A stretch of DNA of 38,860 nt from positions 1-38,860 of the IMG/VR virus record IMGVR_UViG_3300025011_002359; one strand, 5' to 3'. The notes under the pieces are model-generated. The model was not told the origin of the DNA and searched no databases. It saw only the letters and a list, made by a program, of their open reading frames with translations. The position numbers and the translations under genes are program-made. Below, piece by piece: positions 1 through 38,860 of the stretch; the stretch's first letter is position 1, and every line of letters begins with the position of its first letter. This DNA is from a virus.

Positions 1-267
1 ATGAAACAAAAGTTCAACATAGACAAGATGAAAGAAATTATGCAAAAGAAGAAACTAGGTAACACAGAATTAGCCGAGAAACTAGGATACTCTAGGAGTA
101 ACATCTGGAGAATACTAAACAAAGGAGTAACACCTGGTACAAATTTTATTAACTGTTTGCTAGAGTTTGAACCTGACTGCAAGTATGAGGAATTATTTGT
201 AATGGAGGATGATGAAAATGAAGGAAACTATGGAACAAATAGTGGAAGCATTAAAGTTTCACAATAA
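1..267 (+). CDS. XRE-type helix-turn-helix regulator, small
   Basis: An 88-residue protein with a Cro/CI-like helix-turn-helix at about residues 20-42 (TELAEKLGYSRSNIWRILNKG). The pattern is a first helix with ELAEKLG, a turn, then the SRSNIWRIL recognition helix. The C-terminal half is acidic and could mediate dimerisation. In phage early regions such proteins repress or antirepress the early promoter. The window begins exactly at this ATG, so its ribosome-binding site and promoter cannot be seen and an upstream start cannot be excluded. It overlaps the next gene by about 50 bases, so the two are probably co-transcribed and translationally coupled. Its operator is not identifiable here. Confidence 0.75.
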   Translation: MKQKFNIDKMKEIMQKKKLGNTELAEKLGYSRSNIWRILNKGVTPGTNFINCLLEFEPDCKYEELFVMEDDENEGNYGTNSGSIKVSQ

Positions 268-481
268 ATATCTGTACACTATTTTAGAAGTTGCAGAGAT
301 ACTAATGACAAATACAAATAGAATATATGATTTGATAAATGAAGGATTACTAATCGGTATAAAGGTAGGAAACCTAAAAGTGAGAAAAAAAGACTTAGAA
401 TCCTTTTTAGAAACATATGCAGGAATGGATATAACTGATATATGTGATATTAAACCAATTCACAGAAACTGTGATGAATAG
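218..481 (+). CDS. Excisionase-like (MerR/HTH_17) DNA-binding protein
   Basis: The protein carries a winged-helix HTH_17 pattern. A YTILEVAEIL segment is followed by a recognition helix containing NRIYDLINEGLL, and then the strand GIKVGNLKVRKKDLESFL. The last part resembles the 'wing plus RKKDLExF' ending of Xis and small MerR-type proteins. ATGs occur at 209, 212 and 218. The GGAGG at 204-208 abuts the first and sits 9 bases before the third, so 218 is preferred. Such proteins bend DNA for integrase-mediated excision or act as small transcription regulators. No integrase is adjacent, so the excision role is inference. Confidence 0.65.
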   Translation: MKETMEQIVEALKFHNKYLYTILEVAEILMTNTNRIYDLINEGLLIGIKVGNLKVRKKDLESFLETYAGMDITDICDIKPIHRNCDE

Positions 482-492
482 GAGGGGTAGGT

Positions 493-645
493 ATGATACA
501 AATAGGAGTATATGTGCTTATAGTTATATGTCTATTAACAGGATATACTTTGGCTAAAATGGAACTTACAGCCAAGTATAATATGAAATTACACAAAATA
601 AGACACCTATTATACAGAGAATACTACGAAAAAACTAGAAGTTAG
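493..645 (+). CDS. Small single-pass membrane protein, unknown
   Basis: A 50-residue protein starting at ATG 493, eight bases after a strong GGAGGGG ribosome-binding site. Residues 3-20 (QIGVYVLIVICLLTGYTL) are a hydrophobic helix long enough to cross the membrane once, followed by a basic, tyrosine-rich tail. It sits between the excisionase-like gene and the replisome organiser, in an apparently continuous early operon. Phage early regions often carry such short membrane peptides. No function can be assigned. Confidence 0.6.
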   Translation: MIQIGVYVLIVICLLTGYTLAKMELTAKYNMKLHKIRHLLYREYYEKTRS

Positions 646-652
646 AGGTGAG

Positions 653-1543
653 ATGATGTCCGATAATAAAAAATACTATTACTTGAAGTTGAAAGAGACT
701 TTCTTTGATGATGATAGGGTGAAAATACTAGAATCAAGTGATAAAGGAGTTTTCTACAGCAATTTATTACTAAAGCTATATTTGAAAGCGTTAAAGCAAA
801 ATGGAAAGCTCATGGTGACTGATGCTATACCTTATGATGCCAAAATGATAAGCCAAGTTACAAATCTAGATATTGATACAGTTAGAGTTGGACTAAAGGT
901 GCTAAAGCAAATGAATTTTATCGAGGTTATAGACAATGGAGCAATTTATATCCTTGACATACAGCATTTTATAGGCACAAGCACCACAGAAGCTGATAGG
1001 GTAAGAAAATGGAGAAAAGAAATAGATGATAACAGGCATAAACCTTTGCTAACAGATGTTACAAATGTAACGACAAATGTAACAGAAGAAGTGGCTTGTT
1101 ACATTTGTACACCAGAGAAAGAGTTAGAATTAGAAAAAGAGCTAGATTTAGAAATAGAGAAAGAAAATACTATAGTACCTGACATTCAAGAGAATGATAA
1201 ACTAAACTATGAAGAGGTACGCAAGATATTCAATACTATTTGCTGTAAGCTAAATGGAATACGAGTGTTGTCAGATCAAAGAAAGCAATTAATAAGATTA
1301 AGAGTAAAAACACTAGAGAAACTGAATGTAGGATACAATCAATATTTTGCTACAGTAGCTGAGATACCATTTTTAAATGGGGATAATGATAGAGGATGGA
1401 AGGCTGACTTTGACTGGTTACTAAAAGAGACAAATATGCTGAAAGTCTTAGAAGGCAAGTATTCATCAGAGAAACAAAAGTATTCAGGAATAAATGAATG
1501 GCTAAACGAAATGCAAGAAGGTGATTATAATTCAGCTAATTGA
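653..1543 (+). CDS. Phage replisome organiser (N-terminal Phg_rep_org domain)
   Basis: The N-terminal ~120 residues match the phage replisome-organiser N-terminal domain: KYYYLKLKETFFDDDRVKIL, a winged-helix region, then GAIYILDIQHFIGTSTTEADRVRKWR. A long charged linker, almost all E, L and K, separates this from a C-terminal domain (about 185-296) with an N-terminal pattern of YEEVRKIFNTIC and a closing tryptophan-containing helix. Family members bind the phage origin and recruit helicase loader and helicase. ATGs lie at 653 and 656 behind GAGGTGAG; the second has the better spacing. The following gene encodes a helicase-loader-like protein, which fits this role. The origin may lie inside this gene but iterons are not obvious. 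Confidence 0.75.
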   Translation: MMSDNKKYYYLKLKETFFDDDRVKILESSDKGVFYSNLLLKLYLKALKQNGKLMVTDAIPYDAKMISQVTNLDIDTVRVGLKVLKQMNFIEVIDNGAIYILDIQHFIGTSTTEADRVRKWRKEIDDNRHKPLLTDVTNVTTNVTEEVACYICTPEKELELEKELDLEIEKENTIVPDIQENDKLNYEEVRKIFNTICCKLNGIRVLSDQRKQLIRLRVKTLEKLNVGYNQYFATVAEIPFLNGDNDRGWKADFDWLLKETNMLKVLEGKYSSEKQKYSGINEWLNEMQEGDYNSAN

Positions 1544-2051
1544 GTTTGCAGAAGTCATGGGATACCTTTCGACAGTATATGGAACTGAGGTATCAAAAGA
1601 AAGGGTAAAAATATATTTTGAATTATTAAAAGATATAGATATAAGAGTTTTAACACAAGTAATAAAAAACATAAGTGCCAAAGAGAAATACTTTCCGACA
1701 CCAGCAAATATAAGACAGGAAAGTGTTATCTTAACAACAAATAAGGAATTAACAGTAGACGAATCAATACAACTGATAAATAAAGCAATAAACAATTACG
1801 GATTTTATAAAACGGTGGAAGCACTGGAATACATAAAGGAACAAGATGAAAAGACATATCAGATAGTTAAGAGTTTAGGCTTTAGGAATCTTGGCATGAC
1901 AAATATGGGAGTATGGTTGAATTGCGTGAAAAGCATGTACAATGAGCTCAAAGAAACAAAGAAAAATGAACAGTTACTTCCGCTAAAGTTCCAAGCTGAT
2001 ATAAACAGAATAAAGATGTTAGCACTAACGAATCAGGAAGAGGGGGATTGA
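1521..2051 (+). CDS. Replicative helicase loader-like protein (G39P type)
   Basis: The N-terminal 65 residues resemble the G39P/Gp40-loader fold. A helix is followed by KERVKIYFELLKDIDIRVL, another helix, then KEKYFPTPANIRQESV, and this 'FPTPAxIRQ' ending is typical of loader N-domains. The C-terminal part is charged and probably contacts the helicase. The gene overlaps the replisome organiser, as expected for partners in initiation. The start is uncertain: GTG 1521 directly abuts AAGAAGG, and ATG 1557 is the next in-frame option but would trim the first helix. Family identity is by motif only. Confidence 0.55.
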   Translation: MIIIQLIEFAEVMGYLSTVYGTEVSKERVKIYFELLKDIDIRVLTQVIKNISAKEKYFPTPANIRQESVILTTNKELTVDESIQLINKAINNYGFYKTVEALEYIKEQDEKTYQIVKSLGFRNLGMTNMGVWLNCVKSMYNELKETKKNEQLLPLKFQADINRIKMLALTNQEEGD

Positions 2052-2053
2052 CG

Positions 2054-2467
2054 GTGGACGTTAAAAAAGAGCTATTTAATTATAATACATATAAAGCAAA
2101 ATTGATAATGCTTGAGAAGAGAAAAAGCGAGTTGTACGAAATACATATGACACTTGGAGCTGTAAGTTATGATGGAATTCCTGCTAAGACCACATTTCAA
2201 GAAAGCAAGATAGAGAAGCAGGCAGTGAAGATTGCTGATGAACGTCAGGATATAGAGAAAGAAATCAAAGAACATCAGAGCAAGATAGATGTACTAGATT
2301 CATTGATTCGCATTTTGGATGACAACAAGCGTACAGTAATTATTGAGAGATTTATAAATGGCAGGAAGATAGTAGACATAGCATCAGAAATGAGAAAAGA
2401 TGTCACAACGATAGCAAAAGCGATAGATAAAAGCATAATCATGTTAAATTCTATTAAAATTCAGTGA
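2054..2467 (+). CDS. Sigma-70 region 4-like phage transcription regulator
   Basis: A coiled-coil N-terminal half (about residues 12-85, dense K/E/L with KRKSELYEIHMTL) precedes a sigma-region-4-like helix-turn-helix (TVIIERFINGRKIVDIASEMRKDVTTIAKAID). Proteins of this architecture in Firmicute siphophages lie at the early-to-late boundary and are thought to activate late transcription. GTG 2054 is chosen because AGGGGG at 2041-2046 is 7 bases upstream; TTG 2048 overlaps the previous stop but is only 1 base from that site. The gene is followed by a terminator-like hairpin, consistent with the end of the early operon. Confidence 0.65.
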   Translation: MDVKKELFNYNTYKAKLIMLEKRKSELYEIHMTLGAVSYDGIPAKTTFQESKIEKQAVKIADERQDIEKEIKEHQSKIDVLDSLIRILDDNKRTVIIERFINGRKIVDIASEMRKDVTTIAKAIDKSIIMLNSIKIQ

Positions 2468-2523
2468 AAATTCTATTTAACTAAGTAAAAAGATATGATA
2501 TACTTTATAATAGATAAAACTAT

Positions 2524-2550
2524 AGAGCGAGAGAAAATCTTGCTCTTTTT
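2524..2550 (+). terminator. Intrinsic terminator after the early operon
   Basis: AGAGCGAG (2524-2531) pairs with CTTGCTCT (2539-2546), an 8-bp stem with one G-T wobble and a 7-base loop, followed directly by T's. It lies between the sigma-like regulator and the recombinase. It also overlaps the 5' part of the longest possible recombinase frame, which argues that the recombinase is translated from further downstream. Confidence 0.6.
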
Positions 2551-2563
2551 GTATGTAAAGAGG

Positions 2564-3118
2564 GTGATTAAAATAAATGTAGTAGAGCCAATAAGAGAAA
2601 GAGAAAAAGTTCTTGATATTGCGAACCAGTTGAGAAAGAAAAGTGAAAGAAATTATATTATGTTTGTTTTAGGTATTTACTCAGGGCTTAGGATATCAGA
2701 CATATTAAGACTTAGAGTGAAAGATATCAAAGATCGTAACACCATAAATATAAGAGAAAAGAAAACTGGTAAGCAAAGAACTTTTAAAATAAACCCAGTA
2801 CTAAAAAAAGAACTACAGAAGTACATCGAAGGTAAAGATGATGATGATTATCTTATAAAGTCAAGAGAAGGCTTTAACAAGGCAATTAAACGAAGTATGG
2901 CATATAAGATAATAAATGAGGTAGGTAAAAAGTTTGAGCTTGAATGTATAGGAACACATACAATGAGAAAGACATTCGGGTATCATTTTTATAAGCAGAC
3001 AAAGGATATAGTGACATTACAACAAATATTTAATCACTCACATCCATCAGTAACACTCAGGTACATAGGAATAAACCAAGAAAGTATAGATGATGCTATG
3101 AAGAAATTCAGAATATAG
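2564..3118 (+). CDS. Short tyrosine recombinase (XerC-like phage integrase)
   Basis: This is a catalytic-domain-only tyrosine recombinase. SGLRISDILRL carries the first catalytic Arg, GTHTMRKTFGYHF carries the His-x-x-Arg pair, a histidine follows in NHSHPSVTLRYIG, and RYIG supplies the tyrosine nucleophile. The arm-binding and core-binding N-terminal domains of full integrases are absent. This short form occurs in Firmicute phages next to the sigma-like gene and ahead of packaging genes, and may act on multimers or other DNA rather than as the lysogeny integrase. An ATG at 2495 would read through a terminator. GTG 2564 abuts AAAGAGG, and ATA 2573 is best placed behind GAGGGTGA, giving a product starting NVVEPIRE. 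The start is unresolved. Confidence 0.8.
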   Translation: MIKINVVEPIREREKVLDIANQLRKKSERNYIMFVLGIYSGLRISDILRLRVKDIKDRNTINIREKKTGKQRTFKINPVLKKELQKYIEGKDDDDYLIKSREGFNKAIKRSMAYKIINEVGKKFELECIGTHTMRKTFGYHFYKQTKDIVTLQQIFNHSHPSVTLRYIGINQESIDDAMKKFRI

Positions 3119-3196
3119 CATTTATTTTTTTATACCCTCTGTAATTACTCAGAAAAACAATAGGTGTAACTTTGGAAACTAAATTGTCTAAAACCA

Positions 3197-3225
3197 TTGT
3201 CATAATAAGGGACAAATGGTATAAT
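3197..3225 (+). promoter_or_regulatory. Sigma-A-type promoter for the EcsC-like gene
   Basis: TTGTCA (3197-3202) and TATAAT (3220-3225) are separated by 17 bases, a near-consensus vegetative promoter. It lies about 45 bases before the EcsC-like start. It gives that gene independent expression inside a phage region that otherwise looks like one operon. Confidence 0.75.
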
Positions 3226-3271
3226 TTTAGTTATACAAAATTATAAGATAAGAGTAATTGGGGGAGAGGCT

Positions 3272-3931
3272 ATGAAAATAATTAAAGTTGATAATATTAT
3301 AAAAGGTTTTTCTAAAGAACAAATACAAAAATATTCGGAAGAATTAATAAACGTTTTAAGAAACGAAGTAGATAAAGAAGCTCAATACATAGAAGACTAT
3401 GTTGAACATTTAAAAAGATTAAATAGTGGTATTGAAAGGGAAGAATTAGCGAAAAAAATTATATCAAGAGGAGCATTGAAAGCAGGAGGAATAGGGGCAG
3501 TTTTAAATGTTGGAGGGATAATAACAATGCCTATAACAATGCCTGCAGATTTATATTTAACTTTTCGTATCCAAGCTAGAATGGTTTTAGCTATAGCATA
3601 CCTATATGGTTGGGATATCCATGATAAAGAAATTACTACAGATGTGTTATTAGTTATGGGTGGCAGCGGAGCAGTTGAAACTTTAGCAAAAGCTGGTATA
3701 AAAGTAGGTCAAGAATTTGCAAAAAAAGCAATGAATAAATATATAAATAGAGAAGTAATGAAAAAAATTAATCAAGTTATAAGTAGAAAGTTAATTACAA
3801 AGAATGGGGAAAAGAGTCTTACAAGTTTTTTTAAATTAGGACCTATTATAGGGGCTCCTATAGGTGGTGGCATTAATTTAATTGGAACTAAAGTTATAGG
3901 TGAATCAGCATTAAAATATTATAAGGGTTAG
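3272..3931 (+). CDS. EcsC-like protein, probable moron
   Basis: The 219-residue protein has the signature of the EcsC family. A glycine-rich amphipathic segment (about 66-90, ISRGALKAGGIGAVLNVGG then MPITMPADLYLTFRIQARM) is followed by helices and a C-terminal hydrophobic glycine segment (189-205, LGPIIGAPIGGGINLIG). Family members associate with membranes but their biochemical role is not established. The ATG follows GGGGGAG at 3260-3266. The gene has its own promoter, separates the recombinase from the HNH remnant, and is more AT-rich than its neighbours. All this fits a host-benefit moron expressed in the lysogen. The function is unknown and a role in stress, bacteriocin or phage resistance is only inference. 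Confidence 0.7.
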   Translation: MKIIKVDNIIKGFSKEQIQKYSEELINVLRNEVDKEAQYIEDYVEHLKRLNSGIEREELAKKIISRGALKAGGIGAVLNVGGIITMPITMPADLYLTFRIQARMVLAIAYLYGWDIHDKEITTDVLLVMGGSGAVETLAKAGIKVGQEFAKKAMNKYINREVMKKINQVISRKLITKNGEKSLTSFFKLGPIIGAPIGGGINLIGTKVIGESALKYYKG

Positions 3932-3939
3932 AAACAAAA

Positions 3940-4218
3940 GTGAAGAATTCTTTATGCCACATAAATTACAGTGTCCATGACAAAAAGATATACGATAAGC
4001 ATTACGATAACAAAAGAGGTACACCAACAGAAAGAGGGTATAATAGCAGATGGAGAAAGGCAAGAGAAATATTTCTTGCAGAGCATCCACTGTGTGAAGA
4101 ATGTAGCAAGACAGGATTAGTAAGAGAAGCTATGGTAGTCGACCATGTGATAACTCACAAAGGCGACTATTTTTTTGTTTACAAAATTAGGAGGAGTTTA
4201 AAATGCAAACAAATGTAG
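3940..4218 (+). pseudogene. Truncated HNH endonuclease remnant
   Basis: The first ~75 codons read as the front of a phage HNH endonuclease. KIYDKHYDNKRGTPTERGY is followed by SRWRKAREIFLAEHPLCEEC (first zinc cysteines) and VDHVITHKGD (first active-site His). The expected second half, with the WNW/NLxxLCxxCHxxKT segment and the remaining Cys and His residues, is absent. The frame instead runs into an unrelated tail that overlaps the methyltransferase start. The GTG start at 3940 has no strong ribosome-binding site. The gene appears inactivated by a deletion joining mid-HNH to the methyltransferase leader, and may once have been continuous with sequence displaced by the EcsC insertion. Confidence 0.6.
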
Positions 4219-5537
4219 AAACAAAGAAAATAAAAGTTGAACAACTGAAAGCGGCAACATACAACCCACGAAAAAATTTAAGACCTGGTGATATCGAATA
4301 TGAGAAAATAAAAAATAGCATTCAGGTATTCGGGTACGTGGATCCGGTAATAATTAACTCGGACTTAACGATAATTGGGGGACATCAAAGAGTTAAGGTA
4401 TTGAAAGACTTAGGATATGATGAAATTGATTGTGTAATTGTAGATGTGGATAAGGACAGAGAAAAGGCATTGAACATAGCACTAAATAAAATAACAGGTG
4501 AATGGGATAATGAAAAGCTAGAGGAGCTACTAAGGGAACTTAGCATAGTCAACATGGCTGAGATAACAGGATTTGATATTGCTGAAATAAACGATATCCT
4601 AGGAGAAGAGGGAGAGGTTCAGGAAGATGACTTTAATCTAGAAGAAAATATACCTGAAGAGCCAATTAGTCAGAAAGGTGATGTATGGTTACTTGGTAGG
4701 CATAGATTAAAGTGTGGGGATAGTACAAACGAAAATGATGTAACTGACCTAATGAATGGGCAAAAAACGAAACTCACTATAACTGATCCACCATATAACG
4801 TAAATTATGAAGGTAGCAACGGTATGAAAATCCAGAATGATAACATGGAGTCAAACCAATTCTATCTTTTTTTATTTGATGCATATAAGAGAATGTTTGA
4901 GGTGTCAGAAGAAGGTGCTCCGATTTATGTATTCCATGCAGATGGTGAGGGGGTAAGTTTTAGGAAAGCCTTTACAGATGCAGGATTTAAGTTGACTCAA
5001 TGTTTGATATGGGTAAAAAATGCGTTTGTTATGTGCAGACAAGATTATCACTGGAGACATGAGCCGATACTTTACGGATGGAAAGAGGGTGCAGCTCATT
5101 CGTGGTATGGTCATAGAAATAAAGATACAATCTTAGATTTGAATGATGACAGTGTGGATATAAAGAAGTTAAATAAGCAGGAGCTCGTAAGTTTAGTAAA
5201 AGCGATAAGACAAACGATGGCGGAGGAAACCACTGTAATATATAACGAGAAGCCAACGAAGAACGATATACATCCAACAATGAAACCATTAAAACTAATA
5301 GGCAAGCTAATGAGTAATTCAAGTAGAAAAGGTGATAACGTGTTTGATCCATTCGGAGGAAGCGGAAGTACACTAATGAGTGCAGAGCAGTTAGGTAGAA
5401 CGTGCTTTACAATGGAATACGATGAATGCTACTGTGATGCCATAGTCAACAGATACATAGAATTCAAAAAATCAATTGAAGATGTGTTTGTGATAAGGGA
5501 TGGAATGACATTAAAATATGAGGACATAAAAAAATAA
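4203..5537 (+). CDS. ParB-like domain fused to DNA methyltransferase (DPPY type)
   Basis: The 444-residue protein has two parts. Residues 10-100 are a ParB/Srx-like nuclease fold with NPRKNLRPGD and IIGGHQRV. Residues about 160-430 are an amino-methyltransferase with catalytic TDPPYNVNYEG (DPPY at 195-198), IHPTMKP (356-362) and the AdoMet-binding FDPFGGSGST (381-390). The catalytic motif precedes the AdoMet motif, which is the beta-class order for N6-adenine or N4-cytosine enzymes. No cognate endonuclease is adjacent, so this is an orphan phage methylase, probably protecting phage DNA or marking packaging. ATG 4203 follows AGGAGG at 4190-4195. Confidence 0.88.
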   Translation: MQTNVETKKIKVEQLKAATYNPRKNLRPGDIEYEKIKNSIQVFGYVDPVIINSDLTIIGGHQRVKVLKDLGYDEIDCVIVDVDKDREKALNIALNKITGEWDNEKLEELLRELSIVNMAEITGFDIAEINDILGEEGEVQEDDFNLEENIPEEPISQKGDVWLLGRHRLKCGDSTNENDVTDLMNGQKTKLTITDPPYNVNYEGSNGMKIQNDNMESNQFYLFLFDAYKRMFEVSEEGAPIYVFHADGEGVSFRKAFTDAGFKLTQCLIWVKNAFVMCRQDYHWRHEPILYGWKEGAAHSWYGHRNKDTILDLNDDSVDIKKLNKQELVSLVKAIRQTMAEETTVIYNEKPTKNDIHPTMKPLKLIGKLMSNSSRKGDNVFDPFGGSGSTLMSAEQLGRTCFTMEYDECYCDAIVNRYIEFKKSIEDVFVIRDGMTLKYEDIKK

Positions 5538-5551
5538 AGAAAGGTGATGGA

Positions 5552-5908
5552 ATGAAAAAGACAGAAAACAAGAAGATACTAACTCCACCTGAGTGGCTAG
5601 ATGATACAGCCAAAGAAGAATGGAATAGGGTAGCGACAGAGCTGGGAAAGAGAAAAATATTAAGCGAAGGTGATGTAACAGCGATTGAATTGTATTGCAA
5701 ATCATACTCACGTTGGAAAGAAGCAGAGAAACAAATAGATAGCGTAGGAAGTACAGTATTTAAATCAGGGAAAGGAAACTATGTACAACAGTTGCCGCAG
5801 ATAGCAATAGCACAGAAGTACATGAAGATATGCCAAGACTTCTTGACAGAGTTCGGAATGACACCAAGCTCTAGAGGAAAGATGAGGTTTCTTTATAATG
5901 ATGACTAG
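5552..5908 (+). CDS. P27-family terminase small subunit
   Basis: The protein has the P27 small-terminase layout: LTPPEWLDDTAKEEWNRVATEL at the start, SEGDVTAIELYCKSYSRWKEAE in the middle, and a C-terminal FLTEFGMTPSSRGKM motif, the usual 'LGLTPxSRxK' ending. Its 118 residues are normal for the family. Small terminases form rings that recognise the packaging site and load the large subunit. ATG 5552 follows AAAGGTGATGG. It is separated from the large subunit by a zinc-ribbon gene, an HNH gene and a second small-subunit-like gene, an arrangement discussed in the findings. Confidence 0.8.
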   Translation: MKKTENKKILTPPEWLDDTAKEEWNRVATELGKRKILSEGDVTAIELYCKSYSRWKEAEKQIDSVGSTVFKSGKGNYVQQLPQIAIAQKYMKICQDFLTEFGMTPSSRGKMRFLYNDD

Positions 5909-5919
5909 AGGTGTAGGAA

Positions 5920-6114
5920 ATGTTGAAATGTAAAGATTGTAAGAAAGAGTACCAAGACCATAAAGAGTTGATGCCAGTACATAATATAGATACCGATGAT
6001 TTTTATTACATATGCAGAACGTGTGTAGCAAGTGCAAGCGAAAAAGGAATCAAGAATCGTAATAGTTATGATGCCACAATGAAATCGCTTAAGAGACGAA
6101 GGAGACATAGATGA
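5920..6114 (+). CDS. Small zinc-ribbon protein
   Basis: This 64-residue protein has two cysteine pairs, CKDC at residues 4-7 and CRTC at about 32-35, spaced as in a treble-clef or zinc-ribbon knuckle. A very basic C-terminus (KRRRRHR) could bind DNA. It sits between a terminase small subunit and the HNH gene and overlaps the HNH start by four bases, so the two are translationally coupled. It may be an accessory to HNH-stimulated terminase cutting, but no function is established. ATG 5920 follows AGAGGTGTAGG. Confidence 0.6.
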   Translation: MLKCKDCKKEYQDHKELMPVHNIDTDDFYYICRTCVASASEKGIKNRNSYDATMKSLKRRRRHR

Positions 6115-6395
6115 ACTTTTATAAGTCAACTAAGTGGATACATAAACGTGAAAAGATATTAAGACGTGACAAGTATGAATGTCAAGAATGTAAAAGGTAT
6201 GGAAAGACCATAGAAGCTAAGACTGTTCACCACATACATCCGTTGGAAATAAGACCAGAGATGGGACTGATAAATAAAAACTTGATAAGCCTGTGTAACA
6301 AGTGCCATGAAGGAATGCATAATAGACAAACGAGTGGATTATCAGAAGATGGATTGAGATTACTTGAGAGAGTAGCCCCCCCTACCCCTGAGTGA
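6111..6395 (+). CDS. HNH endonuclease, packaging-associated
   Basis: A complete 94-residue HNH protein. KWIHKREKILRRDKYECQEC gives the first zinc pair, TVHHIHPLEI holds the active-site histidines, and NLISLCNKCHEGMHN supplies the Asn, the second CxxC zinc pair and the final His. HNH proteins encoded beside terminase genes in HK97-like cos phages assist terminase cleavage at cos; this is established for HK97 gp74 and other phages. Its position beside TerS and TerL and a GC-rich candidate cos sequence fits that role. It starts inside the overlap with the zinc-ribbon gene. Confidence 0.85.
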   Translation: MNFYKSTKWIHKREKILRRDKYECQECKRYGKTIEAKTVHHIHPLEIRPEMGLINKNLISLCNKCHEGMHNRQTSGLSEDGLRLLERVAPPTPE

Positions 6396-6432
6396 GAAAT
6401 TTTAATCGCTTGGGAACGGTTAGGGGAGACAT
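6371..6432. other. Candidate cos (packaging) region
   Basis: A C-tract (seven C's at 6376-6382) followed by TACCCCTGAG and, 30 bases on, GGTTAGGGGAGAC forms an imperfect inverted pair (CCCCTAxCC-type arms). It lies in an otherwise AT-rich stretch at the HNH stop codon and just before the second TerS-like gene. The GC-rich core, the inverted symmetry and the position next to HNH and terminase genes are all typical of cos sites. The cut positions cannot be read from sequence, so this is a placement hypothesis. Confidence 0.4.
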
Positions 6433-6480
6433 TTCCAATAGAGCGACCTTGAAAAAACTTTTTTGAAGGAGGTGGGGGGT

Positions 6481-6834
6481 ATGCCGAGAAAGGCAATAAA
6501 CAAGGAAACAATTAAGAAAAACACTATTTCAGACATGACTAAGCTTGGTGTTTATAAGCCTGAATATGATAGGGTTATTGATATTTATTCTGAGCTCTGT
6601 GAACAGTATGAAAAGTTCACAAAAAAGTTCGTAGATGGTGGATACAGGTATCAAACAGAAACCATGCAAGGCGGAGCAAAGAAGTCACCGATCCTTGCTA
6701 CACTTGAAACCCTAAGAAAAGATATCCTAGCATATTCAGATCGGTTATGTCTTAACCCTAAATCTCTTGAAAGTGTGACAACAGAAAACCCTAAGAAGTC
6801 AAGACTATCGGAAGCATTGAGTATGTTGGAATGA
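6481..6834 (+). CDS. Second terminase small subunit-like protein (P27-like)
   Basis: A 117-residue helical protein with the general small-terminase layout. It has an N-terminal basic segment, two long central helices ([22 protein letters not shown], then [23 protein letters not shown]) and a C-terminal [19 protein letters not shown] that resembles the P27 'LxPxSxxR' ending. ATG 6481 sits behind a very strong GGAGGTGGGGGG site; an upstream TTG is unnecessary. It overlaps TerL by four bases (ATGA), the usual TerS-TerL coupling. This makes it a better candidate than the 5552 gene for the partner of this TerL. Confidence 0.6.
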
Positions 6835-8594
6835 GAAAACCAGAAGCAAAAGGGCATTATAAAAACTATGACAAAGTCATGGAATATGCCAAAAACATAG
6901 GTGAAGGAAGTAAAGTCGCATGTAGAGAACAAATTCAAGGTTGTGAAAGATTTTTAAATGATTTAAAAAACGAAAAGTATGAGTTTAATCCAAAAGATGC
7001 AGAGTTTGTAATAGGAATTATTGAAAAGACAATTGTACATATGCAAGGAGAGAACATACAAGGTATGCCACTTAGAGGTATGCCTTTTTTACTTGAAGAT
7101 TGGCAGAAGTTTATTATTTACAATGCTCTAGGATTTTATATCAAAGGAACAAAGATAAGAAGGTTTAAAGAAGTATTTATATTCGTACCTAGAAAGAATG
7201 GCAAGACCTCATTTGTTGCTGCACTATCGTGGGCACTCGGACTACTCGAAAGAAAGTCAGGTGCTAAATGCTATATTGTAGGTGCTGCACTTGAACAATC
7301 ATTACAGAGTTTTAGATTTATTAATTTTAACATCGAGCAAATAGGTGAGAAGGGGAGTTTCAGGATACTTGATAACAATCAAGAACATAGCATAGATGGA
7401 GGATTAGATGACGGATCAATCTACATAAAAGCATTAGCCGCAAACCCTGATAGACAGGACTCACTTAACTGTAATATAGCAATAGCGGATGAGATACATG
7501 CGTACAAAACACCAAAGCAATACAACATCATAAAGGAAGCCATGAAGGCCTATACAAACAAGCTGATGATAGGAATTACAACAGCAGGTGATAACATGAC
7601 TTCATTCTGCTACCAAAGGCTACAGTATTGTAAAAAGATACTTGATAAAACGGTAACAGATGAGACATACCTAGTTTTCATTTGTAAAGCTGATGAGGAT
7701 GAGAATGGAGATGTAGATTATTTAAATCCGATAGAGCATCAAAAAGCAAATCCGAGTTACGGAGTGACAATAAGACCTGATGATATTTTAAATGATGCTA
7801 TGCAAGCACAGAATGATCCACAACAAAGAAAAGATTACTTTTCAAAGTCACTCAATATTTATACCAGTGCAATGAAAGCATACTTTAATATCAATGAGTT
7901 TAAAAACTCAGATAAGAAATATAAATGGACTTTGGATGAACTTGCAAAATTACCTATTGAATGGTTTGGAGGGGCTGACTTATCAAAAGCACATGACTTA
8001 ACATCATCAGCATTATATGGAAATTATAAAGGTGTAGATATTATCATCACACATGGTTGGTTCCCGATAGTAGCAGCGCACCTTAAAGCTGATGAAGATG
8101 GAATTCCTTTGTTCGGATGGAGGGAAGATGGTTGGCTTGATATGTGTAACACACCAACAGTAAATTACAGTGACATCGTTAACTGGTTTGTGAAGATGAA
8201 GCAAAAGGGATTTAAAATCAAGCAAGTTGGATTCGATAGGAAGTTTAGTAGGGAGTTCTTCTTACAGATGAAGAAGAAGGGATTTAAGATGATTGACCAG
8301 CCACAATATTTCTACAAAAAGTCAGAAGGCTTTAGAAGGATAGAGAAGAAAGCAAAGGATGGAGAACTGTATTACCTACATTCACAAGCATATGAATATT
8401 GCGTACAGAACGTAAGAGCAATCGAAAAAACAGATGACATGATTCAATATGAAAAGGTGATGCCAAACCAAAGAATAGACTACTTTGACGCCTCAGTCTT
8501 TGGAGCAATAAGAATGTTAGAAGAAACAGAGAAAGGAACGAGCGCAGCACAATGGCTGAAGGGAGGTGAAAAGGTTGAGCAAAAGGAAAAATAA
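6831..8594 (+). CDS. terL: Terminase large subunit (HK97-like)
   Basis: This 587-residue packaging motor belongs to the Terminase_1/HK97 group. An adenine-binding [10 protein letters not shown] segment lies at about 87-96. The Walker A variant is VPRKNGKTS at 119-127 and Walker B is IAIADE at 216-221, followed by a coupling motif in IGITTAGDN. The C-terminal nuclease starts with [12 protein letters not shown] (metal-binding Asp) and ends with a conserved [13 protein letters not shown] segment. It translocates DNA into the prohead and cuts it. Translation couples to the preceding gene through ATGA. The length is normal for the family. Confidence 0.93.
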
Positions 8595-9771
8595 AAGTGT
8601 TAGGGTAAGAGAAGCTCCATCAAGTACAATCAGTTGGTTTTTGTCTGACGAAGCACATACAACATTATGTGTGCAAGGATATACGAAACTATCGGACAAC
8701 CCAGAAGTAAGAATAGCAGTACATAAAATCGCTGAACTTGTATCATCCATGACAATTCATCTAGTTCAGAATACAGAGGATGGCGACATAAGAGTAAAAA
8801 ACGAGCTATCACGAAAGATAGACATTGCACCTTATAGCTTAATGACACGAAAGGCTTGGGTATATAACATTGTTTACACCTTACTCTTAGACGGTAGCGG
8901 TAACAGCGTGGTATATCCTAAAATAACGACAGATGGACTTATCGATGACCTGATTCCACTTAAACCATCCAAGATACAATTTATTGATACAGATGAAGCT
9001 TATCAAGTCGTCTACAAAAGCAGAACGTATGACTATGATGAGATAATCCACTTTGTTATCAATCCCGATCCTGAAAAGCCTTATATGGGTACGGGATACA
9101 AAGTAGTGCTAAAGGATATCATAAATAATCTGAAGCAAGCAGCAAAAACCAAAAATAGTTTTATGTCTGACAAATGGAAACCAAGTATCATTGTAGCAGT
9201 AGATGCAATGACGGAGGAACTAGCAAGTGAAGAAGGAAGAGATGCAATACTCAAAAAATACATCTCAGAAACAGGAGGTGGAAAACCGTGGGTCATACCT
9301 GCAGAACTTGTAAAGGTGGAGCAAGTAAAACCACTAAGCCTCAATGACTTAGCTATCAATGATGCAGTCAATATTGATAAACGAACAGTAGCGGGAATCT
9401 TCGGAGTACCTGCTTTTTTGTTGGGTGTTGGTGAATTTAAAAAAGATGAATACAACAACTTTATCAATACAACAATCTTACCTATTGCCCAAGGAATACA
9501 GCAAGAACTTACAAGGAAGATTCTATACAGTCCTGATATGTACTTTAAGTTTAATCCAAGAAGTTTGTATGCCTATGATCTAGGTGAACTAATAGATGCA
9601 GGCTCACAAATGGTGGACAGGATGGCAATGGATAGGAACGAGTGGAGAGACTGGGTAGGTCTAGGACCAGATGTAAGAATGAAAGAGCTACTAGCACTTG
9701 AAAACTATATCCCTGTAGATAAGCTAGGAGATCAAAAGAAACTACTGCAAGGGGGTGATAAGGGTGAATAG
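8575..9771 (+). CDS. Portal protein (HK97 family)
   Basis: Typical HK97-type portal sequence: [20 protein letters not shown] near the N-terminus, [13 protein letters not shown] in the middle, [15 protein letters not shown] (the conserved 'fgvPp.llG' motif) and a final [20 protein letters not shown]. It forms the dodecameric ring at the head vertex for DNA passage and tail attachment. TTG 8575 is preferred because GGAGGTG at 8562-8568 is well spaced before it; GTG 8566 lies inside that site. It overlaps TerL by 20 bases and the protease by 8, which implies tight translational coupling. Confidence 0.9.
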
Positions 9772-10336
9772 AGAAGAGATTCAAACAAGAAGTTTGCAGT
9801 CAGAACTAAAGGTTAGAGGAGAGACAGAACAGAAAGTTATTGAAGGGTACTTCGCAGTATTTAATGCAGAAACAGAGTTGTGGAAAGGTGCATTTGAAGA
9901 ACTAGAAGCAAGGGCATTTGATAAGACATTAAGCAATGACATAAGAGCTCTTATAAACCATGATACAACACTAGTATTAGGTAGAAACAAGGCTGGAACG
10001 CTAGAACTCAAAGTTGATAGCAGAGGACTATGGGGGAGAATTGTAATCAACGAAAACGATACCGATGCAGTCAATATTTATGAGAGAGTAAAACGTGGGG
10101 ATGTAAGTCAGTGTAGCTTTGGGTTCAACATATTAGCGGAGGAAACTGACTACAGAGATGACGGAACTATTAAATGGAGAATTACAGAAGTTGATCTACA
10201 CGAAGTGAGTGTATGTACATTTCCTGCTTATGCAGAGACAGGAGTACAAGCAAGAAAAAAAGATTATGCAAGCTTCTTAGAAAAAAGACTTGAACACAAA
10301 AAACTAAATTTGAAAGAGAGGTTGAAGATATGCTAA
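9764..10336 (+). CDS. Prohead protease (HK97 family)
   Basis: This serine protease matures the capsid. It has the family features [27 protein letters not shown] (catalytic His in NHD) and [12 protein letters not shown] (catalytic Ser in the 'S.gF' motif), then [17 protein letters not shown]. The length of about 190 residues is normal. GTG 9764 is chosen over GTG 9755 because GGGGGTGAT immediately precedes it and the product then begins NREEIQTRS, as usual for the family. It overlaps the portal gene and the capsid gene, an order conserved in HK97-like phages. Confidence 0.9.
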
Positions 10337-11688
10337 AACAATTAATGCTTAATAAAAAGATCCAGCAAAGAAAATCAATTCTTGGTGGGTTGATAGAAAA
10401 AGAAAATGAATTTAAAGTGAGGAATCAAGAATTGTCAACATCTATTGATGAGGCTAAAACAGATGAGGAAATTACAGTGATCGAAGAAGAAATAACAAAA
10501 CTAGAAACTGAAAAGACAGAAAATGAAGAGAAGAAGACAGCACTTGAAAGAGAAATAGCAGGACTAGAGGATGAACTAAATGAGATCATCACAAAGGGAC
10601 CTGAAAAAAATAAAACTTCTGAAAATTCAGAAGAAAGAAAAAAATCAAATATCGATAGGGGGAATACAAGAATGAGAGAAAATAAACTAAATGCAAGAGA
10701 GCTAGTGATTGAAAGACTAAACAAAGAAGATGTAAGAAGCTTCTATACAAACTTAAGTCAGGCAGTGCAAAAGAGAAGCATAAGTGGACTAGACCTAACA
10801 ATCCCACAAATCTTACTAGATACAATTACAGATGATCTAGGAAGATACTCTGTGTTCTACGATTTAGTAAGGAAAGCAAAACTAACAGGAGAAGGAAGAG
10901 CAATTATCTCAGGAGAAGCTCCAGAAGCAATATGGACAGAGATGGTTGGAAAACTGAATGAATTAGCTTCATTGTTTACAGATGTTGAAGTTGATGGATA
11001 TAAAGTTGGAGGATTCATTCCACTAGACAATTCATTAATTGAAGATTCAATGGTCAACTTAGCTTCACATGTTGAGGAACTATTAAAAGAATCAATAGCA
11101 ATAGCACTAGACAAAGCAATTCTATACGGAACAGGAACGAAGATGCCTCTAGGTATTGTACCAGCAATTCATGCAGACTTTGTTGATGATGATCCAGACA
11201 AGGGACTTAGAACTACAAACATTATAACTTTATCAGTAGCTGATACCAAGTTTGCAAAGATAATTGAAGCAATGAAGTTCATCAAAAGAGGTAGAAGAGG
11301 AAGAGGGCCAATAACAATAGCAATGAACGAAGCAACATGGTTAGGTACAATCGTACCAATGTCATTAGCGAGCAATGCTTCTGGTGCATTTGTCACAGTG
11401 AGTGGACAAGCATTCCCTGGTGTCGGATATAAAGTAGTATTTAGTGAAGAAATACCTGAAAATAACATCATCGCAGGAGACTTCACAAAATACTTGCTTG
11501 CAGAAAGAGCAGATGTTAAAACAGCAAGTTCAACAGAGTTCTTGTTTACAAGTGACAAGACAGTATTTAAAGCAACAGCAAGATACGATGGAAAACCAGT
11601 AAGAAAGGGTGCATTCGTGTTGATAGGACTAAACAATACAGCTCCGACAGTAGCTGCAACGTTTGCAACAGACGCAGCCAATGAATAA
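10330..11688 (+). CDS. Major capsid protein (HK97 fold) with scaffold domain
   Basis: The 452-residue precursor has an N-terminal coiled-coil delta domain (about residues 20-90, repeated EEE/KKK heptads) that acts as built-in scaffold. A short linker follows, then the HK97-fold shell. ISGLDLTIPQILLDTI begins the mature part, and LASHVEELLKESIAIALDKAILYGTG is the long spine-helix region. The protease encoded just upstream probably cleaves between about residues 110 and 150; the exact site cannot be read. ATG 10330 lies within the protease 3' end, behind GAGAGG. Confidence 0.92.
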   Translation: MLKQLMLNKKIQQRKSILGGLIEKENEFKVRNQELSTSIDEAKTDEEITVIEEEITKLETEKTENEEKKTALEREIAGLEDELNEIITKGPEKNKTSENSEERKKSNIDRGNTRMRENKLNARELVIERLNKEDVRSFYTNLSQAVQKRSISGLDLTIPQILLDTITDDLGRYSVFYDLVRKAKLTGEGRAIISGEAPEAIWTEMVGKLNELASLFTDVEVDGYKVGGFIPLDNSLIEDSMVNLASHVEELLKESIAIALDKAILYGTGTKMPLGIVPAIHADFVDDDPDKGLRTTNIITLSVADTKFAKIIEAMKFIKRGRRGRGPITIAMNEATWLGTIVPMSLASNASGAFVTVSGQAFPGVGYKVVFSEEIPENNIIAGDFTKYLLAERADVKTASSTEFLFTSDKTVFKATARYDGKPVRKGAFVLIGLNNTAPTVAATFATDAANE

Positions 11689-11700
11689 GAGGTGGTATAA

Positions 11701-11970
11701 ATGGAGTTAATCGTTAGCTTGATAAAAAGCAAACTGGGGATAACCACTAACGTAAGAGATACATATATAGCTGCTATAGCAAGTGGCATAAAAACAGAAC
11801 TAGAAGATGAGAAAGGGTTGGTCATTAATTTGACCAATTCCTATCATCAAATGTTTATAGTTGACTATACAGCGTGGCGATATGAAAACAAAGATAGTGA
11901 TGCAATACCAAGGCATTTGCAGTTTAGATTACATAACCTCGTAATACACACGGGAGGTGGTACGGAATGA
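11701..11970 (+). CDS. Head-tail connector (gp6-like)
   Basis: A short all-helical protein right after the capsid gene. It has the adaptor pattern LIKSKLGITTNVRDTYIAAIASGIKTEL, then YHQMFIVDYTAWRYENKD and a terminal HLQFRLHNLVIHTG. This matches HK97 gp6-type connectors that form a ring under the portal. ATG 11701 follows AGAGGTGGTATAA. It overlaps the next gene by four bases. Assignment relies on fold-like patterns and synteny. Confidence 0.75.
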   Translation: MELIVSLIKSKLGITTNVRDTYIAAIASGIKTELEDEKGLVINLTNSYHQMFIVDYTAWRYENKDSDAIPRHLQFRLHNLVIHTGGGTE

Positions 11971-12266
11971 CATATGACTATGAGTTAAAACTAATGGGAA
12001 GCGAAGGTTACACAAAAGATTCTATAGGAAATCAGATACCAACATTAAAAGAAACAACGGTCTTATGCAAAATTAAATCGGTAAGTAGGAGTGAATTTTA
12101 TAACAGTGCAAAATCAGGATTAAAGCCTGAAATTATTTTTGTAGTTCATGGATATGAGTACAATGAGGAAAAGCAAGTAAACTTTGAAGATGTGGTATAT
12201 AACGTGATCCGTACATACGCTACTGACTTTGAAGAAGTAGAACTCGTATGTGAAAGGATTAGATAG
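11967..12266 (+). CDS. Head closure protein (head-tail adaptor)
   Basis: A 99-residue beta-rich protein in the position of the head-closure or stopper protein. The pattern includes TVLCKIKSVSRSEFYNSAKSG and PEIIFVVHGYEYNEEKQV, characteristic of SPP1 gp16-like and HK97 gp7-like stoppers, and a final YNVIRTYATDFEEVELVCERI. It seals the filled head and provides the tail docking surface. Translational coupling to the connector is through ATGA at 11967. Confidence 0.78.
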   Translation: MTYDYELKLMGSEGYTKDSIGNQIPTLKETTVLCKIKSVSRSEFYNSAKSGLKPEIIFVVHGYEYNEEKQVNFEDVVYNVIRTYATDFEEVELVCERIR

Positions 12267-12268
12267 CC

Positions 12269-12652
12269 ATGATAAATATATCAATTGGTAATCTAGCAAA
12301 TGAAATCGTAAGTGCGATGAAAGAGTATACCGAGGATGTGTCAAACGGGATAGCTGAAGAGGTAAATGAAACAGCAGAAAAAATACTTGCAGAAGTTGAG
12401 ATAACAGCACCAAAAAAACATGGAAACTATGTTAAAGGCTTTAAAAAGTCAAACATAACAGCTCCACATATTAATAGAGCAGTAGTATGGAACAAAAAAT
12501 ACTATAGACTTGTACACTTGCTAGAATTCGGACATGCAAAAAGAGGTGGAGGAAGGACAAGAGCATTCCCACACATGGCAAAGGCTTATGAAAAGTATGG
12601 AGTAACTCTAACCGATAGACTAAAACAAATTATAAGGTCAGGTGGTAGATAG
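12269..12652 (+). CDS. Tail-joining protein (HK97 gp10 family)
   Basis: The protein has the gp10 signature. An N-terminal helix (EVNETAEKILAEVEITAPKKHGNYVKGFK) contains the conserved 'aPv.tG.y..s' equivalent. It is followed by VVWNKKYYRLVHLLEFGHAKRGGGRTRAFPHMAKAYEK, the classic 'ylvElGt..n.paRPFl' region, here written as LLEFGHA and FPHM. It acts at the head-tail interface. The start at 12269 follows the previous stop by two bases, and the stop is immediately followed by the next ATG. Confidence 0.8.
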   Translation: MINISIGNLANEIVSAMKEYTEDVSNGIAEEVNETAEKILAEVEITAPKKHGNYVKGFKKSNITAPHINRAVVWNKKYYRLVHLLEFGHAKRGGGRTRAFPHMAKAYEKYGVTLTDRLKQIIRSGGR

Positions 12653-12967
12653 ATGACACAAGAAGAGCTAGTTACAGCACTTGAAACAACAAGCATACCC
12701 ATAGTATATGGAGAGTTTGAAGAGGAAGTGAATGCGCCATTTATAACCTATCAATTTTCTAGTTCAGCAGATATCAAGGCTGACAATCAAAACTATGTAG
12801 ACATCAGCGGGTATCAAGTGGAACTTTATACAGACAAAAAGAGTCCTGTTACCGAGAAATTGGTGCAGGATGTATTCAAGTTAAACGGTTTGGTATATTC
12901 GAAATACGAATCGAGAATCAGTGAAGAAAAGCTATATCAAATTGTTTACACAATTCAATTAATATAA
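12653..12967 (+). CDS. Tail terminator/completion protein
   Basis: A 104-residue alpha/beta protein in the tail-terminator position. It opens with TQEELVTALETTSIPIVYGEF, then APFITYQFSSSADIKADN, a YVDISGYQVELYTDKKSPV strand, and an ISEEKLYQIVYTIQLI end. The 'P.itY..' and 'vql.t' strands resemble tail terminators such as SPP1 gp17 and lambda gpU. The family is assigned mostly by order between the gp10-like gene and the major tail gene. It starts directly after the previous stop codon. Confidence 0.65.
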   Translation: MTQEELVTALETTSIPIVYGEFEEEVNAPFITYQFSSSADIKADNQNYVDISGYQVELYTDKKSPVTEKLVQDVFKLNGLVYSKYESRISEEKLYQIVYTIQLI

Positions 12968-12980
12968 GGAGGGCATGCAA

Positions 12981-13559
12981 ATGTCAGAAAACAAAGTAGT
13001 TTATGGGTTACAAAACGTACATATCGCATTTAGAGACTATACTGAGGTGGGAACTCAGCCAATATGGAAAACACCAGTAGCGATAGCAGGTGCAGTAAAA
13101 TTTTCACCACAGGCACAAGGTGATAGCAATACATTCTATGCCGATAACTCTGCATACTTCGTTGTCACAGCAAACAATGGATATCAGGCAGAACTAGAAA
13201 TGGCTTTAATTCCAGATGCAATATTGCAGGAAATGATGGGATGGTCAGTTGATGATAATGGAATGTTAGTTGAGGAAGCAGATGCAACACCAAAGGAATT
13301 TGCATTACTCGGACAAGTTCAGGGAGATCAAAAGAGCAGAAGATTTGTGTACTATTCATGCACAGCACAAAGACCATCAAAGGAACATAATACCAAGGGA
13401 GAAAATCTTGATCCTGCAACAGATACACTGTCACTCACGATAGTTCCAGTAGATATCGCAGGTAAGAAAATAACAAAAGGAACACTTGAACTGAATGCAA
13501 CAAATGCGACAACATATAATGCGTTCTTCAATTCAGTTTATAAACCAATATTCGAATAA
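12981..13559 (+). CDS. Major tail protein (phi13/TP901-1 type)
   Basis: The tail-tube subunit is recognised by VVYGLQNVHIAFRD at the start and GAVKFSPQAQGDSNTFYADN with YFVVTANNGYQAELEMALIPDAIL in the middle. ALLGQVQGDQKSRRFVYYSC and a closing TLSLTIVPVDIAGKKITKG strand pair follow. This is the phi13/TP901-1 major tail family. Length and position before the chaperone pair are normal. ATG 12981 is 7 bases behind AAGGAGGG; ATG 12975 is only one base away and is less likely. Confidence 0.88.
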   Translation: MSENKVVYGLQNVHIAFRDYTEVGTQPIWKTPVAIAGAVKFSPQAQGDSNTFYADNSAYFVVTANNGYQAELEMALIPDAILQEMMGWSVDDNGMLVEEADATPKEFALLGQVQGDQKSRRFVYYSCTAQRPSKEHNTKGENLDPATDTLSLTIVPVDIAGKKITKGTLELNATNATTYNAFFNSVYKPIFE

Positions 13560-13576
13560 GATGGAGGGAAATACAT

Positions 13577-13921
13577 ATGGCTAGAGATTTAAAAATAGGA
13601 GATAAGGAGATAAGAGTTAGGGCGACACCTCTAACTCTTTTGTTTTATAAACAAGAATTTAAAAGCGACTTCATGGGGGACATGGCAAAGCTAGAAAAGA
13701 TAAAAGACAGTATGGTGAACTTAGACACGACACTGTTCTTACAGATGATATGGGCAATGAATAAATCAGACTCGTATCCACAGTCGTTCCCAAACTTTAT
13801 GGACTGGTTAGGTTCGTTTGAGAGTATCGATTTATCAGATACAGCACTTTATGAAGTGACTATGGAGGAAGCGGCAGCAGGCTTTTTTCGTGGAAAGTAC
13901 ACACCAACAAGAAGCAAATAG
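13577..13921 (+). CDS. Tail assembly chaperone, short form (gpG-like)
   Basis: A 114-residue mostly helical protein between the major tail and tape measure genes, the position of lambda gpG. It binds the tape measure during tail assembly and is not expected in the virion. Its 3' end overlaps a second frame (13890-14108) that has no convincing ribosome-binding site. A T6 run in the overlap (13883-13888, read as TTT TTT in this frame) is the probable slip point, giving a 176-residue fusion. ATG 13577 follows GGAGGG. Confidence 0.82.
   Translation: MARDLKIGDKEIRVRATPLTLLFYKQEFKSDFMGDMAKLEKIKDSMVNLDTTLFLQMIWAMNKSDSYPQSFPNFMDWLGSFESIDLSDTALYEVTMEEAAAGFFRGKYTPTRSK
13880..13892 (+). promoter_or_regulatory. 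Probable programmed frameshift site
   Basis: The sequence reads GGC TTT TTT CGT in the chaperone frame. A +1 step from TTT to TTC (tRNA-Phe re-pairing with overlapping UUC), or a -2 slip on the T6 run, would continue as GTG GAA in the second frame. That second frame is open back to 13860, so the slip must occur between there and the first-frame stop at 13919. The net shift differs from the common -1 of lambda. No hairpin was identified downstream. Confidence 0.55.
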
Positions 13922-14108
13922 TAATGAAGTAGATGAAAATATAGAACTAACAATCTTGGTGATAGGGAAAAAGTCAGGACTTAACTTTGAGGAAATAAAT
14001 CAATTACGAGTTGGTGACATTTTAAAGTTTGCTAGAATCTACAACGGAAACAGTACACAAAAAAGCAGACAAGCAAATCAAACAGATATTGATACATTCT
14101 ATGCCTAG
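13890..14108 (+). CDS. Tail chaperone frameshift extension (gpT-like)
   Basis: This 72-codon reading frame is open through the end of the short chaperone and ends 14 bases before the tape measure. It encodes VESTHQQEANSNEVDENIEL then a helical GLNFEEINQLRVGDILKFARIYNG segment, the usual composition of gpT-type extensions that contact tape measure. The codon at 13890 is GTG with no Shine-Dalgarno at a proper distance, so translation by frameshifting from the upstream gene is more likely than independent initiation. The fused product would be about 176 residues. Confidence 0.72.
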   Translation: MESTHQQEANSNEVDENIELTILVIGKKSGLNFEEINQLRVGDILKFARIYNGNSTQKSRQANQTDIDTFYA

Positions 14109-14122
14109 GGGGTGATAGAACA

Positions 14123-16843
14123 ATGGCTGAAACAATCAAAGGACTCAATATTGTTATAGGTGCTGAAACCACAGGACTTGACAAAGCACTAAGCGGTGTA
14201 AATAAGCAATCTAGAGACCTACAATCAGAATTAAAACAAGTTGATAAGTTGCTTAAACTAGACCCTGGTAATACAGAAATGGTGTTGCAGAAACAACAAT
14301 TACTAGCAAAGGCAATAGAAAATACTAAGGACAAGCTAGATACATTAAAGTTATCACAACAGCAAGTTAACCAGCAATTTGCAAATGGTGAAATTAATGA
14401 AGGGCAGTATCGGGCATTCCAACGTGAAGTAACAAGGACAGAACAAGAATTGCAAAACTTAGAACAACAGTTAAGAGATGCAAATGGATTTTCATCATTC
14501 GGTCAACAAGCCGAAGAAGCAGCAAAGAAACTCGATAAATTCGGCAAAGGAATGACCGATGCAGGAAAAGAGTTCAGTACAAAAGTAACAGCTCCCATAT
14601 TAGGTCTGGGGGCTGCGGCAGTAATGGTGGGAAATGACTTTGAAGCACAGATGAGTAGAGTGAAAGCAATCTCAGGTGCGACAGGGGAAGAGTTTCAGAA
14701 ACTAAATGACCAAGCACTACAACTTGGATCAGATACAGCCTTTAGTGCTAAACAGGCAGCAGAAGGTATGGAAAACCTAGCCTCTGCAGGATTCTCTACT
14801 ACTGAAATTATGTCAGCGATGGATGGAATGTTAGATTTAGCGGCTAGTAGCGGTGAAGACCTAGCAAGTAGTGCAGATATAGCAGCCAGTACACTAAGAG
14901 GGTTCGGACTTGAAGCAAGTAATTCGGGTCACGTAGCAGACGTACTTGCAAAAACCTCCGCAGACACAAATGCATCCGTTTCAAGTATTGGAGAAGCAAT
15001 GAAGTACGTTGCTCCTATTGCTCACCAAGCAGGAATATCGCTTGAAGAAGTCACCGCATCTATAGGTATCATGGCGAATGCAGGGATACAAGGAAGCCAA
15101 GCAGGCACAACACTGAGAGGTGCGCTATCGAGACTATCTGATCCAAGCAAAGAAGCGGCTACAGCAATGGCATCTATTAACTTTTCTGCATTTGATGCAA
15201 AGGGAAATATGCTATCTTTAAGTCAGATCATAAACAGCTTAAGCAAATCGACAGCAGGCTTAACAAATGAACAAAAGCAGCAAGTAGTATCGCAGATATT
15301 TGGTCAGGAAGCTATGTCGGGTATGATGGTACTAATGCAAGCAGGCGCGAAGGATTTAGACAATTTAACTAAGAGTTTACAGACAAGTGATGGAGCAGCG
15401 AAACAAATGGCTAAGACAATGCAAGATAATACAAAATCAAGCATTGAACAAATGACAGGAAGCCTTGAGACAGCAGGAATCAAAATACAGCAAGCACTCG
15501 CACCTGCAATTACTGCAGTAGCAAAGAAGATACAAGAACTTGCTGATTGGTTTTCAAAACTATCACCTGCAACCCAAAATACAATACTTGTGATTGCTGG
15601 GATAGTTGCCGCAATTGGGCCTGTCTTGATCATTATAGGGCAGATGGTCACAGGAATATCCGCACTCATTACCGCATTCACAGCCGTCTCTAGTGCGATA
15701 GCTGTAGCAGGTGGAGTAATGGCTGTTATCACTGGACCAATTGGAATAGCAATAGCAGCGATAGCAGCACTTGCAGCAGGGGTGTACCTGATCATTAATA
15801 ATTGGAGTTCAATTCAGGAATTCTTCACGAATTTGTGGAACTGGGTAGCACAATCTTTTACAGAATCAGGGCAAAAGATAGCTGAAATATTTAATGTAAT
15901 ACTATCAACTGTAAGTAAGATATGGCAAGACTTATCTTCGTCAGTAATAAAAATCGTAATAGGTTTCGTAAAGGTTATAGCAGAAAACTTTGGCGGATTC
16001 TTCAAGGGAATTCTTATGATATTTGATGGTATGAAACTCTATTTCTCAGGTGTATGGGAACTAATAAAAAACATATTCCTAGGATCAATATTGCTACTCA
16101 TTGACTTGGTGACTGGTAACTTCACAAAGTTAGGCGAAGATTCAAAAGGAATATGGGAGAATATCAAGGGTGCGCTCGGGAAGATATGGGAAGGTATCAA
16201 ACTTGTATTTACAGGAGCACTCCAAGCCATAGCAGGATACTTGGCAGGAGTATGGACAACGATAAAGAGTGTAGCAGGTTCTGCATGGGAAGGCATAAAG
16301 TCCATGTTCGCTAACATTTGGGAAGGCATTAAAAATGTATCAAAAGGAATATGGGATGCAATCACTGATGGTATAACGAAAGCGATAGACTGGATCAAAA
16401 ACCTGCCAAGCACACTATTCAATTACGGGGTAAATATCATCCAAGGGCTAATTGACGGTATTAAATCAATGATAAGCAAAGTAGCAAAAGTAGTCTCAGA
16501 CCTAGCTGATCAAATTACTGGTAAAATACGTTCAGCATTAGGAATACACTCACCATCCCGTGTAATGATGGAAATAGGTAGATACACAGCAGAAGGTATG
16601 GCGATTGGTATTGACCAAAATAAAAATAGGGTAACGAAGGCGATGGGAGCACTTGCAAGTGATGTCACGAGGACAGCAGGAGACATCAATGTATCAGGGA
16701 CAGGGGTAGGTAGTTCAGGAAACAGCCTGACAATAATCAATCAAGGGACGATAGTCGGAAGTAGTGGAATGGAAGAGTTTACGGACTTTATTAGTAGAAA
16801 GATAGGCACTCGGTTTTCACTTAGTATAGGTGGTGGTAGGTAA
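14123..16843 (+). CDS. Tail tape measure protein (TP901 core)
   Basis: A 906-residue tape measure. The N-terminus is a coiled coil (about 1-130, with TTGLDKALSGVNKQSRDLQSEL and repeated EQ/QQ heptads). The TP901 core region follows (about 150-440, with AISGATGEEFQKLNDQALQLG and ITASTLRGF-like segments). A strongly hydrophobic stretch (about 485-565) probably enters the host membrane at DNA injection. Tryptophan-rich repeats of the kind GIWENIKG, KIWEGIK and NIWEGIKNV come next, and an IHSPSRVMMEIGRYTAEGMAIGI motif closes the protein. The gene length of about 2.7 kb predicts a tail of roughly 130-140 nm by the usual 1.5 angstrom per residue rule. The start follows AGGGGGTGAT. Confidence 0.93.
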   Translation: MAETIKGLNIVIGAETTGLDKALSGVNKQSRDLQSELKQVDKLLKLDPGNTEMVLQKQQLLAKAIENTKDKLDTLKLSQQQVNQQFANGEINEGQYRAFQREVTRTEQELQNLEQQLRDANGFSSFGQQAEEAAKKLDKFGKGMTDAGKEFSTKVTAPILGLGAAAVMVGNDFEAQMSRVKAISGATGEEFQKLNDQALQLGSDTAFSAKQAAEGMENLASAGFSTTEIMSAMDGMLDLAASSGEDLASSADIAASTLRGFGLEASNSGHVADVLAKTSADTNASVSSIGEAMKYVAPIAHQAGISLEEVTASIGIMANAGIQGSQAGTTLRGALSRLSDPSKEAATAMASINFSAFDAKGNMLSLSQIINSLSKSTAGLTNEQKQQVVSQIFGQEAMSGMMVLMQAGAKDLDNLTKSLQTSDGAAKQMAKTMQDNTKSSIEQMTGSLETAGIKIQQALAPAITAVAKKIQELADWFSKLSPATQNTILVIAGIVAAIGPVLIIIGQMVTGISALITAFTAVSSAIAVAGGVMAVITGPIGIAIAAIAALAAGVYLIINNWSSIQEFFTNLWNWVAQSFTESGQKIAEIFNVILSTVSKIWQDLSSSVIKIVIGFVKVIAENFGGFFKGILMIFDGMKLYFSGVWELIKNIFLGSILLLIDLVTGNFTKLGEDSKGIWENIKGALGKIWEGIKLVFTGALQAIAGYLAGVWTTIKSVAGSAWEGIKSMFANIWEGIKNVSKGIWDAITDGITKAIDWIKNLPSTLFNYGVNIIQGLIDGIKSMISKVAKVVSDLADQITGKIRSALGIHSPSRVMMEIGRYTAEGMAIGIDQNKNRVTKAMGALASDVTRTAGDINVSGTGVGSSGNSLTIINQGTIVGSSGMEEFTDFISRKIGTRFSLSIGGGR

Positions 16844-18249
16844 TGACTGAAATAAAGATAAAGCCAACAGGGCAGCAAGAAGCTGAAACCATAGTTTACT
16901 ATGACTCGTGCAGAGTAAATAGTTCTAAAACAGAAAGAGCAGGAAGTTTCAGCATAATACTTCCATTCAAGAAAGATGATGATATCAGTAAATACACTAT
17001 CGGAACAGATGTACAAATAAATCAAGACGGTCATAAGTTCAGAGGTTATGTTACCAACCCACCGAAGAAAAGTAATTATCTAGTAAAATCAGTTACCCTT
17101 GAAGGCTTTGACTATACAGCAAAAACACAGAAAATAATAGTATCTGAAAGCTATTCAAATATCCCAGTGAGTACAGTGGTGAATAGTCTATTTGCTAAAT
17201 ATGTTCCTTGGGTTACGAGAAACAAGATACAAGGAAATACACGTAATCTAACGATACGATTTGCTGATACTTACCTTTGGGATGCAATGGAACAGATATG
17301 CAACCTGACAGGATATGACTGGTGCATAGATGAAAATCTAGATCTCAACTTCTCCAAAACAGCCAATTCTATTAATGAAAATGTACTTACAGTTGATAAA
17401 TACAAGAGAGGTACTACTACATTTACACATAGTGCTGAAAAGCTAGTGAATAAGCTATGGGTGAAAGGCTCGAAGAAACTAAGCTTACCATACACACAAA
17501 ACATAACTGTAAGCGGAACTATTCCAATATCACTACACTATACACCGAGAGTTGCAGATGATGAAACAATAACAGTGACGATTGGTGGAATTCAAAAGAC
17601 ACTTGGAATACAAAACATAACTCAAGCAGGGACTAAAGACTTTTTGGTAAACTCAAACGAAAAGCTCTTGGTTCCTGATTTATGTGTATCGGGATCTGGA
17701 ACGATAGTGTATCGATATGAGTATCCTATTAAAATATTGCTCGAGGATAAAGTAAGTCAAGGACAGTATGGTTTATATGAAGATATCCTTGACGTAGAAA
17801 CTGATAATAAATTTCTAGCGAAGGAAACGGGAGCAAACTATCTTGAAAAGTATTCAAAACCAGTTATCAATGGAAGTCTAGAGCCTTTTAACGGAATATA
17901 CAGAGTAGGGGAACTAGTAAAAATTGAAATACCAAGTCTAAATATCAACGACTACCTACTGATAAAAGATGTAACTTACGAATCAATCAACAAGATCGCA
18001 ATGGTGAACAGAAAAATAACACTCGAGAGTACACAGATGGATATCGCAAGCATTCTAAAGAACATGAACAAACGGATAGCTAAAATAGAGACAGCGTTAT
18101 TCGGTACAAGCGGTGATACGCTAGTAGAAAAATACAATGTATATTATGATGCAATAAATGTACCGAAACTTGAAGAGAAAATGAACTATAATCTACACAA
18201 TTATTTAGTTGGTGGAGCAAATATGATGGTAGGTAATTTTGTAATTTAG
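16843..18249 (+). CDS. Tail baseplate hub / tail-associated protein
   Basis: A 468-residue beta-rich protein with a gp27-like hub pattern. The first 100 residues include DSCRVNSSKTERAGSFSIILP and a barrel strand TDVQINQDGHKFRGYV. A middle domain with YLWDAMEQICNLTGYDWCIDENLDLNF is the 'li..la...gy.w.id.dg.l.f' signature of hub and XkdQ/Tal-like proteins. A C-terminal helix (about 400-430, NMNKRIAKIETALFG) may trimerise. No peptidase motif is visible. It follows the tape measure directly (TAATG overlap), with no separate distal-tail gene between them. Confidence 0.72.
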   Translation: MTEIKIKPTGQQEAETIVYYDSCRVNSSKTERAGSFSIILPFKKDDDISKYTIGTDVQINQDGHKFRGYVTNPPKKSNYLVKSVTLEGFDYTAKTQKIIVSESYSNIPVSTVVNSLFAKYVPWVTRNKIQGNTRNLTIRFADTYLWDAMEQICNLTGYDWCIDENLDLNFSKTANSINENVLTVDKYKRGTTTFTHSAEKLVNKLWVKGSKKLSLPYTQNITVSGTIPISLHYTPRVADDETITVTIGGIQKTLGIQNITQAGTKDFLVNSNEKLLVPDLCVSGSGTIVYRYEYPIKILLEDKVSQGQYGLYEDILDVETDNKFLAKETGANYLEKYSKPVINGSLEPFNGIYRVGELVKIEIPSLNINDYLLIKDVTYESINKIAMVNRKITLESTQMDIASILKNMNKRIAKIETALFGTSGDTLVEKYNVYYDAINVPKLEEKMNYNLHNYLVGGANMMVGNFVI

Positions 18250-18260
18250 AGGTGATCGAT

Positions 18261-18593
18261 TTGATAACGAGTCAAGGCAATGCTCTAGTCCTTAATGAAG
18301 TTATAGCAGAAACAATAGACAAGATAACTATTATGAGCTTGAGAGATAAAAATGGTGAGTTTTTTAGAAAGCTAGCAACAGATATAACAGAGGTAAGTGG
18401 AGTAAAAAATGTTTATACCTTCTATTTAAATGAAAATGAAGGCAATGGAAATATTGTAGAAGTAGGCTTACATGGAAATGGAGCAACAACTACTCTAGGC
18501 AGTGGTATGTGCTATGCAACACAATCGCTAATAATAAATAAAGATAATACTCAAAGTCTAAATATAGACTGGACTGTGGAGGTGAAACAGTGA
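18261..18593 (+). CDS. Small tail protein, unknown
   Basis: A 110-residue beta-rich protein (KITIMSLRDKNGEFF, VYTFYLNENEGNGNIVEVGLHG, TTTLGSGMCYATQSL, then SLNIDWTVEVK). It sits between the hub and the fibre gene and is co-translated with both. Similar small proteins occupy this place in clostridial siphophages and are probably baseplate or fibre-attachment components, but I cannot name a characterised family. TTG 18261 is chosen because AGAGGTGAT precedes it at good spacing; GTG 18252 lies inside that site. It overlaps the next start by one base. Confidence 0.6.
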   Translation: MITSQGNALVLNEVIAETIDKITIMSLRDKNGEFFRKLATDITEVSGVKNVYTFYLNENEGNGNIVEVGLHGNGATTTLGSGMCYATQSLIINKDNTQSLNIDWTVEVKQ

Positions 18594-19765
18594 TGCCGTA
18601 TACACCAAGAGTTTGGAAAGATGGACAGAATAAATACGATATAACTGACCAATTAGGGAATGTAATACAATCGGATGTTAAACTAATATATAAAGGTACT
18701 GAAGGAACTCCTGTAAGTGCAGCAAACATGAATCAAATTGAACAGGCACTAGCTGTAATGCCAGATAAAGCAACTCAAGTAGAGGCTGAAGCTGGAATAG
18801 ATGATACAAAGTATATGACTTCTTTAAAGGTTAAACATGCAGTAACAAAGCTCGACAATAATGTTGATGGACTCATGTATGATGTTGAAAAGTTATATGA
18901 AACTCTATTCGCACAATCGCTTGTAAACTCTACATACTTAGATAATGCAGAAACTTTAGCAATTAATACAACAATACAAACTAATAATGAAACATCAACC
19001 GCAATGGGAGATATTAGACCAAATAGTGTAGTTCCATTGACTGGAACATGGAATGGTACTCCAAGCTCATTATATGATGGGGATACAACAACAACAGGAG
19101 GTACATATTACAATCCTGGAGGGGTATTGGGTAGCTTTAAAATTGTATTCCCAACTCCTATAAATTTTTCAACTTTAGTAACATGGAGGTATGGTGCAAG
19201 AAGTCCAACTTTAACATATAAAGCTTATGATAGTAACAATGTTCAAGTAGGAACAACTCAAAATGATACAATTACAAGCCAGAGTATTCATCAAAATAAT
19301 ATAAGTTTTGGTAGTGTGAGAAATGTGAAATACATAGTAATAGAACATACAGGTGGAAGTTCAGGATACACGGACTGGTGGGTTAGATTTACGGAAATTT
19401 ATGCAACTGGAGTAACATCATATGCCATACAAGAATTTGAAAACGTAGTATTTAATAAAACCTTTGATTTTGATATAAAGGAATTAACCTTCTTGATGAC
19501 AAAGAAAGCACCAACTGGATATACAATTGGTGATGTTATACCTTATATAAGTATAAATGGAGGGACTGTATGGTTACCAATGATAAAAAAAGAAAACCAT
19601 GCATATGTTTATGACACATCGTACACGGAAGACGTATATACTTATAAAATTACTCAAAGCGGAATCAAAAATATTAGAATTAAACAAGTGTGGAACACTT
19701 TTGGTGCTACAACAAGAACAACCGCAGGTAAAAAAGTATTGATGACTGCTACAAGGGAGGAGTGA
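18593..19765 (+). CDS. Tail fibre / receptor-binding protein with discoidin-like domain
   Basis: The N-terminal 60 residues (TPRVWKDGQNKYDITD, then GTPVSAANMNQIEQAL) match the attachment module common at the start of Firmicute tail fibres. A coiled segment follows at about 60-110. Residues about 130-275 look like a beta-sandwich of the F5/8 type C (discoidin) kind: SSLYDGDTTTTGGTYYNPGG, then SFKIVFPTPINF, and a closing WWVRFTEIYATG strand. Such domains usually bind glycans, so this is probably the receptor-binding tip. A second beta domain ends the protein. ATG 18593 overlaps the previous TGA and follows GGAGGTGAAAC. Confidence 0.7.
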   Translation: MPYTPRVWKDGQNKYDITDQLGNVIQSDVKLIYKGTEGTPVSAANMNQIEQALAVMPDKATQVEAEAGIDDTKYMTSLKVKHAVTKLDNNVDGLMYDVEKLYETLFAQSLVNSTYLDNAETLAINTTIQTNNETSTAMGDIRPNSVVPLTGTWNGTPSSLYDGDTTTTGGTYYNPGGVLGSFKIVFPTPINFSTLVTWRYGARSPTLTYKAYDSNNVQVGTTQNDTITSQSIHQNNISFGSVRNVKYIVIEHTGGSSGYTDWWVRFTEIYATGVTSYAIQEFENVVFNKTFDFDIKELTFLMTKKAPTGYTIGDVIPYISINGGTVWLPMIKKENHAYVYDTSYTEDVYTYKITQSGIKNIRIKQVWNTFGATTRTTAGKKVLMTATREE

Positions 19766-19767
19766 AT

Positions 19768-19944
19768 ATGAAGGTTATTGAAAAGATAAAAGATGGAATT
19801 ATTTATTTTAAGAATGAAAAAAGTGAAACAGAAATAATGCAAGATCAAATAGATGAATTACTAATTATGAATCTTGAACAAAGTATGATGATAAACGATT
19901 TAGCAGTGATATCCCTTGGAGGTGATAATGGTGTGGTACAGTAG
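19768..19944 (+). CDS. Small phage protein, coiled coil, unknown
   Basis: A 58-residue acidic helical protein (KDGIIYFKNEKSETEIMQDQIDELLIMNLEQSM). It lies immediately after the fibre gene and overlaps the XkdX-like gene by 17 bases. ATG 19768 follows GGGAGGAGTGA. Small helical proteins at this point of Firmicute phage genomes commonly precede an XkdX homologue, but none has a demonstrated function known to me. Its frame and strong ribosome-binding site support it as a real gene. Confidence 0.6.
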   Translation: MKVIEKIKDGIIYFKNEKSETEIMQDQIDELLIMNLEQSMMINDLAVISLGGDNGVVQ

Positions 19945-20065
19945 ATTAAAATATTTATATCAAAGAGATAAAATAACCGAAAGACATCTAGAAGAAGCAG
20001 TGATTAATAACCTAATTACAGAAGTACAAAAACAAGAAATTATAAAATCTAAAGACTTACACTAG
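19928..20065 (+). CDS. XkdX-like small phage protein
   Basis: A 45-residue protein, beginning VWYSRLKYLYQRDKITERHL and continuing with LITEVQKQEIIKSKDLH. The opening WYxRlKxLYxxxxIt and the short two-helix layout match the XkdX family of PBSX-like and other Firmicute phages, found between tail fibre and holin. Function is unknown. ATG 19928 lies behind GGAGGTGATA, inside the 3' end of the previous gene. The stop codon sits in the loop of the following terminator hairpin. Confidence 0.62.
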   Translation: MVWYSRLKYLYQRDKITERHLEEAVINNLITEVQKQEIIKSKDLH

Positions 20066-20076
20066 TCTTTTTTATT
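20051..20076 (+). terminator. Intrinsic terminator overlapping the XkdX-like stop
   Basis: AAAGACT (20051-20057) pairs with AGTCTTT (20064-20070), a 7-bp stem with a 6-base loop, followed by T's. The stop codon of the XkdX-like gene (20063-20065) lies in the loop and 3' arm. It sits at the junction of the tail and lysis modules, so partial termination or read-through here could set lysis-gene expression. Confidence 0.6.
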
Positions 20077-20098
20077 TTGCTAAAAGGGAGTTGAGAGT

Positions 20099-20515
20099 GT
20101 GGACAAGCAAAACGAAATACTCAACACAATAAAAATATTAGCAGGAACTACAGGAATGTTTGTAAGTGAGCTGATGGGAGGGTGGGATATGTTTTTAAAG
20201 GCATTGCTCTTAATGATAATAATTGACTATGCCACAGGAGTACTCAAAGCAATATATCTTAAAGAGTTATCAAGTGAAATAGGATACAAAGGCATAATCA
20301 AAAAAGTGGTGATGCTTTTAGTTGTAGTAATTGCCTGCCAGATAGATGCGCTTGTAGGTACAGATAATGCACTTAGAACAGGGACGATATTCTTTTGGAT
20401 AGCAAATGAAGGAATAAGCATCCTAGAAAATGCAGCAAAAATGGGAGTGCCTGTACCAAAGCAAGTAAAGGATGCGTTGTTAAAATTAAAAAATGAACAA
20501 GAAGGAGGGCGTTAA
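20099..20515 (+). CDS. Holin (TcdE-like, phage_holin_4 family)
   Basis: A 138-residue membrane protein with about three hydrophobic segments: residues 27-48 (MFLKALLLMIIIDYATGVLKAI), 66-82 (IIKKVVMLLVVVIACQID) and a weaker one near 96-112. The motif DYATGVLKAIYLKELSSEIGYKGI is the signature of the holin_4/TcdE family, with KV.mL as the next segment. It permeabilises the membrane so the adjacent amidase can reach the wall. A GTG start at 20099 and the soluble basic tail are normal. It precedes the amidase by two bases of spacer. Confidence 0.88.
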   Translation: MDKQNEILNTIKILAGTTGMFVSELMGGWDMFLKALLLMIIIDYATGVLKAIYLKELSSEIGYKGIIKKVVMLLVVVIACQIDALVGTDNALRTGTIFFWIANEGISILENAAKMGVPVPKQVKDALLKLKNEQEGGR

Positions 20516-20517
20516 AA

Positions 20518-21240
20518 ATGAGTAAAAAAATAATAATCGATCCAGGGCATTATAAAAATTGCCCGAACAAAGGAAGGAATGGTTATAATGAAGGAAATGG
20601 AGTATTTAAAATAAGTACATATTTAAAACAAGAGTTAGATAGGCATGGTTTTGTTACCATATTGACAAGGCAAGACACAACGCAAGAAGTATCCCTAACT
20701 ACAAGAGGGAAAATGGCAGCTGGTGCAGATTTATTTATAAGTGAGCATTCAAATGCTAATGATGGAACTTGCAGAGGTGTGGAAGTGTTTTATAGCATAG
20801 ACTTGCCAGATGATAAGATATTGGCAGGAAACCTATCTAAATCAATATCCTCATTAATGGGAAACATAAATAGAGGTGCAAAGATAAGAGAAAGCACAGT
20901 AGAAAAAGGAGAAGACTACTATACAGTCATAGATACAGCACAGGATGTAGGGTGCAAGAATGTGGTATTAGTTGAGAATGGATTTCATGATAATTTGATT
21001 GATGAAGCATTTTTGCTGAAGGATAATAATTTGAAGTTAATTGCAAAAATACAAGCAAAAGTAATATGTGATTTCTTTGGAGTAGCATATGTTGAACAAG
21101 CATATACACAATTAAGCCGAGATATAGATATACTTGCAAGTGCAGGGATTATAGATAGCCCAGAGTATTGGAAAAGAGGATCAGAATATAAAATAGAGTA
21201 TGTACAAGCATTAATACATAAGGTAGCAGGATTTATTTAA
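20518..21240 (+). CDS. Endolysin: N-acetylmuramoyl-L-alanine amidase (Amidase_3)
   Basis: A zinc amidase of the Amidase_3 family. KIIIDPGHYKNCPNKG gives the first zinc His and YNEGNGVFKISTYL the zinc Glu. ADLFISEHSNANDG gives the second His, and VLVENGFHDNLIDEAFL contains the catalytic Glu. The catalytic domain ends near residue 180. The remaining ~55 residues (SRDIDILASAGIIDSPEYWKRG plus a C-terminal helix) look like a short wall-binding or accessory domain. It has no signal peptide, so export depends on the holin. ATG 20518 follows AAGGAGGG, and the gene ends the late region. Confidence 0.92.
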   Translation: MSKKIIIDPGHYKNCPNKGRNGYNEGNGVFKISTYLKQELDRHGFVTILTRQDTTQEVSLTTRGKMAAGADLFISEHSNANDGTCRGVEVFYSIDLPDDKILAGNLSKSISSLMGNINRGAKIRESTVEKGEDYYTVIDTAQDVGCKNVVLVENGFHDNLIDEAFLLKDNNLKLIAKIQAKVICDFFGVAYVEQAYTQLSRDIDILASAGIIDSPEYWKRGSEYKIEYVQALIHKVAGFI

Positions 21241-21254
21241 AGTAGATAAATAAC

Positions 21255-21296
21255 AAGGGATTAGCTCAGTAAAATGAGTTTAATCCCTTATTTTTT
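21255..21296 (+). terminator. Late-region terminator
   Basis: AAGGGATTA (21255-21263) pairs with TAATCCCTT (21281-21289). An inner CTCA/TGAG extension follows, with a small bulge, then a T-rich run. The strong stem closes the lysis module and marks the boundary between the conserved phage genes and the accessory region. Confidence 0.85.
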
Positions 21297-21349
21297 ATTT
21301 ATAAGAAATTCACTCTAGTAATTTTTGCGTAAAAAAAATATTAAAACTA

Positions 21350-21378
21350 TTGACAATATTTACAAATCGGTATATACT
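21350..21378 (+). promoter_or_regulatory. Sigma-A-type promoter of the accessory operon
   Basis: TTGACA (21350-21355) is followed after 17 bases by TATACT (21373-21378), very close to consensus. Its -10 box lies inside a perfect inverted repeat. It drives the 126-codon gene at 21411 and probably the three small genes after it. Confidence 0.82.
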
Positions 21379-21398
21379 GTATATATCAGTATATACCG
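21368..21398 (+). promoter_or_regulatory. Operator: perfect 12-bp inverted repeat over the -10 box
   Basis: CGGTATATACTG (21368-21379) and CAGTATATACCG (21387-21398) are exact reverse complements separated by the 7-base spacer TATATAT. The left arm covers the -10 element and the right arm runs to the start region. This is the geometry of an autoregulatory repressor site, and the first and second gene products below are both small ribbon-helix-helix-like proteins. Confidence 0.75.
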
Positions 21399-21410
21399 AG
21401 GAGGTTTTCT

Positions 21411-21791
21411 ATGAAAACATATTTATTAAAACTAGAAGATGAAGAAAAAGAGGTGTTAGATATATATACTAAGTATATAAAACGTTCAGAATCGTTCAAG
21501 AGCTATATAATGAATTTAATATATTCTGATATGAGTGAAAATCTAATAGCTATTGGTGCATCCATAGATGCAGATATATTTAAATGCAGTGATTTTATAG
21601 ATTTTATAGAAAAACGAGTAGTGGAAAATGAAGATTTAAAGTTTTTAGAGGAAAGCAGAAAAACTGCTACTGATAAAGAAATGATTAAGACTTTAGATAT
21701 AGCAATTAAGAATATGAAGGGTAAAAATTCTGAAAAGGAAATAAAAGAAGTTAAGCAAGCTATAGAAGTTTATAGAAGAAAATATGAATAA
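21411..21791 (+). CDS. Ribbon-helix-helix-like regulator candidate, 126 aa
   Basis: The N-terminus resembles a ribbon-helix-helix fold: a strand KTYLLKLED, then EEKEVLDIYTKYI and a second helix SESFKSYIMNLIYSD. Residues about 45-126 are helical and strongly charged, and may be a partner-binding or dimer domain. It is the first gene behind the perfect inverted-repeat operator, so autorepression is a reasonable inference. The following gene is another short RHH-type protein. A toxin-antitoxin or plasmid-type control role is possible but no toxin motif is visible. ATG 21411 follows GAGGAGG. Confidence 0.5.
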   Translation: MKTYLLKLEDEEKEVLDIYTKYIKRSESFKSYIMNLIYSDMSENLIAIGASIDADIFKCSDFIDFIEKRVVENEDLKFLEESRKTATDKEMIKTLDIAIKNMKGKNSEKEIKEVKQAIEVYRRKYE

Positions 21792-21803
21792 AGGAGTGAT
21801 AAT

Positions 21804-21980
21804 ATGGCTGGAAGACCAATTAAAGAAAAAACAAGGATCAGAAAAAACTATACTACAACAGTAGACGAGGAGTTACTAAAACAAGCAAAAATATATGCAG
21901 TTATACATGGCAAAAATACAAATGATATTATAGAAGAAGCTTTATCTGTTTTCTTGGCACTAAAGAAAGTGACTGAATAA
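21804..21980 (+). CDS. Ribbon-helix-helix DNA-binding protein, 58 aa
   Basis: A basic start (AGRPIKEKTRIRKN) precedes the classic short RHH pattern. The strand is NYTTTVDEEL, helix one is LKQAKIYAVIHGK, and helix two is TNDIIEEALSVFLAL. The length and the 'D-E-L..qak.yA...g....iIEeAl' pattern are typical of CopG/Arc-like repressors and of antitoxins. ATG 21804 follows AAAGGAGTGAT, 12 bases after the previous stop, so the genes are co-transcribed. It could bind the upstream inverted repeat alone or as a hetero-oligomer. Confidence 0.7.
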   Translation: MAGRPIKEKTRIRKNYTTTVDEELLKQAKIYAVIHGKNTNDIIEEALSVFLALKKVTE

Positions 21981-22022
21981 ATTAAATAATAAAAGGATTC
22001 AGAAAAAATACGGAGGATAATT

Positions 22023-22391
22023 ATGAAAAATGATATTGAAAAAGTACTAAAACATTTTAGTGAAAAAGGGTGGAAATTAGACTCAGATTATGATATATAC
22101 ACTAACGGTATCAAGAAAGGTAGTAAAATAAATCATTACTTGAATGTAGCATTTAAAGCTAAAGATAATAAAGATGAGATTGAATATTTAGAATCTGAAG
22201 GATGGTTTGAAAAACAAAAGTATAAAAATGAAGATGGAGACCCTACAATATGGGGGACAAATGAGATGGGACATAATTTGAGTCATAGTATATTAATGAT
22301 AATTATGTCAAAAGATTTAGTGGGAGATTATGAACAAGTAACTAATATCTTATATGTACTAAGAAAGCCTTATGAAACAAATGAGTTATAG
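22023..22391 (+). CDS. Unknown 122-aa protein of the accessory operon
   Basis: An alpha/beta protein with a conserved-looking EYLESEGWFEKQKYKNEDGDPTIWG segment and a LSHSILMIIMSKD helix. Strongly AT-rich, it lies 42 bases after the RHH gene and 11 before the next gene. I do not recognise a family. Its ATG follows GGAGGATAATT. With its neighbours it could be a regulated accessory or immunity unit, but that is only context. Confidence 0.5.
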   Translation: MKNDIEKVLKHFSEKGWKLDSDYDIYTNGIKKGSKINHYLNVAFKAKDNKDEIEYLESEGWFEKQKYKNEDGDPTIWGTNEMGHNLSHSILMIIMSKDLVGDYEQVTNILYVLRKPYETNEL

Positions 22392-22402
22392 GGGGAAGGA
22401 AA

Positions 22403-22687
22403 ATGATAATAGTAAAAGTATCAGAACTAAAGTCTATGGTAAAGGAATTAGAGAAAGATGGCTATGATTATGTTGAGGTTAGTATATTAGATAATAAAGA
22501 TGAAGATGATTTACCAAATTGCTTATGCTTTTCAGCGTTAGATGGATACGGTGGGGCGGTAGATTTCGACGATATTGAAGAATCTAATGTGGGATTTTCA
22601 TATAAAGCTGAAGAAGAATATGAAAGAAAGTTAAAAAAACAAGAAGAAAGAATGGTTATAGATTTAAATCCAAATAAAAAGAAATAA
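22403..22687 (+). CDS. Unknown acidic 94-aa protein
   Basis: The acidic N-terminal part (IIVKVSELKSMVKELEKDGYD, then VEVSILDNKDEDDL) is followed by a glycine-containing ALDGYGGAVDFDDIEE segment and a very charged helical tail ending KKK. Its ATG follows GGGGGAAGG. It is the last gene before the intrinsic terminator at 22732, so it closes the small operon. No family is recognised. Confidence 0.5.
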   Translation: MIIVKVSELKSMVKELEKDGYDYVEVSILDNKDEDDLPNCLCFSALDGYGGAVDFDDIEESNVGFSYKAEEEYERKLKKQEERMVIDLNPNKKK

Positions 22688-22731
22688 AGTAAATTTACAT
22701 ATACAAGTTTTTTAATAAAGATGAATAAAAA

Positions 22732-22758
22732 AAGTAGAAAACAATTTCTGCTTTTTTT
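22732..22758 (+). terminator. Intrinsic terminator of the small operon
   Basis: AAGTAGAAA (22732-22740) pairs with TTTCTGCTT (22745-22753) across a 4-base loop, with one G-T wobble, followed by T's. It isolates the RHH operon from the Ku gene, which therefore needs its own promoter. Confidence 0.65.
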
Positions 22759-22789
22759 ACTTTAAAACACAACAGATGTTTGCTGCATG

Positions 22790-22819
22790 TAATATTAACT
22801 CAAATTTCATCACATAATA
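22790..22819 (+). promoter_or_regulatory. Possible forespore (sigma-G-like) promoter for Ku
   Basis: CATAATA at 22813-22819 resembles the sigma-F/G -10 element. It lies 18 bases after TAATA (22790-22794), a one-mismatch -35. In Bacillus subtilis the Ku and ligase genes belong to the sigma-G regulon, which is why this weak match is worth noting. It sits 20 bases before the Ku start. No vegetative promoter was seen here. The match is short and could be chance in AT-rich DNA. Confidence 0.25.
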
Positions 22820-22838
22820 ACAAAAAAGGGGTGATAAA

Positions 22839-23660
22839 ATGGCAGCTAGAACTAAAACAGCAATATCTTTCGGTCTTGTTCATATACCGATAAGTTTACA
22901 CATTGCTACAACCGATAATGACATTCATTTCAATCAGCTTTGTAAAGAGGACAATAGTCGTGTTAGATATAAAAAGACATGCGGTAATTGTGGAGAAGAA
23001 ATAAAAGAAGATGATATTGTAAAAGGCTTTGAATATGATAAAGATAAGTATGTAATTATAGATGAAGACGATATTGAAAAGATAAAAACTGAAAAAGACA
23101 AAACAATAGAAATATTACATTTCACTAATATAGATCAAATTAGTCCTATTTTTTATGAAAAAACTTATCATGCCGTACCAGAACTAAATGGAGATAAAGC
23201 GTTTGAGTTATTAAGACGAGCAATGATGGATGAACAAAAAATAGCAATCGCTCAAACAGTTCTTGGTACAAAAGAAACATTACTTGCGTTAATACCTCGG
23301 GAAGACGGTTTGCTTATACAAACGATGTTTTATAATGATGAGATAAAAGAGATACCTAAAACATACTCTAAGCAAGACATATCAGAACCTGAACTTAATA
23401 TGGCTAAAACCCTAATTACATCAATGGTCAAACCTTTTGAGCCCGAACAATACAAAGACAGGTATCAAGAAAAGCTTAAAGACATGATATCGAAAAAGAT
23501 CGCAGGTCAAGAGATCGTCGTTAGAAAAGATGAGAAATTTAATAACGTTATAAATTTAATGGATGCATTAAAGCTAAGTATAGAAAAAAATAAACCGTCA
23601 ACAAAAACATCATCATCAACGAAAACAAAGACAACTAAAAGGACGGCGGTAGTAGGCTAA
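22839..23660 (+). CDS. ku: Bacterial Ku protein (NHEJ)
   Basis: A 273-residue Ku homologue. It opens with ISFGLVHIPISLHIATTDND, the family's start motif, then HFNQLCKEDNSRVRYKKTCGNCG and KGFEYDKDKYVIIDEDDI. The central HFTNIDQISPIFYEKTYHAVP and the later ALLALIPRE-like region complete the core. The last ~25 residues are Ser/Thr/Lys-rich, as in the basic tail that threads DNA in many bacterial Ku proteins. Ku binds double-strand ends as a homodimer and recruits ligase. The stop overlaps the ligase ATG (TAATG), so the two are made together. Start ATG 22839 follows AAGGGGTGAT. Confidence 0.94.
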   Translation: MAARTKTAISFGLVHIPISLHIATTDNDIHFNQLCKEDNSRVRYKKTCGNCGEEIKEDDIVKGFEYDKDKYVIIDEDDIEKIKTEKDKTIEILHFTNIDQISPIFYEKTYHAVPELNGDKAFELLRRAMMDEQKIAIAQTVLGTKETLLALIPREDGLLIQTMFYNDEIKEIPKTYSKQDISEPELNMAKTLITSMVKPFEPEQYKDRYQEKLKDMISKKIAGQEIVVRKDEKFNNVINLMDALKLSIEKNKPSTKTSSSTKTKTTKRTAVVG

Positions 23661-24613
23661 TGGATATTTTTGAAACTAAAGATATCGCCCCGATGTTAAT
23701 TTTTGATAAAAATCAAAAACCTTTTAATTCAGATGAATTTTATTTTGAATTAAAATTTGATGGTATACGTTGTTTAGCTTATTTATCAGATGAGGGTGTT
23801 GAACTTAGAAATAAACGGAATAAAAGAGTAACAGATACTTATCCTGAATTAAATTCAATTCATAAGCAAGTAAAAAAACGTTGCATTCTTGATGGAGAAG
23901 TTTTTGTGATGGAAAAGGGTAGACCTAACTTTTTTGAGGTGCAGCGTAGAAGCCTTATGACAAATAAAATAAAAATATCTCTCGCTGCAGGAAGGCTACC
24001 TGTTTGCTTTGCCGCATATGATGTACTTTATGCTGGTAACGAGCAAATTACGGATAGACCATTATCTGAACGTAAAAAAATTCTTTCTGACTTAGTTAAT
24101 GAAACTCCCTTTTTGGTGGTCTCAAGAGTATTTAAAAAAGAAGGTATAGCTTTGTACAATGCTGCTGAACAACAGGGATTAGAAGGTATTGTTGCAAAGA
24201 AAAAGGATAGCAAGTATTACTTTGGCAAACGATCTAAGGATTGGATAAAAATAAAAGCCCTTATTGATGAGGATTTTATTGTGTGCGGATACTTTCAAAA
24301 AAGTGATTCTATAATTAGTGTTTTAATAGGTAGCTACAGTGAAAAGAATATTGTATATAGAGGTCATATAAGTTTGGGAATATCTAGGGTAGATTATGGA
24401 ATAATGCAATCAACATCTAGAGCATCGAACTTAGTTTATCCCGAATTTCCCAATTTTGAGAATGTAGTTTGGTTACAACCTGTACTTGTATGTAATGTAC
24501 AGTATATGGAGGAAACTGAAAGTGGAGGATTAAGACAGCCTGTTTTTAAAGGGTTAAGAGATGATGTTTTACCTGAAAATTGTATATACCAAAATAATAT
24601 AGTGGAAGTCTAA
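23660..24613 (+). CDS. ATP-dependent DNA ligase (LigD ligase-type)
   Basis: This 317-residue enzyme contains only the nucleotidyltransferase and OB-fold. The adenylated lysine is K32 in ELKFDGIR. LDGEVFV (about 78-84) is motif III, LEGIVAKKK (about 174-182) is motif IV and DWIKIKA (about 194-200) is motif V. The remaining residues form the OB-fold. Bacterial LigD often adds polymerase and 3'-phosphoesterase domains; both are missing here. With Ku it should form a minimal double-strand-break rejoining pair. It ends just before a strong bidirectional hairpin. Confidence 0.92.
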   Translation: MDIFETKDIAPMLIFDKNQKPFNSDEFYFELKFDGIRCLAYLSDEGVELRNKRNKRVTDTYPELNSIHKQVKKRCILDGEVFVMEKGRPNFFEVQRRSLMTNKIKISLAAGRLPVCFAAYDVLYAGNEQITDRPLSERKKILSDLVNETPFLVVSRVFKKEGIALYNAAEQQGLEGIVAKKKDSKYYFGKRSKDWIKIKALIDEDFIVCGYFQKSDSIISVLIGSYSEKNIVYRGHISLGISRVDYGIMQSTSRASNLVYPEFPNFENVVWLQPVLVCNVQYMEETESGGLRQPVFKGLRDDVLPENCIYQNNIVEV

Positions 24614-24622
24614 TATTTAGTA

Positions 24623-24654
24623 AAAAATAGCATATTTAAAAATATGCTATTTTT
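24623..24654. terminator. Strong symmetric terminator after the Ku-ligase pair
   Basis: AAAAATAGCATATTT (24623-24637) and AAATATGCTATTTTT (24640-24654) are perfect reverse complements. They carry an A-run on one side and a T-run on the other, so the hairpin can stop transcription from both directions. It isolates the NHEJ cassette from the next gene. Confidence 0.82.
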
Positions 24655-24668
24655 AAATTTCTAAAGTA

Positions 24669-24697
24669 TTTCAAAATAAATTATTTTATGCTATAAT
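24669..24697 (+). promoter_or_regulatory. Promoter of the ASCH-domain gene
   Basis: TTTCAA (24669-24674), a 17-base spacer and TATAAT (24692-24697). The -10 is consensus and the -35 is weak. It lies 23 bases before the ATG, behind a terminator, and could serve the genes up to the restriction endonuclease because no other terminator is seen until 29173. Confidence 0.6.
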
Positions 24698-24720
24698 TCT
24701 TACATGAAAGGAAGTGCATT

Positions 24721-25134
24721 ATGAGCGAAGTGATAATAAGTTTGAAACCTAAGTATGCAAAGATGATTAAAGATGGAAAAAAAAATCATGAATTTAGAAG
24801 TAGAATACCAAAGGACATTCCATCCTTATTGCTAACATATGTTACGGTTCCAGTGGCGAAGCTAATGTATTTATTTGAAGTAGAAACACCAGTAGTATAC
24901 CCTAATAAGATAGAAGAAAATGGTATAGGAAATGTAGAATTTAATAAAGGAGAAAGAAAAGGTAAATATGCATATCCAATATTGCATATGTTTGAGTTGG
25001 TCGAACCAATTCCCTTGGAGAGATTAAAGACAGAGTTTGGGTTTACTCCACCACAAAGTTTTGCATATAGTAAAAAGTATGAGGAATTAATGAATTATCT
25101 TAATAAGAATGGTAAAATGATAAAAATATTTTAA
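24721..25134 (+). CDS. ASCH-domain protein
   Basis: The start ISLKPKYAKMIKDGKKNHEFR is the hallmark of ASCH/PUA-like proteins ('sikPkyae.I..GkKt.E.R'), followed by LLLTYVTVPVAKLMYLFEV and a C-terminal ALLxRF-like helix. ASCH domains bind RNA or modified nucleotides and often accompany mobile elements; no specific reaction is established for this subgroup. The 137-residue length fits a single domain. It is the first gene of the cassette that leads into the restriction locus. The start follows AAAGGAAGTGC. Confidence 0.75.
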   Translation: MSEVIISLKPKYAKMIKDGKKNHEFRSRIPKDIPSLLLTYVTVPVAKLMYLFEVETPVVYPNKIEENGIGNVEFNKGERKGKYAYPILHMFELVEPIPLERLKTEFGFTPPQSFAYSKKYEELMNYLNKNGKMIKIF

Positions 25135-25152
25135 ACGGATGAGGTGCATACA

Positions 25153-25575
25153 ATGGAAAAAGTTGTTGTAGATTTATTGGTTCAGTTTATAGGTAGTATA
25201 TTTGGGTTTAGTTTTGGATATTTAGTTGCCTACATTTTTTATAAAAGAGAACAGAACGATAAAATAAAAAATGAGAAAAAAATAATGAACATTAAGTTAA
25301 ATTTTCTTAAAGATGAAGCAAGTAAAAATTACGAGAATGTTAAAGAAATTTTAGAACAAAAGAAATATGAAAAAGCTTCAGAAATAAGTACAATTTTTTA
25401 TGAAGATGTAATGAAGACAGAATTTAATAAACATATGGATGAAAATACATTAAGATTGATATATAAGATTTACGTTAACTATTATACATACATAAAAGAC
25501 AATGTAGATAACGCAGCAAAAGTAAAGTTAATGTTTGTTAGAGAAGATTGGGATGTACTAAAAAAGTTAATTTAG
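25153..25575 (+). CDS. Small membrane-anchored protein, unknown
   Basis: ATG 25153 (behind GATGAGGTG) gives a 140-residue protein. A single membrane segment at residues 5-28 (VVDLLVQFIGSIFGFSFGYLVAYIFY) is followed by a charged helical cytoplasmic domain with KNEKKIMNIKLNFLKDE. The C-terminal part resembles a helical bundle (LIYKIYVNYYTYIKDNV). The topology, a short anchor then a long helical domain, resembles accessory membrane sensors in phage-defence islands, but that is resemblance only. It lies 18 bases after the ASCH gene and 49 before the glycosylase-like gene. Confidence 0.55.
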   Translation: MEKVVVDLLVQFIGSIFGFSFGYLVAYIFYKREQNDKIKNEKKIMNIKLNFLKDEASKNYENVKEILEQKKYEKASEISTIFYEDVMKTEFNKHMDENTLRLIYKIYVNYYTYIKDNVDNAAKVKLMFVREDWDVLKKLI

Positions 25576-25624
25576 CTATAGCACCATAGAAATTTAGAAA
25601 CTAAAGATAAAGGAGTGATTTATA

Positions 25625-27178
25625 GTGGAACTTAAAAATGAAATGAAAATCACAATAGCAAATGTACCACTACAGTGGATACCTAAAATTGAGGTTTACT
25701 ATACTGATTTGCCACAATTTCCAATTATGTATATACACGTTGTTAAAAATGGAATGCGGATAATTGGTTGTCCAGTTTCCGTAAGTTTCGACATTAAAGA
25801 GGATTGTTGTGATGCACAATTTACAGTTCTAACTAATGTAGAAACAGGGGATGAGTTTGCTTGCAATATTTTAAAAAGCGAATTAAGTGAAAGAATAGGT
25901 TATTCTCATAAAATATCAAAGGAAGATATATTATCATATTGCAAAGGAAATAGGGAGTATGAGGCATTCTTTGAAGATTTATGGACATACATTAAGTTGT
26001 CTTACGGAGATTATATTCCATTTGGTCAGTTTTATGAAGAAGTCTACTCAATGATAAGGTTTGTTTCAGCTTGGCAACCCAAAACTGGTAGACAAAGTGA
26101 AATGAGGATGTTATATAATTTTATGAGTGCATTTGGGGAAAGGGTAGAATTTAATCAAAAATGGGAACATCTAGAGTACTATCTTTTGCCTACATACCAA
26201 GATATAGCTACAAATACATTAGATGAATTTCCAATATATAAAAGGTTATTTAATGCAATGAAAAAAGTGTTTAATCTAGACTTTACAAAAAACGTGGAAA
26301 TATCAGGGCATAGTTTTAAATCTCAAATTAGTGCTTGGCCACAAAATAAAGAGGACTTTATGCAAGGCGTAACTAATAAATATTTAGCAACGAACGATAT
26401 AGATGCAGAAGATAAGAGATCTTTAGATACCTTGGTAGATGCATTTAATCGTCACGGATGGAGAGCAGCATTTTATACAAGCGCAGCTATAAATATAATT
26501 ACAAATGATTATAAAACATGGGAAAAGGACTTTTTTAAAGAGGTTTATTCTAATGGTAATAAGTTGAAAGGCTATTCAGAAAAGGTAATTGCCTGCTTTT
26601 TACAACAAGGCTTTGAAAAAGATGAAATAATACCTATAGACACATGGATTGAAACATTTCATCAATATGCACTGGGAATTGTTGATAGAAACGATTTTTA
26701 TAATAGCTTTGATAAACTTGGGAAAATAGAGAGGGTTATATGGTTAGCTAGTCAGGCTAACAAAACAAATATGAAGGCTTTCTTTGATGTCTTATGGTGC
26801 CAAAGGTATGGAACAATAGGAAATTCAGATTTAAGAGGAATAAATCCAATCGCATGTTGCGAATGTAAATTAAAGGGGACATGTGTTGGATTGAGTAAAT
26901 GTAATACAGCTAAAGTAGTATTGCACTCTGGAGATGTAGAGGCAAGTGAAATTAGTAAAGTTATTACTGAAAAGGGTCTCCGAATCAAAGATATTTTGTT
27001 TTTCTGCACACTTGAAAATTCGATACCTAAAAAAGTATATAGGAAGTATGAACATAAAGGTAAAATTGAATGGCACCTGAATGATGAGTTTTCAGGATAT
27101 ATTTTAAATGATGCTGTTACAGAAGAAATGTTATCGGCAGATAGTGTTTCAATGAGTGAGTTTGTTAATTATAGATAG
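25625..27178 (+). CDS. HhH-GPD (endonuclease III-like) protein in R-M locus
   Basis: A 517-residue protein whose residues about 305-430 read as an HhH-GPD DNA-glycosylase module. GYSEKVIAC places a lysine (K320) where endonuclease III has its catalytic Lys, and PIDTWIETF places Asp339 where endonuclease III has VDTH. The 19-residue Lys-Asp spacing is close to the 18 in Nth. A cysteine cluster follows (411, 414, 420, 426; C-x2-C-x5-C-x5-C), resembling but not matching the Nth iron-sulfur loop. Residues 1-300 have no recognised domain. The gene lies 31 bases before a cytosine-5 methylase. A likely role is G:T mismatch repair at deaminated methylcytosine, or base-excision restriction. GTG 25625 follows AAAGGAG. 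Confidence 0.6.
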   Translation: MELKNEMKITIANVPLQWIPKIEVYYTDLPQFPIMYIHVVKNGMRIIGCPVSVSFDIKEDCCDAQFTVLTNVETGDEFACNILKSELSERIGYSHKISKEDILSYCKGNREYEAFFEDLWTYIKLSYGDYIPFGQFYEEVYSMIRFVSAWQPKTGRQSEMRMLYNFMSAFGERVEFNQKWEHLEYYLLPTYQDIATNTLDEFPIYKRLFNAMKKVFNLDFTKNVEISGHSFKSQISAWPQNKEDFMQGVTNKYLATNDIDAEDKRSLDTLVDAFNRHGWRAAFYTSAAINIITNDYKTWEKDFFKEVYSNGNKLKGYSEKVIACFLQQGFEKDEIIPIDTWIETFHQYALGIVDRNDFYNSFDKLGKIERVIWLASQANKTNMKAFFDVLWCQRYGTIGNSDLRGINPIACCECKLKGTCVGLSKCNTAKVVLHSGDVEASEISKVITEKGLRIKDILFFCTLENSIPKKVYRKYEHKGKIEWHLNDEFSGYILNDAVTEEMLSADSVSMSEFVNYR

Positions 27179-27209
27179 GTGGAAGATATTATATTAAAAG
27201 GAGCATATT

Positions 27210-28304
27210 ATGTTGAAAGTATTTGAAGCATTTGCGGGTTATGGGAGTCAGAGGATGGCATTAAGAAATTTGCAAATACCTCATGAAGTAGTAGGTATAT
27301 CAGAAATTGAAGGAGATGTGCTATTATCATATGCAGCGATTCATAGTGATTTCTTAAATTTAAGAAAAGAGATCAATAAGTGGATTCCAGATGATGATGA
27401 AGAAATATATAAATATTTAGAAGAGATTAATGTGCCATTAGATTATAAGACATTTGAAAACAGGGCAAGGAAGCTAAAAAAAGATAAATTACAAGAGATG
27501 TATTTGGCTAATAAGCTAATAAATAATTATGGTGATATTCTACGTATTGATCCAGCTAAACTGCCAGATTTTGATTTATTTACTTACTCGTTTCCTTGCC
27601 AAGATATTTCTGTAGCAGGTTATCAGAATGGGTTTAATGCTGATTCAGGCACCAGATCATCTTTACTTTGGGAATGCTGCAAAATTATTGAGACAAAAAA
27701 ACCAAAGTATCTTATGATGGAAAATGTTAAGAATTTGATTGGATGCAATCATAAAAAAAACTTTGAAAAATTCTTGGAATATCTTGAGTCTATTGGATAC
27801 AAAAATACATGGGGAATTTTGAATGCACGTAATTTTGGAATACCACAGAACCGAGAAAGAGTTTTTTGTATTAGTGTTTTGGATCATTCCATTGATTTCA
27901 AATTCCCTGAACCAGTACAACTAAAAAAAGTCTTAAAGGATGTCCTAGAGGAAAATGTAGAAGATTCTTTCTATTTGAAAAAGGGTCAGGTTATGGATAA
28001 CGAAATTAATCAAGTAGTAAGCTACTGCTTAGATGCTAATTATTGGAAAGGTGTTACATTGCAAGACTTTTTAGCAAAACATAGAAGGCAATTAGTTACT
28101 GACAAGAAAAATGCTGAGGGAAAGTTTATGGTAAGAAGGCTAAAACCTGTAGAGACGTGGAGATTAATGGGGTGCAGTGATAATGACTTTTATAAAGCAA
28201 GCCAATTGGTTAGTAATACAAGCCTATACAAGCAGGCTGGAAATAGTATTGTAGTATCAGTATTAGAGGCAGTTTTTAGAAGTTTATTTTCAGATAAAAA
28301 GTAA
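27210..28304 (+). CDS. DNA cytosine-5 methyltransferase (type II R-M)
   Basis: A complete m5C methylase of 364 residues. Motif I is FEAFAGYGSQ and motif IV is SFPCQDIS (catalytic Cys130). Motif VI is MMENVKNL (ENV 171-173), motif VIII is PQNRERVF, and motifs IX and X are RRLKPVETWRLMG and KQAGNSIVVSV. The target-recognition region lies at about residues 225-305. An unusual insert of some 60 residues (about 55-110) separates motif I from the PCQ region. It lies between the glycosylase-like gene and the MvaI/BcnI-type endonuclease and presumably protects one strand or one base of that site. ATG 27210 follows AAAAGGAGC. Confidence 0.92.
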   Translation: MLKVFEAFAGYGSQRMALRNLQIPHEVVGISEIEGDVLLSYAAIHSDFLNLRKEINKWIPDDDEEIYKYLEEINVPLDYKTFENRARKLKKDKLQEMYLANKLINNYGDILRIDPAKLPDFDLFTYSFPCQDISVAGYQNGFNADSGTRSSLLWECCKIIETKKPKYLMMENVKNLIGCNHKKNFEKFLEYLESIGYKNTWGILNARNFGIPQNRERVFCISVLDHSIDFKFPEPVQLKKVLKDVLEENVEDSFYLKKGQVMDNEINQVVSYCLDANYWKGVTLQDFLAKHRRQLVTDKKNAEGKFMVRRLKPVETWRLMGCSDNDFYKASQLVSNTSLYKQAGNSIVVSVLEAVFRSLFSDKK

Positions 28305-28306
28305 GC

Positions 28307-28323
28307 AAGTAATGAGATTACTT
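28307..28323. promoter_or_regulatory. Small palindrome before the endonuclease gene
   Basis: AAGTAAT (28307-28313) and ATTACTT (28317-28323) are exact reverse complements around GAG. The repeat fills the gap between the first methylase and the endonuclease. It could be an operator for controlling endonuclease expression or a weak attenuator hairpin; no T-run follows. Confidence 0.35.
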
Positions 28324-28358
28324 AAGTGGCTCTATTGAGCGGAAAGGAGAAATATATT

Positions 28359-29168
28359 ATGACTGCAAAAGAGAAAATTTTAGAATTGTTTTACAGAAAC
28401 GTTAAAGGAAGAATATCTGATACTGAAGGAAGGAACACACGACATGATGGTAGAGAGGGACATTGGTTAGAACAACAGTTTGGTATTACTGCTAATGCAA
28501 ATAATGAGTCTGATTTTATGGGATATGAATTGAAGGATGAAACAACATCTAAAACAACTTTCGGTGATTGGTCTGCGAATCAATATGTGTTTACTATGCC
28601 CGAATATAGTCAATTATTTATTGGAAGTGCAAAATACCAAAAGCAAGATAGCTTTTTGAAAATATTCGGAAGACCAAATCCTGAAAAAAATGAGCGTTAT
28701 TCTTGGTCAGGAACTCCATGTCCTAAAATAGGACACTATAATGCATATGGCCAAAGACTTGAAATAACTGATACTAAGGATATTATTGCTGTTTATTCTT
28801 ACAGTCATGATCAGAGAACAGATAAATCTTTAATTGTTCCAATTGCTTTACAGATAGAACATCTAGTTATTGCAAGATGGTATGGTATTTCTTCACCTTC
28901 TACAAGACGTACGGACAAGTGTTTAAAAGAAAAGTTGGAAGATAAATTTAATCACGAGGGTTGGTTTACATGTAAAAAAGATGCTTCAGGTGCATACACT
29001 AAAATATGCTTTGGTAAGCCAGTAAATTATGATGAATGGTTAAGACTTGTTGAACAGGGTATAGTCTTTTTTGATAGTGGAATGTATGAGGGTAATGTAC
29101 GACCATATTCTCAATGGAGAGCTAACAATAATTTCTGGAATAGTTTAATTACAGAAGTGCACGAATAA
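28359..29168 (+). CDS. Restriction endonuclease, MvaI/BcnI (CCNGG-like) family
   Basis: A 269-residue protein of the MvaI/BcnI/LlaMI type. Asp52, Glu57 and Lys59 in SDFMGYELKDE give the D-x4-E-x-K arrangement described for MvaI. The preceding GHWLEQQFGITANANNES and the following TTFGDWSANQYVF are family signatures. Members cut CCWGG, CCSGG or CCNGG as monomers. Flanking by two cytosine-5 methylases resembles the lactococcal ScrFI-type CCNGG system. ATG 28359 is chosen over an upstream GTG because GGAAAGGAGA precedes it. It ends before a terminator that separates it from the convergent methylase. Confidence 0.88.
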   Translation: MTAKEKILELFYRNVKGRISDTEGRNTRHDGREGHWLEQQFGITANANNESDFMGYELKDETTSKTTFGDWSANQYVFTMPEYSQLFIGSAKYQKQDSFLKIFGRPNPEKNERYSWSGTPCPKIGHYNAYGQRLEITDTKDIIAVYSYSHDQRTDKSLIVPIALQIEHLVIARWYGISSPSTRRTDKCLKEKLEDKFNHEGWFTCKKDASGAYTKICFGKPVNYDEWLRLVEQGIVFFDSGMYEGNVRPYSQWRANNNFWNSLITEVHE

Positions 29169-29172
29169 GACT

Positions 29173-29219
29173 AAAAAAGTGTCTCATCAAATTCAATTAA
29201 AATGATGAGACACTTTTTT
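29173..29219. terminator. Bidirectional terminator between converging R-M genes
   Basis: AAAAAAGTGTCTCATCA (29173-29189) and TGATGAGACACTTTTTT (29203-29219) are perfect 17-bp reverse complements around a 13-base loop. They provide a T-run in both directions. The terminator serves the endonuclease (+) and the convergent methylase (-), whose stop codon (29219-29221) touches it. Confidence 0.92.
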
Positions 29220-30382
29220 TATTTTAACATACCGTGTGATTCCATAAAGATTATCATTTCTTTAGCGACAGCTTCCATTACAGGTATGGCTACAGAATTA
29301 CCGAATTGTTTATAAGCCTGAGTATTTGATACAGGAATAATAAAAGAATCAGGAAATCCTTGTAAACGTGCACATTCACGAGGGGTGAGCATACGGGGAT
29401 TTTTCCCTTTTTGTTCAATAAGAGCTTCACTACCATCCTTATAGTACCTTGCACTTATTGTATTAGTATAGCGGCTTTCTTCATTAAAAAGACAAAATCC
29501 AAATCCGTTTCCCTTTTCTTTATGTTGAGCTTTTCTTTCAAGATGACCTTTATATAAAGCATCAGAAATAGTAAATTTATGTGGAACTTCTTTTTCTAAT
29601 ATTGCTCCGACTTTTATAGGTGTTACACATTTATTCCCCTCAGGATATTCAAAAGGTATAGGCATTGGAGGTAAAAGACTTCTGTCAAATCCAACAATTA
29701 TAATTCTCTCTCTATTTTGTGGCACACCGAAATTTACAGCATTTAAAACTTGAGGTGTTGGTACATAATAGTTTAATTCTTCTAAGATATTAAGTATAGT
29801 TTTAAGTGTATTTCCACCATCATGTCCTCTGAGCTGCTTCACGTTTTCTAATAAAAATGCTTTGGGCCTTTTTGCTTTTATTATTCTAGCTACATCGAAA
29901 AACAATGTCCCTCTAGAATCCTCGAACCCTCTTTTAAGGCCTGCTTGTGAAAAAGGTTGGCATGGAAAACCGCCTAGTAATATATCATGGTCTGGAATCT
30001 CATTTTCATTTATTTTAGTTATATCTCCAGATGGTACTTCACCGTAATTGATACGATATGTTTTTTGAGAAAACTTATCCCATTCTGAAGAGAAAACAGT
30101 ATGACCACCTAATTTGTAGAATGCTTGTCTAATTCCACCTATTCCGGCAAATAAGTCAATAGTTGTAAATTTACTTTCACTTAAGGACCTATTTTTAAAT
30201 GGTGGATCTGTAGGAAATGATAAAACTTTGTTTAAAACATCTTTAGGAACTTCCATTGTACCTTCTTCCCAATGCTTTAATAATTTTTCATGCTCTTTTG
30301 GAAGGCGAAGAGCATCTGAGAACTCTTTTCTAGTAATATCTAAGCTTTTTCTAATATTTGTAATTAATTCATTGTTTTCCAT
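29219..30382 (-). CDS. DNA cytosine-5 methyltransferase with N-terminal HTH (regulatory)
   Basis: The only minus-strand gene. Residues about 5-60 are a helix-turn-helix (LDITRKEFSDALRLPKEHEKLLKHWEEG) fused to a complete m5C methylase. Motif I is TIDLFAGIGG, motif IV is GGFPCQPFSQAG, then LENVKQLRG, PQNRERIIIV, LTPRECARLQGFPDSF and KQFGNSVAIPV. This architecture is known from enzymes such as M.EcoRII, M.SsoII and M.ScrFIA, in which the HTH represses the enzyme's own promoter. ATG at 30382 is preferred because GAGG at 30392-30395 lies 9 bases upstream. It has its own promoter upstream. Confidence 0.92.
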   Translation of the reverse strand: MENNELITNIRKSLDITRKEFSDALRLPKEHEKLLKHWEEGTMEVPKDVLNKVLSFPTDPPFKNRSLSESKFTTIDLFAGIGGIRQAFYKLGGHTVFSSEWDKFSQKTYRINYGEVPSGDITKINENEIPDHDILLGGFPCQPFSQAGLKRGFEDSRGTLFFDVARIIKAKRPKAFLLENVKQLRGHDGGNTLKTILNILEELNYYVPTPQVLNAVNFGVPQNRERIIIVGFDRSLLPPMPIPFEYPEGNKCVTPIKVGAILEKEVPHKFTISDALYKGHLERKAQHKEKGNGFGFCLFNEESRYTNTISARYYKDGSEALIEQKGKNPRMLTPRECARLQGFPDSFIIPVSNTQAYKQFGNSVAIPVMEAVAKEMIIFMESHGMLK

Positions 30383-30455
30383 AGCCATCATCCTCATTTT
30401 ATGTTTTGAAATTTTAGTAACTAATATTGCTTGTATCACTCAATTACACTAGTAG

Positions 30456-30484
30456 AATATACCATAAAATTCGTTTTAAATCAA
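30456..30484 (-). promoter_or_regulatory. Promoter of the HTH-methylase (minus strand)
   Basis: Read on the minus strand, TTGATT (30479-30484) is followed after 17 bases by TATATT (30456-30461). This is a good vegetative promoter about 75 bases before the methylase start. The long leader between promoter and start offers room for an autoregulatory operator; no perfect palindrome is evident there. Confidence 0.65.
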
Positions 30485-30618
30485 GTTAATTGTTAAATTT
30501 AGGTAGGTTTAATATAGTAAAAAAAATAATATTATGATATAATTAGTAAATGTTAGGTAATTTTAAGATTTTATTCTTTTAAAATGTAAATAAAGGTGAG
30601 ATATATAGGGGGTAGACC

Positions 30619-30786
30619 ATGTTGAAAACTAAAGGGAAAATGGTAAGTATAGAAAAAAAGGGTGTCGATACGAAACGCCTAATTCAAGTAGAGAGAGTAT
30701 ATAATAATAATGGAAAAGAATTTCAGCAAATCATGCAAGATATAGTGGAAATGTACGTATCAAAACTTAAAAAAATAGATAAATAA
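30619..30786 (+). CDS. Small protein, 55 aa, unknown
   Basis: A basic-acidic 55-residue protein (KGKMVSIEKKGVDTKRLIQV, then NNNGKEFQQIMQDIVEMYVSKLKK). It starts behind AGGGGGTAG, and TATAAT at 30538-30543 may be its -10 element. The C-terminal helix is of the sort found in small partner proteins. It opens the next plus-strand group 22 bases before the GNAT-like gene. I recognise no family. Confidence 0.45.
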   Translation: MLKTKGKMVSIEKKGVDTKRLIQVERVYNNNGKEFQQIMQDIVEMYVSKLKKIDK

Positions 30787-30808
30787 GAGTGGATTAAGTG
30801 GAGGTAAG

Positions 30809-31315
30809 ATGATGTTATTAATTAAAATGTTAGGCGAGAAAAGAAAGAAAAAGATGTTAATGCTATACGAGAAGTATAATAATATAGTCGCAACAGAAGA
30901 TAGCTTTGTTACAAAAACAGCTAAGGAAGAAAGTCGCTGCTATATTATTAGATGTCATGTTTTAAGTGGTACATCAAATAAACCAGATGCATTTATATTA
31001 AGACTAATAGTTATAACCCACAATGGGGTAAGTAAAGGAGACATATTTCTAAGTGTTAATGGGGCAGATGGGATTGCAACTATAACTGATATAAGAATTA
31101 TGGGTAATAATATAAATAAGGGTTATGGAAGTATACTAATTAAAGAAGCTTTAGAGATTATTAAAAAAGTCGGATATTTAAAAGTGAATGGGGAAATATC
31201 AGGTGTTGATTGGGATCACATTGATAGGCTAAAAGCTTTTTACAAAAAACATGGGTTTGAAATTAAGTTAGATTATGAAATGAAAAAGGGTAGTATTGAA
31301 AAAGTAATAATTTAG
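30809..31315 (+). CDS. GNAT-like acetyltransferase
   Basis: The C-terminal half carries the GNAT core. ITDIRIMGNNINKGYGSILIKEALEI contains the acetyl-CoA-binding (Q/R)xxGxG-like NxxKGYGS, and DRLKAFYKKHGFEI is the later 'fY.k.GF' motif. The N-terminal ~50 residues are basic and unrelated to the core. The substrate is unknown; GNAT enzymes act on proteins, tRNA, antibiotics and small molecules. It lies in the unrecognised region after the restriction locus and could be part of a local toxin or defence unit. ATGs at 30809 and 30812 share the GGAGG at 30800-30804; 30812 is better spaced. Confidence 0.62.
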   Translation: MMLLIKMLGEKRKKKMLMLYEKYNNIVATEDSFVTKTAKEESRCYIIRCHVLSGTSNKPDAFILRLIVITHNGVSKGDIFLSVNGADGIATITDIRIMGNNINKGYGSILIKEALEIIKKVGYLKVNGEISGVDWDHIDRLKAFYKKHGFEIKLDYEMKKGSIEKVII

Positions 31316-31369
31316 TTAACCATGACCATTACGAAAGATTAGATTGAATAGAAAATTGAGGTGATATTA

Positions 31370-32065
31370 ATGTTGGAGTTGGAGAAAAAAGATTCATATG
31401 AGAAATTTATAAAGAAGTTTAATATTAACAAGGAAGAGTTATATAAATTTGGTATAGATGAAACTATCTTGCCGCCAATTGACTCGGTTTCTGAAAATTG
31501 GAAAGATCTTAAAAATAGAATATTTAATGATGGCGCAGTTAAAATCCGAGGGTATGGGAGGGATGCAAAAGGAACGAGTTTGTATATTGACTTGTATAAG
31601 TACTTATTTAAAAATAATAATGTAAAAAAGGATCCTACTAATAATTCAGAACCTCAAAAGATAATATCAGAATTAACAAATTATATTCGTAATGAAAATA
31701 TATTTAATTATCAAGTGTCACATATCTTTGGAAGGACTAAAAATATTTTTCTTTTTGAAGCACCATGGAATATAGCTTTCGTACCTAAAGTAATGGACCC
31801 TTTTACAGGTCATGAGTCTACAGGGGTTTTGCAAAAAGAGTATAAAGAGAAGTTTCAATCTCATGCAAGTAAATTATATGCGGAATTTATTGAAGAGTAT
31901 AATTATTTAATAACGAGACCTGACATATCTGAAGGAATATTATATTACATAGATGATTTGAAAAAGCAGAGGGATGTAAAGGAAGTGCTGGACTTTAAAA
32001 ATAGTGTATTGGCGGAGTTATCCGTAATAGGGACAGACACTGCAACTATCAGTAAAAAACTGTAA
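31370..32065 (+). CDS. Unknown 231-aa protein, possible HNH-like motif
   Basis: No family is recognised with confidence. The middle segment YQVSHIFGRTKNIFLFEAP followed by WNIAFVPKVMDPFTGHE has an H...N...N/H spacing reminiscent of degenerate HNH nucleases. It lacks the usual zinc cysteine pairs, so nuclease activity is only a suggestion. An N-terminal helical region with an EELYKFGIDETILPPID segment and a C-terminal helical region flank it. ATG 31370 is chosen over GTG 31361 because TTGAGGTGAT precedes it. It lies between the GNAT-like gene and the large membrane protein, in the same direction. Confidence 0.5.
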   Translation: MLELEKKDSYEKFIKKFNINKEELYKFGIDETILPPIDSVSENWKDLKNRIFNDGAVKIRGYGRDAKGTSLYIDLYKYLFKNNNVKKDPTNNSEPQKIISELTNYIRNENIFNYQVSHIFGRTKNIFLFEAPWNIAFVPKVMDPFTGHESTGVLQKEYKEKFQSHASKLYAEFIEEYNYLITRPDISEGILYYIDDLKKQRDVKEVLDFKNSVLAELSVIGTDTATISKKL

Positions 32066-32151
32066 AGTGTTTTGGATATTGAGATTAGATGAAGGTCTCC
32101 ACATACGGATATGTAAACAATAACAAGAAACTTATATAGGTGGGTGAGGTT

Positions 32152-34944
32152 ATGAAAAGTATGACAAATGATAAAAAGGCATTATATGTTTTAGTAGTCA
32201 CGATTATAATTAATTTTATTGATACTAGCACATTTTTTGTAGGCATCAATAATTTTGTTAATGCTGTTGTGATTTATTATACGTACATTGATGGAATACT
32301 TGATGTTGATGCTACAACAATATTAGGTATATTTGCTACTGTTGCAATTTCACTATATATTTATATTGCTCAAGTGAAGGATAGATATAAGAAACAGGTA
32401 TACTTTAATATTACAAAAGTTAAGGAAATCACTGTGGGAATAGTAGTGCTATCAATATTTTTTTGCTTCATACGTGTGAAACTAATATCTTTCTTAGCAT
32501 TAGTGCTACTTGGTGGATTTATAATTAAGGCAGTGCGAGATTTGTGCAATAATGAGATGGCAATGGAATTATATAAAAAATCAGCTGAAGAATACTTTCA
32601 AAAAAGATATAAAGAACTAATAAATGCAAAAATACTGAAAAATAGTATTGACTACGAACACAAGCTTAATAAGAAATGTACAATTGACAAGTATGGATTT
32701 ATTATATTTAATAATGCAGATGATTATAGGGAAGTAAAATATAATAAGGAAGGAATATTTGAAAAGATTAATTATAAAAAAATTAATAAAATTATTAATT
32801 TGGTAGATAAACCTTTCAATAATAACACTAATCAAAAAGAAAATCCAGAGTATTATGTAATTATTCAAAAAGAGATAGGAGACTATGTTAACAATAATGA
32901 AAGTGTGGTTTTAATTCATAAGTCTATTAAATTATCGGACTTTGATGACTTAATAGAAATACGAAAAGTAAAAAAACCATATGTGTATAAGAATGATTTA
33001 ATTGCAATAATATCTGAGAAGATGCTATTGAATGATTTTGAATATTTTGAATTATATATAGATATATTAGCAAAATATGTAAAAAAGGAAATACTATCAC
33101 AAGGGGAAGTTGTTAAAGAATATTTAATAATAGGACTAGAGGGTGTATTACTTAAAAGTAAGGATATTAAGAATATGAATATGATTAGAAAACTAACAAA
33201 TATATGGTGTAAATACATTAGCGAAGAGTATAATAGTGAATCTTTTAGTGATGCATTTTTATGGTGTGAGACATTGTATAAAGGCAAAAGCATAGAAGAT
33301 AGTGTCACAGTAATAGAACAACTATTAGATATTTTATATTCTAGTCTACATTATTCTATAGAGGATGATATTGATAGTATTAGCAAGCAAAAGGATGTGC
33401 AGTTAAAAGAGAGATTAATCAATAAGATTGATACGATATATCTACTTTTACAAAAATTACTAATATGGACAATTAAAGTGAAAAATAAAAAACTTAGCAA
33501 CAAAGTTATTAAGTTTTCTCAAAATATAATAAATATAAATGTACATATTCAATACGATAATTTATTGAAACAAGTTAAAAAACATACAGATAGAAAGTCA
33601 AGATATATCAGATATGGAGTTTGCTTATATCTATCACGTAAACAAGAGCAACCAGATCTAAAAGAGCAAATAATGTATTTTCTGAAAGATATATCTCTAA
33701 GCACATATATTCAGGACTTACTGGAACTATTGTGTGAAGACAGTAAATTTGGAAGTATGACTGATTATTGGGAAGATTTTGGAGAAAGAGAATACAATAT
33801 GTGGGTAGAAACATGGTGGTGTGAAACACATAATTATATAAAAGACTTACTTCTTATTGGATGCTTAGTAAACTATGAGAAAATAGAAACCACATTAACT
33901 ATAGAAAGTAATGACATGCTTATAAGTATGATAGAAGGTGTTATAAAATATTACACTGAAAAAGAGTATAAGCAATATATTATCGATATAGCACAGATAT
34001 ATAATAAAAATTTAGAAGAGTGTATAAACTCATTGCTAGAAATATTAAAATCGGAAAAGGAAAAACAAAAAATAGCCGAAATCGAAAGGGTAAAATCGAG
34101 TGAATTATCAACGAAATATTTAGAGAGATTTTATAAAGAGTTTTTTGATGAATATAATAAAAGCTCTGATTTACTAAAGATACTAAAGTTGTATGGTAAT
34201 TATGAAGAAAAAGATCAATATGGAATTGAAGAAAACCAGAAAATAATGAATACGATGCAGAAAAAAGAAATATTCGTAGATTCAAGCGTTGGATATAGCC
34301 AGTATGCTGCAGGTTATGTAAGAGGATTCTATGATCAATTAAATAAAGATTTCTATAAATTGATAAGTGGAAGAGCAGAAATAATGTCAAAGTCGATATT
34401 TCTAAAAAATATAGGACACAATAATATTTTAGTGACGAATATGTGGACAGAGGATTTAAGAGATATTTTCGGCGCTAATTTTGAACCATTCTACAGAATA
34501 AATAGAGAAGTTAGGGTTAATGAAATAAATATAAGGGATAACAAGTACGAAGGGACATTCATAGGGCAAATTTTAAATGAAGATGTATATGTGAATGTAT
34601 ATTATGTATTTGCCTCTGAAGAAGAATATATATATATTCTAAATGAAAAAGATATTGAGCTTGAAATGTTTAAATCAAAGGTAGAAGATGCAAATTATGA
34701 AGTAGGGAAAATATGTATTAAGATTTTAACATTTATGGAAGATGGGGAAGAAACAGAATTAATGGAAGAGCTTATTAAGAGCAAACCAGAATGGTTAAAT
34801 GAAATAGAGGGTCTAGATAAACAAAAAGAATATCTAAAGACATTGGTCAATTTAAAATGCTTTGTAAATTACAAATTTAATTTAAAAGATAACAGTAAAG
34901 TATATAAAATGAAGGGTAAGAGAAAAAAGAAAAATAGAAATTAG
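32152..34944 (+). CDS. Large membrane-anchored protein, 930 aa, unknown
   Basis: The first ~130 residues hold about four membrane segments: near 10-30 (LYVLVVTIIINFID), 30-47, 55-75 (TILGIFATVAISLYIYIA) and 88-130 (VGIVVLSIFFCFIR, then ISFLALVLLGGFII). About 790 residues of soluble, lysine-rich and helical sequence follow, with a Trp-rich patch (MWVETWWCETHNYI) in the middle and a beta-containing end (EGTFIGQILNEDVYVNVYYVF). No nucleotide-binding or nuclease motif is visible. Big membrane-tethered proteins beside restriction systems are often phage-defence effectors, but this is inference. Very AT-rich. ATG 32152 follows GGTGGGTGAGG. Confidence 0.6.
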   Translation: MKSMTNDKKALYVLVVTIIINFIDTSTFFVGINNFVNAVVIYYTYIDGILDVDATTILGIFATVAISLYIYIAQVKDRYKKQVYFNITKVKEITVGIVVLSIFFCFIRVKLISFLALVLLGGFIIKAVRDLCNNEMAMELYKKSAEEYFQKRYKELINAKILKNSIDYEHKLNKKCTIDKYGFIIFNNADDYREVKYNKEGIFEKINYKKINKIINLVDKPFNNNTNQKENPEYYVIIQKEIGDYVNNNESVVLIHKSIKLSDFDDLIEIRKVKKPYVYKNDLIAIISEKMLLNDFEYFELYIDILAKYVKKEILSQGEVVKEYLIIGLEGVLLKSKDIKNMNMIRKLTNIWCKYISEEYNSESFSDAFLWCETLYKGKSIEDSVTVIEQLLDILYSSLHYSIEDDIDSISKQKDVQLKERLINKIDTIYLLLQKLLIWTIKVKNKKLSNKVIKFSQNIININVHIQYDNLLKQVKKHTDRKSRYIRYGVCLYLSRKQEQPDLKEQIMYFLKDISLSTYIQDLLELLCEDSKFGSMTDYWEDFGEREYNMWVETWWCETHNYIKDLLLIGCLVNYEKIETTLTIESNDMLISMIEGVIKYYTEKEYKQYIIDIAQIYNKNLEECINSLLEILKSEKEKQKIAEIERVKSSELSTKYLERFYKEFFDEYNKSSDLLKILKLYGNYEEKDQYGIEENQKIMNTMQKKEIFVDSSVGYSQYAAGYVRGFYDQLNKDFYKLISGRAEIMSKSIFLKNIGHNNILVTNMWTEDLRDIFGANFEPFYRINREVRVNEINIRDNKYEGTFIGQILNEDVYVNVYYVFASEEEYIYILNEKDIELEMFKSKVEDANYEVGKICIKILTFMEDGEETELMEELIKSKPEWLNEIEGLDKQKEYLKTLVNLKCFVNYKFNLKDNSKVYKMKGKRKKKNRN

Positions 34945-35074
34945 AAGCGAAAATTTTGTCACTTGTATGCTAATTGAAATAGAGTAGGATTACAATAACG
35001 AGATAATGCAAAGATTTAGAAATATAGTTACCAGTAAAAAACTGTAAACTCTGCCACCCGTTTGCCACCGTGGG
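34945..35074. other. Intergenic tail after the 930-aa gene
   Basis: AT-rich sequence with no gene. At 35043-35090 one frame reads KLCHPFATVGENTV before a stop; this short, proline- and histidine-containing end resembles the C-terminus of tyrosine integrases in Firmicute elements and may be a scar. It runs into repeat copy A. Confidence 0.3.
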
Positions 35075-35227
35075 AGAAAATACTGTGTGATATAATGAGA
35101 TATACATAGATATAAAAAAATAAATAGTATCCCACATCCGCTTACTGTTCAAAGGTCTGTGAGATACTATGAGATATTGTGAGATATAGGAAGATAAACG
35201 GTGGTAGAATACGATGCATGTGGAGAC
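35075..35227 (+). repeat. Diverged direct repeat, copy A, with 10-bp iterons
   Basis: This block aligns with 36431-36569: shared words include CAAAGG, CTGTGAGA, TTGTGAGATATAGGA and ACGATGCAT, with intervening substitutions. Inside it, three GAGATA units start at 35161, 35171 and 35181, exactly 10 bases apart. Equal spacing on one helical face is typical of binding sites for arm-type recombinase or replication proteins. It could be an attachment-site remnant. Confidence 0.65.
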
Positions 35228-35509
35228 AGTCGTTAAACTTACAAGGAGAGAAACGACGAAGTAAGTTTTTTACGACTACCCATGTCAGGACTGCCCAAGA
35301 AGATGAGTGTGAGCGAAATCTGATTGGAAGCAGTCTACGGCTGAGGCGGTTATCAAAATGCATATAAATCCTGTAGATAAAGGGTTTTACATAAAAAGGA
35401 TATATATTACAAACTTCAGGAAACACAGTAATACATTGTGCAACACAATATGATATAGTTTCTGATTGTGTCAGATGTGGAGATTAAATAAAATTAGGGG
35501 GCATACATT
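35228..35509. other. Structured non-coding block and hydrolase leader
   Basis: Higher in G and C than its surroundings up to about 35365. GTCGTT (35229-35234) can pair with AACGAC (35252-35257), and AACTTAC (35236-35242) with GTAAGTT (35261-35267). The two stems interleave, so they form a pseudoknot or alternative folds. The part at 35280-35360 (AAGATGAGTGTGAGCG onwards) is similar in feel to a mobile structured RNA but no intron protein is present. The rest is the AT-rich leader of the hydrolase gene with an AGGGGG ribosome-binding site. Confidence 0.4.
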
Positions 35510-36292
35510 ATGAAAAGAGTTATATTTAAAAATTCTAGAAACTTAGATTTAATCGGAAACTTAGATTTAATCGGAAACTTATATACATGTAATTCTAAAG
35601 TTATTGTGATTATGTGTCATGGATTTACTTCCGATAAACATTCAAGTGGAAGATTTGAAAAAATGGCAAAAAAATTAAATGAATTAGAAATTGATGTATT
35701 GGCTTTTGATTTTAGCGGATGTGGTGAAAGTGAAGATGAAGTTATAACTGTTAGTAATCAAATTGATGATTTAAAAAACGCTATTGATCATGTTAGATCC
35801 TTAGGTTATGAAAAACTTGCTTTTTATGGTCATAGTCTTGGAACTTTGATTTGTTTAAATTGTTATTCTAATGATATTATAACAATGGTATTATCTGGTG
35901 CTTGTACTGCTCCTGTGTATTACGATTGGAACCAATATCTTTCAGAACAACAAATGAGCGAATTAAGAGATAAAGGATATACTTTATATGAAGCTGCATC
36001 TAACTGGAGGCAATATATAAAAATTACTGCTCAAACACTTTTGGATTTTGAGCAGGTTAATTCAGAAGAAATGTTAAGAAATGTAGCATGCCCAGTTTTA
36101 ATAATTCATGGTAATAACGATGAAGAAGAAAGGCTACTTTTGAAGAATTCAAAGAATGCAGTTAAATATTTATCTACCGAGTCAAGAATTGAAGTTATTG
36201 ATGGTGCAACGCATAGTTTTCAAGAACATTATTATGATATTTTAATAAATATGAGTGAACAATGGTTTACTAAGTATTTTGGAAAGAGTTAG
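35510..36292 (+). CDS. Alpha/beta hydrolase (serine hydrolase)
   Basis: A 260-residue alpha/beta-hydrolase. The oxyanion segment is MCHGFTSDKHSSGR, the nucleophile elbow is FYGHSLGTLICL (Ser in GHSLG), the acid is in LIIHGNNDEEE and the catalytic His in DGATHSFQEHYY. The fold and motifs match esterases and acyl-peptidase-type hydrolases of Firmicutes. The substrate cannot be told. Near the N-terminus a six-residue unit (NLDLIG) is duplicated in tandem. It stands alone between two copies of a diverged repeat, as if carried in by recombination. Confidence 0.85.
   Translation: MKRVIFKNSRNLDLIGNLDLIGNLYTCNSKVIVIMCHGFTSDKHSSGRFEKMAKKLNELEIDVLAFDFSGCGESEDEVITVSNQIDDLKNAIDHVRSLGYEKLAFYGHSLGTLICLNCYSNDIITMVLSGACTAPVYYDWNQYLSEQQMSELRDKGYTLYEAASNWRQYIKITAQTLLDFEQVNSEEMLRNVACPVLIIHGNNDEEERLLLKNSKNAVKYLSTESRIEVIDGATHSFQEHYYDILINMSEQWFTKYFGKS
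35540..35581 (+). repeat. 18-bp tandem duplication within the hydrolase gene
   Basis: The 18-base unit AACTTAGATTTAATCGGA occurs at 35540-35557 and again at 35558-35575, followed by a partial third copy (AACTTA). It adds six residues without changing frame. The exactness of the repeat suggests recent slippage. Confidence 0.9.
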
Positions 36293-36430
36293 ATTTAAAA
36301 ATAAAGTTACAATTTAATATATGTAGAAAGAGATTAATAAATGATATCTTAAAAAGATTGATAACCAAATGATAACCGCTTTGACAAACCTACCCCGCAA
36401 AACTATGATAACCGTGAGTAAAACACACCA
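36293..36430. other. Intergenic region before repeat copy B
   Basis: AT-rich at first, then GC-richer from 36360. A short frame here reads MITALTNLPRKTMITVSKT, which could be the C-terminal end of a lost tyrosine integrase, as at copy A. No complete gene is seen. Confidence 0.3.
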
Positions 36431-36569
36431 CAACATTCTGAGATACACTGAGATACAAAAAAATAAACAGTATCCCCATCCACTTAGAAGTCAAAGGACT
36501 GTGAGACACTGTGTGACATTGTGAGATATAGGAAAACAAACGGAAGATTAGTACGATGCATACAGAGAC
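36431..36569 (+). repeat. Diverged direct repeat, copy B, with 10-bp units
   Basis: Homologous to 35075-35227. The three 10-bp units start at 36503 (GAGACACTGT), 36513 (GTGACATTGT) and 36523 (GAGATATAGG), the last identical to copy A. Its tail repeats ACGATGCAT and GAGAC. The two copies bracket the hydrolase gene. The sequence from 36570 to 36696 holds the leader of the transposase fragment, with TATAAT at 36661-36666. Confidence 0.65.
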
Positions 36570-36696
36570 TGCGAATCGGGGACGTATCGAGGCCACTGAA
36601 AAAGTCAGCATAAAATATGAATAAATGCAAAAAACTATATTATAAATTAAGTTTTTTTGGTATAATTAGACATACTAGAAAACAAAGGGTGATTAT

Positions 36697-37122
36697 ATGT
36701 TGAACGCACAACAAAGCTTGAATATAAGCGAATATACAAACATTTATGATATAGTAGTACCAAAAGATAATATATTGAGAAAAATCAAAGAATTAATAGA
36801 CTTCAGTTTTATTTATAAAGAGCTAAAAGATAAATATTCAATGGTTAACGGGCGAACTGCAATTGATCCAATCCAAATGTTTAAATATCTGTTACTAAAA
36901 GTGATTCATTCGCTATCGGACATTGATGTAGTTGAGCGTTCAAGATATGATATGTCATTTAAATACTTTCTTGATATTGCACCAGAAGCAGACGTAATAA
37001 ATGCAAGTTCATTAACAAAGTTTAGAAAACTTCGTCTAAAGGATTTAGAATTACTTGACTTACTAATTGGTAAAACAGTTCAACTTGCAATTGAAAAAGA
37101 AATAATAAAGAGTAAAAAGTAG
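36697..37122 (+). pseudogene. Truncated IS1182/IS5-like transposase
   Basis: The 141 codons read as the N-terminal DUF772 domain of an IS1182-like transposase. LNISEYTNIYDIVVPKDNILRKI is followed by YSMVNGRTAIDPIQMFKYLLL and VVERSRYDMSFKYFL, then INASSLTKFRKLRL. A full enzyme is over 400 residues and continues with the DDE catalytic domain, of which nothing remains. The frame ends at IKSKK followed by a stop, four bases before the left inverted repeat of the RAYT element, so the IS was cut at that point. ATG 36697 follows AAAGGGTGAT. Confidence 0.8.
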
Positions 37123-37166
37123 AGTGGGGTCAGGTTTGATTTATTCATATATTATATTAAAATCTA

Positions 37167-37195
37167 TTGAAACATCATAAAATATATGTTAAAAT
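37167..37195 (+). promoter_or_regulatory. Promoter of the RAYT gene
   Basis: TTGAAA (37167-37172), 17 bases, TAAAAT (37190-37195), both one base from consensus. It lies about 20 bases before the start codon and inside the inverted repeats, so the element carries its own promoter. Confidence 0.65.
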
Positions 37196-37213
37196 GTTTT
37201 CGAGGTGATAAAA

Positions 37214-38080
37214 ATGCCAAGAAAGCAAAGGATACATTATGATGGTGCATTGTACCATGTAATAGCCAGAGGAAATAATGGTGAATATATATTAAAAAAC
37301 GACGAAGATAAAACAAAATATATAGAACTAATTCAGAGATATAAAGAAAGATATGGGTTCAAGCTATATGCATATTGTATAATGGATAACCACATACATA
37401 TGTTGGTAGAAGTTGAAAAAGTTCCATTAAACAAGATAATGCAAGGCATACAACTTGTTTATACACAAATATATAATAGAAAAAACAAAAGAACAGGACA
37501 TGTATTTCAGCAAAGATATAAAGCAGTTGTGTGTAATAAAGATGGATATTTATTGCACTTAACAAAATACATACATATGAATCCAGTAAAAGCACATATG
37601 ACGGAAGATGTAAATTACGAATGGAGTAGTTATAAAGAATATGCAAATGGAAAGAATGGTTTAGTTGATACCGATTTTGTACTGAAAATATTATCGAATA
37701 ATAAGTCTAAAGCAATAGGAGAATACAATATATATATGAAAGAAGAAGATGGAGACATAGAACAAGTAGAATACGAGGTTACAGAAGCACAAAAAGGGAA
37801 CATAGATAAGACAAAGTATATAGGATTAGATAAACTAATAGAAGAAATATTAGAACAAGAAAAAGTAACATTTGAACAAATAAGAGAAAAAACAAAAAAG
37901 CAAAAAATATCTGATATAAGAAAAGTAATAGTTATATTAGCTGAAAAAAACTGTAAAACTTCTAGTACAGAACTCGCAAATAAATTAAACATCCCGATAT
38001 CTAGGATATCTAAGATAAGAGCAGGAGAAATTATGATGACGGTTTATATGGATGAAGTAATAGGAAGGTGGAATAAGTGA
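37214..38080 (+). CDS. REP-associated tyrosine transposase (RAYT, Y1_Tnp)
   Basis: The protein has the RAYT pattern. PRKQRIHYDGALYHVIARGNN is the typical start. The metal-binding HUH motif is NHIHML (His60 and His62), and TGHVFQQRYKAVV follows. Tyr119 in TKYIHMNPVKA is the candidate nucleophile. A C-terminal helix-turn-helix (TELANKLNIPISRISKIRAG) follows a charged linker. HUH single-strand transposases of this class act on REP-like hairpins. ATG 37214 is preferred because CGAGGTGAT precedes it. The 288-residue length is on the long side because of the C-terminal DNA-binding part. Confidence 0.9.
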   Translation: MPRKQRIHYDGALYHVIARGNNGEYILKNDEDKTKYIELIQRYKERYGFKLYAYCIMDNHIHMLVEVEKVPLNKIMQGIQLVYTQIYNRKNKRTGHVFQQRYKAVVCNKDGYLLHLTKYIHMNPVKAHMTEDVNYEWSSYKEYANGKNGLVDTDFVLKILSNNKSKAIGEYNIYMKEEDGDIEQVEYEVTEAQKGNIDKTKYIGLDKLIEEILEQEKVTFEQIREKTKKQKISDIRKVIVILAEKNCKTSSTELANKLNIPISRISKIRAGEIMMTVYMDEVIGRWNK

Positions 38081-38236
38081 ATAAAATAAACCGACACCAT
38101 TTGTTACCATTTGTTAAATAAACCTGACACCATTTGTTGTTACTTCTTTAAGATAAGAGCAGGAGAGATTATGATGACGGTTTATATGGACGAGGTAATT
38201 GGAAGATAGAGTAAGTGAATAAATCAAACCTGACCC
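38011..38236 (+). repeat. Duplicated RAYT 3' end and REP-like units
   Basis: The sequence at 38011-38098 (last 70 bases of the transposase gene plus 18 bases downstream) is repeated at 38149-38236 with about nine substitutions and one small length change. Between the copies lie AACCGACACCATTTGTT and AACCTGACACCATTTGTT. The second copy is non-functional as coding sequence because an early TAG follows. It suggests two RAYT ends were brought together by recombination. Confidence 0.75.
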
Positions 38237-38270
38237 TGCTACTGTTTAAAAAACAAGCAGGAGAAATGAT

Positions 38271-38860
38271 ATGCAAACAACAATTTATTTAATTAGACAT
38301 TCAAAAAGAATGTGGGAATGGTCTAGGGATGGAGTGTCAAAGCAAGACGATTCATATATGCCACTTAGCACAGAAGGAACGTTACTTGCGATGAAGTTGG
38401 CAGAAAGAAAAGAATTTGAGTAAGCAGAATGTGTATACTCTAGCCCCTATATGCGAACTATTGAAACAGTTAAGCACATAGTCGAAAAGCATAATTTAAA
38501 AGTAATTTTGACGAAAACTTACGAGAACGATTGGTTGGTAATAGACCTGATGATGATAAAGAATACGATTCGAAGCAAGGACAAGATATGGACTACAAGT
38601 ATGAATGTGGAGACTCGCTAAGAGAAACGCAAGACCGAATGGTTACGGCAATTAATAGTATTATCGGCAATCATAGAGGTAAAATAATTATTGTATCAAG
38701 TCATGGTACAGCTATCTCCACACTGTTCAGATATTTTGATCCAGATTATAGATTTGAAGATAGAGGGAAAATGAAGACACCTGATATGTGGAAATTGGTA
38801 TTTGAAGATGAAAAGTTGTATTCACTAGAACATATTAACTTAGAACAGGGGATGAAGTGA
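38271..38860 (+). pseudogene. Histidine phosphatase-like pseudogene
   Basis: The reading begins TTIYLIRHSKRMWEWSR, a histidine-phosphatase start with the RHx motif, behind GCAGGAGAAATGAT. It meets an in-frame TAA at 38421-38423. A frameshift between about 38500 and 38530 then moves the remainder to another frame, which ends IIIVSSHGTAISTLFRYF (second catalytic His) at the window end. Between the defects the sequence still reads VYSSPYMRTIETVKH, the expected 'SspyxRa..Ta' motif. The gene therefore has two lesions and is inactive unless the lesions are sequencing errors. Confidence 0.8.

Follow-up and report, generated by a model that had tools for sequence, protein, structure and literature searches.

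A prophage-borne Ku-ligase operon as a candidate polymerase-less end-joining module in a spore-forming Clostridia-type host

Within the window, by which we mean the whole 38,860-nucleotide stretch of viral DNA analyzed here, a gene for a bacterial Ku protein is followed directly by a gene for an ATP-dependent DNA ligase, both located downstream of a phage lysis module (Table 1). The Ku stop codon (TAA) and the ligase start codon (ATG) share one base, giving the string TAATG. Overlaps of 1 or 4 bases also occur in most short-ligase relatives of the pair, and because the arrangement recurs in this way, we do not attribute it to chance.

Table 1. The Ku-ligase unit and its surroundings in window coordinates
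Feature	Position	Strand	Evidence or remark
Holin	20099-20515		Just upstream of endolysin
Phage endolysin (N-acetylmuramoyl-L-alanine amidase), end of lysis module	20518..21240	+	PF01520, E 3.6e-23; phrog_435, E 7e-29
Hairpin terminator closing late/lysis operon	21244..21300	+	-20.3 kcal/mol, T run
Hairpin terminator upstream of Ku	22726..22759	+	15-bp stem, -14.3 kcal/mol
Weak candidate sigma-G-like promoter, TAATA-18-CATAATA	22790..22819	+	Score 9 of 10; ~3-4% (about 1 in 25-35) by chance per region
Ribosome-binding site AAAGGGGTG ahead of Ku	22825..22833	+	Sequence
Ku protein, 273 aa	22839..23660	+	PF02735, TIGR02772, phrog_4873, bacterial Ku structures 9vnq and 8v53
ATP-dependent DNA ligase, 317 aa, nucleotidyltransferase and OB fold only	23660..24613	+	PF01068 and PF04679, TIGR02779, motifs, 1vs0
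Hairpin terminator closing Ku-ligase unit	24623..24654	+	14-bp AT-rich stem, -13.1 kcal/mol, T run
C5 methylase, LlaMI-like endonuclease, and second C5 methylase	27210-30439		Start 2.6 kb downstream of the pair, same accessory arm
attR core ACGATGCATGTGGAGAC (displaced rlmD 3' end)	35211..35227	+	Second copy, attL, at -2246; empty site in genome G001

The Ku protein matches the Pfam family at E 2.4e-49 and the NCBIfam model Ku_bact at 282.6 bits over residues 6-248, where the curated cut-off is 150. It also matches a phage family, phrog_4873, and its nearest solved structures are both bacterial Ku proteins. Its C-terminal tail is lysine-rich, and it is predicted to be a Ku of the bacterial homodimer type. 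The ligase consists of a nucleotidyltransferase domain (PF01068, E 2.1e-34) and an OB fold (PF04679, E 1.8e-12), with no further domain. All of its motifs are intact (motif I K32-FDG, RNKR, E175GIVAK, WIKIK, and RQPVFKGLR), and it thus has the complete nucleotidyltransferase motifs and OB fold that characterize the LIG domain of LigD. Its match to the NHEJ_ligase_lig model (E 1.5e-64, 218.1 bits) lies slightly under the cut-off of 227.75. When a profile of this ligase and its relatives was compared with the PDB, the closest entry was the ligase domain of Mycobacterium tuberculosis LigD. Neither the POL (primase-polymerase) domain nor the PE (phosphoesterase, PF13298) domain of LigD was found in the ligase, as an earlier sequence-only reading of this DNA had already proposed. 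The protein is not a recently trimmed LigD, since the ligase tree places it in a separate clade of Ku-paired short ligases, with an SH-aLRT support of 99 from a quick method on long branches. Short ligases of this kind (~310 aa) are only 28-32% identical to LigD ligase domains.

Hairpin terminators on both sides suggest that the pair is probably its own transcription unit. The AT-rich hairpin that closes it is absent from the list of a consensus terminator scan, which requires 3 G-C pairs. The layout agrees with the sequence-only reading, which had described an overlapping Ku and ligase located 1.6 kb after the phage endolysin and closed by a terminator; the hairpin upstream of Ku had gone unmentioned there. 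Small genes of unassigned function fill the interval between the lysis terminator and Ku. On the 3' side of the ligase are, in order, an ASCH-like gene, genes for 143-aa and 517-aa proteins, and the methylase and restriction genes listed in Table 1. An Rfam search of the window gave no matches.

The phage location of the pair is well supported. A 17-bp core, ACGATGCATGTGGAGAC, derived from the 3' end of rlmD, is present ~2.25 kb to the left of the window (attL) and again within the window as attR, and no copy lies between the two. When the left flank is joined to what lies right of position 35211, the uninterrupted rlmD end of a genome from the same genus is restored. Thus, att sites flank the pair, and removal of what they enclose yields the empty site, which places the Ku-ligase genes inside a prophage of ~37.5 kb and ~10.6 kb from its right end. 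Its gene content includes a terminase, portal, capsid, tape measure, holin, and endolysin, and genes resembling an integrase and an S24-type repressor can be read upstream of the window, beside the rlmD 3' end. The same att sites rule out the possibility that the prophage ends before 22.8 kb, which the sequence-only reading had named as the result that would overturn its view of a phage-carried accessory pair after the lysis module. A separate, tandem non-phage island carrying the pair is likewise ruled out by the absence of the core between -2246 and 35211. An 18-bp sequence, TGCCACCCGTTTGCCACC, was considered as the att core and dropped in favor of the 17-bp rlmD core. To the right, a second stretch of ~10.3 kb runs from 35211 to ~45522, past the end of the window, and is bounded by more copies of the rlmD 3' end, including the core at 45522, and by the same flanking arm. 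This stretch reflects tandem use of one attachment site.

The host is a spore-forming Clostridia-type bacterium with a genome of 2.04 Mb, 97% complete. The prophage Ku is the sole Ku in this genome, and the prophage ligase is its sole ATP ligase above the family cut-off. No match to the LigD POL domain (TIGR02778) and no LigD PE domain (PF13298) were found in the 97%-complete assembly, and no NHEJ genes beyond the prophage pair were found in the host.

Two features expected of a moron are present: the pair lies between attL and attR, and its own terminator and flanking hairpins separate it from adjacent operons. Our preferred reading, to which we give a probability of roughly one-half, is that Ku and the ligase constitute a self-contained, polymerase-less NHEJ moron of a temperate siphophage, likely repairing the chromosome of the lysogen. 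Ku, expressed in the lysogen from a promoter of its own, would thread onto double-strand ends as homodimers, hold them, and bridge them. The ligase would then seal ends that are already ligatable, whether complementary or blunt, with a 5' phosphate and a 3' OH. Because POL, which fills gaps, and PE, which heals 3' ends, are absent from the pair, the predicted joining would be limited to ends that need neither filling nor healing. Recruitment of LigD by Ku is known to proceed largely via the POL domain (PMC7719229); since this main known route is missing here, contact between Ku and the short ligase is an assumption of the model. The proposed role would be repair of the lysogen chromosome and the resident prophage when only one genome copy is present, namely in stationary phase, the forespore, and the spore. 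That pairs of this kind also occur at non-phage genomic loci and on a plasmid favors a portable kit for host repair rather than a gene for phage replication. The use in a lysogen that the sequence-only reading had envisaged is supported as a possibility.

No sigma-A-like site was found in the 80 bases ahead of Ku, and the one candidate promoter there is the weak sigma-G-like site of Table 1. Across relatives, a sigma-G-like promoter lies ahead of 10 of 31 short-ligase Ku operons compared with 16 of 600 other genes (p ~6e-8), an enrichment that may be somewhat overstated because the background start sites were called mechanically. Shuffles gave an expectation of 1.3 such promoters for these operons, against 11 observed. 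In Bacillus subtilis, sigma-G turns on expression of Ku-LigD in the forespore (PMC3656841). Together, this precedent and the promoter enrichment make a spore-repair role for the window pair reasonable but unproven. The host encodes a SigG-like factor that scores 421.9 bits, below the strict cut-off of 457, and an adjoining second sigma-factor match is broken or split.

A different form of control, in which the pair would respond to DNA damage (SOS) and be induced along with the prophage, seems to us distinctly unlikely. It draws on one lineage of relatives (L014, L015, L016, L039, and L107) that has perfect GAACNNNNGTTC boxes and a divergent LexA or DinB gene, and on the related ligases of phages PVJ1 and SPbeta and plasmid CP141730, which adjoin DinB, LexA, or SRAP. 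However, the best SOS box upstream of the window Ku has 2 mismatches and is equaled in 40% of shuffles, neither DinB nor LexA is adjacent, and the boxes at the other loci may belong to the divergent gene. We therefore dropped SOS control of the window Ku.

It is useful to compare the pair with its relatives, most of which lie in genomes. We compared the 80 nearest genomic Ku loci, most of them in Clostridia-type genomes. A short ligase is present at 33 and a full LigD of ~812 aa at 34 (and likely one more), whereas at 12 no ligase was found in the stretch examined. The clade of Ku-paired ~310-aa ligases includes at least 33 genomic loci, one plasmid, and several viral contigs. Short-ligase loci are mostly of Clostridia type and mostly without recognized phage genes; in Clostridium lacusfryxellense (L039), the cassette sits among ordinary chromosomal genes. 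These loci qualify the sequence-only reading; the window pair itself is bounded by att sites. The commonest families at short-ligase loci are, in small counts, DinB-type polymerases (4 of 123 proteins), SRAP (3), integrases (3), and MobL relaxases (2). None of these is among the common neighbors of full-LigD loci, which belong mainly to metabolic families. The plasmid, CP141730.1 from Oscillospiraceae, has Ku, the short ligase, an 812-aa SIR2 family protein, and DNA polymerase IV adjacent to one another (18007-23879 of locus L191), together with a MobP3 relaxase.

Several viral contigs repeat the arrangement seen in the window. A Ku-short ligase pair lies within ~5 kb of an endolysin at five IMG/VR loci (L014, L015, L016, L019, and L021), and on three prophage-type contigs (L017, L018, and L025) a short ligase without Ku directly follows the endolysin, again within ~5 kb. 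In a 108-kb record (L022), the pair is found near ribonucleotide reductase and dUTPase. Several pairs are located at the extreme edge of predicted proviruses, three of which (L008, L019, and L020) start at the Ku ATG. Phage membership of these IMG/VR pairs is likely, and that of the window pair is firmer through its att sites and empty site. The PF03354 terminase proved too narrow as a marker of phage context for the relatives and was little used. Placing the 11 phage-labelled rows on the Ku tree takes five changes, each forced by well-supported branches. Phage-labelled copies thus occupy at least five places, which argues for repeated capture of the pair by phages. From these patterns we tentatively suggest, at well under even odds, that the distinct POL-less, Ku-coupled ligase clade represents a portable minimal NHEJ module on clostridial phages, plasmids, and other mobile elements. 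Phages would have acquired such a module on at least five occasions, often close to the lysis module, and it would give lysogens and spores an end-joining capacity that they otherwise lack.

The pair could instead consist of passenger genes that were acquired with flanking DNA and bring no particular benefit to either phage or host. This explanation, in which we place very little credence, would account for the sporadic presence of the pair within this phage group and for the long tree branch of the window Ku. Yet the two reading frames and every ligase motif remain intact although identity to relatives is only 45-67%, which indicates long selection, and separate phages have captured the pair repeatedly.

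The main rival to repair of the lysogen is that the pair serves the phage itself, either by circularizing or protecting the incoming linear genome or by repairing phage DNA. Mycobacteriophages offer a precedent, since their Ku is thought to aid genome recircularization (PMC4351075); that account, and Pitcher 2006 as cited in it, links phage Ku and short 4-base 3' ends to NHEJ recircularization. Clean cos ends would be a substrate that a polymerase-less pair could seal, and a ligase of its own would free the phage from needing a host LigD, and none was found here. On the other hand, terminators separate the Ku-ligase unit from the lytic operons, the unit lies in the accessory arm, and its relatives mostly reside in genomes away from recognized phage genes. 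Moreover, neither Ku nor the ligase was detected in ~60 loci of structural relatives of the phage, many of them partial and few extending past the endolysin. Given this absence from the stretches examined and the many genomic relatives without phage genes, the pair does not appear to be a cassette conserved across this phage group. We regard service to the phage as rather unlikely.

A further use within the lysogen would be to reseal cohesive breaks made by the neighboring restriction-modification genes or by other nucleases. The position of those genes in the same accessory arm and the fact that cohesive restriction ends can be joined without a polymerase are compatible with such a function. 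However, restriction-modification families are absent from the commonest neighbors of short-ligase Ku loci, and separate terminators and intervening genes split the two units in the window. We consider this function quite unlikely, and general repair of the lysogen chromosome remains our preferred reading. Encoded directly before the same restriction-modification genes is the 517-aa protein (25625-27178). Its match to an OGG/HhH-GPD glycosylase is weak (TIGR00588, E 0.0012), and its tail is rich in cysteines and resembles a 4Fe-4S site. It may be a mismatch glycosylase acting on deaminated 5-methylcytosine to repair it.

Phage-borne Ku of bacterial type is known from mycobacteriophages of the Omega/Corndog type. 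In our search of 50,697 phage records, Ku relatives were present in 49 mycobacteriophages and in one fecal fragment, in which no ligase was found; an earlier survey counted 11 Ku-bearing phages (PMC8136500). The window Ku is about 29-30% identical to mycobacteriophage Ku proteins, for example those of Optimus and Baka, over 91% of its length. Omega/Corndog-type Ku recruits the LigD of its host, whereas the window phage, which belongs to another phage group and infects another bacterial phylum, encodes its own ligase in a host where no LigD POL or PE domain was found. The system is thus distinct from the combination of phage Ku with host LigD. The B. subtilis YkoV-YkoU pair and other firmicute Ku-LigD operons resemble the window in having Ku adjoin an ATP ligase in an operon, possibly under sigma-G control. 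They differ in that the window ligase lacks POL and PE, is prophage-borne, and falls in a separate clade, with 28-32% identity to clostridial LigD ligase domains.

The pairing of Ku with a LIG-only ligase has been recognized as a category, "nonconventional NHEJ" (PMC7719229), and the window pair, with a ligase lacking both POL and PE, belongs to it. It differs from other nonconventional NHEJ and from stand-alone LigC-type repair in that its ligase gene overlaps that of Ku within a dedicated operon, which is also found on mobile elements; this comparison covered sequences other than Mycobacterium LigC. The same study found no NHEJ genes in compositionally alien chromosomal regions (PMC7719229). 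Other temperate phages carry accessory ATP ligases, including SPbeta LigB (yoqV), LigC of Psychrobacillus phage PVJ1, and the ligases of Rhizobium and Sinorhizobium phages. These are 27-32% identical to the window ligase and form separate clades, so that it stands apart from yoqV and PVJ1 LigC in a quick tree with long branches; no Ku was found in the phages that carry them. The literature searched, which lay mostly outside subscription journals, yielded no account of phages carrying a Ku-ligase operon in Clostridia. Both enzymes belong to known kinds, and what has been little described is phages that carry both Ku and ligase into hosts with no other copy.

Bacterial NHEJ is patchy in its distribution, and its spread by horizontal transfer is hard to see. 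A prophage that gives Ku and a ligase to a host with no other NHEJ genes offers a direct view of one transfer route, and the lack of a polymerase makes such a pair a natural test case for the minimal needs of end joining. If expressed in forespores, the pair would amount to lysogenic conversion for the survival of the spore genome.

Finally, three observations touch on neighboring subjects. The last large gene before attR encodes a 934-aa protein (32140-34944) that has no match in Pfam, PADLOC, or NCBIfam. In PVJ1 (L196), the LigC-type ligase lies between lysozyme/holin genes and genes for LexA and DinB that run divergently, a site of the type that Ku-ligase pairs occupy in clostridial phage contigs. 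The 19-kb plasmid pTVN carries Ku and a full LigD beside a type III-A CRISPR system (4350-17576 of locus L192).
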